Origin: Salminus brasiliensis
Lineage: Eukaryota > Chordata > Actinopteri > Characiformes > Bryconidae
Assembly: GCF_030463535.1 (NCBI RefSeq)
Contig: NC_132881.1
Span: 41,265,973 to 41,329,972, forward strand
Direction of reading: 5' to 3'
Length of the DNA: 64,000 bases
A program made the position numbers and the translations under genes. This document shows, one piece after another, positions 1 to 64,000 of the stretch (the first letter of the stretch is position 1; each line of letters starts with the position of its first letter). The notes beneath the pieces are model-generated. The model had not been told where the DNA came from, did not search any database, and worked only from the letters and a program-made list of their open reading frames with translations.

Positions 1-2481
1 TCTTAATTAATCATGGGTGTGTTTTGGCCGTAACATGCAATAAACCAATCAGTGTGTCACTTGCCAATCCCTTTAGGAGCCAGGTGCGGCCTGACTTTGG
101 CGGATTGCTATTTCAATGGCGCAGCTACCTGGACATGTAGGTGAGGTCAAGACCGCAATGAAAGTCTCACTGTTGACCTCTGCCTAGGTTGTTTTCAGTT
201 AGTGGTGCTTCTGTGTTTTTCCTTGTCAAGATAGCAATACGCCAGAAATTAACGACGCAGACGGAAGGCATTAAAATAGACTGTTGGTGGGGTCCCATTG
301 TGTCAAAATAACAAATGTTAAGTCATTTTGGATCAGTCAGAATGATCCAGAATTATAAATAGTGTTTTTACTTTGGCTTTGACTTGGAGTTTTTCTCCTG
401 TAAGTGTAACATTTTGTGTCACGATGATAAATAAATGCTAAGGATTGGGGCCGATACAGGCATATTTTAATGGATTGGATATCTGCTGTTTTAATCCCAA
501 TCCAGTTCAGTTTTGTTTTAACCACAGTATTCAGAGCTCATTTCCAGTGTTCCTTCAGAACTAATTGGAGGCTAACACTAATGCTAATACACACACAAAC
601 TATAGAAACTATAGAAACAAGGCAAAATGCTAAATAGTTTTTTGTAACATGACATACATTTTTAAATGGGCTGTTTTTGAATCTTATTTCCATATGTGGA
701 CTTTATGGACCGGAAAGTGCATGGTTACTTTTAAAGTCTCATTTTAAAAGAGCAAGGAAAATATGTGATATGAGCCCTTTAACAGAGATTTGTTAAAGAA
801 AGGAAAGTGAAAGAAGAACAGGAAGATGTGAAGGATCATGTGGTCTATGGAGAAAAAATGGAACAGATTCTGTCCATACCTCTATTTTTATAACCTTATG
901 AAGAAGGGGTATTACTGAGATAAGTACTGGTTGGACATGTTCTCAGCTTAAGTGTGGTTTTGCTTACCTATGATGGTTTTTTGAGATGTCTCAAAGGCCG
1001 CTTTGTTACACTGTGACCTTAAAAACGTGTACTGTGGATGAAAAAATAAGAGGTTTTTTGAAGTAATGTTGTGGTGGTTTGTTGGTGAATCATTAGGAAT
1101 ATGTGGCTCAGCTAGACTAGCCTGTCTATTTACTTACATCACCCATAAAAGCCTTCTGTCATTCTTAAGTCTACGTCATGCACTGTCATGCGTCGGGCCT
1201 GTTTCTCTTTTTGTTTCTCTTTTTTCCTCATTCTTCTACTGACCTTTTGTCCTTCCTGACCTTCCTGACTGTTATAGACCCCAGACTTGGTGTGGGTGTT
1301 TTGTAGGACCACACAATATATATTCTTTCATTCTAAATATGCAGTAGGAGGTATTCCCTTGCAGTTAGATTTATAGAATTTCTAATTTCAGAAAAGTTCA
1401 ATATATCACAACCTGTATTACCAATATCCATCTTATTGACACAGATAGCTCTCCTACTATACACTCCTCTCACACACAGTCATATCAGAATATTATGGCC
1501 ACCATGGTTTGGCATGAACTCGCCCCGGGACATCGCAGATGCCAAAGTTGACAAAGTTAGCTACACATAAATTACGTGACTGGTGTGAATGACATGATGG
1601 TAGGTATGAGACGAAGGGTGGTTGCACCTCGGAAATGAACAATTTCATTTACATTTACATTTACGGCATTAAGCTGACACTCTTATCGAGAGGTTATTCA
1701 AGGTTACTCATGTTACAGAGGTGGGCCAATGTAGTGTTAGTCTTGCCCAAGGACTCTTAATGGTGTAGTGCAGCACAATCACCCAGACCGGGAATTAATC
1801 CCCAGTCTTCCACATGGTGTGGCAGCTCACTGACCGGTAGTGATGTTGCCTGTTGCGCCACACCAATCACATTTGAGTGCCCCCATGGCATGGCATTGCA
1901 TGAACCGGTCCACCATGAAAGGATTAAAAAAGTTGTAGGCCCAAGCTTGTATTGCAGTACAGCTTCTCCGGCGTCAGGCAGTGTATCATAATCATATCAT
2001 GTAATAGTTTTATGTGATGTGGCTTTTTGTGGTGTTACTCTTTAGACGTCTGGTTCCTGTCACAACCACTGTGAACAACTCTGACTTGTGTAGTTTCTCT
2101 AGAACAAAGCTTTTCACGTCAGATCACTCTGAATAAGTTAGTTTTGCATAGCTATTCCTTTGGCTAGTGGAATTTCCCTTTACATGTTATGTGTTGAAAT
2201 AGGAAAACACAGAAACCTGCATTGTGTTGGATCCCTATGACTAGACTGTGCTCTGGAACTTTCCATATAAGAAAAAAAAGATGCTTGTGAATTTGGTTCC
2301 TAAAACACTTTTGAAAGTTTCTTGAATCGTTGACATAGCCCAGCTGAAGACATGTTGTCAGTTCAAGCATATAAAGAGACAGTGTTACCTAGGAAAACTA
2401 TATATGAATTACTTCTGCCTCTAATTTATTACTTTTTTTTCTCTTTATCCCTCTCCATGTTTTCTCTGCCCATTTCGTCAG
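1..2481. other. Upstream part of vps37c (intron) with no recognisable exon
   Basis: The stretch precedes the first visible vps37c exon and should be intron of that gene, since its amino-terminal exons are not in the window. I looked for the conserved helical exons of the VPS37 core on the + strand and found none. The only structure I recognise is a SINE-like repeat at about 1640-1870. Short open frames here have no family resemblance. Confidence 0.5.
1640..1870 (-). repeat. SINE/LINE-tail-like interspersed repeat
   Basis: Read on the minus strand, the left end gives a fish retroposon tail of the type 'tggataagagtgtcagct...aatgccgtaaatg'. This is followed by a block with 'tcttgcccaaggactct' and a degenerate end rich in GCGCCACACC. 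The same tail recurs near 21555, 24945 and 45370. The family assignment is by eye only. Confidence 0.6.
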
Positions 2482-3331
2482 ATGGAATAATGGGACAAGT
2501 GTCTCCTGAGGGTTTATTCTGTCGTCTACAGGTAGAGGGCGCCAGCACAGAGGCAGAGTCTGAGGTAAGTGGCATAGGTTCAGTGTGTTCACATATTTTC
2601 AGGCACAAACGTGGACAATGTTCAGTTTCAAGCTTCTCCATCTCTCTCGCCCTCTCTTTGTTCTGTCTCTTTTTGTCTCTCAGGCTCTGGCTGATGAGTT
2701 TCTAGAAGGTTCCTTGTCACTTGACTCCTTCCTTGAGCGCTTCCACTCTCTCCGCTCTCTTGCTCACAGGAGACGGGTGTCCATTGAGAAGCTGCAGGAG
2801 ATTATCCGCCAAAAGAGCCAAGGAGTGGGAGATTCTGGCATGACGTCACAGTCTGGCTCCAATCTGGACGCTGGATCGGTATTACCGTGGCAACCGCAGC
2901 AACCCCAGCAACAGCCGCAACAGAAACCCAGCGTGTCTACCAACCCCTCCAACTCTGCCCTGCCATACGCCCCATACCCTGTTTCTGCTCCCACCCAGCC
3001 CTCTTCAGCCTCTGTAGCAGGCCCCTCCAACCCTTCTGCTGCATTCCAACCGTACCCCAACCAGGCTACAGCCTTTACTCCATCCACAGGCTACCCTGCA
3101 CCTCGGCCTGGCTTTGGCCCCTCTACCTGCCCGTACCCCTCTCAACCCGCATTTCCTGCTCCCCAAGGTCCTCCATTTGGCCAGTTTGGCCCTACTAATG
3201 CTCCATACCCCAGTCAATACCCTTATGGCGGTTATAGTTACCCCATGGGTCCTCACATGGCCCCTTCCCAGTCACCTACAGGTAGGCCACTTTATAGGCC
3301 AGGGTTTGGAGTACCACAGCCATACTCCTGA
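2482..3331 (+). CDS. vps37c: VPS37C, ESCRT-I subunit, C-terminal part (last two coding exons)
   Basis: Coding exons are 2482-2564 (enters in phase 1, ends in phase 0, donor gtaagt) and 2684-3331 (acceptor ctctcag, stop TGA at 3329-3331). The first encodes the end of the Mod(r) core, with LLxLLQVEG-like 'FCRLQVEG' and then EAESE. The second opens with ALADEFLEG and LDSFLERFHSLRSLAHRRR, matching the helical hairpin that binds VPS23/TSG101. A Pro/Tyr/Gln-rich tail of about 165 residues follows, typical of VPS37C rather than VPS37A, B or D. Family knowledge: ESCRT-I sorts ubiquitinated cargo at endosomes. The N-terminal exons lie left of the window. A GT at 3281 (after CCTACAG) could be an alternative donor, but the frame stays open to 3331 and vertebrate VPS37C ends in one large exon. 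I see no P(T/S)AP motif in the tail. Confidence 0.9.
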
Positions 3332-5336
3332 ACCCTAGTGTCTCTTTCTCTCTCTCTCTCTCTCTCATGCTCTCTCTCTCTCTTTCTCTCTCTCTTTATC
3401 TCTTTCTCTCTCTCTTTCTTTCTCTGTCTCTGTCTCTCTCCCTCACCCTCAATTGTTTTGTCTCTTTCCTCCCTCTACTCCTCACAACAAGATTTGTGGT
3501 TTGCGTACCCCTGGCACCATTCTCTTCCTGTTGAGGCTTACACACAGAACGACAGACTTTGGGTTACCATGTCCCCCTTTTGTTCCGCACCTCAAAGAAA
3601 GACCGGCTCCAAAAACCTGTCAGAGACCAAAACGGACATCACACTTGACCCTGGACTCGGTTTAGTTCCTGGCTAATATAGCATGTTTTCTGAGATCGCA
3701 AGTCATTGATCGTGTTGGTTGTATTTGACGTTTATCTTTTCATTTCAGTCCAACGGAATCGTGTTGCTGTGTGGCCTTGTTCGCCTATGGTACATCGTTC
3801 ATGTCATCTTTTTTTGTTTTGTTTAATTTTATTTAAGTACTAATGGAAAAATGTCACACTACGTACACATGCATCTCTTAGCTTCAGGCTTCCCTTTTGT
3901 GCGTGTGGCCACTTGTCTGCAACATCCTCTTTTGTGATTATAGTTATAATTTTGGAGCATTACACTTCCACCACTTAGTGAAGGCACAGACTGCCTCACA
4001 GACCTTTTATGTTTGTCGCCACGTTTTTGGGGCATCTATCGTTTGGGCGGTTTTGACCCTGGACCATGTTCTTTCTAACCTGTCGAAGAGTGCATCCGGT
4101 TCTGTTGTGAATGCAAGAGCGCAACTGCTTTGCTCTCTCCCCATTTCTTATTTCTTTGTCTGAACTGACTCCTCATTCCTCTCCTCCCCCTCACTCCTCC
4201 TCTTTCTTAACCTTTTATCCTGTTTCGTATTCTTTCCTTCCTTTTTTATGTTTTGGTTCTGTTTATACCTCCTTGCTCCATGTATAGTTTATTGACTGAG
4301 AACAGCGACCATGACCAGAAGGAACAGTGTATTTCCAACAAGTTCTCTGGTGGAGACTTATTTGTTATTTGTATAAACAGATACAACTAATAATGGTAAA
4401 TATAAAAAAAACAAAAAAAAACAAGGGATATTACTATAGACATATCTTTATCTTCTATAGCACAGTAGGTGGCGTGGCGTACGAGGCAAGGGAAACATAA
4501 TACAGCACAGTGCATATGCAAGGGGGTTTGGGCTGCATAACATCCCTAGAAATGGTCATACAGCATTCAGTACCCATCTTGGCACTAAAGCTGGCATGGA
4601 AAAGACATTTAACCTTTTAAAGCCAAGATCTCTTGTTACGATGGTTGGCAAGGTCTTAATGTAGATACTTATCACTGCTAGAATCTTGGTTTGGGTTGGC
4701 CTACGCAAGGGTAGATGAAAGCTTTATGTATCCTCTACGAAGGTGTTATGTAGTCCTCTGCAACAGCCCACACCTTTAGGAGTGTTTACCTGCTGCATGT
4801 CGACTGAAAGGATGACCGTTTTGAATCACGTTTGCACTCCACAATAACAGCCTCTGTCCCTACGGCAGAAGGGCCTGGCGGCGGAGCCTTAGGACCATCA
4901 GCTTTAGATCAGATGCTCGGGGTCAGTTTTTTTTTTTGGTTGTTTTTTTGTTTTGTTTTTTTCTGTTGTTTTTGGCTTCCCCCCCTCTTAGTTTTATCAA
5001 TCATTATTGTTTTTAACTTTAAAAGCAATCCAAAAACCAGAGGCGTCCCCAATCAAGCCTCAGGTGGCTTTAATGAATTAAACAAACTCAGTAATTAAGA
5101 CTCAGGTTTGGAGCAAAAGCCCCGTCGTCTACGGCCCGTCCTCAGGACCTGAAGCGAGGGAGAAAGCTGGCATGAAATAAAAAGGAGGGGAAATGGGATG
5201 AAATTTTAGTCGCACACTGTGATGTGCAGCGTTAGAGGAAAGACATTCTGTGGGGTTGGTGGTGATGACTGTAGCCTGTTAAAAGTGTATTATTTTTATT
5301 TTTATTGCTTTTTCTTTTTTTGGTGTGGATATTAAA
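3332..5336 (+). other. Probable vps37c 3'UTR with CT-rich tract
   Basis: Non-coding DNA continues from the stop codon and begins with a (CT)n-rich tract at about 3341-3445. An ATTAAA at 5331-5336 is a plausible poly(A) signal, followed by T/G-rich sequence. No further conserved reading frame is visible. The end point is inferred, not shown. Confidence 0.45.
5331..5336 (+). terminator. Candidate poly(A) signal ATTAAA for vps37c
   Basis: ATTAAA lies about 2.0 kb after the vps37c stop, and GTGTGG-rich sequence follows about 30 bases on. This position fits a cleavage site. AATAAA-like matches are frequent in this AT-rich DNA, so this one is only a candidate. Confidence 0.35.
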
Positions 5337-8300
5337 CACTGAAGTTGATCTATGAAGACTGTGCTGTGTGGACTGTGCTTTATAATGCTCGGCATTTCCT
5401 GAACATTCATTCTTTCAGTCTTATTTTAAGTGAATTTAGGTTTAAGGCTCGTCACAAAAGCGTTTTGGTTTTGCTTTGTGAATTTAGCTAGACATCCGCA
5501 GCGGTAGTTTGACTCACTTTCCAAAAGTATTCAAATACAGTAAAAATTGAATCATAAGTGAGACTTGAGAGGGCGTTGTGGGGATTTTTGTTTGGCAGAC
5601 CAGCGTTTACGGGGCTTTCAACACATCTACGGCATGGTAAACCAACACAGCGGCACCTGACACAGAGTGAGAGAGTGAAGGAGGGAGCGAGGTGGCGGGG
5701 AAAGAGTGTAAACACAAAGAACAAATGAGCAATAGTGAGATAAAAGAAAAAGAGAGAGAGACTGAGAAAGGCGAACAGGTATTGGCGCCTTAGAGAAAGA
5801 TTCACAGGCTTGATGTTTCATGAACTAGATCTAGAGTGTTTGATTTTCTTGTAAGCGTGGACTGACATTTGTGCTGTTTCTGCTTACAAACTAAAAGGCT
5901 AAATTTAACTCAAGCAAATATTGTAATATAAAAATATGGGGGGGAAATGCTCATCTTAAAAACAATGTGACGATGCGGATGCATAAACCTACATGCAGTT
6001 ACGGGAAGTAAACTAAAGGAAAGACTTGAATCTTAAATTTCAAAAAGCCGCAGATGCTGCATGGCATTGTCTTCTGAAGGTTTACATATTTATATATATA
6101 ATGATTCTATTCTATTATTCTATTATTCTTTGCCTTTTCAGCCTGTTTTAAATTATAATACAGCACAAAAATAATTTAAAAAATCTGTTTGTCTGAGAGA
6201 TCCCAGCTGGTTATAATAAGTGCTGTAAATGACTATAAATAGAAACACTTAAAAGGTGAATTTTGTTTGATATTAAATGTTTGTCTTAATTGGATTGGAT
6301 TGATTGACTTAATTGGATGCGATGGTATTGATTAGTTGTATTATTTCTGCAAAAGTTCTCAGCATTTCAAATTTAAAAAATAAAGGTGCTACAAAGGGTT
6401 CTTTGAGTGATGACCGAAGAACCACATTGGTTACCATTAAAAACCCATTTCTACTGAGTGTGAATGAGCTTTAAATCTGGTAAAGCACCTTTACATAGAC
6501 TTCTTTTACATTTTGTAGGTACAAATAGTTATTTCACACTGAAACTGAAAAAAATACCTTATGTACTTCAAGCAGTTGACCCTGGGTATAATCAACTCAA
6601 ATAAATACTTTTAATCCAATAATAGTTTTTTTAAAGTATTTATTGAAGTTGAGTAAACCCAGTTCAGTTGCTTGTCGCCACATGAAATAATTGTTTACGG
6701 CTGAAGGGACGAGGCATTTTTAACAGTGCATGATGTAACTACTGAGCTGCAAAACTCATACAAACTTATCTCCAACAAGACTGATGATGCTGATGCAACA
6801 GGACTTTACGCTATCTGTACACTATTTCTATACAAATATGCTAAAGGGGGTCTTTCAAACCTCTGTGGGATGGCCTAAAAGTCCAATTTTACATTTGTAC
6901 TCCCAAAAAGTAAAAATACTTAAGATGTGAGTGTACTGTTCCCTCCTCAACCTTACCACAAACATATACTTCTACAATGTTAATGTATGATGATGTTCCT
7001 ACTGGATCATAACCACAATGCACCATAGTGTGCTCTCCACTTCTCACAAAGTTATTATGGTGCACAATGGAACGATGTTAATCTGGACTACACACCCTTG
7101 TTTTACAGTGCCACGTCCATAATCACTGATACAAGCAGGTATTAAAGGCTCGTGTTTAATCACATATTTCAAAACATGTTGAAGAGAAGTAGAGTTTGCT
7201 CAACATCTTCATGCTGAAAAACAGGCCATGGTTAGTTATCCAGTCACGGGTGTGTTTGGGGGAGCAAAACTTAATTTAGAAGGAGGAGAAGTCCCCTCGT
7301 CCCCACTTCCGTGGAGGAAGTGCACACTGCCCGGTGTTTGTCCTGGTGGCGATGGTCTCTTGCCAGGGTCGAAGGGGTTCACCGATCCGCCTGTGTAGGG
7401 TAAGTGATGATGGCGTGCACCTAGGGCTGTATATAATTAAGACTTTCTTATGCTTGGGAATCAGAACTGTGTTAGTGATTGATAAATGATAGACAGGGGT
7501 AATTGAATGATCAGTAATAAAGAACCTACAGTTTAAACTGCTCTTAGTTTCTGCTCCCCTTCATTTTACCATCCCTATAATCTGGAACAAAACAGATGTA
7601 CAACATAATATAAATACACAGATTACTTTAAACCTAAAACACAAATATTAGATCATCAGACCCCAAAAAATCCAGCTGAATAAATCTCAGAATCCAGGTG
7701 CAATTTCTGAATACATTAGACAATCATTCAGTAAGGGCAATTTACATATGGGAGGGGGGGTCCTACCCCCATATTCCCCTATTATACCTAACAAATATTT
7801 GCTAGAGCAATCAAGCAACGTCTATAAAAATGAATTGATGTACTTATTTTATCTTTCTATTTATGTTTCTATTGTTTTTTTTCTTGTGAAATTTTGGCAC
7901 AATGTAAATTATGAAATCACAGGTCTTTATTCCTCTAGCCCATGTAATAACATGTACAAAGATTAAAATGGGTAGAATTATAATGTTGTCCTGTACAGGA
8001 TTTATTTAATGTCTTTACTTAGAAAATCAACAAAATATTTAAATAAATATTATTTAGGTTTATTTTGTCTTTAAAAAAAATCTTTTTTTTTTCAGTATAG
8101 TAAAGTGTTGGAACTTTCATACACAAGATATTTCAGGGTTCTCTCAAATTAGCATATCCACATGTCATTGGCTTCACAGGGGGCTTCAGTAACAGGACCT
8201 TAAATGAGTTCATGTTCTTTTCACCTAATGAGGTATTCCATGGAATTGATGAATTTAAAATCAGGATATGGATTTAAGTAACAAAATATCAGAAATATAT

Positions 8301-10300
8301 GGAGGGGAAATGTCATTTACTAAAGACAATAAACACTTGTAATTTTTAATTTGCAAAAGTTAATTTATTGAACCATGCTTGGTTCTACAGTCACACCACA
8401 AGTTTGTGTAAAACAAAGCCATGTTTAAACAGCGACAGTATTTTAAAAGCTGACAGTACTCAATACTCAATATTATATTAATTTGCAGTACAGTAGAAAT
8501 GCAGTGTAATCACTCATAAATAATGCTTTTTTTTCTAGATTACTTATTACACACTGCTTCATATTCACACTGCTAACATTGTTCACCACAATTTGATGAT
8601 GTGTACGTATAATGTATGTGTACATATAAAATATGTACATTGTCTGTAGATTGCACATCGCTGGAACCAATGTCCCTTGTGTGTGTCAACATACTTGGCC
8701 AATAAATCTGGTTCTGAATTCTGAACTATATAATATTTTAGATATACCTATAACATCAGAGCTGGCTCAGGGCATCCCGGAGAAACCTGAAATCAAACTT
8801 TGTTCTTCAAACTAGCTCACAAGATCTGGACTACTTTCTTTAGAATGAGAAATTCTTTTTGTTTTCTTTTTGTTTTGTTTTACTGTATTTATGTTCACCC
8901 GCACCTGCCTTCAGTGGGATCTAGAGTTTTGACAGTAAAAACTTTCTAATTGCTGAGATAAATGTTTTAAAATGACAATTATAAAGAAAACTTCTGGGCA
9001 ATCCTGGCAAAAGTACATGTCTTTTTCAAATCCTTTACAGAAACACACTTCTCACACACGTAAGTATAACTACTACCTTTTTGCTTAATTTAATATTATA
9101 TAAATTATATATTATGTATAAAAATAATATACTATATTTTTATTCAACAATAAATAGTATTTCTGTTAATGTATAGTTCTGTTTAAATAGTGAAAAAATA
9201 AATCAATTCGACACTGTTACATCAAGTCGTTGTTCCTCCATTTTTATAGCACTTAGATCTCACCCACCCAAACCACTTTAACTCTTACTGCTAAGCACAA
9301 GATATTGTATTAATTACTTAATAAGTAATTAATATATTAATAAATATGAATTAATAAAAGTGTATACATTAAAAAATGGGTTTAATATACTCATGCATTA
9401 TACTTATATATTTAATCCAGTAAGATGAATCCAGCTGGAATAGTTCTGATAGTTCTGATACACATACATTTATGTTTAAATATTATAGAATCTTCAAAAA
9501 TAATGTTACAATAAGTACAATATGTTTTGAAATGTACAATTCTGTTGGGTCTACAATGTGAGCTTATTTCAACTTAGAAAATAAATTTAATCTGTCATGT
9601 AAACATTTGAATAAGTGCCCAAATATTTGCATAAGTGTAAATATATTGTCGCTGTCACCACTGTTTTCATTTTCTTTACTTGTTGACATTCTTTACATAA
9701 TGTCGAAAATAATGTCAACCAAAACTTGACTTGGAAAAAACCTTTTTACATTGTCTTCCATTGAAAGCTAAGAAGGTTTTTCCTTCTCATGTAAAGATGC
9801 TGTTCTGGAGGTACAAGGTTTTTGTCCATCAGCTACAATATATTAGTCTACACTCTTGCATAAGCTACTTTACATGCACACACACACAAAAAAACAGGTC
9901 AATTGAGCTGTAGGCAAAGACCCCCCATGGAGATAAAATTACCCAGAGAGGCGATGGTGGGGGATTTGGGCTCCATTTCATAATTTGATGTCCGTGCTGA
10001 ATTATTTGCTAAAGTGAGGTCTGTAATAGATTCTCTGAAATATCACACTGATGTGATCACACAAAGAGAGAGTGAGTTAACAGAAGGACTCGCTCTGCCT
10101 TCTTCCAGTAGTCTGAGTGGAATGGGTCTCAGCACTGTGGAGCAAAGTTTAAAACTCAGACACAATTACTCACTACCGCACTTTCATCAGCGTCCCTCTG
10201 CCTCTCCGATTACGCTGCTCTGCTTTGCTAACACCCACTTTTGCTACAGCCTTCATATTTTTTCTGTGTTTAAGATTTTTTTCTCTCTCAGTGTTCCTTT
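5337..10300. other. Intergenic region, vps37c to CD5, AT-rich, no gene seen
   Basis: I find no exon of a recognisable family on either strand. Contents include a GA-rich patch (about 5650-5765), a short GGTTCTT/AAGAACC repeat (about 6385-6480), a GC-richer patch (about 7240-7415) with a donor-like end, a retroposon tail (about 8570-8735) and long AT-rich runs (about 9080-9480). Confidence 0.5.
8570..8735 (+). repeat. Non-LTR retrotransposon 3' tail fragment
   Basis: The segment ends with 'ttggccaataaatctg' and then 'gttctgaattctga'. This is the usual 3' end of fish LINE copies (…CAATAAA plus TTCTGA repeats). No reverse-transcriptase reading frame is attached, so it is a heavily 5'-truncated copy or tail. 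Confidence 0.55.
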
Positions 10301-10490
10301 GAAGTGAGGAAGCAGTGCAGTGTGCAGAGAGCAACAAGAGAGCCGTGGAGATGCACTGTATGGAGGGAGAGATGATGATGGGGGAGGAGAAATGAAGAAA
10401 GTATGGTTTTTACACCTCTGCCTGTTTCCTTTCAATTCATTCGTGTCTGTCGCTTGCAGTAAAAGCTCCTCCATGTGTTTTTCAGCAAAG
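10301..10490 (+). other. Candidate first (5'UTR) exon of CD5 with upstream ATGs
   Basis: The block ends in a good donor (AAG|gtaaga at 10490/10491). It contains several upstream ATGs whose frame stops at a TGA overlapping the ATG at 10392. That ATG opens 33 codons (MKKVWFLHLCLF...), hydrophobic and signal-like, ending in phase 0 and in frame with the next exon at 11986. It could be a 5'UTR exon with short upstream frames, or it could add 33 residues plus two more codons to the CD5 leader. I prefer the UTR reading because the next exon has its own ATG and leader. Confidence 0.45.
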
Positions 10491-11225
10491 GTAAGAACTG
10501 GATGGATCTGATATGTTTATGCTTTAACATTGGGGTCAGACGCATTGTAGGCAAGACCTAGTCTTAATTACTCTTTTAATGGTTTTTATTGGTGAATTCT
10601 CAGCTGGGAAAACGTGATGCGGTCCGGGGAAAAGATTCGTTGGCCTCGTAATCTTTCCACTTAATTCGTAGTCCTGTGAGGTTGTTGAAAACGAAGGGAG
10701 CTTTATCGCACTGCAAAGAACCAGGAACAGCCTTAACTAGCTTTATCTAAGTAGGTCTGCGTAGGCCAAGCTTAGGCCACAACCTAACTTGACCTCAACT
10801 GACCCTTTAGCTGTCATGTCTCAGACTGCTTTTAAGCCCACGATTACTCACATTCAGGGCCTACAGTTGGTCACAAGCTGTCTCAAAACATGTAACAAGC
10901 GATCTGATCAGAGATCACACCATTGCATTGTATAAAAAAGATTGTATCTATAGGTACGATGTGCTTGAAAGGTTCCTTAGACTTTTCTTCTTTAAAAGCA
11001 AAGCTCATATGAAAGGCCCAAAAGGTCAAAGGCCTTGAAAATGGCAGTGTTTTACCTCTTGGTAGCTTCTTTGTACTTTCAGCATGTTTTCTTCATCTGA
11101 ACATATTTTATACAGCACTAAATGATGTGAGGAACATTTCGCTGCTACCTAAAACGAAGACAAAATGGTCATTTTACAGGAGAAGGCAAACTTTTAGTCC
11201 GTTATGTCAGTAGTCAGTAGAGTTT

Positions 11226-11345
11226 TTACTCCCTAATTTCTGGGCCATTTCTATTGGTCCAGTCAACGCAAAATATTAATACAGTCTAAAGAACAGCTGC
11301 CATGTTCAAATGATGAAGAAGAAAAATGGAGATACGTGTTTATTT
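11226..11345 (+). repeat. Dispersed short repeat ('agaacagctgcca' family)
   Basis: The block carries 'tttctattggtccagt' and 'aaagaacagctgccat', and ends near 'aaaaatggagatac'. Related blocks with the same order occur at about 12178-12300 and 15690-15815 on +, and at about 20150-20290 inverted. Four copies sit in or beside the CD5 gene, which suggests a short non-autonomous mobile element. Confidence 0.55.
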
Positions 11346-11991
11346 GTTGTTTTAAAAAACTGTGATAGATTACTTTTTGAATGTTTTTTAAGGGTTTTAG
11401 TAAAGAGTGTTTTCACTGTTAGGGATGCACAATCATTTCAGAATCATATCAGTATCAGCAAATAAATCAGACAGGCCGTACGGATGTTTAGATTTGGCGA
11501 TATTTTCAGATATTTTAAGATATATTTATTGCACTCTGGGCCATTTTCCCAGATGCGCAGATTTAAGTGTTAGGATCATCTTAACTGGTAAAGAGAGTGT
11601 TCAATTTGATGCTCACTCCACCATTTAAGAATTATCTTCGTGCTCAGGAAAGATGTTCTCAGGAAACCCAGCCCATGTTTTGGTGATACTGGGCTACTGC
11701 ACTAAAATGCCTGCAATGTTTTTTCATTTTACTGCCTTCATATCCCTGCAAAAATAAATCTTACGCTTCTCTGTAATGCTGATCCAGATAAGTTTAGTTC
11801 AGGTGTGTGTAGATTTAAAGTATTTCATACTTTTAATAAATGTTTATATATCAAAATCAGCAAGTATTCACATGAGACATGTCAGATATTGCCAGATATC
11901 ACCCTAGATCCCCATATCAGTGCATCCCCAGACGTTGGAATAACTGTGAGCATAAAAGCAGTGTTTTTCTATCTTTTACCTTCAGTTGCTG

Positions 11992-14900
11992 ATGGAATGC
12001 ATTCTGCTGTTGGCGGTCATACCCGCTCTTTTACTCGCTGGTGAGTAGACTCTTTCTGATATCTGCAAGCGGCCTGTTTTTAACATCACGCCACCAGATT
12101 ATGTAACATTTGATATTGTAGGAGTCACAGAAACACAACCTTACAGAAGAAGGAAAAAAACTTTAAATTAATTTTAATGGAAGTCAATGTAAATATTTTG
12201 GGGCATTTCTATTGGCCCAATTATCATAAAATTGACACAATGTAAAGAACAACTGCCAGATTTACATTATGTCAAAATTTGGGAAACAGCAAGAATTTAC
12301 ATTATAAGGCTTATGCAGGCCAGCTAGATCTGTGCTCCTCAAAAATGAACCTATAAATTCACAAGCCACGATTGAATCCACACAGGGCTGTAGTACCATG
12401 CACCACAGCGGCAGTATTCACTAATTGGTCTTTTTTTCTGAAGTAGGAGAGATTGTTTAGTGGAAGGGTTTTGTTTGACTTTAAGATACTTTACATCTCA
12501 TTGAATCTAGGCAGCCTCAGGTGTTCACAGACAAAGGCCTCAATCTTAAAGGATTATTTTGCTGTTCATCTTACGATAGCTGCTCTTTGCACTTTTAGCA
12601 TAGTGGTTCTACTATGTAGAAGGTTCTGTAGCAATAATATAACCTTTTTAGGGTAATAATTTAAGCAAGAAACCCTTTTATATAAGTGAACGTTGCACAG
12701 TCAGAAAGATGTTGTTCATCAAATCAAAAAACAAAACCTAATCATTGTAGTTCTGCATGACCAACCAAGCCACTTCTGTTGGTGTGCACTCGTAAATATA
12801 AAGGTGTCAACAAGCGGCGTATTTAATTTGTGCAATTGAACAACCTGCGCAGCCAATTTGATGCTGCTTTAAAGACCTACATTTGTAAATGACATGTAAA
12901 AACAGGTTTTGGAGAACCCCCATGTTGGAGAACGTAATGGTTGCATTGCCAATAGTGTGGGTCTATGTGTGAAATGTAAGCGGTAGGCTAATAGAGAGTC
13001 CTGCTTTACTCTATTCCAATGATATATAGTTCTTTATGTAAATTTCATAAACTGTCATATCGGAAGGTCCCACATTATACCATATAAATTCATCTAAATG
13101 CTGCAGAGGACTGGTGTGTTTGGTCAGTGAGCAGTATAATAAAAATACATAATTTACTATTTTCTATTATATATATAATTTTCCAGTCTGGATATTCCAC
13201 TGTGCTTTTTTGCTTTTAATTACTTGCAAATTGTCAGTCATTAGTTACAAATACATTCCCAAACATATGTGTTTGTTTAGTCTATCTTTAACAAAACTTT
13301 TATGCAGATTGGCCTTCTTTCAGATCTTGCGCTCACATCTATACACAAATTGCTGATTCACTGCAGAGTTCAGCCTTTCGCTGAGAGATCTTGGGAATAC
13401 ATTTTGAAGGAGATGGTCACATGATTGGCCAGCCCATAGTTTGTCATCATAAAATTGGTTTTGTGGTATTAAAAATAAACTACATTTAAAAATACATCAT
13501 TGCATAAAATTTAAATAAGAGTGTTGTAAAAAATTGAAATATCATTTATTTTATATTAATAATTAAATAAAATAAGAAAATATCCTCTAATATAATCTTG
13601 TCATAGTTTTATATAGAACCATTGTGTCTTTGAAAGAACCCCTTTTATAAGTGAACGTTACGCAGACATTAAGATGTTGTTTTTTTTATCAAAAAACCTA
13701 ATAATCATGATTCTGCATGACCAACCAAGCCGCTTCTGCTTCTCCTAAATATAAATGTGTCAACAAGAGCATATATAATTGGTATATATAATTATTATAT
13801 AATGTATATAATTGGTGCAATTGAACAACCTGTACAACCAATTTGATGCTGCTTTAAATAACTACATTAGTAAATGATGTGTGTAAAAAAGGTTTTTGGC
13901 ATTTGGAGAACCCCCATGTTGGAGAATGTAACGGTTCCATACTAATTGCAGGTTTATCCTTTTTTCCAATTTGTCATCATTTTGTTCATCACCAGCAGTT
14001 AAAATCTGTTTCTTTCGCATAGTAGATGTTAGCAAAAACTCCACAGTAGATGTTAGCAAATGCTCCAGAGTGACCCATGAAAGTTGCTATGGAGCAGCAC
14101 ATTTATTCAATTCACTGATTGCTTTCATAGAAAGATTCTGAATTTGATTTGTCTGAGATTTTCAGCAGCATCATTTGAAACTGAAAATGAAGTTATATTG
14201 CATTTAGTAATGTTCAATTTCAGTATCACAATTTACATTTAATAGATTATTCACATATCATAATATTTTACCACTTCAGCTTGGCATTAGGCTAGTTTTT
14301 ATATGAACTCGACACTCTTCAAAGGGGTTCTTTAGTAAAGGAAATTGTTCTACAAAGAACCATGTCAATCAAATACGATGAACATCATTTCACCTGTAGA
14401 AGTGACTTGGTTGATCATGCAGCGACAAAATGATTATTATTTTTTTTCCAGAATAACAACAGCATGATGTCTGCACACTCGTAGTATCTCTGCAAAGTTA
14501 ATGATATCATTATAGACCATGAAAGCTCTATAAAACACTTGCTTAAATGTTTATATTTTTATTTTACCTGGTTAAAAGGTTCTTCACTACGGTGGAAAAC
14601 CTCTTATAGGTTTTTGCAGAACTTTTTAAAAGTGCACCAAAAAGGGTTCTACTAATGTAGCCAAGGGCGCTGCCAGGGGATTTGAGCCCCACAACAAACA
14701 AGAAGTCTGCCAAAATACTCAATCATTTTTTGGGGGGGGCACCTGTCAGTCACAGGCCCTTAATATCGCCCTTACTTTACCACCCCCCAATACGGCTCCC
14801 TGATTGTAGCAACTTAAAGAACTTTTGTTCACTATTATTTAGAACCCTGCTGGTTTAGAGCGTGGGCTTTGATCACCCCCCAAAAAAACCCAGGGCTGAG

Positions 14901-17900
14901 AAAATAAATAAATGAAAAAAGACAAAAGCAAAAGAGAAGACGACTGTGCTTAAACGCAGACTGCAGAAAGAGAAGGAGCGCACATGAAGATCTGAACAAA
15001 GCCGCAGATATCACCTTTATCTTTTGTTCTCAGTGCCATGACACAGCTTTACAGAGGCTTGTCATGACGAGATGTAGAGCGTAAGTTCTCTTTCCCACAC
15101 AAGCTCAAATCAAGTGCAATTAATGGCAGGTGACGTTCTGTTATGTTATGTCATCAACATCAAATCTTTTTTAGTGTCCTATTCCAGAATACAGGCTTTT
15201 TATAATAACTTGCCACTGTCGCCGTTGGCTTGATCTCTGGGGGTCTTTGATCCTTCATGTCTTACGTTATTTCTTCTTCCTTTTTTGTCTCTGTCTTTTA
15301 TTAATTACTAATTATGTAAAGCTGCTTTGTGACGACAACAGTTGTAAAAAGCTATACAAATAAATCTGACTTAACTTGACTTGACTATAATAATGTAAAG
15401 TAGAAATGACCATATACAGTTCTGTTCAATGAGGGAAAGGGACCTGAATAGCTTGTTTTATACAAGTGCTTTAGATTGATCCTAGTTGAACACTTACTGT
15501 ATGTGCTGGGCTGGTGGTTAGATATGACTCTGAACTCTCAAATGCATTGTGGTGAGATGTGTATCTTTATAAAATCGTTGCTGCCACGCACAAACCTCAA
15601 ACATCTCACAGATGACAGGAACATTACAGGAGAAGGACAACCTCTTCTTAATGTTCAAAGAAGGCCAATGTAAAAAAAAAACTGTATTTCACACCATTTG
15701 GAGCATTGGTTGATTTATCATGACTTTTTGAAACAATGCACAGAACAACTGCCAGATTCAGATTATGACAAACAGTGAAACACAGCAAAAAATGGAGAGA
15801 CATGTATAGCTCATTGCTATACCAGTGATGTGTGAAGTCATTAATGCTGTATGTGGTGCACAACTCACCTTTCGCCAGATTCAATAACCCATGTATTTCT
15901 GATTTCAGGTCCAACGCCGGCCGTCAACATTACAAATGGAAACATCAGTTTATCTGCTCCGACTAGCCCAAGCATTGTTTGTGAAAACAGGGCCACCTCA
16001 ACGCCCGCCCCTATCAGGCTCCCACCTGTGCTGGCCAGGGTGAAGGTATCCTGGAACAAAAGGAATCCGTGTCAGGGCGAAATATCACTTTCATTTAATT
16101 TCACAACGGTACATTTGTGCCAGAGTCAGGCTTTAAATGAATTTAGCCATGGTCTGTGCGAGGAGAGAAGATGCGGAAGGTTCCTCAAATACGTCAGTAA
16201 TAACAACAATCAGATGCAAGGTCTCTACATCAATGATAACCTGACTGTGACCAATCAAACGTGTCCCCCTGTATTCATCAGCTGTGCATCCAAAGGTGGT
16301 TTACATACAAGTGAAATACATTCTTCTTTCAGTGCTGTGCTTTTTTACAGTGAGCACTAACTCTCCCGGTCTCTTTTACAGACAACAAGGAGCTGTTGGC
16401 CTATAAAGTAGTAACAGGCTTGTTGCTGGTGCTGGTTCTGCTTGTCATCCTCCTTCGGTTTGCATGGCCGGCATACCTGGCCTTCCGCAAGAGATGTGAG
16501 TCACTTTTACACATAATAAATCCATGATCACACTGTAAAAAAAAGCTGTACACATTTCCGGTAAAAATACAGGCAGCTGTGGTTGCCAGAATTTTACAAG
16601 AAAATATGCTGTCACAATGCGTAGGATAGTACAGTGTGCTTTTTGGGCAACCATACATTTTATATTTAGGAATTTCACATTCACTTCTCAACGACTTAAA
16701 GATTCTTAGTTACACCTAATTTTTAGTCTCATTCTTTTATTCATTAATTGACTCATATTAACTGCTAAGCATAGTCCTGTGGTAGCCCAGAATGACTACA
16801 TGATGACGGTGAGTAAAGGGGATGGGGACACGCCCAGTATGCAAGAAATGTTAAGAATAGTTGAGATAAATCCTTATTTCACACTACGGTGTGTTATTCA
16901 GTAACTGCAGAGACATCTAGACAAACTAGTGGGGCTATTTTCTGGTTATAGACATTTGTAATAGCACTTTCAGCCACCTGCGGTCCATAGGCTCTTTATG
17001 TTGAATTTTCATAAAAAAAGCAAAACTGTTGGCTGTTCTACAATTATTATGGTATATGATTTCCCACTTTTTTCTGTAAAACAGTGCAAGATTATTTAAC
17101 ATTCAAAAAATAGAAAAGAGATAAAATGTGAGTGTTTTGGATGATATATGTATTTATAGTATTTCACTGTTACAGAAACTGTATTTAGCCTTTTTTTACT
17201 GTCATGATTTGACATTTTTTCACTTAAACACTTTTCTGTAAACATGACATGACATATAATTGTATTTAAAACGCTAGTGTTGATGTTTACAGATAGGAAA
17301 ATAGCTAAATAAGTCGTAATATAGCTAAGAATAGATTAGAAATAAATAATGTGATATGCTTAAAAAAGTCTTACAGCAAACTGATACAGTTGGACTGAAA
17401 GTGAAGCTATTTGCTTTAAATAAGAGCATTATATAGACTTTTGGTTTAAGTGGCTTTAAACTTAAACTTTAAACTACAGCAGAGGTTTTAAAAACCGTGG
17501 CCTAAAATTTAGAGAAGCAGGTTTGGGACAGTTAAGTTGCCAGTTTGATCCCCAGGACCAGAAGAAAGTGAGGGAACTGTGTTTTCTCCTCATTTGTTTA
17601 TTTAGTTTTTAGTGTCATTTGTACAGTACAGTGAACTCTTCACTTTGCCTATCCCAGCTTAGAAAGCTGAGGTCAGCCATGCTATGGTGTCCCCGGGGCA
17701 GAGAGGGTTAAGAGCCTTGTTCAAGGGCCCAACGGTAGCAGCTTAGCAGGCAACCCACAACCCTGTAAGCAATAACCCAGCATTTTTACCACTGAGGCAC
17801 CACTGCCCCTATTCACACCTCACAGACGTGCCCCAATTGCTCCTCGGTGAGGCTGCTTCCCACTGCTCCGGTGCCCTATTTGCTATTAAGAGTCTGTGTT

Positions 17901-18178
17901 CTCTGCCATGGATGAATGAAATGTGGTTTTCAGATTCGGTGGTTTGGCTGTGCAGTAAATGGCTGTGAAGTGTTTCTTATTCTAAAGTTAAGAGGCAGCA
18001 GGTTATGTGCACATGATTTTGAGCATTTGAGCCGTTGTGATGTGACTTTCTGTGAACATCTCTCTTTCATTTACTGCAGTTTCACAGCAGCAGCAGAATC
18101 GTTGGATCGGCCCGACGCAGAGTCAGAGTGGTGAGTCATTTCTCTCTCCTTTTCATGCTGCAAAAGCATACACACTCA

Positions 18179-18252
<74 letters not shown>

Positions 18253-19401
18253 TACACACGCACACACACACACAAACATACATACACACACGTGCACATT
18301 CTTGCATTCAGATTTAGGAGTGGAGTGAGGGTGCAACTGAACTATTTCTATGTCCTTTTTTAGTGTCCTATCACAGAAGCCAGGGTGGTCATCTAAAGAA
18401 CGATACAGTCAAGAGGCAATCGTATCCTGGTGAGTGTACACACACATACACATACACACACACACATCTGTTCCAAATATATTTGAAACTATTTGAAACT
18501 ATCTATTTTTACACACTTGCTATAGTGCTATATGGCTATATGGCCATGTACCTTACACAATAGTTACTGAATCATTTCTAGTAGTTACTGAATCATGCAT
18601 AATAGTTACTAAATCATAATTGGTTGTAGATACAGGAACATTACAGTAGTAACTGAATCATTTATAGCAATTACTGAATCATTTATAGGAGTTACTCCAT
18701 TATTCATAGCAGTTCCTGCATCATTTATAGTAGTTACTGAATCATTTATAGTAGTTACTGAATCTTTTATAGAGGTTACTGAATCATTTGTTGTAGTTAC
18801 TGAATCATTTATGGCAATTACCGAATAATTTATATGAGTTACTCTATTATTCATAGCAGTTACTGAATCATTTACAGTAGTTACTGAATCACTTATAGCA
18901 GTTACTCCTTTTTTATAGCAGTTACTGAATCACTTATAGCAGTAACTTCATTATTTATAGCAGTTACTGAATCACTTATAGCAGTAACTTCATTATTTAT
19001 AGCAGTTACTGAATCACTTATATCAGTAACTTCATTATTTATAGCAGTTACTGAATCACTTATAGCAGTTACTCCTTTATTTATAGCAGTCACAGGATCC
19101 TTTATAGTAGCTACTGAATCATTTATAGCAGTTACTGAATCATTTACAGTAGTTACTGAATCATTTTAGTAGCTAATTAAAAACAGGTCTAAAGTAAGCC
19201 TGGGGTTTAAGTAGAACCATAGGGGGGAACACACACTCATATGCACACACACACACACACACACACACTTATACATACATCACCACTTTATTGCATTTTG
19301 ATCTTTGTGTGTTGCCAGGTTTGGAGAGGCTCTCAGTAAATCCCAGCAGAGAGCCTTCGTCAAACCGGAACAGTGACTATGACTCGTACAGCTACAATTA
19401 A
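11992..19401 (+). CDS. cd5: CD5 T-cell surface glycoprotein orthologue with a single SRCR-like domain
   Basis: Exons: 11992-12040 (leader MECILLLAVIPALLLA), 15909-16295 (ectodomain), 16382-16495 (transmembrane), 18080-18130, 18364-18429, 19319-19401 (stop TAA). All introns are phase 1 with GT/AG ends, giving 249 aa (284 if the ATG at 10392 is used). The ectodomain has a Ser/Thr/Pro stalk and then one divergent scavenger-receptor cysteine-rich module: PCQGEI, HLCQ, LCEERRCGRFLKY, NQTCPPVFISC, with five N-glycosylation sequons. After the helix (VVTGLLLVLVLLVILL) the tail reads RWIGPT, SYHRS, SYPGLERL and SDYDSYSYN. These line up in order with the CD5 tail motifs RQWIGPT, SFHRN, AYPALEGAL and SDYDL. 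Family knowledge: CD5 tunes antigen-receptor signalling in T and B cells through tail tyrosines. Mammalian CD5 has three SRCR domains; only one is found here. vps37c upstream and tmem132a downstream match the human CD5 neighbourhood. Confidence 0.84.
12178..12300 (+). repeat. Dispersed short repeat, second copy ('agaacaactgccag' family)
   Basis: It shares 'ttctattggcccaatt', 'gtaaagaacaactgccag' and a following 'attatgtcaaaatttgg' with the copies at about 11230 and 15700. It lies in CD5 intron 1 and has no coding potential. Confidence 0.55.
12660..12965 (+). repeat. 300-bp repeat unit A in CD5 intron 1
   Basis: The block runs from 'agaaacccttttatataag' to 'ccccatgttggagaacg'. It is repeated with high identity at about 13635-13935, including 'tctgcatgaccaaccaag' and 'gaacaacctg'. 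No coding potential is seen. Confidence 0.7.
13635..13935 (+). repeat. 300-bp repeat unit B in CD5 intron 1
   Basis: This is the second direct copy of the unit at 12660-12965, carrying a small AT-rich expansion near 13770-13810. A short inverted relative ('gtgacttggttgatcatgc') is visible at about 14395-14425. That fits a dispersed element better than a simple local duplication. Confidence 0.65.
15150..15395 (-). repeat. Fish interspersed repeat ('cacaaagcagctttacat' family)
   Basis: On the minus strand this reads as the dispersed element that starts with 'aagtcaagt', passes 'cacaaagcagctttacata' and continues to 'gaccccca'. A second copy, on the + strand, lies at about 37080-37325. Confidence 0.65.
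15690..15815 (+). repeat. Dispersed short repeat, third copy ('agaacaactgccag' family)
   Basis: It shares 'cacagaacaactgccag' and 'gattatgaca' with the copies near 11230 and 12200, and ends in 'aaaatggagaga'. It lies about 100 bases upstream of the CD5 ectodomain exon. Confidence 0.5.
17640..17810 (+). repeat. SINE-like repeat in CD5 intron
   Basis: The segment contains 'ccccggggcagagagggtt', 'aagggcccaacggtagc' and 'aacccacaaccctgtaa'. The same sequence order occurs at about 33950-34090 in tmem132a. It is a recurrent non-coding element. Confidence 0.6.
18182..18249 (+). repeat. (CA)n microsatellite
   Basis: A near-perfect CA dinucleotide run lies in the CD5 intron just after the 18080-18130 exon, followed by imperfect CA repeats to about 18295. 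Long frames predicted through it are repeat artefacts. Confidence 0.95.
18560..19170 (+). repeat. Minisatellite, unit about 24 bp, in the last CD5 intron
   Basis: About 25 tandem copies have the consensus 'gttactgaatcatttatag' plus a 4-5 base linker (cagt, tagt). Between about 18900 and 19070 a two-unit higher-order period appears, in which 'cacttatagcagtaacttc' alternates with the basic unit. The minus-strand reading gives a repeated SDSVTAINNEVTA-like frame, but this is a by-product of a 24-base period (a multiple of three) and lies inside an intron. Confidence 0.93.
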
Positions 19402-20799
19402 TCACCTCTCTGCCTGTGGGATCACACTGCGGAGAAGCAGTAGGCTATGATTTGTGTATACAATCATAAGAAGGTTTTTTTAAACCTCTCCACATATGAC
19501 CTTTGGCTCTGTGCTGTTGTGTTCAGCGGAAGTGGAGCAGGAAAAAGATGAAGTTAATACAAAACAATCCAAATATCTAAAATATGAAAATTGTGCAAAC
19601 TGACAAGTAACACCTATCGGCAGTGTTAGCGAGGGCGTTACACTCATTCATCTGCTAAATCACAAATCTGCAAAGCAGGGTTAATTCGGTTGATAGATTG
19701 TGAGGACTTCCGATGCAAAGTGATAAACAAGCCTCAGAGAGTGACGTAAACATTGTAGTTTATTTATTTATTTGCTTGTTTGTTTCATAAGAGATTTATG
19801 TCCAACATTTAGTGTTTGGTAAAACCCAATAATAGATATGCTGTTTATCATGATATTTAGGCCTCTAGAAGTTGGAATAGTAGTGGCACTTAAAAAGAAA
19901 AGTCATTTTTGCAAAAATAAATAAATTCATTAATTTAAATATATTTTACATTAAAAAATAAAATAAAATATAAATAAATGAGAAAATACAAATAAAAAAT
20001 GAATAAAATAAATATGATACTGGTATAATTGGCTGCTATCCCAACAAGCTGCATGTTACAGTGTAGTTTTTGCCATTTTTGCAGTTATAAAATATATTTT
20101 TGTTTGTCCTGCAAACCATTTTATCTTTTTTTTTTTAACCATTTTGTATCTCCATTTTTACAGTTTTTACCTTTTTTACATAATGTAAATGTGGCAGTTG
20201 TTCTGCACAAGGTATTAAAATGTCATGATGAATGGACCAATAAAAATACACCAAAATTGCTTGGAGTAAAATAAGAAAAATGGGTAAAACATACACGTAA
20301 AATTGGTATTTTGGAAATACAAATGTTTTGTGTGTCAGCAATAATATACTGGTTGTTGTTGTTATTGTTGATGATGGACTTTCTATAAATGGTCTAAGTC
20401 TACAGTTGTTTAGTGATCTAGAAGTTCTGAAGATACACAATAGAGACAGAAAGGTGTACTTTGCTATAACTGATCACAATAACAAGAACATCATTGTCCT
20501 GCCCTCAACTTAAATGGAAAGACAAGCCTGTCCAGCAGCAGACGAGGTCAGAGATGCTCCTATTAGACAGCCAAACCCTCAGGTTAGATAGCTCAACCTT
20601 TTTACATTTTTAGAAACTTTTTGCTACATGAAGTGTGTCTACGCTGGGTTCTACTGGCCTGATTTAGTGTGAATAATGATACAGGAATACTCGCTTTGTT
20701 ATTCACGCCTTCTGTTCATTGGAATTCACATCCAGTGGTAGTTTTGGATTGAAGTGTTTTCTGTTATTTGTCTTTAAAACCTAAATCTTTGTTAATAAA
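19402..20799 (+). other. Probable CD5 3'UTR
   Basis: The stretch follows the CD5 stop codon and contains no recognisable exon. AT-rich runs at 19910-20010 carry several AATAAA matches. A cleaner AATAAA at 20794-20799 is a possible end. An inverted copy of the 'agaacaactgccag' repeat lies at about 20150-20290. Confidence 0.4.
20794..20799 (+). terminator. Candidate CD5 poly(A) signal AATAAA
   Basis: AATAAA is followed by 'gcttgttgaagaactcc' and T/G-rich sequence. It lies 1.4 kb after the stop. Earlier AATAAA matches around 19915-20010 are alternatives. Confidence 0.3.
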
Positions 20800-21544
20800 G
20801 CTTGTTGAAGAACTCCAGTGTTGGAGCCTGATTGCTGCTGAATGCTTTGGGAGGTGCAGAGTGGGAGGTAAAGTGCAGGTGATGGTGGGAGTTCGGTGGA
20901 GGGGGGGAATTGATGTGAATATGATGTGAATGCGTTGTGAATGCACGGCTCTGCAGCACCGTGGTTTCCTGCCACGTTTGGACTCACTTCCTGTTTGCGT
21001 TATTTCTGTCGTTCACGCTCTTACACTGCCCTAAAAATACTGCAGCGACTCCCTATCAGCTGCTTCCCCCCGCACTCCTACAGGCCTTACTGTTGATACT
21101 TTCTCTGGGAATCGCAAAGCAGATGTTCACCTCAGTTTCATTAAATTATAGTTAATGGGTGTCTTTTGTTTGTTTTTTACTGTTGATGTTGTTTTATTGG
21201 CTGTTTTCTGCTCTTATCTCCCACATTTGTTCTGAATGCAGTGAAAGAGCTTAAAATATAAGGCAGAGTTTGACTAATGGCGCCTCAGATAACATCACAC
21301 ACATGTACCAGTGAGAGATATGCAGAAACACTGCATGGTTAATGATTTTATGTGTGTGTTGAGTGTGTTGTAAATTCTGTAAAGTTTTGTGTGTGTGTGT
21401 ACTTGTTGTGTGCCTCAGTGTATATAGTTTATATTTACTTAATTTATTTAATATACAGTAATAATATATAACTAGACTAATAACTAAACACTAGATCTTG
21501 GTGCTTAATTGAAATGTGGCATTCAATATTCAATCAATATTCAA

Positions 21545-22500
21545 GTTATCACATGGTTAATGGCATTTGGCTGGTGCTCTTATCCAGAGCAACTTACAGC
21601 AAATTATGTTACATAGGTATGAGAATGCAAGTCTGATTATTTATTTGTTTTGAGGCTTTTGTTCAAGTTCAAGTTTCAGGTTTATTTGTCATTTGCACAA
21701 CATGTCAGGACATTTATGCATTGAAATGCTTGTGGTGAGGCTCAGGTTGATACTCTACAGGAGGACAAAACTATATACATACTAAACATTAAAATAAAGT
21801 TATATAAAAATTATATTAAATAAATACAAAATACACACAAAATATACACAAAATACAGAATACACAAAGACAGGAGGGATCTGTAGAAATTCCCTGATAT
21901 GTACATTTATGAGACAGGTATAATCTGAGAGAGATAGTGGAGCTAAATATAAATATGTATGTTTGTGTCTATTCCTGTTGTATAAAGTGACGTATTGATG
22001 TTGTTTATAGCAGTGATATATAGAGTATTAATAATAAAGTGTCTGAGTGCAGTGGTGTTGGTGAAAGGTTCACAGCTTGTTCAGGAACCTGATGGCTTGT
22101 GGGTAGAAACTGTTCATTAGCCGGTTTGTTCTGGCCTGGATGCTGCGATACCTCCTGCCTGATGGCAGTAAGGTGAACAGGCCGTGTGTTGGGTGGCTAC
22201 AGTCCAACCGGATCTTCTGGATTTTTCTCAGGCAGCGGGGCCGGTAGATGTCCTGCAGGTCTGGAAGTTTATTGCCTATGATGGACTCCGCTATTCTCAC
22301 CACTCTCTTCAGGGCCTTGCGGTCGTAGGCAGTACAGCTGTCGTACCAGACAGTGATGCAGGCCGTGAGGATGCTCTCTATGGTGAAGTTTTGGACCCTA
22401 AAGGAGAAAGAAGTCTTGCCCAAGGACTTATATAGGTGTAGTAGGGTGGGCTTGTCAAACCATACCATACCACATGACTGTAGAAAACATGGACAGTGCA
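21545..22500 (-). mobile_element. 5'-truncated non-LTR retrotransposon (reverse transcriptase C-terminus), nested in a SINE-like repeat
   Basis: The minus strand from about 22420 to 22070 encodes the end of a LINE reverse transcriptase: IESILTACITVWYDSC, RKALKRVVRIAESIIG, LPSGRRYRS and FYPQAIRFLN, a signature of fish LINEs. The 3' tail (about 21665) is a run of 'acttgaacttgaac'. Outside it on both sides lie pieces of a SINE-like repeat: 'gtgctcttatccagagcaa' at 21577 and 'tcttgcccaaggactt' at 22412. This suggests that the LINE inserted into an older repeat. The 5' two-thirds are missing, so the copy is dead. Confidence 0.75.
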
Positions 22501-23177
22501 ACGTCTCTCAGAAGTGAAGCAACCACAGGTCTAGCGCCTCTGCTGGCTGGTTGCAGGATGATGTGTAGCTCTGCCCATTCCCGTATGTTTGACAAAACGG
22601 CCCATTTTTCATCTCATTATCATCTCCAGTGTCTAATTCCAACAGTTTTTTTTCCTGTTCTAATATTAGCCAAATTTTTATTTTCTCCCAAAAATCAGTT
22701 TTTAAACCCTTCTGCTATATCATAAGAAGGTGGGGTTACACTGCAGAACCTGCATCACACCCTCTCTGTTTATTACATGGAGCTGCTGAGTTGTAATGGA
22801 ACTAACATGAGCTGCACTTATACTGTAGAACCACTGGCATATCTATACATGCTTATTTACAGTAGTGTATGTGTGTGTGTGGCAGACAGAGGTTGGGAGT
22901 GGGTGGTTGGGTAAGTGCAGTGTCGTTCTCATCCTCAGGTCAGAGATAGGGATTAACTCTGTAGTTTGAATGAGGTTCCAGCAGAGAACAATGACAGCTG
23001 ACAACAGATTACATGTGCAGATTAGCACAGCGAGAGAGAGAGAGCAAATTCCTCCATCCCTCCATCATCCGGCTCTGTCAGCCTTCCACTCAATTCACAG
23101 GAATCACACTCTTACATCAGCATAAAACGTGCTCACACTCTCGTATATGATTATGCCTCAGTATTTTCCAAACTGTT

Positions 23178-23226
23178 AGTAGTAGTAGTAGTAGTAGTAG
23201 TAGTAATAGTAATAATAATAATAATA
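23178..23226 (+). repeat. (TAG)n/(TAA)n trinucleotide microsatellite
   Basis: About ten TAG units are followed by TAA units and short AAG units. Confidence 0.9.
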
Positions 23227-23378
23227 AGAAGAAGAATTTATCCAAAACTTATTTACTTTATTTATAATGCTTCAAATATTACAATGCAGATCACAAATTT
23301 GCTAACTGTGCAAATAAATGATAAATAAGCACAGAACAGCATAAGCTGAAAGATGAATAGGAATCTGTAAGTGGCATC

Positions 23379-23878
23379 TACACTAAATAGACAAAAGTAT
23401 TGGGACACCAGCTCATTCATTACTTCTTCTGAAATCAAGGATGTCAGAAAAAGAATTCATCCTGCTTTTGTTGGTGTAACTGTCTCTACTGTCCAGGGAT
23501 GGCTTTCTACTAGATTCAGGAGCTTTGCTAAAGATTTGATTGCATTCAGCGACAAGAGCGCTAGTGGGATCAGGATGTTGGGTGACCAGCACCCTATCTC
23601 ATACCAAAAGTATTGGATAGTGCACCATCATCACTTGAGAGAACACAGTTCCACTGCTCCACAGCTCAACACTGGGGGCTTTATACCCCTCTAGCCCACA
23701 CCTGGCATTAGGCAGCATGATGTGTGCATACTTATTTGTTGTTTGAGTCAAATTCTATTGGCAGGAACTAGATGAGTTGTGTGAGGATGCATTTGCACAT
23801 CTGTGTCAGCAATGCAATGCAAGTATCTGAATGAAGTCATTAGAAGGGGTGTCCACTAACATTTGGATAGATAGTGTA
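23379..23878 (+). mobile_element. Non-autonomous DNA transposon with about 28-bp inverted ends
   Basis: The left end 'tacactaaatagacaaaag' plus 'tattgggacacc' pairs with the right end 'ggtgtccactaacatttgg' plus 'atagatagtgta'. The element is 500 bp with TA at both ends, as in Tc1/mariner-like elements. No transposase is present. Related pieces occur at 24593-24790, 53890-54256 (-) and 57154-57440. Confidence 0.75.
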
Positions 23879-23998
23879 CATAAAGGGAAAGGTAGAAGTA
23901 GGGCTGTGTGTTTTATTAAGGTTATTATAAGGCCAAGAGAAAACATGTGAAGACTGAGGGGTACAGAGTAAAACATAAGACTGAGACATCTGTATTAG

Positions 23999-24000
<2 letters not shown>

Positions 24001-24076
<76 letters not shown>
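24001..24076 (+). repeat. (GT)n-(GA)n compound microsatellite
   Basis: A GT run (24001-24052) passes directly into a GA run (to about 24076). Confidence 0.95.
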
Positions 24077-24592
24077 TGGTGGGTGGGTGATTGTAATATT
24101 AGTGGCGAGATGCTTTGTGCAATTTAATGCTATAGGTTTAGCCTAAGCTCTTTGTGCTGCAGACATCGTCTCTAAGCTCCTTCTGCTATTACAACTATTA
24201 GTGTGCTGAAGTGTGTCAGAGAACGTCAGATAAACACAGATTTAATGGAATATTCTGACTTCCTCTGATACACCCCCTCCCTCAATCCCTCCACACACTC
24301 ACACACACAACCACACTTAGCTTTCTTTTGTTTCTTTACTCATCCTGTCTCGTCCTCCTCACACTGAATTTGGTCAGGTACACACATCTTATGCATGAGT
24401 TTCTTAAGAAGAATTACATCCAATGCAACTGCCTTTTAGTTAAGGTAGTTCAACTATTCAAACTTTCATTTTCATGTAAATTATAAGTGCAGTGTATTTA
24501 GTGTAGTACTGTACAGTATGTGTACATAGTTAAGTAGACAATAACTGTTAAAACTAATACTTAAGCAACATTCATTTATGGTTTCTTCTAAT

Positions 24593-24790
24593 ATCAAGGG
24601 CATTAAAAACTGCTTATCCAGCTTTTGTTGGAGTCACTGTCTAGAAGGTTTCCTACTAGATTCTGGTGCATTGCTGTGAGTATTTGATTGCATTCAGTCA
24701 CAAGAGCATTAGTGAGCACCATCATCCCAGAGAACAGAGTTCCACTGCTCCACAGCCTAATACTGGGGAGCTTTATACCCCAGTATATAT
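24593..24790 (+). mobile_element. Partial copy of the 500-bp inverted-repeat element
   Basis: It shares 'ctactagattctggtgcat', 'tttgattgcattcagt' and 'gttccactgctccacagcc' with the element at 23379-23878. Both ends are missing, and the copy is followed by a (TG)n run. Confidence 0.65.
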
Positions 24791-24802
24791 ATGTATGTAT
24801 TT

Positions 24803-24821
24803 GCATGTGTGTGTGTGTGTT

Positions 24822-24876
<55 letters not shown>
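24803..24876 (+). repeat. (TG)n microsatellite
   Basis: A long TG run with a few TTTG interruptions. Cys/Val-rich frames predicted here are artefacts. Confidence 0.95.
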
Positions 24877-24879
<3 letters not shown>

Positions 24880-25486
24880 TATGTATGAGCAAGACTCCTT
24901 ACACACTACATTGTCCCACCTCTGTAACATGAGTAACCCTATAAGTCTCTCTGGATAAGGGCGTCAACTAAATGTCATAATTTAGGAAAAGTCTGTAACA
25001 TAACAGTGTTTCACTGCAAAACAATTTCTGTAAATGTATTGTTTTTTCACTGAATTTTGATAAGGATGTTTTACTTTACTTTTTCAGTTCTTGTTTGGCA
25101 CCCATTGTTTTTTAAAGTTTTTATGTTTTTTTTTTACTGTGTAGAAAATATGTATTTTAAATGTAAAAGCCCACACACTAACAACAGGATAATAATGCCT
25201 TCTTCAGTATTTTCATGTTTCTAATTTTTAGTCACTATACTAAGCTCCAAACGAAGTATTAACAGCTTAATTGCTGAATACATGAGCTTATATATAACCC
25301 ACCCTAATAGTTAAGGGAATCATAATAAAAGGTAAAAGGTTCAGCCCTGATTTACTGGGAGTGTTATCCATCTAGAGTCACCGGGTTTTTTTTTTTGGGT
25401 TTTTTTTTGGATTGATTGGGGAAAAAAAACTAAACAAGGAGATCAAAAGAGAGGGGAGGGATGACAGCAAATTGAAGGGGAAAGAG

Positions 25487-25490
25487 AAAG

Positions 25491-25551
<61 letters not shown>
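25487..25551 (+). repeat. (GA)n microsatellite
   Basis: A GA dinucleotide run with GATA interruptions lies upstream of the tmem132a 5' exon. A shorter GA run follows at about 25612-25632. Confidence 0.93.
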
Positions 25552-25554
<3 letters not shown>

Positions 25555-25649
25555 ATTTACCATTTTAAATGAATAAATCCGTATTGTGTGAATCTGGCAC
25601 AACAGCAAAAGAGGGAGAGAGAGAGAGAGAGATGCGGCAGCCATTGAAG

Positions 25650-25945
25650 TAAAAGAGCTACAGATCAGAAGAAAAAAAAAAGCTTTTTTTAAATAAATCT
25701 GACATAAATGTGGAGAAGACGACTATTTCCCATCACAAACTCTCTTCCTGCATCTAAGCCAGAAATCTTAGTGGAGTGGAGGTCAAGACTCTTAGCTTTT
25801 AAGCTCACAGTGTCTGAAGATGGACTTATGTCCAATGAGAAAACTGTCACGGAGAAAATGCTTTAAAACAAGTGGAGATGCCTGAGGAGAGAGCAGAGAA
25901 ACATCTACTTTCAGCGTGACATCCATGGGAGGCCAGACGAAAGAG
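25650..25945 (+). other. Candidate 5'UTR exon of tmem132a
   Basis: The stretch ends in 'gacgaaagag|gtaagaag', a good donor at 25945/25946. The next acceptor (tgtgttttag at about 26374-26383) precedes the exon with the tmem132a start codon. No conserved coding frame is present, so it would be untranslated leader. The transcription start is not visible. Confidence 0.4.
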
Positions 25946-26438
25946 GTAAGAAGACATAAAACAAACCTTACATAAACTCTGCAGTCCGTTGAAGTTAAAG
26001 GTGAACCTTTATTTAGGGTGAAGAAGTCAAACTTCATGACTGATTTGAACTTTATTATGTAAAGAAGCATAACTGGGATAAGACAAGATGATGTAATACT
26101 TCTTTCTACTTCTTTTTACAAAGAAAACATAAAGAACCTTCAGAAGTAGGTTCAGAGAATGTAAAGGTCCTTTACTGATTTTATCCTTTACATGATGTAG
26201 AACTACCATAAACTTTAGGTTCTTCATACTCACATCTCAATTACAAAATCAGTTCTCTAAAAAACATCCATTAGAAGGGCTCCATATAGAGCCTCTTACA
26301 AAGAACCACTTTTGGCACTTTTCTATTTAGCAGTGCAGCACTAGCTGGGCTGGGATGATGATCATTTTGGTGTTGTGTTTTAGGGATGAAGTTATGGGTG
26401 TGATCGGGCTCTTCAGTGTGAGATGTAGCTCTTTCACT

Positions 26439-29400
26439 ATGAAGCTGATAATCCTCTGCTGGTCTCTGGTGCTCTGTAAGTCTGAACCATTTTAATCCTG
26501 TCAAATTCTCACCAATATTTCTATCCTGATCTCTAAAGGGCCATATTTTTACGTTTCCTAAAACCCTAGGCTGACAGCTAATCCAAGAAGCATTTTCTTT
26601 ATTTAAACTGTGTAATACTTTCTATTCTTCTTTGAATTATCACAGTACAGAAAAAAATTAATCTGGAGAAATATTAACATGCCTGATCCAGATCCACAAA
26701 TCCAGTGCCAGTATTTTGTTTTTGAAGTACTAAGCTGTAAATTAAGTATACTGCGCAAACTACTCTCCCTACTACCCCACTGGAAGAAACACACAGCTGG
26801 CAACATGATGATATACCTATATCTCTATTGTTAAGGAGAGTCTTACTGTATACATTACCTTGCCAAGGAAATGAACCCCCTTAAAAATCATTAGATTGGT
26901 TTGGATTACAAATGGCACAAAAATGTTCCAGTCAGTGTTTTTATTGCAAAGCAATCAGCCCTTAAAGGAATTCTTCAAACACAGAATGCATGGCAATTAT
27001 ACAAATTAATAAAACTGCTGCTTGCACAAGTATCTAGCTCTTCAGACTAGTGCTTGGTGAAACCACATTTTGCTGCAATAACTTACAAGTCTTGGGGTAC
27101 GTTTCTATCGGCTCTGCACACTGATTGGGCTTTTGTGATTTTCACATTCTTCCTGGGATCACTGTAATACTGAAAGATTACATTTCTCCTAAGCTTTAGT
27201 TTTTAGCAGACTAAAGAATGTTGTCTTGCAGTATCTCCCTGTATCTTGTCCCAATATGTCCGTCATTCAATTTTAACAAGATGCCCATCCCCACTGAGGA
27301 AAGGCCTCCCCACAGCATGATGCTGCCACCAGCATACTTAACTTCTTGTATGATATTTGTTGAGGAATAGGCGGTACTGGGTTTGCATCACACAGCATTT
27401 TTATTGTAATTTCCTATTATTGTAACCTGGTAAAACTGTAATTTCTTTGCATGCTTTGATGTATTTTTTCTTCAAAAAATTTCTTCCCATTCACACCAGA
27501 GCTGTTTATATCATTGACTAATGCACTTTCACTCCAGTCTCAGTCACTGAGCTCTGTAAATCCTTCGAAGTGATTGTTGGCCTCTTTACAGCTTTCCCTC
27601 CCTTCTTGCTTTGATGCAGAGTTTTGAGGGATGGCCTTCTCTAGGCAGTGCCTGGAAGGTGTACTGCAGCTTCTATTTCCTCAAAATTAATCCAACAGAG
27701 TCCTTTCTTTCTCTTGGTTATATTTAGACCTATCTCTACTTTCCTAGAACAGTATTCTGTCTTAATTGTTAAAAGTTTTTCCTCAGATTGAAAGTTTGAC
27801 CAATTGTATTTGAAAATGTGAACTTGTACTGATTTACAGGTATAGGCCAATTGTGAACCAACTGTGTCCTTCTTAGGGCAATATCTTTCATCTGTGTACA
27901 TTTAGAGTATCCACAGCACAAGGGTTGGGCAAACAGCTTTTTCAGTAGTTTTGTCACAGTATGTTTTCTTACATAAAACCATCACCATTAATAACACATT
28001 TTGAGAGTCAGTCCTTTAAAATAAAAACACAAGTTTAAGAGTCATTTGTAATCCAGACTAATCAGATTACTTTGAGGGGAGCTGTATAACATTTAAGAGT
28101 GTTACACAACATAATCTCTATTCTTTCCATTACCTCCATCTCCTTAAACTCAAGCCCAGACCCAGCCTCCACTCTCTCTCTCCCTCCCAGCACGAATCAC
28201 CGTCTCCCCTCCATGGCATTCTCTCCCTCTCTCTCAGGCTGACCTGGGCCTCCTCTTCACCAACTCCAGCCCATTCTCCTTCACACAGTCCCTGCTGCTC
28301 ATGCCTCCTCTAGGAGCTGCCTCCAAGCCGGGCCTGCGTGCTGCATTCGGGCCTTACTCTGTCACTCAGGTATTTCCGTCATTTAAGTAGCTATTACCTC
28401 CAATACACTACAGTATTTACAGTACATATACATTTTCCACTGATCTCTTAAACAGCACAAATATTAAGCCTTTTAAGGTATATTAAGGTATATAAAATAA
28501 TACCAGTTATTTATCCTAACCTCAGTTACAATTATAAATAATTTAATTTCTTGAATCCAATATGTACACTTAACATATGCATGCAACGTGATAGATTCAG
28601 ATGTGTATGCCATTTTAGAATAAATACTATAACTAGACAGAAACTAGTATCCTAAGGTATTTTATTTGAGGATGATGTGTTTAAAATGTAACTTATTTAG
28701 GCAACAACAAAATTTTATTACAGGATATATTATTTAGGCTACTGTAGAGGAATGCTTACTTAAGCGAAGATTTAACTAAAAACTATAATCTCTGCTTCTA
28801 TTCCCTGGTTTACGGTAATGTCATACTGTAGCTTTTAATACTGTCACAGAAACACTGTAACTATTTCCTTGTAATTAATTACCGGATACTGGAGTCTTAG
28901 TGTTGACGTCCTCTCTGTGTCCTCTCAGCATGATGTGCTGTTAGCAAACTGAAGAGATTATAGCCGGATTATCTTTTAGCCATTTGCTTTTCCTTTAGAT
29001 TTGGCTTTCTCAAGTCTTATCTGAAAAAAAGTTTGATAGGCAGCTGAGGAAAGATAGACACCATATTTCTCAGAAGTTGCCCTTTTGTTTTACTGCTTTG
29101 ACTAGGGATAGTAGGGTTTTCACTAGTGGGCTGGTTCATGTACATTTTATGGCCACATAGGCCATAACATTCTGTCAAAATTGTTACATAACAGTTTTGG
29201 GCTTTTGGAATTGGATCGTTTAGGATTGTTTACAGCTCTGTTTAGGTTTGCTGTGATTTACTCTATGTCACTTCCATGTACTGATTGTACGTAACTATGT
29301 CAAGGTCTTCAAATCTAGGGTCCAATTTTATGGGTTAATTTTATTAATTAATATGTGTGATTGCTACTCTGAGTCAAACCGCTTAATCTCATAGTTACTC

Positions 29401-32400
29401 ATTTTCTCCCCTTCAGCTCGTTTCTGAACCCATTGCTCCTCTCTCTGCTCCTCTTGTGGCATATCTCCTTTCCAAAACGGTTGTGCGAGAGCGAGAGGCT
29501 GGTCGAGGGGAGAGGTTAAAGGTCAGGGTGTTGTTCCACATGAGGGGTGACACAAACAGAGGGACGTGTGTGATTCTTCATGCTTTCAAACAGACAGAGG
29601 AGCAGAAAGCATCCTGCATCACTCAGGTACTGCCGAATGTTCAGAATTTAGATCTACATAACTGGTTTCACAGCATTCCAAGACGAACAGTAGACAAGAT
29701 CACATCAGGCATGTGCAGTCATAGCCTTACTATTTATAGAACGGATTACTGTAAGTAAATAGCCTATAGGATTGTTTTCCTGAACATCTTTCTCGTCCTC
29801 ATGTGCAGGAAATTATTAGAAACTGGGCTTGTGTCCAGGGGGCCTCTATAGGGCCCTCTACTGGCATATATGTATAGTGTGAATGTGTGCATTTAGGTGC
29901 TAATCTTTTTTTTCAGCAGAAGGGAACTAAGACCCCGTTTAAATCTGGTCACATGGTTGCAAACAAATACATGGTTTGCAACATGGAATAAAAAATAACC
30001 ACATGTATTTACACTCACACTTTCTGTTGTTATTCTAAATAAAATCATTTTGCTATGTAGTCCATAACCCAGCCACTCATACAGAACTACTAGTTACCTG
30101 TGTTTCTTGTCCTCAAAAGATAGTTGCTGTGTTGAAAATTACATTTTCACACAGTGTGATTAATCGCCTTATACCAGCAGTCAGTGTTTACAATTCTAAT
30201 TAGCTGCTTGCTTTAATAATGACACTTTATTTAAGCTAGCTCACACACATTCCTCTTATGGAGCCCCACTGGTAATATCCCACAACTCATAGTCATAGTC
30301 ACGGCTAAGGATCTTGTTCCCACGATTTACTAAGCCGTTGCCACAACTTTCATTTATGGGGTATGTCACCAGTGGGGCTACATAAACTGTGGAGGAACCT
30401 CTTGAGGTGCTTTAAGGAATGTTCCAGGAATCTTTTTCTTCTGAAAAACTCCTTGAAGGTTCCTTAAAGCACATTAAATACTCCATATATTTTCTAAATA
30501 AAGAACCCCCAAACGTTCCTCAAGGGTCTTATACTTTTAACAGTGTAGGCTACCTACTTAAACTCAGAGGAGAAAAACATGCTAGAAATTGTCCGGATGA
30601 TTCCTGCTAAGTGGTGGCCGTCCAGGAAGTCCTGTTTGGGTGATCAGATTTACATCAGTTTTACATGCCTCTTGGGGGCAGTCACATCTTCTATATGAAA
30701 ATATCATATCCAGTTATAACCCTGAGTCTCAAAACACATGAAATGACCACGTGAAAAGTTGTATTGTGGCATGCTCAGCAATCTTGTGTGGACAGTGGAC
30801 GGCTGGGGCAGCAACATGGATGATTCGGGCGGTACTTCGCTGTGAGGGACATCATGCGTCTCTGACCACCTCCTGACGTGGTTTGTGTGAATGAATGACA
30901 GTGCGACCTTGAGACGCATTGTATCCTGTTCACACCTGTTCTTTGTGCTGGCCCCTTATGATCAGAACACTCAGGGAGCCTATTAATGCTTTGCTTGCTT
31001 TTAAATAACATACAACTATGTACATTAACTCAAAAGTATGTTTTCTGTTCTATATATTTTAAACTACAAATGAACTCTAATTTGAATGTAATAGGTGCTA
31101 TAAAATGTAAAGCTTAAAATAGCCCTAAATCTAACCATAATTTTGACCCTAAACCGAAACATACATTTCACCAAAGTTTGCTCACAATCTGATCATCTAT
31201 ATCGTTAAAACCCCAAGGGTTCATTAGTAAAAACAATGGTTCTGTATAGAACCAAATATCTCTTAAATATCGAAACTGTACTCTTGCTATAGATCATAAG
31301 CAGCTATCTATGCTATTTCTACATCAAATAAAGTGTTAAGTGGCTGCAGTTGCAAAATGTTAAGTACATAACAGAATATATATATACAATAAACACTTTC
31401 TTTGATGTAGAAATAGCATAGATAGCTGTCTTGGTATCTATTCCTCTTCTTTTCTAACCCCTGACCTCTGTACTTATCTCATAGCCTCCTCTTGGACTGT
31501 GTGTGGTCACCATGACGTTTCCCAAGGACTGGTTTGAGCCTGACCAGACAGTTCATCTGCACCAGAGCAGCCAAACCTTCCGGCAGCGCCACCCACACAG
31601 AGTCCGAGCTCATAACCACAGCCGGCGACAGCAAATCTTCTCAGCAGCCCTCAGGGCCAAACCTGGAGCCCTTACTCAAATGGTCCAGCTCTACTACTCT
31701 TTCTTTGGCACTGTGACCAACTTTAAGTCATCGCCACCTAGATGTGTGGAGGACAAAGTGCAGCAGTCGCAGAGAACGCTGTTCTACATTGGACCTGTGA
31801 CTCTTGAGGACAAAGCAATCAAAAGTAACAAGACAAAGCAGGGCTTTTCCTGCATAGACAGCTTTGAAGAAGAGGAGCTGTGGCTGAATTCAGATGTGCT
31901 TATTCGCCATTATAAGGGTCCTGTGCGAGCTGGACGACCAGTTGGAATATCGATAAACCTACGGTCGAATTTTAGTGGTGAATCTGTTATTGTGAGGTAT
32001 GATATACTCTTTACAGTCAAACATTATAACTCTTGGAAAATACACAGTGAACTCTATGCCACTATCTCTTTTGTTTTAGATTTAAAGTGAAGAAAGGGTT
32101 ACTGTCACTGCAAGCTCAACCTGCCATTAACTCTGACCTCTGGACGGTCAAAGTGGAGAGGACATCAGGCTCCAAGCATGAAACAATTTCTGTAATCTCA
32201 CATAGAACTGGTGCTGTTCAGGACACTCATGGGTAAGTTAAAAACAGTGTGACTGAAACGTTGCTGAGAAAGAAATTCTAAATCCATCCATTTTATTATC
32301 TGCTTCTTCCTGGTCAGGGTCGCAGTGGGTCCAGAGCCTACCTGGAATCATTGGTTGTAAGACAGGAATGCCCCTAAATAGCAGTTAAAAAGAACTGCTC

Positions 32401-35400
32401 AGATGTACACTGACTTATTCTCTTCTAGTACTTGATGATGTGTCCAAATATTGAGTGCACATATTTCAACTTGAGTTCATAGTGCCTGTTTTGGCTGTCC
32501 CAAACTGAATCAAAACCCGACTGAAGTCTGGTGATTCTCCTGACCAATCTAAGTTTTTTATCAGGTTCTGCTGAACAAGTCCCCCACAGATTTGGACCTG
32601 AGCACTCTAGACTTTAGTAGTGGGCATAAATAGACAGGAACTCCTGGAAATTTCTACCTGACAGGACTGACCCGTCATTATAGCAATGAGACACATAATC
32701 AAGTATTAGAAAAGAAAGGATGTGACCAAATTTTTCTCTGGGAGCTTATCATCGACAGACGTTTAGCAACAGTTTTGGATGTGTTTAAAGATATTGATCT
32801 CTTTGTTCGAGGTGGAGAACCAGAGAAAGTGACTTGAGCTGCCAACAAGACAATGCCAACAAGATCCTACAGGAGGGCTGGGAAGGGAGGAAATTTTGGG
32901 GATGTCCTGGCAACACAATAACCAGAATTAGACATCACTGAGATCTTGTGGGACTGTGTTGAGAAATATATGGAGAAGAAAACCCTGACCACTCTGGGAG
33001 GAAAGCAGTGGAGAATGTATGGGGTTTATTCTGTTTATTTATATTATTGTAAGAAAATCTTTAAATCTATTTGGATTTATCGTGATTTGGATTAGGATTA
33101 GTTTTACTTGGGGAGGTGGGTAATAATGTAGAGTCCAATCCGAATGTGCCGCCAGTCATTTTTTACGGATTGCACGCTCCCGTATCACAAAAGATTCCGG
33201 CGCCTTTTACTTTCTGTAAAACAAGCTGTAAAATTTACCTCCGATTATATTAATCCCACCAGAATCTACACTTGAGTAAATATTCTGTCATATCCGGGTG
33301 GAAAGGATTTTTTCGCAGCATTTGTCGGGTATAGAGGAGCTCAAGGAGGCATGTAGTTTTGTTGTGAATGGCACAGATACCTCGGGTTGTTCAAGTCTGT
33401 GGCAAACCTTGAGCCTGATGACTCATCAGAGGTTTTATAAAGATAAAGCTGATCATGTTAAAACTCAAAATTTCATCATTGCTATCAGTGGTCACAGAAT
33501 GCTGTTGGCTGGATATTTTTGGTTGGTGAAAACCACATCTTACGCATGTTAGAGGTGACAGCAGTGTTTACATCTAGTAGGCACTCCCATATACAACTAC
33601 ATTACTTCACCTCCCCAGGTAAAACTAATCCCTTCCGAAAAGGGCTTTAGCTGTCTCCTTTTTTGGTGTGTGCTGGTGTTTTCTGATTGCCAGCATACAA
33701 TGCTTTTATTGAAGAGAGCCACAAATGATTAGTTCATTGGTTTGTGACACTGACATGGCTGTTTGCTCTGGAGACAGCATTTTGCAGTTGTATGTTGTAC
33801 AATCTGGGTTAAATGGGTAAAAATTATTCTATCATATTCATCATTAGTGTTGGACACAGCTGGAATTTGGTCTCCGCCTTTAACCCATTCATGCATTAAA
33901 CACACACACACACACACACATACACTATTGATCAGAGACACACCGTGACAGTGAGCCCAAGTGCCCAGAGCAGTGAGTAGTCATCGCTACGGTACCCGGG
34001 GAGCAGAGAGGGTCAAGGGTCTTGCTTAAGGACCCAACAGTAGCATCTTGCCAAGACAGGGTATCAAACCCACAACCCTGTCAATGTTAACCATCATACC
34101 CATTCATTTACCATCATATCTCTCCTATATTTCTCTCCTTCAGTTCTGCAGCTCTGAGGCAGATGGTCTGTCTCTCAGTAGAAGGTTTACGAAGGAGCTT
34201 TGGAGTCGCCATGACAGTTGCAGTCAGCTGGTGGGTGGAGTTCTCCATGCGCACTAGCTTGGTGTCACCACACGGGGCAGTGATGAGCTTCCTGTCTTTC
34301 ACAGATCGAGAGATAGTGGGCATCGCCCCCATCACAGAGGTGAGTCACCACAGTTTGATGCTGATGCAAATGGGCCAGTGCTTATTTCCTTAAAGCCTGA
34401 ATTAGGCTGAAACTGAAATCAGGCCACAAGTGAGACAGTAGCACAGATGCCCTCCAGAAATAACAAGAATAGAGAAACTATAATTGCTGCACATTTTAGA
34501 GTGCGCTTTTGTAGCACTTTAACATCACTGTTTCAGCAGACAAACCTTTCCAAGTGCAGTGATTCCTGATTAGGCTTTCAGTGGACTGGTGAAATAAGAT
34601 CATTACACTTTACTAAAGCTCACACTAATTTTTGCTTATGAAAGACTGGAAAGGTCTCACTCTTTATTTTTCTTAACAGAGCAACACGATCATCAACACG
34701 GCCATCTTGACGAGCCAACCAGTTTCCCTCCCTGTCATTGTACTGGGGGTGGGGCATGATGGGAAAGTATCAGATATTACTGCAGCAGTAAAGTGCAGAT
34801 CAACCAACGAAGATATTGTCAAGGTAGTCAATCTTTTGATGATGAGTGGATCCACTCAGATTCATTGTAAACTGCTGATGATATAAAGGCATGGCAGGTC
34901 CTCGTGATCTCATGTATTATTAGTCCTTTTCCTGATTAGAATGTTGGTGCTTGTTGGGTAGTACCCAGTGTACTCAGTGTCAGGGTGTGAAATACCCTAT
35001 GAGGGTCCAATTATTTTAGAATTGAACTTTAGTAGATTAAAACACGAGTCGAGACAAAACACGAGACCACACAACAACCCCAGTTATGATTGGAAAGCTG
35101 ATGTTTGGCTGAGTGCCTCGGTTAGCTGCAACGCCACCTAGTGGCAGAGCAGTGCTACAGCTTTAGTTACAGGAATGTGCCATTTTGAGGGTGAAGCAAG
35201 CTAAAATAAAACACTATAACCAATACATGTTTTGTATTCATATCTGAGAGTCTTTTTAATGGATGAATAGATAAATATAATGTAATAACATATTCTTATA
35301 TTCTAATCTAAGTAAATATTTAGGCATCCCCAAGAGTTTTGAGTCAATTTTGAGGCTTTCGGGAGGCCCTAAGGGTTAATCAGGGCAGTCCTGGACCGGC

Positions 35401-38400
35401 CCCTCAGGAACCGTATTTAGCTAGATAGCTAGATGGATGCATGGAGAGATAGATATCAGATAAAAAAGAAAACAAAATAAAAACCTTATATATTACCATA
35501 TATATTACTTACTTATATTCAGATTTATAAATTAGATCAAATGCACATGTATTTTTGTTTATTTTTTATTTTTTCTGACAGGTGTCAAATGATTGTACGG
35601 CCCTTTTTGTGGATGGGAGTGAGTCTGGGATGGGAAGTACCTGTGTGGAAGTGGAATTTTCCCTGGGTACGCTCAGAGGCTCTTTATGCATGGCTGTATG
35701 GGCTCCTATGGTTCCTCTCCGCATCTCCCTCTCTGATTCTGTCCTGAGTCCCATCAGTGGCTGGAGCTACTACACAGAGAGCGGGTACACTCTACTCTTT
35801 GGCCTTTTACAAAACAATGACTCTTTCTTGTTCTGTTGGACGAAAATTCACCAGTGAATTCAGAGTGAAAAAGACTCTGTTGACAGCATTTAAATGCTTG
35901 GACTAAACAGAATAAGCAGAATATTCTTGGCCTTGACTTTTTCATTTTTTTTTCCCACCTCCACCCCCCACTCTCAGAGGACCATTAACACACTGTTAGA
36001 CATACAGCGGTTTACGTAATTTAGAATGAGTTCAATGAGGTTATCCAAAAATCAAGGCCATCCTTTTCAAATTTCATCAGTGACTTCCATCTAGTTGTGA
36101 CTGTGGAAATGAGGGAATTTGTGGTATTTAAAAATCATCTCTCTGCATTTTTTCTCTGTCTGACTGTTTTCCTCTCTTCCATCTCTCCTCTTACAGATGC
36201 AGCCCAGTCTACCAGCGGTCCACCATTCAGATCCTTGCACAATTTAGTGCTCAACCAGTGGGTCCAGGTGGTCAGCCAACCTACATGCTTGGATCGCCTG
36301 ATTGGTTTGTAGATGTAACAAACTTGGTCCGTGATTGGCTGAGGATTGACAACCCACGTGTTGCGGCTCTTGATAATCAAAACCACCTAATCGGATTGGA
36401 GCCTGGTTTAACTTCTCTGCATGTTAGTATCTGAACATCCTCTCAGAAATGTGCTGCACTGAAATCCATACCAGTACTTTGCAAAAGCACCTAAGAATGC
36501 TATATTTAGAAAGCCATTTTACTGCATAGTAGGTGTTTATTTACGCTATACTTGATCCATTCACAAGGGAAATTTACAAAATATTAAACAGGTTAGTTGG
36601 CTGTTATTTGAACCCACAGCCTTCCATTTGATGGCTACCATTAATACAATAGTACTAAACATTTTAAGTTGGAGTAAGTTTCCACTAGCTCTGCTCACTG
36701 TTGGTTGGATGATGTTTGTGGACAGCAATTTCCAAATAGTGCCACAGATTGTGGACTGGTTTGAGATCTGGACTCTGGACGCTTCTCCAAAGCTTTAGAT
36801 TTTTAGCAGACTGAAGCAGGTTGTCCTAAAGGATCTCTCTGTATTTTGGACCATCCCCATAACATAATGCTGTCACTCCATATTTCACTCTTGAGCTACT
36901 GCACTCCCAGGAGGACTAAAACTGTGTATGCTTGTGTGAGGAGCATTAGACGTCCCTCATGTGGTCATGTTTAGGTTTCTAATAAAGTGGTAGCAAAAAT
37001 TTTAAATGCCTTAAGACGACTAAACTTGTCCTGTTAATGTTTAAACACCATAAGATGTAAAATATCATTTCTGTCAGGTGTCAAGTCAAGTCAAATTTAT
37101 TTGTTTAGCTTTTTACAACTGTTGTCGTCACAAAGCAGCTTTACATAATTAGTCATTCGTAAAAGACAGAAACAAAAAAGAAGTAACGTAAGACATAAAG
37201 GATCAAAGACCCCCAGTGAGCAGCCAACGGCGACAGTGGCAAGGAAAAACTCCCTCAGAGCTGGAGGAAGAAAAACTGGGAGGAACCAAGACTCACAAGG
37301 GGGACCCATCCTCCTCTGGCCAGACTATTTAAACATTAATGATAAAAATGACCAAACCAGATACAACAGATAGTTAATAGTGGTGATATTAATAGTGGCA
37401 GATAGTTACGAGTCCATTTAGGTTTTAACATGGTCATTAAACAGGTAGCAGTGGTAGGAGGGTGTGCCGCTGGTCTGGTGTGGGTGGTGGTGGGTGGGGG
37501 CCTGATGGTCGGACTGGTAGGTGGCAGGTGGTCTGATGCAGATGTGGATATGCATGGACCGGGCGGCGTTCCATGCATATAGGGAGCTAAATGGCTGTGT
37601 GCGGATTGTTCAGTAATTTTCCTTTTATTCTTCTTTCTTCAGGTGATATCAAGTCAGTGGGATGGTGTGCTTGGCAGTGTTGATGTCTTCGTGACGTCTG
37701 AACCAGTGGACCCCGGTGACCTCTCTGTGCAGTTAGTAGGTGGGCTTGGTCTGTCAATTAATCCGAACCCTTCTCATCCCTCTGTCGTCACAGCGACAGT
37801 GACCTCGCACAACACGCTCTATAACCATGGGCAGGTAAGCAATCCTGATAGCATCATAACTGTACTACATCTTTCCAGCAGTTCCTCTCTATTCTTGATG
37901 ATGTTTTGGCCCTTGTTTCTCAGGAAGCGTCTGTGAGTGTCTGGCTACAGTTTGCTGATGACACAGCCATACTGGCCTCTGCTTTCAGCGGTGTCCCTTT
38001 CTCCCTGCGCCTGTCCTCATTGGCTGAATCAGTGGTTGTTGTGACACCTTCTCCATCACAGCGCATCCTAGCACAAGGAGATGGTGGAGGGCCTCTTGTG
38101 AAAGCGGAGCTTCTGGTCTCCACATGTGAGCTTGTGTCTAACCGCATTGAGATGGATGGGGACAGGGAGGGAGGTGGGACTCGGAGACTGGCTAAAGGCT
38201 CTGGATGGATAAGAGTGAATTTGGATGCAGACATCTGGCCTCTAGGGAGCGAAGTTGAGGACTTTGAGATGATCGATGCATCTGACATGCTTGTGGAGTC
38301 AGACAAGGAAGTGTATGGTAATTCTGAGGAAGAGCAAAGAACACTAAACTCCACTCAAGTCTATGATGTCTATGCTGGGAACGGGGTGATCGACATGGCC

Positions 38401-38751
38401 AGGAATGACTTGGAGAGGGCGGTATTGACACCCAACCACGAGGAAAGTGCGGTTTATTTTTCTCCTGGGGTGGAGAAGGAAAGTACGGAAGGAAAAACTA
38501 CCAGTCGAGAGTTGGAAGTAGGAGTTGGAGCTGTTCTCTCTCTTCTGTGTCTCTCCTCCCTCCTGTTTCTCGTCAACTGCCTGCCATGTGCACTGAGGGA
38601 TCATAAGAGACAAATGGAACAGGAGATAGATGGAGAGGAGGACTGTACTGAGGAACATGAAGAGCAAGAAAAGACTTTACAGAGAAGACAGGAGATGGTA
38701 ATGTTTGATGATGAGAACGGAGAGATTAACTGTGTCAAATCACAGGTTTGA
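26439..38751 (+). CDS. tmem132a: TMEM132A, single-pass membrane protein, complete
   Basis: Exons: 26439-26475, 28191-28369, 29417-29626, 31485-31996, 32080-32232, 34144-34339, 34680-34823, 35582-35784, 36197-36422, 37643-37834, 37924-38751. All junctions are GT/AG and the phases agree, giving 959 aa; human TMEM132A is slightly longer. Order: signal peptide MKLIILCWSLVL, TMEM132 N-terminal domain (NSSPFSFTQSLLL, RAAFGPYSVTQ), then KVRVLFHMRGD, CVVTMTFPKDWF, RFKVKKGL, DREIVGIAPI, SNDCTALFV, CSPVYQRSTIQ, GSPDWFVDVTNLV, and a helix at about 38520-38590 (VGAVLSLLCLSSLLFLV). Each has a counterpart in vertebrate TMEM132A. The in-frame ATG at 26394 would add 15 residues. Family knowledge: TMEM132 proteins have an adhesion-like ectodomain; TMEM132A has been linked to Wnt/integrin biology. 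The tail is only about 55 residues, acidic, and lacks the family's WVWLGTD-type region. Synteny with vps37c and CD5 supports paralogue A. Confidence 0.94.
26876..28079 (+). mobile_element. 1.2-kb degenerate DNA transposon with inverted ends in tmem132a intron 1
   Basis: The left end ('cccccttaaaaatcattag', then 'tttggattacaaatgg') is the inverse of the right end ('catttgtaatccaga', 'agattactttgagggg'), about 38 bases per arm with mismatches. Inside are blocks seen in many fish transposon remnants, such as 'ccccacagcatgatgctgcc' and 'gggatggccttctctaggca'. No intact transposase is visible. Confidence 0.72.
30390..30550 (+). repeat. Imperfect inverted repeat of the AAGGTTC/GAACCTT type
   Basis: The left arm 'gaggaacctcttgaggtgct' and the right part 'ttccttaaagcac...gttcctcaaggg' are inverted relatives. 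Short GGTTCTT/AAGAACC-bearing pieces also occur at about 6385, 12605, 14330, 14575, 26135-26320 and 31225. They look like a dispersed miniature element. Confidence 0.45.
31302..31427. repeat. Inverted repeat, 36-bp arms, 1 mismatch, 54-bp loop
   Basis: Arm 31302-31337 ('agctatctatgctatttcta' onward) is the reverse complement of 31392-31427 at 35 of 36 positions. It lies in tmem132a intron 3, 58 bases before the acceptor of exon 4. The AT-rich loop carries a TATATATA run. Confidence 0.85.
33095..33631 (+). mobile_element. 537-bp MITE with about 36-bp terminal inverted repeats
   Basis: The left end 'ggattagttttacttgggg' plus 'aggtgggtaataatgtag' matches the inverse of the right end 'ctacattacttcacctcccc' plus 'aggtaaaactaatcc', with a few mismatches. 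It has no transposase and lies between tmem132a exons 5 and 6. The inner sequence contains 'attccggcgcctttta' and shows no homology I can name. Confidence 0.8.
33950..34095 (+). repeat. SINE-like repeat in tmem132a intron 5
   Basis: It carries 'acccggggagcagagaggg', 'aaggacccaacagtagca' and 'aacccacaaccctgtcaa', the same order as at 17640-17810. It ends about 50 bases before tmem132a exon 6. Confidence 0.6.
36660..36965 (+). repeat. Diverged DNA-transposon fragment in tmem132a intron 9
   Basis: It contains 'gctttagatttttagcagac' and 'cataatgctgtcactcc', related to parts of the 26876-28079 element. No ends are recognisable. Confidence 0.45.
37080..37325 (+). repeat. Fish interspersed repeat, second copy ('cacaaagcagctttacat' family)
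   Basis: The order is 'gtcaagtcaaatttatttg', 'cacaaagcagctttacata', 'ggaaaaactccctcagagc' and 'gaggaaccaagactcaca'. This is the familiar layout of a very common fish repeat, the same family as 15150-15395 in the opposite orientation. Confidence 0.7.
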
Positions 38752-39037
38752 CACTTTGAACATACTCAGAAAAACACCATTTAACCACCTGCTGAACACC
38801 TTCCATACTTTGAATCTTTCCCACAGAGTGTTTGTCATCTGCCTCAGAGGAGAATACAATATTCTTATCTTATACCTTATCAACACTTGATGAATCTTAG
38901 AAATGGTAGTGTAAGTTTAATCACAACTTGAAAAAGTTAATCAGTCATTGTGATTTTTCATCTACAATTTTTACAAAACTGCAGAAAAAATGAGAAAAGC
39001 TGTATCCTAGAACATCCCATGTTACCTGAAATGTATA

Positions 39038-39054
39038 AATAAAATGTAAATAAA
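39038..39054 (+). terminator. Two overlapping-range poly(A) signals for tmem132a
   Basis: AATAAA at 39038-39043 and again at 39049-39054, about 290 bases after the tmem132a stop, are followed by T/G-rich sequence. This is the best-placed poly(A) site in the window. Confidence 0.65.
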
Positions 39055-39149
39055 ATGTTTTTTATTTGTTTGATTTGTTTGATTTTTATTGCTCTTAATC
39101 GTTTGGTCATTCTTAGGTCTATTGATCAATTTAACCCCTTAAAGCTATT

Positions 39150-39253
39150 GATATTCATATCAAACATGGGAAAACACTGCCACACAAATACATCAGTAAA
39201 CTAACACTGATGTATTTGTGTGGCAGTGTTTTCCTGTGCTTGATATTAATATC
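39150..39253. repeat. Long hairpin: 48-bp arms, 8-base loop
   Basis: 39150-39197 and 39206-39253 are reverse complements at about 44 of 48 positions around the loop 'aaactaac'. The central 29 bases next to the loop pair perfectly. It lies about 100 bases beyond the tmem132a poly(A) signals. It may be a miniature inverted-repeat element or a structured RNA gene; no conserved microRNA seed is recognised. Confidence 0.88.
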
Positions 39254-39259
39254 CATATG

Positions 39260-40392
39260 ATGTGCTAAATGTGGGTATTGTAATTTGTGATATTTATCAA
39301 TTTATTTGGCAATTTTAGCTTATTTTATATTTGGCATTTTATCTTAAAATGCCACCAGTGATGCATACTGTAACTTATTTTTCTATGATCTCATTTTTTT
39401 ATGCAGAAATCCTGTTTTCAGTTATTTACTAATTAATATGTTGTAATAATATCTGGAATAATTGAAATGTAAATTTTAAATTTCCTCTTAGCCCAACAGT
39501 ACCAGATATTTGCTATTATTGAATGCACATGTGAATACTAATGAACGTAAACTGACATTAGCACAAATAAGTGTTATTCTACTGCACAAATACCAAACAA
39601 CTACAGGCCCCTTTTAGCTCGCGCTGCTCTGAAATCCCGGTCACTATTGTGACTTCATAAGTCTCCATTGTTGCGTCACAAACAGCCTCAGCTGTGGTAT
39701 TTGATCCTCTGATGTAGAACTGTAGTACGTCCAAAGCTTTGAGAAGAGAGTGAGGACCAGACCACACAGCAGCTGTGGTCTAAGTGAGTAGGTTGGAGTA
39801 AGTTTGAGAAGAAGAAAGCTCACCCTTATGAACAGGAGGGTGCCCTCTGTAGACTGTGACCTGACCCTGCACATCGCCTCGCATCTCAGCAGCGTTTAGG
39901 GGTAGAAGATCGAGGGTAGCACGCATCGTCTAGGGTTTAGCACCAATTTAACTACAGTCTGTCTATAAAATATAAAAGATAGCTGTGTTTGGCAAAGTAG
40001 GCTTAGCTTTAGCATGTGGGTGTCGTACGTGGCAGCTTCTCCGTGAAGTACACGGTCAGTTTACCCGTGTTAGGTCAACACCTGAGTGTGCTGGGTACAT
40101 TCAGCTAAACCAGCATAAAAATAAAGGTAATTTGTTAGCTAGCTAGCTACTTCTTAGCTGAACTTTCCTCAAATGCGTTCACTAAGGTTAATTTGGAAGG
40201 AAATTAAGTCCGATGATTTACAGTTAAGTGAGTTTTGTTCTTGACCTGTGGATTAGAGCAGCCTAAAGATTTAAAATAGCCATTAAATACCATTAAAGCA
40301 ACTTTAAGCAACTATAAACCAACGTTAGATATATTAGTACGTACAATGTATGGTACACATAAGTACAGCGGAGTGGACGGGCTGTACATCGC
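39260..40392. other. Intergenic region with no gene seen
   Basis: It lies between tmem132a and the tRNA cluster. It is AT-rich to 39600, then of mixed composition to the first tRNA. I recognise no exon or named repeat in it. Confidence 0.45.
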
Positions 40393-40464
40393 TCCCTGGT
40401 GGTCTAGTGGTTAGGATTCGGCGCTCTCACCGCCGCGGCCCGGGTTCGATTCCCGGTCAGGGAA
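40393..40464 (+). tRNA. tRNA-Glu (CTC)
   Basis: 72 nt with a complete cloverleaf: acceptor TCCCTGG pairing with the 3' strand, D-arm (tgg..tta), anticodon loop with CTC, and T-arm GGTTCGATTCC, which is also the pol III B box. The sequence looks identical to the standard vertebrate tRNA-Glu-CTC. No intron is present. A T8 run at 40471-40478 is the pol III terminator. Confidence 0.98.
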
Positions 40465-40470
40465 CAAGCG

Positions 40471-40478
40471 TTTTTTTT
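40471..40478 (+). terminator. Pol III terminator of tRNA-Glu
   Basis: A run of eight T residues starts six bases after the tRNA 3' end. Confidence 0.85.
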
Positions 40479-40806
40479 ATACACGTTTATTCAACGTTCA
40501 CGTCTTCGTTTTACGGCACTGTGTTTCCACAGAGCTAGTTAATAGCTAGCACTACCGCTCACATGTGCTCACGAGTTTTGGGAATCGTAAGCACAAGGTC
40601 ACTATTTAAAGCTACAACCGGGCTTTGTGTAAACAAATTATTACTATATAAAGATGGAACACGCCTATTAGCTAAACGATTCACAGGCTAAATATAGTCT
40701 AAACACCAATTATATTGCAAATATCTAATTACTAGTTAAAAACATGTGACGCAAATTCGCTGCATGACAGCTTCTAATACCGCCCCGTCTCCTTTCATCA
40801 GCCGAC

Positions 40807-40878
40807 AGCAGAGTGGCGCAGCGGAAGCGTGCTGGGCCCATAACCCAGAGGTCGATGGATCGAAACCATCCTCTGCTA
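40807..40878 (+). tRNA. Initiator tRNA-Met (CAT)
   Basis: 72 nt starting AGCAGAGTGG with anticodon loop CCCATAAC. The A54/A60-type T-loop (GGATCGAAACC) is diagnostic of eukaryotic initiator rather than elongator Met tRNA. The acceptor AGCAGAG pairs with CTCTGCT. A TTTTT terminator follows at 40883-40887. Confidence 0.98.
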
Positions 40879-40882
40879 ACTG

Positions 40883-40887
40883 TTTTT
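40883..40887 (+). terminator. Pol III terminator of initiator tRNA-Met
   Basis: Five T residues begin five bases after the tRNA 3' end. Confidence 0.8.
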
Positions 40888-41280
40888 CCACCCCATCCCA
40901 CATCATTCCAGTCTTGCGCAAATAGTCTGAAATAACATCACACACATCGTGGAACCTTTTTCAGCTCATTAAATTAGATGGAAAAAACATTGTAACATTG
41001 TAGACATTCGTATTACGCCACCTGCTGGGTATCAGCGAAATGCAAGTGTTTACAATGTGCGCTTACTTTAAACTGCACTTCGACTCGATGGAGCAAGAGT
41101 GTCTTAAAACATTGCTCTGCTGAATAAAAATAAAATGTAAAAATACATAAATACATCATGAAAGTCTGCGATTATAACATTAATAGGTTTTTACAAGATT
41201 GATTTTAGACTCATTTTCAGAATAATTAATAAAACGTGTAATTAATGGTTAAGCAGACTAATGTTTAATATGGAGACGAT

Positions 41281-41285
41281 AAAAA
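41281..41285 (-). terminator. Pol III terminator of tRNA-Lys
   Basis: Five T residues on the minus strand, seven bases beyond the discriminator base. Confidence 0.75.
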
Positions 41286-41292
41286 CATTGTG

Positions 41293-41365
41293 CGCCCAAC
41301 GTGGGGCTCGAACCCACGACCCTGAGATTAAGAGTCTCATGCTCTACCGACTGAGCTAGCCGGGC
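41293..41365 (-). tRNA. tRNA-Lys (CTT)
   Basis: 73 nt on the minus strand, from GCCCGGCTAGCTCAG through the anticodon loop ACTCTTAAT to T-arm GGTTCGAGCCC and discriminator G. The stems pair fully and match the standard vertebrate tRNA-Lys-CTT. A minus-strand T5 (41281-41285 read as A on +) is the terminator. Confidence 0.98.
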
Positions 41366-42363
41366 TGTGAGAGCTGGCTCTACCACATGGCTCAAAAGGA
41401 GTAGAAATGTGCAGATGACCTTTTCACATACTACTGACCCCTGGCGGTCATCGTTAGAAACACCCGTTTCATCATGTTAGTGTCCCCAGAAAAACACAGC
41501 CCTGTCCTGCCACTGCACTTCCCACAATAGGGCAAAATGACTCAGAACGTGTCTTACTGGTCTAAAGAGATTACTTTTGGTATAGTTCTCCCCTGGGTGA
41601 ACATCTAACAGTATGCACCTAAAGTTTAGATTCAATATACAAAAAATCTATTCATATTTTTTGATAATTTGATTAAACAAGTGATAAAACCTCACCTTCT
41701 ACTGATATGCCTTTTTTGATTTGTTGAATCCTCCTTCAGATCTGCGGTCAGACAATCCCAGCGACCATGCTGACCAATAGAAATGCAAAAAATGACATTT
41801 TCCTAAAGATGCAGGTCAAAGTATGAAATACATAAAACAAAACACAAACCAGAACTGGATTAATCGTTTTCCCACTCTTTACTCTGAGAAAATGTACATT
41901 TGCAGATAGTTTAACACTGCTGTCCACGTTTATAGTACTGTGAGAAGATTGCCTGCAACACTGCGGTCACTGCTTGTGACTATTCTTTCATATATTGCTT
42001 CGTTTTTGTCTACAAAAAAGGTCAGGAGGTAGAACGGAAGAGTTATTTCTGAGAAGTTCACAGCTGAAGTTCAGGGCCAGTGGAGCGGTCAATGAGGTAA
42101 ACAGTAGAGTTGTGGAAGGGTTGTTCCTTGTCTGACAGCATTACTCAAAGGTAGGGGTCATTAAAATATAAGGCACCAACTTAAGATTTAGAGAAGCACC
42201 ATGTAACGATAAAAACAGCAAAACTCTGGTCAAACACAGCCATTTTCTATCAGCAAGACTTTCCTCTACCTCTTGCTTTTCTTGTAATTCCTACCAACAA
42301 CAAAGATTTCAGTCGAACACGTAAAAAAAACAAAAAAACAAAAAAAAAAAACTACGAACTACT
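41366..42363. other. Probable 3'UTR/downstream region of the zinc-finger unit B
   Basis: It lies between tRNA-Lys and the stop codon of the minus-strand zinc-finger gene. There is an A-rich stretch at about 42325-42350. No other gene is seen, and no unambiguous minus-strand poly(A) signal could be chosen. Confidence 0.4.
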
Positions 42364-45300
42364 TCAAACCCCTCCGCAGGAGGCCGACTGCTGATGAGTC
42401 CTGAGGTTGCAAATCCAAGCAAAGCGTTTCCCACAGCGGGTACACGTAAACGGTTTCTCTCCTGTGTGAACCCTCTGGTGCTTCTTCAGGTTCCCAGCCT
42501 CTGCGAAGAGCTTCCCACAGGTCTCGCACTTAAAAGGCTTCTCTCCAGTGTGGACCCGCTGGTGAGCCTCCACATTAGACAGCCCGGTGAAAGCCTTCCC
42601 GCAGTACTTACAGATGTAGCTCTTCCGCTTACCCTTCTCCATGCGCTTGGGAAACTGTATTCCAGCGAGAGTAAACCCAGGCTGGGTAAAGTTCGTCAGC
42701 ATTTGAGAGTTCATGGTGACCTTCGGGATAGACTGAGAGACATTTGCTCTATTCGATGCCTCTAACCGAACCCCCTCTGTCCTGCTGTAGTGACTCAACT
42801 GCTGAGTTTGCTGTGAAATGGCAGCTGAGGTCCACTCCGCTTCTACTCCAAGAGGCCCTCTGGTGTCCTGAAGTCTGTTAGAGGACACTCCATCCATGCC
42901 TTCCTGAATGCCCCGGACTGACAGAGCTCCCGGCTGGACCAGCACACAGTCCTGGTCTTGGTCCTCGTCCACAACGTAAGAACAAGACGGCTGGCTGGGG
43001 GAGGAATTATTTGCAGTCCACCGTGTAAACAGAGCCTCCACCTCTGCGGGTCTCTCATACAGGGTGTTATTCGCCCCCAGGACATCAACAGACATCGGCA
43101 TTTTTCTTCGCTGGGTGCTCTGGCTGGAAAGTGGGTTGGAGATGCTCTCCCCTCCACCCTGGAGCTGTGACTCAGTGCTGGGGAGATCCCAGACTTTCAC
43201 TCCTATCTGTGCTGCTGCTGCTGCTGGTCCACCTCTGTGTGGGAGAACAGGATCACGAGAATGTAGAGAAGCAGAAGTCTGAGCACCTACCACATCTGGA
43301 AATCAGAAAGAAGGCATCTTTAATTATGTCCATCTTCAAACCGGAAACATCCTTTAAATAGCTGTGGAGTGAGTGAGTGAATGCCTTCCATATTCTTCTA
43401 CATTAGTGGCTCTAGCCCATCCATTATCAGCCCCCCCAAGGGCTAACATGGGGTCACAGCTGCTATTATTTGGGTGATTGCAGCATTGTATAGTCATGAT
43501 GGTGTGTTTCACTAGTATGAGTGCATCAGGCTCAGCAGTGTTGCTGGGATTTTTATAAAGGGCAGTTTTTTATCATTAGGCCTGTCACAATAAACATTGT
43601 CCAAGACATTACTGAAATAAATGATATAATGATAATTTAGGGTGTTTTTATACTCGTCAGCAACCCTGTCCGCTTGCGCCACCAACGTCACGCCATCCAC
43701 ATCTGCCCGTTTCATCATGGGCAATGCTCTCTGTGCAGACCTGCCCACATTTCTGTGTTTTCACTTATTTTCTCTGATGCTCTAGTCTAGCAGGGCTGTG
43801 TCCCAAACCACACTACCACACTACTACAGTTTTTGAAAATTAGCCTTCAGAAAAGCATTCATTTGTTGGGTGCAGCCACTGTAACATTTGACAAATTTGA
43901 CAGCTTTAAGGTTTGTTGTCCCATAAACAAATGATCATGTGCACATAATTAAAAATGTGGTTTCATACAGATATCAAGACAACATGGTTTAATATGGCAG
44001 GTTTAAGGTTCAAGGTTAGAATCAATCCCCCCCAGTAGATTATTCAGGACCCGTGGACACGTATGCATTTTGCAGACCTCTGCATGCAGATCTTCTGTCA
44101 TATGTGCATCATGTCACCTTTTTTCCTTTTGCCTTCATTGCCAATATGTCAGTATGAACACAAAGCAAAACAGGATTAAAATCTAACACACCTTTAAAAG
44201 ACACATTTTTTTTTGCCACTGCAAATAATGATAATATAATAGCATAATAATGCAATTAACACCCTTGTAAAAAGCAATGACCTTTTAATTAATAATAGTT
44301 TGGTTGATGTTTGTTTGTTTTGTAATTTTGTACTGCCTGTCAGAAGCTTGCAGCATAAAACAAAATGCATATTCACCTCTCTGTGTGTATGGAGGCGCAT
44401 TTAATGATGCATTAGTCATACTGCAACTGGCTAAAATATTGGTGACGATCACAAAAAATAGCAAGTAAAGACAATAGGCAATACGGAGGTCAGCAAAAAT
44501 TATTGAGGCCACATCCATATATTGTAAGAAATGTTGGAAATGTAATTATCGTGACAGGCCTATCAATATCCATAATTATGTTACAGCTAAACTGCCTAAC
44601 ATATCCAGGAATAGTTCAGTGAAAAACCTAATGAACATGATTTTGAGCTTTCGATCCACCAAGACACGTTTAGTATCTTAAGTCTGCTTCTTTGATTTAG
44701 AACAGTAGACCAACAGTCACCAATCTCATTTCAGTGAATACAAGTGAATCCAAAAAGTCCCTTAACCTGCTCAAAATGCATCCGTATTCGTATTTGCTTC
44801 CTGTAGACAAACAAATGTGGTTTAGAACAAAGCATGGTTTACTTTAGTTTATAAAAGCAAACAATACATTGTTCTGCAGTGCTGAATGGTAGGCAGCCAT
44901 ACTGATGAACTGTTTTAATCTTAGCTTAAATGTATAAATAAAATCTACCCATGCTGTTTTACTAAATACTAATGCTGCTGCTACTAATAATAAAATAGTG
45001 GACTTTACTTTCTACAGATTTCAAGCAAAGAAATTAAGATTAAGAGCCACAGCCAATGTGTTTTTCCCACCAGCTGGTGTTAGGAGCCCTCACCTCATCA
45101 CAGTCAGATGCAACTGATTAGGGAGGAGCTGCCTGGACAAGAGACGCACCCAGGCGAACTTCCCCTGGGTGTCCAAAATGCAGAGTCGCTCGCTGTCTTC
45201 AAACGGCGACTGAAGACACACCTCTTTGGTGAAAGGTAGTGTCGAGTATTGTGGTCTCCATACTGGCTTTTGTATTTAGTGGTCTCCCTCTTTAGTGGAT

Positions 45301-47429
45301 CCCAGCCTTTACAAATTAGCTGTTTTTTATCCCTGAGTAAACAGGAAAGCACTTTTGTAAGCTGCTCTGGATAAGAGCTTCTGCTAAATGCCTTAAATGG
45401 ACCAAAGAACTTGGAGCTGGATTGGGGGTTTTATCTTTTGGCTTTGTGGTGTGCGGCACAATGTAGAAATAAAGACACTTATCACATTGACCTGGACATT
45501 GTGGACTGTGTGTGTGCCTGTGGGACTTGTGAGGTTTTCCAGCCATGTGACTCAGTCGATGTCTAGGCTGATAACAGTATGTGTTTACTGTGATGAGATT
45601 GGTGCAACAGTCCAACATTAGTGTTTGTTAGCAACATTACCTTAGCATCTCCTGTTGTAAACTAAAGAAGCATGCATCAGAAACAAATCATGTTGTGGTT
45701 GATCACAATGATCACAATGCATCAATGATCAATCATGCTAATTAGATTTTCCCTAAACTGTTCAACCCAGCTATAAACTGGTGTTTTTTTAGAGTCTGCT
45801 GTAAACTGTTTATTGTCCCTGATCACTACAGCTGTCTCACTCACTCTGTATGGTAATCTGCACTCCTGCAGACTGATTGGTCTTCTTTTCCTGTTCTGCT
45901 GGAGGTTCCTTCATAAGTGATGAGTCCAATTCTTCAGACTGGAAAGGACACAATAGCAGTGTAGGTATTTTTGGTTTGATATGCATTAGTTAATAAAATA
46001 GCAGAAACATGAATTGGATATCATCTGTCTATTGATGATGCTTGGCAGTGCAGAAGCCAACAGTTTCCTATGTAGCATCCAAACTAACCTCCTCAGCTCC
46101 CAGGGCTATTGTGATTTGCGCAGGTGAGGAAGATACTCTGCTTCCACAAATATCAGTGCTGGACTCCACAAATCCTGAAAAGCAGACAGGACAATTTTAA
46201 ATTATATTCACCTGAATAATAATTCATTAACCTATGCATTAACATATTACATTTATATAGTGCTCATTTTTTAGGGTCAATATTATGTGCAAGTTTCCCT
46301 GATTTTGGAAATAAGAGTCAGACATAGTATGTTACAAAATATTCATGTAAGAAATGTGGGAAATAACTGTTGGCACTTATAAAGGAAATATGGTGAGAGA
46401 TATGGGCTCTTTACCGATTACCAATACCTCTGAATCAGTTGTGTATGCAATTTTCAAGATGAATTATGCTGCACCCAGAATTTCCAGTTTTCCCTGAACA
46501 GTATGTGATGATGGCAGGTTTAGACTTTAGACTAAATGTATGTTTTTTTTAAAGTAATTAAACTCTAATGTAATCTACTGTGTGTAATAAATAACAAAGG
46601 GATAATGTAGATGTAACTGCACTGGAGGTCAAAGCCTTCAACGACAATTTGTTGATTCAGAAAGTTTGGTTTTTGCTAAGTTTAATATCTACTGACTAAT
46701 ATCCTAGAGCACTTAGAGATTTTAGAGACTAAATGTGTCACACAGCAGTGGCCAAAAACCTTTTTCCCTCCCAACGTGAGGCAACATCTGCTTGGAAAAT
46801 CCCATGTATACTAAATCCCACCTGAATAGGGCTCATCAATGTGACTAGTCAGTGAAGTCATAGCATAACGTGCAACTGATAAACGTAACTTGAAGACGAT
46901 ATGAGGATTAGCTTCAGCGATACTGCTCTATTTACCTGTATATTTAGATATCAGCACTGAAGGAAGTTAACCTACATCACACCCAGGTTTTTTACCCAAA
47001 ACCTGAAGCTTTCTGCTGCAGTCTCTCCATGCCTTTGTACCCTTTCATCTCTCAAATCTCAACTTAACACCATCCTGTTTACTGTACACTGTTCACCTTT
47101 TCCTGCCTTTGTGCTTTTGTTTTTCTCCTCCATCAGAGGCCAATCCTCCTCAGGTTTATGAATACTGTTCTAAGAGAAAATATTATATTTCACAAAAGCA
47201 CAACTAGACCTCTAGAGAAAAGGGAATCCAACCCCTGCTTTAGGCTACTGAATATAAGCATAGTCTCATATACTACAGATCTCTACCTTTTTTCTCCTTC
47301 CCCCTCCCACCTCGACTCACCATCTTGCACGCTCATGCCTCCATGTGTCTGGCTGTCTCTTCTTTCCTGCTCTGTATGCTCCTCTTTGATGAACAGCACA
47401 TCTGGCTCTTCATCTTCAGTCTTCTGAAG
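42364..47429 (-). CDS. C2H2 zinc-finger protein, unit B (5' exon not found)
   Basis: Exons on the minus strand: 47429-47321 (phase 0 to 1), 46174-46089, 45938-45845, 43295-42364 (stop TGA at 42364). All have GT/AG ends and matching phases. The first encodes LQKTEDEEPDVLFIKEEH, an acidic exon typical of teleost C2H2 genes. The last carries a linker and three C-terminal fingers: YICKYCGKAF...HQRVH, FKCETCGKLF...HQRVH and FTCTRCGKRF...HQQSASC. Linkers are TGEKPF. The third finger lacks the final histidine; a Cys five residues after the first His may replace it. No first exon or start ATG is seen between 47430 and 48931, so this unit may use the 5' exons of unit A (51685-51174) by alternative splicing, or be incomplete. 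Likely a nuclear DNA-binding protein; targets unknown. Confidence 0.75.
43577..44562 (+). mobile_element. About 1-kb non-autonomous DNA transposon, hAT-like ends
   Basis: The left end 'taggcctgtcacaataa' is the inverse of the right end 'ttatcgtgacaggccta' apart from one base. The ends enclose 986 bp without a transposase frame, and resemble the ends of fish hAT-type elements. It lies in the last intron of zinc-finger unit B. Confidence 0.65.
45086..45400 (+). mobile_element. LINE 3' end fragment (L2-like reverse transcriptase terminus and tail)
   Basis: 45180-45238 on + encodes AESLAVFKRRLKTHLFGER, the usual last residues of fish L2-type LINE reverse transcriptases. After about 115 bases comes the tail 'gctgctctggataagagc' plus 'ttctgctaaatgcc'. 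The rest of the element is absent. It lies in the last intron of zinc-finger unit B, antisense to it. Confidence 0.75.
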
Positions 47430-48673
47430 CTGTAGGACAGACAGAGACCAGACCAGAGTATTACATTACTATCTACTGGGAAAATGTTTTGTCAGTTCTA
47501 CCCAAACATGACTTCATTTCATAACAAGCAATTAAGGTGGTTTCATTCAACCCAAAGCAATACTCTGAGGGAAACCAAGGAAGGCAAAAATGATCAGGTT
47601 AGAAGAATAGAAGCTATATGTTTAAAAACCTCAAAACAGTCCATACCAACTGCCTGTTTCACTTTTTACAGTATGGAGGTCTGGAGGTGCTGAACACTTA
47701 ATATTGTACATTTTATGTAAATCACTATAAACTATAGCGTGCTATAGTAATATGCAGATGTGCGATAAATAGTTTGGCTTGAGTCCAAATAGTTAAAATT
47801 TCAATAAATTAATACAGGACTGCACTGTATTAATGGTTACTTGTCAAAAGGTATATTAACATGTTAGAAACAGCTTTGTAATTCTTAATTATATCATTTA
47901 AAAAGGCAATAAAACACAACATGCTTAAAATGTTTAGACTGCAGCGGATTGTGTATTACCTCTGATTTTTGCATATATGGTTTCTTAGAGTTCTTTATAT
48001 TTTTATCAGAGTTTGTTATATTTTTAAAATGCATTATTTTACCTCAAGTAGATTAATGTGGCTTTGGCCACACTGCCTTTTCTTTCTGCATTCAAGTACA
48101 CATATATGTTTAAGTACAGCTCAGCAACTGTAAATCCCTTTGTTTTTACACAAGCACTTTTTTATATGTAATTATCTCTGGGCCCAAAGCTTGTATGCTC
48201 CATATTTAAGCAGACAGTCATCATAATCATAGCACTTAATCCAGTCTGTGCAAAACAAACTTGTAGAAACCTGTGCAATCTCCGCTCGGGCACTTATACA
48301 GGCAAGGCTTTTTAATGGGCATGAATGAAAGCAAGTGCCTGTTTTAGCACTTTGTGACTAAAGACTATGTACGTTTACTTTGACTAAGAGGTATTTCACA
48401 AAGCAGGATTTCTCAGCTGGACAGCAAGGTAATCTCCAGTGAACACTCATCCCTTACCTCTTCTCCTAGTCTTGAACTCAGCTGAAGTTATATAGGCAAC
48501 CGAGATCATCTCCCATTTTGTGAAATACTTACAGACTGGTCAAACTGGTAAAGTGCTGGTAAAGAAGACAAAAAATCTCTATACTAAATGTTCGAAGAGC
48601 CAGATATTTCACTAACTAACAGAGAACAATTTTTTCTCTCAAAAGAGCAAACAAAGGCACTGATAAGTCAATG
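47430..48673. other. Region between zinc-finger units B and A; no first exon found
   Basis: I searched the minus strand for a counterpart of the FQTQLASIMEVL first exon and found none. The stretch is AT-rich with no recognised repeat. This absence matters for how unit B is expressed. Confidence 0.45.
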
Positions 48674-48679
48674 TTTATT
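48674..48679 (-). terminator. Poly(A) signal AATAAA of zinc-finger unit A
   Basis: TTTATT on +, AATAAA on the minus strand, about 255 bases after the unit A stop codon. It is well placed for 3' end formation before unit B. Confidence 0.55.
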
Positions 48680-48931
48680 GTCTTGAGTCATACAATTCCA
48701 CACAGCTGCCAATGAAAAAGAACTACTTTGGCATGACAGTGATTATGGTTCCAAATGTCTTTCCACATTTCAGGTTAGATCAAGTAAATCCATGTGCAAG
48801 TCCACTGACGCCAAGCAGTGCACAAAACAGAACTCAAACGTCTGTTTCTTACAGTATACTATAAAATCCTTTAGCTACATGCACACCGGGTCCATTTACA
48901 TGTCCACCCATTCACTTTGAGAAGAACTGGG

Positions 48932-51685
48932 TCAGTTTTTGACTGCCCCTAGGGACAGTAATTCCTCTGCTATCAACACATCTGGGTGGTACTTCTGCTG
49001 GTGGGTTTTGAGGTTCCTAATCCAGGCGAACGTCTTGCCGCAGTGGGTGCAGCTATATGGCCGCTCCCCAGTATGGACCTTCTGGTGTTTCTTCAGGTTT
49101 CCGGCCTCCGCGAAGAACTTCCCACACGTCATACACCTGAATGGTTTCTCACCTGTATGGATTCGTTGGTGGATCTCTACCTTCTTAGGACGGTTAAAAG
49201 CTTTCCCGCAGTACTTGCAGCTAAAGAGTTTCTCGTGCGGGACTCTTTCGTTCCTTGGCCACCCAGTCCTTGGTTGGTATAGACTGATGGCTTTGGCATG
49301 CTGCCAGTTTTCCATGCCTTGTACAACTGAAGAAGTTGACGCCACTGCTGGAAAGTCACCGGTCAACTGCGATTGACTGGATGTGGGCAAGCTGACATTG
49401 TTAAAATGTTCGACTGTGCCGTCATTACCATATCGTTGCAAGGTGTGGTGTCTTCCAGGTAAATCACTGCTGTCCCAGACAGAGGGCTCATCACCTTCTT
49501 CCGCAGACTCAACCTCTATGATTTCGGATTTCTGTGGGGGATGCTCAGACTGGCTCTCCGTTGTACTGCCAGTCATCATGTACGAGCAAGCTGGATGCTG
49601 TGGGTCCGCATTGTCACACCCTTGCACAAAAAGCTCCCCCAAAGGGCCGCACTCCCCACTTACACCAAATCCTGCCTCTGACTCTTGTCCCAAGGGCTCT
49701 TGGGATAACCGCTCAGCGTTCTCAAACTGTGGTTCAGATTTAAGCACTTTTTCGGATCCACTGACCTCCAAAGCCTGCCGGCGTGTCCTGGAGTGGTGAC
49801 CATCTGCTTTTTCCAGCTGAGCAGCTCCGTAGCCTGTCTCCCCACCCTCAGACACAGCTTCTGCCACTCCTGAGAAAAGGGAGGGGAGATAGGCATGAGC
49901 TAGGCACAGTTGGCTACAATAATCAGAAGGGCTGTTAAGATGAGCAGTTCTGCCTTCAAGCACCCTCCCCACTTTCACACATGCACTCACCATCTTCTCG
50001 GATGAACAGCTCCTGTTGCTTGTGGCCTTCCTCAGTTGTCTCAGCCTTCACCAGCACAGCTTCTGGTCCAGTCATACCAGCATCTACAGCCTTTGGGAGG
50101 AGGAGACAGGAAGTTTGTACCCGGGAGGTTCAACAGGAGATGAATGGTGTTATTGTTTTTAACAGGGCTTCTTAACTCTGCTCCTGAGGACTATTAGCAG
50201 CACATTTGGTGCTATACAGCTATAACTTCAGCACCACCTGTCTTATATTGAATATATCCCCCAACAGATCAGACCATTTGAGGTATGGACTCCACATAAC
50301 CTCTGAAGGCATTCTGTGGTATCTGGTATCAAGATGTTATCTTGCAAGTTGTGAGGTGGGGCTTCCCTGAGCATCAATGAGCCTTAGATATCCATGAACC
50401 TTTAGCCAATTCACAGAGCGTTCCTTTCTTCAATCACTTTAGGTGTACACTATCCATTACATTCTGGTAACGACCTACAAGACCTGCTTGTTGTTTTGTA
50501 GATGTTCTGACCCAGTAATGTGGTCATCACAATTTGGCTCTTGTCAAAGTGGTTTAAATACTTATGCTTGCCCATTTGTCCTGCTTTAAACACAAACATC
50601 ACCTTCGAGAAGTGACTGTTCACTTGCTGCCTAAAGAGCATATACCACTCTTTGACCGATGCCACTGTAGATAATAAGATAATCAGTGCCTTTCACCGCA
50701 CCCATCATTGGTACTAAACTAATGTTATGGCCGATCAGCACAGACATTACATTGATAGAAAGATAGACACATTTGCTGCCGTTTTTTTTTTTTATATGTG
50801 AAAAAAATAATTGTATGTAGCTTTTCCAAAACAATCACAATGTGAATGATGAAACCGATCACATGTGAATGATGTATGACCCCATGTGACATCATGTGAC
50901 ATTGGAAACACCACAAACCTACACATCATGTGAGACAATCACAAATGGAAAATACAAATAGGAAAAGTGCACATGTGGGGATAAATAAATGTGACAACAG
51001 ACAAAACACACTAGATTTATCACAGGTGAACACTGTGATTTTTTTTTTTTTTTTTTTTTTGTAAGGGATGTGTTGGATCAGCAGTGTTGTGGCATCTGGA
51101 AGTGTACAGAGTCCTCAGGAACAGGTTTAAGAAGCTGTGAAATGACCAGTTGGGCTGAACTAATACTTGCCACTGTCTCGTTCTCCTTAGGCACTGGACG
51201 ATCAATCGCCACGTCTGGAGCAGAAGGCTCCCTCTCTCTCCACAGATCCTCGTTCAGCTGCCTCCCGTACAGCTCATCTCGCCCTGGGAACATATCTAAA
51301 AGACACAGGACACGTTGGGAAGGTGGTCATCAGACACGACTGTGGAGTAAATCGATGCAGATCAGCAGATACGCTACGCACCCCCCGCAGGAGCCCTGCT
51401 GTAGTCCCGGTACTTCTCCGGCAGGCTAGCATTCACTTGCACTCGACTGGAGCGGTTCAGGGAGCTCTCCCGGATCCTCCTCTCCGCGTACCCGCGGGCC
51501 ATCCGCAACTCCAGCAGATGCAGCTTTCTCTTCAGCGCCTTGTTTTCGCGCTGGCACTGGGACATCTGCAGACTCATCACCGCGTAATCGTCGTCCACCA
51601 GTTTGCAGATCTCCGCGACCGCCGCGTTCGCCAAAACCTCCATAATGGAGGCCAGCTGGGTCTGGAAGGCGAGACGGTTCGACAT
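48932..51685 (-). CDS. C2H2 zinc-finger protein, unit A (complete)
   Basis: Minus-strand exons: 51685-51382 (start ATG, MSNRLAFQTQLASIMEVLAN), 51295 to about 51174, about 50090-49991, and 49869-48932 (stop TGA at 48932-48934). About 487 aa. Exon 1 has the N-terminal helix of many teleost zinc-finger genes (AAVAEICKLVDDDYAV) and a coiled coil (CQRENKALKRKLHLLELR). Exon 3 is acidic (VLVKAETTEEGHKQQELFI). The last exon holds three fingers: FSCKYCGKAF...HQRIH, FRCMTCGKFF...HQKVH and YSCTHCGKTF...HQQKYH, all with intact C2H2 ligands. The exon 2/3 junction is uncertain: aca|gtggca with AAAG|gctgta, or gcaa|gtatta with TGTAG|atgctg, both in frame and equal in length. The in-frame GTG/Val codons upstream of 51685 are not starts. 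Presumed nuclear regulator; no specific orthologue recognised. Confidence 0.85.
50205..50750 (-). pseudogene. Degenerate Tc1-like transposon remnant
   Basis: On the minus strand, 50575-50450 reads MGKHKYLNHFDKSQIVM and then LLGQNIYKT, resembling the start of Tc1-family transposases. The strand then moves quickly to sequence typical of the element's far end ('ataccacagaatgccttcag'). 'gttatggccgatcagcac' at 50724-50741 looks like a terminal repeat. Most of the transposase is deleted. The remnant lies in the intron between zinc-finger unit A exons 2 and 3. Confidence 0.65.
50858..50970. repeat. Cluster of CACATGTG/CATGTGA motifs (intron of unit A)
   Basis: Several copies of CACATGTG or CATGTGA-like half palindromes lie within about 110 bases. 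A similar cluster occurs at 53713-53815. They could be a decayed repeat or an array of E-box-like sites. Confidence 0.5.
51039..51060 (+). repeat. Poly(T) run, 22 bases
   Basis: A homopolymer tract inside the intron after exon 2 of zinc-finger unit A. It is a possible retroposon tail on the minus strand, but no body is recognised. Confidence 0.9.
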
Positions 51686-51895
51686 AGCGCCCACAGAGGT
51701 GATGCACACGGCGGCTGAACTGCTACTGTCCCGCTAGATCTGTGTTCTTGGGGACCAGAGAGAAGAGGAAAACAGACCGAGGAGAGAAAGGATGTAATGC
51801 TGGGGAAGAAACAGCGCCGTATTGTTGCCGTGTGCTGTTGATGTCGTGAGCACTTCCGGTTGTCCCGGAGTTGTGACGTAGGGGGCGATATATTT
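51686..51895 (-). promoter_or_regulatory. 5'UTR and probable CpG-rich promoter of zinc-finger unit A
   Basis: Sequence just upstream of the unit A start is richer in G+C and CpG than its surroundings. It includes an ETS-like CACTTCCGG (51851-51859) and a TGACGTA CRE-like site (51873-51879). This is typical of a broad, TATA-less vertebrate promoter. The start site is not visible. Confidence 0.45.
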
Positions 51896-51903
51896 CTTTG
51901 GTA

Positions 51904-51981
51904 AACAGTTTCTATAAATATAGATATTATTGTGATTTTTATTGTTTCTTTTTATCCTATTCTATAATAATAATAGTAACA

Positions 51982-52028
<47 letters not shown>

Positions 52029-52140
52029 TAATAAGCAGCTTTTAGGGTAAACAACAAAAAAACAGTTTGTATAAATATAGTTTGATATTATTGCGATTTT
52101 TTATTGTTTCTTTTTATCCTATTCTATAATAATAATAGTA

Positions 52141-52184
<44 letters not shown>

Positions 52185-52419
52185 TAATAAGCAGCTTTTA
52201 GGGTAAACAACAAAAAACAGTTTGTATAAATATAGTTTGATATTATTGCGATTTTTTATTGTTTGTTTTATCCTATTCTATAATAATAATAATAATAATT
52301 AATAGGCAACTTTTAGGGTACACAACAAAAAACGTTTTCTGTAAATATTGTTTGATATTATTGTGATATGTTTCTGTAAATATTGTTTGATATTATTTGA
52401 TATCTTGTGTTTATTTGTT

Positions 52420-52466
<47 letters not shown>

Positions 52467-52500
52467 TTATAAGCAGCTTTTAGGGCAAACAACCAAAAAA
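51904..52500 (+). repeat. Tandem minisatellite with embedded (AAT)n microsatellites
   Basis: Units start near 51904, 52060, 52214 and 52331, plus a partial one near 52370. Each has 'cagttt(g)tataaatatag', 'tattgttt', an (ATA)n run of variable length, then 'taagcagcttttagggtaaa'. The period is about 155 bases in the first three units. It lies immediately upstream of the unit A promoter. Confidence 0.9.
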
Positions 52501-52707
52501 TAAAATAAATAAATAAAAATTAGAAATACAACACAGAACCAATATTAAAAGCAGTATCTAATTTTAAGAGTAAAAAAAAAAAATCCAAGCGCAAGATAAA
52601 TATTTAAAATATGATTAAAAATTTTAAAAAGAGACCAAGTGTGAGAGAAGGCAAAATAGAAGAGAGATACAATGAGACGGAAATAAAGATCTGTGAAAGA
52701 GATCTTT

Positions 52708-52844
52708 GAGAAGCACTGTAAATATTGCAAACATTTGATAAATATTGCATAAATACACAAACAATTAATCTATTCCTTAATTATTATTTAATTGTGTATT
52801 TATACAATATTTATCAAATGTTAATAATATTTACAGTGCTTCTC
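52708..52844. repeat. Inverted repeat, 53-bp arms, 31-base loop
   Basis: Arm 52708-52760 ('gagaagcactgtaaatattg' onward) is the reverse complement of 52792-52844 at about 49 of 53 positions. It is AT-rich with no coding potential, and fits a small fold-back element. Confidence 0.85.
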
Positions 52845-53889
52845 CATGTATTAAAGGTTTTTATTTATCCAGCCAACTTGTTGTTAATGTTCTGTCGTAA
52901 TCTGTATAATAATACACTCACGGTTGTGCTCCATCATAAATCTTTGGCACAGGTATGACGTGGTCGTAGGCACCAGTTGAAGGCCAAATAGATCAGCACT
53001 CCAGTGCCAATATCCATGGTCCAGCATGACTTGTACACTAGCAGGAGTGTTTTATAGTGATTATACCACTGAAAGTTCTGATTATGCTAGTGTTTGGGTT
53101 TGTTGTTGCTGCTTGTGTTGCTTGTTGTTAGGACAACGTCAATACTAATATTAATAATAAAAGAATAGTAAAAATAATAGTAATTATTATTATTATAGTT
53201 ATTATTTTTGGGTTTGTTTTGTTAATAAGGTTTTTTTTGCCATTAAACAAGTACTTTTTGATTACTTAAATGTTATATTAATAAATATGAGCTTAAAAAA
53301 TATCTTCCTTTTTTCTAAACTCTTCTCCTAAGATCTTCTCCTTGTCTAAACTATAATATTTAGATAAAATTACAAAAATGAAAAAGTAAAAGAAAAGTAA
53401 GAGAAACTGACATGTGCTTATGTATGCATGTACTGTATGTGCCCTAAATATCACATCCAAATATTACTTAATTATTGCTGTCAATTATACATGAATTTGT
53501 TTTATATTGTTTAATATGGTTTCATTACATTGTTTATAGCATGGCCTGATTTGTTAAATTATGCTTTGTAAAATCTGCTTTAAGATCTGAACACAACACA
53601 ACAGGACAGAAAGAGAACATCTAGACCAGTGCTGTGATTTAGTTTGACTGTTTCTGTCTTTTCTCTGGTATGAAGGCTCTCCCAAACCTCCATGTTGATA
53701 ACTACATCATCATTTATAGCGAAGTCACATGTGTTTCACTTGTTATTACATGTGAAGTTTTTAAAGGAAACGTCACATCATGTGAGAAACGTGTGACTAC
53801 ATGTGCCAAAAGGAAATTACACAAGCAGAAATGAATATAAATCATAACTTAATAATCTTGTAGAGAAGTGCTGCCAAAAGAATAGAACC

Positions 53890-54256
53890 CACCATGCCTA
53901 ATGCCGGGCGCGGGCTAGAGGGGTATATCCCCTCAACATTGAGCTGTGGAGCGGCGGAGCTGTGTTCTCTAGAATTATGATGATACTTTTGGGATGAGGT
54001 AAGGAATTGAAGGTGAGGTGTGGTGGTGTGGTGTGGTGTGGTGATCATCCAACATCCTGATCTCACTAACGGTCTTGTCGCTGAATGCAATCAAATCTTC
54101 ACAGCAGTGCTCACTCCAAAATCTAGTTGAAAGCGTTCTTTCCTGAATGGTAGAGACAGTTCCTCCAACAAAAGCAGGATCAACTCTTTTTAATACCCTT
54201 GATTTCAGAAAAAACAATGAATGAGCAGGTGTCCCAATATTTTTGTCCATATAGCA
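53890..54256 (-). mobile_element. Copy of the 500-bp inverted-repeat element (reverse orientation)
   Basis: The right end 'ggtgtcccaatatttttg' plus 'tccatatagc' is the inverse of the left end of 23379-23878. Internal blocks such as 'gaatgcaatcaaatctt' match. The other end is missing. Confidence 0.7.
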
Positions 54257-55019
54257 TGGTTGGTTATATGCAAAGGTGGAGGCTGTAATAATAGGACTGC
54301 AGCTTGTTACAGTCAGGTTATGTGCTGAGCTTGCTGATACTTGCTGAGCTTGTCTCGTTATCAGCTCACTTTGCTCCAGTTGTACTGTTTTTAGTGCTGC
54401 CTAGATGACACAAGCAATGAAGGTTTGTTGCTTTCACTGAACTGCTCACTATATCAATTTGTGACGTCCAAGAAAATGAACACTCAGGCCACTGCAATTT
54501 GACCAATAAAAACACTGTGCCTGTGCCCCTAAAAGCCACTTGCTTTGGAGGCAAATTGCATCCAATCAGATCTTGTCAGAATACACTAAATGTAACGTTA
54601 CCAATACATTAGCGAATACAGTGGAAATGACATCATCTTCCCAGAATTACCTAACTAGCTGGAAAAAGTGAGTAAGAAAGAAGTCGAGTGGAAGAAAGAA
54701 TGTGTTTCTGGAGGATGTTTTGAGAAGCCTGTGATGTTCTGTCGAGCAGGTCGTCAGTTTCCTGGTCAGGCAGACAGAGGTTCATTCTTTACCGGCAGTG
54801 ACTCGTTTAGAAAACACTCATTCAAGAATCACAACCACAGCTTTCTGTATGAGCACTGTTAAGGCTCAGTGATCTTCAGCGATACCAATAACACACCCGC
54901 AGATGGAACTGTGCAATAAAAGTCTTCTTATCATAACTTCTCTTCATTCTGTGGTTTGAGTGAGATATTTAAAGCAGCATTATGCAAAAATTATGCAGCA
55001 TTATGCTATGCTTGCCTGT

Positions 55020-55410
55020 GGACTCCCCCTACAGTTGAGAAGTGGAATTCGAGCTTTGAGTCAGCTTTAATGGACATGCTTTTCACATGCGTTTCTGGAC
55101 CTCTGAGAGAAAGCAGCATGTGAGGTGAGGTGGTGGAGTAAAATACAGGATTTTACACAAAAATGACTCGGGTTATGCAGCAGTTTCCTGCCTGCTTCAT
55201 CAGAGTTACATAGTGTGCTATCTGCCGTGCTACCACAGCTTTCAGTATGAGCACTGTTGAGGTTACATCTGGGCTTCGTCTACAGTTGAGAAGTGGAATT
55301 CGAGCTTTGAGCCAACTTTAAGGAGCATGTGAAGTGAGAAAATGATCTGGGCTATGCAGCGTTTTCCTGCCTGCTTCTTCAGAGTTACATAGTGTGGTAT
55401 CTGGCGTGCT
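55020..55410 (+). repeat. Partial tandem duplication
   Basis: 'acagttgagaagtggaattc' occurs at 55031 and 55282. 'ttcctgcctgcttc(a/t)tcag' plus 'agttacatagtgtg' occurs at about 55184 and 55364. A short related piece ('agctttctgtatgagcact') is at 54840 and again at about 55239. The second unit is shorter than the first. Confidence 0.65.
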
Positions 55411-57153
55411 GAGTCTGGAGTATCAATGATAGAGACCCTACTTTCCCTATTACAGTCAGTGGAGCATCACAATGATTGTGAAGCTGTTATTTAGGGTATA
55501 AATGCTGCATACTTTTGTGTTGATGCTGTTTGATCCAGACAAATAGTATCTATTTTAAAACAAATGTTATGACCCTGTGTGTGTCGAATAGGTGTTGGAG
55601 GTGCAGTGACTAGGGGATGCACCTACGGTAAATTGGGACCTGCTAGTTTATAAGGGACTCGAGACCAGTAGTGGTGTGCTCACTCAGATCCAGGGTAGAC
55701 TCCCAGGAGTGTTGTTAGATCTTGGCCTCTAGGATATTTCCTATGTTGTTGTACTATTGACCATCTGGCCAGGTTATCTTAATATTTCTAGGAGGGTCTG
55801 TTTTCTCTCTCTTTTCTATGGTATCTGTTGCAGAACTTGAAGACCCTAGATTACCTTGGATCAGGAGTGTTGATCCTTAAACCCTCTAGACATCTGACTT
55901 TTAAAACTGTTTAATAACCCTCAATAAAGTAAATTGTATCTGTATCTGCTTTTGTGTGGTTTTCCCTTTTATACAGTATGTTGCAGTCTTCTACGGGCCG
56001 GCTGTAACATGAAATAAATACAGATCAAGACACATATTCACAATCTTGTTGCCACCTTCAGGCATTTGTATGGAAATGGAAATAAAGAAAGGAATTAAAT
56101 AGAATTTTAAAAGGGAAATAATGTAGTCAGTACAGCAGAAATATATAGATACCAATACATTCTTATTCACAAAATCAGACTCTAAGCTAAAGAGCATCCA
56201 GGTCAATCAGAGTTAGGTCAAGATTAAGTGCCTTTTTCTAAAATATGTGTCAAACATGAAGACCTTCTTGAAATCCTTTGATCCACAAACTCAAGACTGG
56301 GTGGGATACATTCTTCCAGAGCATGGCGATCAAACGTTGTGTCTGTAATAAACAGAATTTCACTACTTTGAATTCATAACTTTTTAATGACAGTGTTTCA
56401 GGGACCAAATATGCTTAGCACACAATAAAATTTCCATGTCAATAATTTTGGAGATTGCACCAACAACTTCAATCCCAGATCTTTGCAAAACTTCACATTT
56501 CCACACACAGTGTAATAAAGTTTATTCTACATTTTATACAGATGTCTGGGACATCAGACTGAACGTATTTTAGCTTTACCTGTGTTAAATATGTGCTTAT
56601 TATTCATTTACATTGATCATAAATTGACAGGTAATTAAACGAGTCTAGTCTTCTCTCTACCAGTGAAATGTTCCCCATGATACTGGCTGCAACACAGGCC
56701 CAAAGAAGGGCCAAGCCACCCCGGTGCTAAACAGACGGAGTGAACATTTTTCTGATATATGGTGGTTCTGACTAGATGATATCTTGGTCATCAAGGGAAA
56801 TTGCTGTTGAAACAGGCTTTTGAGAAGGAGTGGAATGTGTGTGATTACACATTGACTGCAATTTGAGCTTGATGTTATGAGACTGGATTATCTTGCTGGG
56901 CTCGTGTTTTAGCGATTAGGCTTGGTTTGTGTGGGATCAGCTAGATTCCTGGGTATTTTTAATGCTGGAAGCTATGTAATATGTGGTGGTGAGTACTGTT
57001 TGGACAATGTGGGTAAAATCTCCAAATCTGTTGGAGGCTGTATTCATAATCAATCACACGTCATTTGCTTCATGATGTTCACTGGATTCTGACTTTTCTG
57101 TGTAAAATCTCAAATCACATATGATGCCCGATGTATTTTTGTGGTCCAGATGT

Positions 57154-57440
57154 GGACAAAAGTATTGGGACACCTGCTTATTCATTGTTTCTTCCAAAAT
57201 CAAGGGTATTAACAGGAGTTAATTACCCTGCTTTTGTTGGAGTAACTGTCTCTACTGTCCAGAGAAAAAGGCTTTCTACTATTTTTTTTTTCTACTACGA
57301 TTTTGGAGCGAGGATTGCTGTGAGGATTTGATTGCTTTCAGCAACAAGAGCATTAGTGAGGTCAGGATGTTGGATGATCTCCACCGTACCTTATCCCCAA
57401 CTCCCCAGCTCATCCCAAAAGTATTGGATCTTGAGAAAAA
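57154..57440 (+). mobile_element. Partial copy of the 500-bp inverted-repeat element
   Basis: It begins 'ggacaaaagtattgggacac' and includes 'gtctctactgtccagag', 'tttgattgctttcagcaa' and 'catcccaaaagtattgga'. The right end is missing. A T9 run has expanded inside it. Confidence 0.7.
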
Positions 57441-58310
57441 AACACTAACTTTGTGGGTTGTTCTAGAGCTGCTGTAGTAAAGGTGAGAATGGACTTTGAA
57501 TGGACATTGAGTGACTCCCAACAGCATAACAGTGGTACCCCACTTGGAGTTGTGCAGAGTAAATGACATGCCACTGTGGAACAGCTAACCTCTATAATGA
57601 TACCTTATATACCTTATACAGTCCATACAGATGTCTCACTGGAGTGATCCAAGCCAAGGGTGGTTATTCCCACTATTAGGTAGATCATAATGTACACGCA
57701 TAGGTTGTATTCTAATCCAAATATATAGCAAACTAGCTAGTTCTTTAATGCTGCATTGAAAAAGCCAGTATACACCTGAAACACTGCCAACACCACATGC
57801 AATTTAGGTGAAGCTTCTAAGAACATCAGATAGAGTAGTTTGTAAGACACGTGACAAGACATACTGAAATTCTTTCACATTCACACATTGCTTGTTATTA
57901 CCACTAGGTGGCATTGCAGCTTTGTCATGCACTCTCAGTATATATGCATTGTTTAAGATGATACTGACAGAATTTTTGCATATGAAACAAGTGAATATCT
58001 TTATTAAGACACTCTTTAATCACATACAGCATAAAAACCTTAACAATAAACTAAAGTAATACAGCAATTAACTGTACATGCTCACTGCTTGTATTTGAAT
58101 CCATACAGTTTACTATAAACTATACAGTTATTACATCTATTATACAGTTATATAGAGCTTAAGAGTGCAGGGAATCCAAACAGGCCCAAGCAATTGTTAT
58201 GCTCATAAATAAATAAAGATTAGATGCAGGTTTTGCTCATATAAGTCATCATTATGATCTCTCCTCTCTCAACATGGAAGTGACAAAAGCACTGCCATAC
58301 TGCACTATAC

Positions 58311-58712
58311 ACCTACAGGCCTCTTCATTAAAACCACCTCGTTGTTTCTACAGTCACTGTCCAATATATCAGCTCCACTTACTACATAGGAGGACTTTGT
58401 AGTTGTATAATTACAGTCTGTAGTCCATCTGTTTCTCTGCATTCTCTGTTAGCCTCCTCTCACTCTGTTCTTCAATGATCAGGACCCCACAGGACCACCG
58501 CAGATCGGGTATTACTTGGGTGGTGCGTCATTCTCAGTATCTGCAGTGACACTGATATGGTGGTGGCATGCTAGTAGTTGTTGCACTGGTATGATTGGAT
58601 CAGACTAGTGGATCAGTGGAGCTGCTGAAGTGTTCCTATGTGGTAAGTGGAGCTGATAAAAATAGGACAATAAGTGTATAAATAAGGAGGGGGTTTTAAT
58701 GAAGTGGCAGGT
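58311..58712 (+). mobile_element. Non-autonomous DNA element with inverted ends
   Basis: The left 'ggcctcttcattaaaaccac' is the inverse of the right 'gggttttaatgaagtggcag', enclosing about 390 bp. Internal 'caggaccccacaggaccacc' and 'tgacactgatatggtggtgg' recur widely in fish genomes as I recall. No transposase is seen. Confidence 0.65.
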
Positions 58713-59028
58713 CAATGAAAATAATGCACTATACACAACACAACGGTATAAATTCAGTATAAATTACATACACACAAAATGATCATTTTTCGTCAGTGAC
58801 TTGTTCAAGTAAATAAACACTGGTAGAAATTGTAGACTTGGGAAGCAGGTTTTGCTGAAGACCCTGAAAAGGCAAGGACAGAAACTGTGTAGGACTGCGG
58901 AAGAAAGAGAATTAAAATTGAAATTAGTACCCGAGAAGATCTTTTGATGAGAGTGGGAACCAGCAAACACTTTTGGTTATCATTTCTAATGACCAACAAT
59001 ACATAACTGAGTCATATAAACATCTCCT

Positions 59029-62000
59029 TTAAATCAACCCAAGGGGTTCAGAGATAACGTCTAACACTGTGTGAGCTGTAGTCTTGGCCTGAGGTTTTGT
59101 GGATTTGCCCGCTTTGTTGACTTGACTGTAAATGACAGTGTTCTCATCCATCTTCTTGTTTTCCATGTCTGACCTGCTTTCTGATGCAGTGTGAACATCC
59201 TCATATGTCTTGTGAGCTGTATTAAGAATTGGTAAACTATAAATGGGTTCTTCCTTATCCTGAGCCAGGCCTCCTGGTTTCTGTGCTGAGTTTGGTATGA
59301 CATTAAGCACCTCAGAGTACACTGGGTCAGGCAGAGTGCTATGCAGAGATGTTTCCAAGGCGGTGGGGTGTATGACTGTGTCAGGAATATTGGACCAGAC
59401 ACACTTGCGGACGTTAGGGTTAGGCCGGAGGGCATCAACAGGGTCAGCGTATACTGGCTCTGTATTCTCGCCCTGGGGATGAATAGGCCTACTGTTTTTA
59501 ACAGTCTGTTGTGATCTGAGAGCAATATCATCAATGGGAGTTGAATACACAGGTTCACCACAATGTCTAGAGTTGTCAGAGCTGCTGCTGTTGGCCTGGG
59601 TGTCGAACGGTGGGGCAAAGATGGGTCGTCTGGGCAAAGGGGAGCGGGGAGAGCAGCTACCTGCAGGGATGCTCAGGCTTTTCTGCAGGTGAATGGCCAG
59701 CTCCACCCGACGGAGAATCTCATCACTTTGCTTGGTTTCAAAGATAAAGATGCCAGGGCCAGATTCGCAGCGTCTGCCCGCCTCGATTGTGAACATTGTC
59801 TGGAAAATGACAGATTAAATGCAACTCAATATATTTACCGTAACCAGAAGTTCAGAATATAACTTTGTAAGAGAAGGAAAGCGTTCATATCTTTGCTGTA
59901 AGTGAATTTAATAATATTTGATCCAAAATCATTTTGGACCATCTAAATTATAGATGGCATAATGGTATTGGTGAGGAACTGTCTGCCAGTAGCAGAAAAT
60001 GCTGGATAAGATCCAATCCAATCTGATCCTATATGGAATCTAGCCTGAACCCACACTGCATGATGTGATGTTGTTAGTTGCGTCTCTTCCTGTGGGGTAA
60101 GAGAGTGTTTGAGAAGTTTGAGCACAATGGCCTACTTTTAGATGCCCAATGTGCAGCCTAGCTTTGAAATGACTATTTTAGGGATTCCAGAAAGTGGTGC
60201 TTCAGCGCAAGAGAGATGGCCTTTGGCCACTTTCCTGGCACAGAGAGGAATTTTGCTGGGTTGAAAATCAGCATACTCACCTAAGGTTTCACACTGGCTC
60301 AGTGACCTCTTACTATTTCTTAAATTAGAAATGATTATTTTTTAACTTAGAGGGTGAACCAAAAAATATTTATACTATCACTTTAGATAACGTGAGATAA
60401 GTGCAAAAATAATTTTAATAACACATTAGGAGCAGCTGATTAATACTGTCCACAGTGTTTTAATGATATTTATTTTCCTCATTTTATAATGATTAAATAT
60501 ATTAACCTAAAGGCAGCTTTAGATGGTAATAGGGGTGGAGGGAAGGTATGTGAGGGTTTGTTTGATGGGCTGGGTGGTGGTGTGATGGTAATAATAAATG
60601 TTCACCCTATTCTATGTATGTATATGTCAAATATCTGTTCGATTTCAATACAATCGTATCAGAAAGGAGAAAGTGATCATGTCAAATTTCTATGGTTTCT
60701 ATTGTGTCTGTCTGGTGTTTTTGAATAGTGTACAAGTACTTTTTTGTACCTTTTGTGTAAAGGGCAAACAGAGCTGATCTAATGTAATCTGATGGAAATA
60801 TAACTTGCTTCCTTGCTGACATATCATCTAAGCATTTGCGCACCCCTGTCCCAAATCTGTTTGTATGGTATTACACAAACTGCACATGCTGAAAATATGG
60901 CACACAGTTGGGCCATTCTGCTAGTTTTCTGGATAAACGGCATTGTATTAATACCAGCAGTCTCGTGGTGCAATATGGGTGTAAGAAGGGTGGCTTCCTT
61001 GTTTGGAACAGTCTTAAACCCTGCTACTGGAGAGCTACATATCTGCAGACTTTGGATCAGAATCAGAATCAGAAATACTTTTTTGATCCCAGGATCCCCC
61101 CTAATTCACCCCACCTGGTCAAATTAATTACAGCCATTAGAAATCTCTGGAGTAAGAGGTCAAGTCTGGCTCACTGTGGCCAGACCCTAAAATCATAAAA
61201 GTGCTACAGCAAATCCTGGGGTCTGTAAACATTTACTCCTACTTAATTCAGGGCTTCGGTTCTGCTACAGAACTTTGTACTTTGTTAGATTTAGGTTGGA
61301 GTTAAACCTGCAGGAAGGTAGCTCTCCAGGAGGAGGGCTGGAGACCACTTTGCTAGTTTAAAAGCTTTGATGTAATTTTAGTTTAAATACATTTGCTGAA
61401 ATGAATCAAATGAATAGTTTATTATTATTAGGTTTATTCAGTGCTGAGAATGCTAAATAATGCCACATAAATTAAACAATACATCCACTGCGCTCCCCTA
61501 CCTCAGAAATCCCAGTTTAACCATTGGTTCTGTAGTATCAGCACAGCACTGGTAGCGTATCAACAAGTACCTAAATCGTACCTAGCGTATCATCAGTAAG
61601 GCACTTAAATGTAAGAAATGAGACAGAGATTCAAACAGGAATTCATGAGCAATTGGTAAATATCTCATTAGTCATAACACAACCATAGTGTGGGCGTTGC
61701 ATGCTAGACCTGAAAACCTTTCTATAAACTTTTTCCAGCCTGTTGTTAAACACAAGCACAAGCATGCATTCAATAAAAGTCGTTGTCAGATGAACTTAAA
61801 TAATAAAAAAGGAATAGTCTTGTTCAATTTCAATGTTTTATTGTTCTTATTCTCTATTTTTTAATCTCGCATCCAGTGATAATCCTCACTCTCTGACAGT
61901 CTGTCATGACTAAAATGAATTCTGTATCTAAAATTCATGTTTCAGGTGAGTCATTTCACCTACAGTAATCCCAAATAGTTGAATAGTAAGTGGGCATAAG

Positions 62001-64000
62001 TGTGGCTCATTCCTGCATCAAGACATATTGGTTTTAGGCTTGAGACAGTAAATAGTCAACTGCCTAAACCAGCACCAGTTCCACAATATAGCAAAAGTGG
62101 TTAGGTCTTTCCAAGATTGCTAAAACAAAACTTAGTTCATGGATAGGTCCCATGGAACTGGGAACCAACTGGGAACCAGAACACGTCCATGGGTTCCATG
62201 TTGGCCACATGGATGCCCACCAGGGTCCCACCAGAGTCAGTTATGAACATGAATTTCTACCTAAAGTAGTAAAGCTGAGCTGAAATTTGGGGCAAGTGTG
62301 GGTGTCTACCTACTCTCCATGCCTTTCTGGCTTGGCCTCCTTGGACAGTATCCACAGTTACTGTTAACTGACCTTGTCTCGTCCAAAACGGCGCAGCAGC
62401 TTGTACGGCCATTCCATTACGCGCTGCCTGCATTCAGTGTCCTGGAGTGTCAGGGCATCTTCACCAGCCTGCAGCCAATAATCCCCCCGCAGGCCACATT
62501 GCACCGCTGCCTCAGAATCTTGCAGAGTCACCCAAAAGTCAGACACTAAAAAGAAAGAAACGTTGAGGTTCAACATGCTGTCCGGTTCGGGAGGAAGATG
62601 GTTTAAAGTTTTGCAACTTTCTGGTGACGCAGAATACAAGTTCTGTTCTGTGGCTAGCAGTTCTGTTAATGGGGAAGTTATGAATGTGTACTGTACTGTT
62701 CTATTTCTGCGTAAATGAACTTTCATCGTAGATGATGAGTTATGAAAGGAATTAACAGCAGACTGTATAATAGTGATAGTCAATTGAGTACACCCTTTAA
62801 AAGTAACGGAAATGGTTACGAAATGGCTCTTGAGTTGTACATGCAGCTCTAGGACCAACCGTTAACTTATAAAGGATCTTTACATTATGTGAATGTTTTT
62901 TAAACATGTTCTTCACAATGTCATTTCAGCGTTCTTTTGGGAATAAGTAGGTAGTTTATGGCACTGCTCCAAGAGGGGTTCTCATTATTGCATAGGACCT
63001 ACTGTGGCCTTGCTTACTTCTTTATACAGCTTTAATAAATTTTCATTAGGTTGTCTTTCATTTTTTGGAAAAACAGGACTGCCCAATCTTGGTCCTGGAG
63101 AGTTCCACATCCAGCACACCTGGCTGCAATATCCAGATGCTACTCAAGATATTCAAAACTTGGATCAGGTGTGTTGGATAAGGGTTTGGGCTACATTCAG
63201 CTGACCAGGATTGGGTACCCCAGATCTTCTTGAATTGCATCCCACACATCCTTCGCTGTTGTCCACACACCTCCAAACATCTCCAAAAGATTCCTAACAC
63301 AGTCCTGCAGACTCTCAATGGGATTTGCATATGCTGATTGTGTTGTCCATTCATTAACCATGAACTTCCTCACAACCAACCCACTTCACCACTTGATGAG
63401 TGGTGTGAAATCTTACATTGTCTTATTGGCTTCAGTTAGCAGAAGTCGGTTTTTTTTTTTTTTTTTTTTTTGTGATTCTTCACCAACAAGAGATTCTTTA
63501 CACATGCAAAACAGATGCTAAACAGCTGAGTAATTTCTTTTCACCACCAGTGTAATAACAGGCTGATCTAAGCTGGTTAATGAAAAACCTTATAGCGTAA
63601 GTTTAAGGTATCCTACATGCACAAACCTTCTTCTCTGGAAGCATAGATCTCATTGTCCTCCATTTGTAGAGCCTGCCGTGGCACATTACTGCTTCCCTTC
63701 TGTAAAGAACAGAGTAACAAGGATGCAAAAGACTGACAAAGATATCAACAAGGGATGAAGAAGAAGGTAATAAGGTGAACAAATTCTTTAGACTCACTGG
63801 GCCTCATTCACCAATATTTTCCTCAGAAGTTTCTTACATTTTTTCTTGAGAAAAATCCAAGCACAAAATGTGGTATTTCTGATCTGTGGGATGTAAATCC
63901 TCACCTGAAAGGCAGTGTCGCAGATCTTCTCCACCCACTCTCCACATCCTTCTTTCTCCACTGCAAACACCATTCTCTTCTCATCTGTCTCTACACAGAA
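59029..64000 (-). CDS. dok1: DOK-family adaptor (DOK1/2-like), C-terminal part; N-terminus beyond right edge
   Basis: Minus-strand exons: 64000-63905 (partial on the left of the protein, ends phase 0), 63699-63627, 62545-62373, 59799-59029 (stop at 59029). All junctions are GT/AG and in phase; 370 aa are visible. Order: end of the PH domain (EWVEKICDTAFQ), linker with NEIYAS, PTB domain (DFWVTLQDSEAA, CGLRGDYWL, EWPYKLLRRFGRDK, FTIEAGRRCESGPG), a proline-rich patch (RSPLPRRPIFAPP), then phosphotyrosine-type motifs YSTP, YADP, YSEV, YSLP, YEDV and YSQV. Family knowledge: DOK proteins are membrane-recruited substrates of tyrosine kinases that bind RasGAP and dampen Ras/ERK signalling. The FWVT, SGPG and NTVIYSQV features favour DOK1; LRGDYWLQAGEDAL also resembles DOK2. 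The paralogue number is therefore uncertain, the family is not. Confidence 0.88.
61010..61345 (+). repeat. Inverted-end fish repeat in dok intron
   Basis: The left 'ctactggagagctacat' and the right 'gtagctctccaggaggagg' are inverted relatives, as in the common fish element whose ends read 'tcctggagggctac...'. The middle holds 'aatcagaatcagaaatact' and 'ttgatcccagg', a retroposon-tail-like insert. Confidence 0.5.
63065..63215 (+). repeat. Short DNA-element fragment ('cttggtcctggaga' family)
   Basis: 'gactgcccaatcttggtcct' at the left and 'accaggattgggta' at the right are inverted relatives flanking 'ggatcaggtgtgttgga'. This layout is seen in a very common short fish transposon. It lies in the dok intron between 62545 and 63627. 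Confidence 0.6.
63450..63471 (+). repeat. Poly(T) run, 22 bases
   Basis: A homopolymer tract in a dok intron; no retroposon body recognised on either side. Confidence 0.9.

Follow-up and report, generated by a model that had tools for sequence, protein, structure and literature searches.

SRCR domains of group B are each encoded on one exon and carry eight cysteines with standard spacing, and SRCR disulfides pair C1–C4, C2–C7 and C3–C8. CD5 is an immune-cell brake carried by T cells and some B cells, and its tail residues Y429 and Y441 together form a pseudo-ITAM. Human CD5 has the tail tyrosines Y378, Y429, Y441 and Y463, of which the distal three are often found phosphorylated (PMC6292949). 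In mammals TCR stimulation leads to CD5 phosphorylation without a ligand having to bind; CD5 relocates to the synapse, its partners are CBL, CBLB and possibly CSK, and its C-terminal serines bind casein kinase 2 (PMC6292949). The same paper describes the physiological importance of reported CD5 ligands as disputed, and a title in its reference list credits the pseudo-ITAM with CD5 action on B-cell receptor signalling. PMC6376265 describes binding of the radixin FERM domain by phosphorylated SDSDY peptides, and deletion of SDSDY in mice lowered autoimmune disease in a manner similar to CD5 deficiency. In the title of Abos et al. (2018, J Immunol) the CD5 of rainbow trout is the first from a teleost, and an antibody against the trout protein exists (PMC8818700); the literature searched gave no domain count for a teleost CD5.

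Here we analysed a window of 64,000 nucleotides, the whole stretch of Salminus brasiliensis contig NC_132881.1 under study, and identify a gene that is very probably a CD5 orthologue with one SRCR domain. Gene model, orthology and domain count are read directly from the genomic sequence, from which the model is derived in its entirety. The gene is a six-exon chain on the plus strand (Table 1) whose translation gives a 249-residue product with no internal stop; AG and GT are present at every internal exon edge and all internal joins are in phase 1. The original prediction of these six exons, their boundaries and their phase-1 joins is borne out by the splice-edge check and the translation, as are its five ectodomain N-glycan sites (N23, N28, N80, N127 and N132), and one further sequon lies in the tail (N213). 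Residues 1–16 look like a signal peptide, with a hydrophobic 19-residue segment from residue 4 (Kyte–Doolittle mean 2.18), and the hydropathy maximum of 2.89 falls at residues 155–173 in the exon 3 transmembrane helix. Residues 17–60 of the exon 2 product form a stretch rich in S/T/P (18 of 44 residues) that includes C41, a cysteine outside the SRCR core and unpaired by cysteine count, which might, at a guess, link two chains. Downstream of the stop codon, AATAAA at 20794 is the last of seven within 19402–21200.

Table 1. Features of the CD5-like locus, in window coordinates.
Feature	Position	Strand	Description	Evidence
Mod(r)/VPS37 family gene end, open frame	2564..3331	+		Pfam PF07200, PDB VPS37B match
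Exon 1	11992..12040	+	start codon and putative signal peptide MECILLLAVIPALLLA	translation, GT donor, phase 1
Intron 1	12041..15908	+	3868 bp; no additional intact SRCR exon	
Exon 2	15909..16295	+	S/T/P-rich N-terminal stretch, then single divergent SRCR domain	
Exon 3	16382..16495	+	stalk, transmembrane helix, basic juxtamembrane segment	splice sites, hydropathy
Exon 4	18080..18130	+	juxtamembrane tail with RWIGPT	alignment with human CD5
Exon 5	18364..18429	+	tail, from SYHRSQ to QSYP	splice sites, human CD5 alignment
Exon 6	19319..19401	+	tail end, from GLERL to NSDYDSYSYN and stop	
TMEM132 family gene, downstream	28256..38751	+		Pfam TMEM132 domain models

The protein ends in a CD5-type cytoplasmic tail. 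Alignment with human CD5 places RWIGPT, SYPGLERL and SDYD in the CD5 order, as originally proposed; WIGPT and YPxLE are human CD5 tail elements. The end of exon 6 aligns with the human CD5 SDSDY end (human letters from PMC6376265), and NSDYD retains a single SDY, with the first SD missing. Three of the four human tail tyrosines (Y378, Y441 and Y463) have aligned equivalents and Y429 has none, and relative to human CD5 the tail has additional tyrosines, one in SYHRS and two at the C-terminal end. When introns 3–5 were searched for a skipped tail exon carrying an acidic-Y motif like that of Y429 (phase 1, 24–150 nt, pyrimidine-rich acceptor), no candidates came up.

The extracellular part of the protein contains a membrane-proximal SRCR domain of the CD5-D3 type, encoded on one exon. 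Its cysteines are spaced C-15-C-12-C-4-C(G), then 29 residues, then C-6-C, so that six of the eight SRCR cysteines are present in canonical spacing, contradicting the earlier view that few of the usual cysteines remain; the two lacking are placed as C5 and C6, and the six that are kept would suffice for the C1–C4, C2–C7 and C3–C8 bonds. We compared the domain with the six SRCR domains of human CD5 and CD6, which are 94–113 residues long. The first three gaps are 15, 12–20 and 4 in five of these six; CD5 D2 has six cysteines and a spacing unlike that of the other five. The last gap is 6 in human CD5 D1 and D3 and 9–10 in the three CD6 domains, and CPPVFISC of exon 2 aligns with CKKVFVTC of human CD5 D3 with equal spacing and a common VF. 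Seven of nine invariant columns of the human domains are kept (read by eye from an hhalign alignment). Shuffling the exon 2 residues 200000 times never produced the exact pattern C-x15-C-x12-C-x4-CG and produced a looser one in 720 cases, and C-x15-C-x10-22-C-x4-CG occurs in 1 of 2145 frames of the window.

Similarity searches see little of this domain, as had been anticipated. Pfam returned no SRCR (PF00530) match to the exon 2 product at E up to 10; with a cut-off of 26.1 bits, human CD5 D1 passes as a control (33.4 bits), and D3 (25.9 bits, just under it) and D2 (21.6 bits) miss the cut-off yet are listed by Pfam. The best Pfam match to exon 2, Phage_lysozyme (E 0.0089 and 0.0058), falls below its cut-off and is taken as chance. 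When the six human domains were searched against the window by tblastn, exon 2 was matched by CD6 D3 (E 0.054) and CD5 D2 (E 0.32) only, reached only 12.8 bits, and was not listed for CD5 D3 at E up to 10. Of the many weak places returned, some elsewhere in the window had lower or similar E values (CD6 D1 at 37.5 kb, E 0.009, Pro/Thr-rich; CD5 D1 at 34 kb, E 0.05; CD6 D2 at 49.6 kb, E 0.057) and are taken as chance or low complexity. By hhalign, the domain scored 20.9 (probability 9.5%), the highest of 100 shuffles scoring 19.2. A phmmer search of the PDB at E up to 10 listed nine sequences, seven of them CD163 chains and none CD5 or CD6, and the best single stretch among the alignments shown had an i-Evalue of 2.6. 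Single-sequence AlphaFold2 gave low-confidence models (mean pLDDT 32.3 and 36.5 for 128 and 101 residues), and viral contigs scanned with the exon 2 protein yielded no relative. The Pfam result is a warning that one-SRCR genes of the CD5 type escape standard SRCR profiles.

Where three SRCR domains are given for CD5 (PMC6292949), the genomic sequence here holds a single SRCR exon. The expectation that the 3868-bp intron 1 would contain no further one agrees with frame, Pfam, tblastn and cysteine-pattern searches: stop-free plus-strand stretches of at least 75 codons lying wholly inside the intron are absent, six-frame Pfam searches returned 0 families per frame at E up to 10, and no frame contains C-x15-C-x10-22-C-x4-CG. 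A search for phase-1 exons with at least four cysteines under moderate splice rules across 3.3–20 kb gave five candidates, all of them forms of exon 2; without splice scoring, across 3.3–15.9 kb, it gave one candidate, 3339–3659, rejected as low-complexity. Three tblastn places in the intron, CD5 D1 at 13241 (E 3.3), CD6 D1 at 14732 (E 6.2) and CD6 D3 at 14504–14352 (E 2.1), were also set aside as chance or low complexity. Window-wide, C-x4-CG occurs in four frames of at least 50 residues, namely exon 2 and frames at 57.1 kb on the plus strand and at 22.1 and 2.8 kb on the minus strand, the last three being unlike SRCR by eye, and neither the SRCR profile nor the longer cysteine pattern found a convincing SRCR frame outside exon 2.

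The neighbouring genes are partly those of human CD5, where the order is TMEM132A, SLC15A3, CD6, CD5, VPS37C. The upstream frame matches the VPS37 family (PF07200 E 1.3e-5, 25.7 bits, under the cut-off of 30.1; PDB VPS37B E 2.1e-10) and is probably VPS37C, with C chosen over B from synteny with human. Downstream, the fourth, fifth and sixth TMEM132 domain models score above cut-off, the third and C-terminal models below, and TMEM132_N stands at E 0.062, under its cut-off; this gene is probably TMEM132A, the letter again resting on that synteny. Pfam gave no matches to CD6 or SLC15A3 on either strand at 19.4–29.4 kb, and the scan of 28.85–38.8 kb covered the plus strand. The proposal that the flanks match human CD5 is therefore partly borne out, with a VPS37 family gene upstream, a TMEM132 family gene downstream and no match to SLC15A3 or CD6 between the CD5-like gene and TMEM132 at 19.4–29.4 kb.

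CD5 orthology with a lone SRCR exon, as first proposed, is well supported by the tail alignment, the D3-like domain, the cysteine spacing and the intron 1 scan, and other accounts of the locus fare less well. A three-domain CD5 could be normal in this species, two SRCR exons having been lost through misassembly or a deletion in the sequenced individual. Intron 1 is long and contains repeats (12667–12946 and 13634–13940, 71% alike) at which assemblies can collapse, whereas the window is free of N and other ambiguous bases, good splice sites connect the leader and SRCR exons in phase 1, and no relic of an additional SRCR exon was found in intron 1, although one that had decayed might be missed, given how low even the intact exon 2 scores; we regard this account as unlikely. 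It is also quite unlikely that the locus encodes a CD6-type receptor or some other SRCR receptor, or represents an undivided CD5/CD6 ancestor. In favour of these readings, raw alignment scores of the exon 2 domain with CD6 D3 and CD5 D3 are equal (52 each), tblastn matches exon 2 with CD6 D3 and not with CD5 D3, and CD6 was not found between the CD5-like gene and TMEM132; they rank lower because of the tail and the cysteine spacing, with neither the C7–C8 spacing of 9–10 typical of CD6 nor a CD6-type tail found here. A pseudogene, or open stretches strung together by chance, is a very improbable explanation of the exon chain: the gene model does come from genomic sequence and C41 is an odd cysteine outside the SRCR core, but all exons are open, all splice sites are canonical and in phase, and the tail is conserved with human CD5. 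We file the gene as a CD5 orthologue with variant architecture and not as a standard CD5, since three SRCR domains may not define CD5 across vertebrates.

A separate matter, which concerns direction only and does not compete with the identification as a one-SRCR CD5, is how the difference in domain number arose. Of the two directions first proposed, loss is favoured on this one genome: two SRCR domains were probably lost on the lineage of this gene. The alternative, in which a single-domain CD5 is ancestral and mammalian CD5 gained two domains, retains a minor share of the probability, and several observations argue against it. The C7-x6-C8 stretch with VF gives the retained domain the character of CD5 D3, there are three SRCR domains in CD5 as well as in CD6 of human, and a figure of PMC5906529 aligns SRCR domains 1–3 of CD6 from two fishes, an alligator and mammals, pointing to an ancestor with three domains.

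In the protein as read here, the signal peptide and the S/T/P-rich stretch, which is glycosylated, precede a single membrane-proximal SRCR domain that corresponds to domain 3 of CD5; the transmembrane helix and the CD5-type tail come next. We infer expression and the whole signalling mechanism of this one-SRCR CD5. The protein would most likely reside on the lymphocyte surface and damp antigen-receptor signalling through its tail, the tyrosines of which would be phosphorylated by Src-family kinases and recruit negative regulators of the CBL/CSK type, and its serine-acidic-tyrosine end would bind casein kinase 2 or ERM proteins. This function would not involve binding of ligands by domains 1–2; in mouse, the CD5 ectodomain is reportedly dispensable for thymic inhibition (Bhandoola, 2002). 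With most of the tail kept and one outer domain, the best reading of the protein is a brake driven by its tail. More tentatively, and with some doubt, it may be a naturally minimal CD5 that has shed its outer two SRCR domains along with half of the pseudo-ITAM and kept the WIGPT-SxHR block, YPxLE and SDY end. If so, the core ancient function of CD5 would need neither outer-domain ligands nor the pseudo-ITAM, and the juxtamembrane WIGPT-SxHR block would be a main functional element.

Among known systems, CD163/M130 and other group B receptors belong to the SRCR family, as does the exon 2 domain; they carry many tandem SRCR domains and are not known to have a CD5-type tail. Mammalian CD5 has in common with the protein described here a signal peptide, a membrane-proximal SRCR domain, a transmembrane helix, a WIGPT/YPxLE tail and an SDY-type end, and its gene likewise has VPS37 and TMEM132 family neighbours. 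It differs in having three SRCR domains (PMC6292949) where there is one here, in the two of eight cysteines that are lacking here, in Y429, which has no equivalent here, and in SDSDY, reduced here to one SDY, whereas the two extra C-terminal tyrosines and the one in SYHRS belong to the fish protein. CD6 has three SRCR domains in human, checked against PDB 5a2e, and an SDSDY tail motif common to CD6 and CD5 (PMC6376265). Comparison of the tail with those of mammals separates the old elements (WIGPT-SxHR, YPxLE and SDY) from Y429, absent here, and a natural one-SRCR CD5 with its tail kept would provide a ready test of ligand-independent function that could help to reveal which part of CD5 is responsible for its action.

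Intron 1 of the CD5-like gene, a six-exon CD5 orthologue with one SRCR domain, contains a pair of repeats that are 71% alike and spaced ~1 kb apart, together with a 172-base stretch that has an inverted copy, 89% alike, at 37 kb. These dispersed repeats are probably the remains of mobile elements. Intron 5 of the same gene harbors a minisatellite whose 21-base unit, AGTTACTGAATCATTTATAGC, is present in ~29 copies.

On the minus strand, an open frame of 145 aa resembles the terminal part of a LINE-type reverse transcriptase, and two frames of similar layout carry C2H2 zinc-finger repeats as read by eye. A further region, presumably DOK-like, encodes an IRS-type PTB domain in two parts that lie in different frames and each exceed the Pfam cut-off, along with a frame rich in tyrosine motifs.

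Positions of repeats and additional frames
Feature	Positions	Strand
Intron 1 repeat pair	12667-12946 / 13634-13940	
Intron 1 stretch	15209-15380	
Inverted copy	37080-37243	
Minisatellite	18562-19166	
LINE-like frame	22070-22507	-
C2H2 frames	42364-43302; 48932-50047	-
PTB region	54010-63990	-
Tyrosine-motif frame	59029-59814	-

Pfam searches of both strands between the CD5-like gene and the downstream TMEM132 gene (19400-29390) matched neither SLC15A3 nor CD6, in contrast to the human order, in which both genes sit between TMEM132A and CD5.
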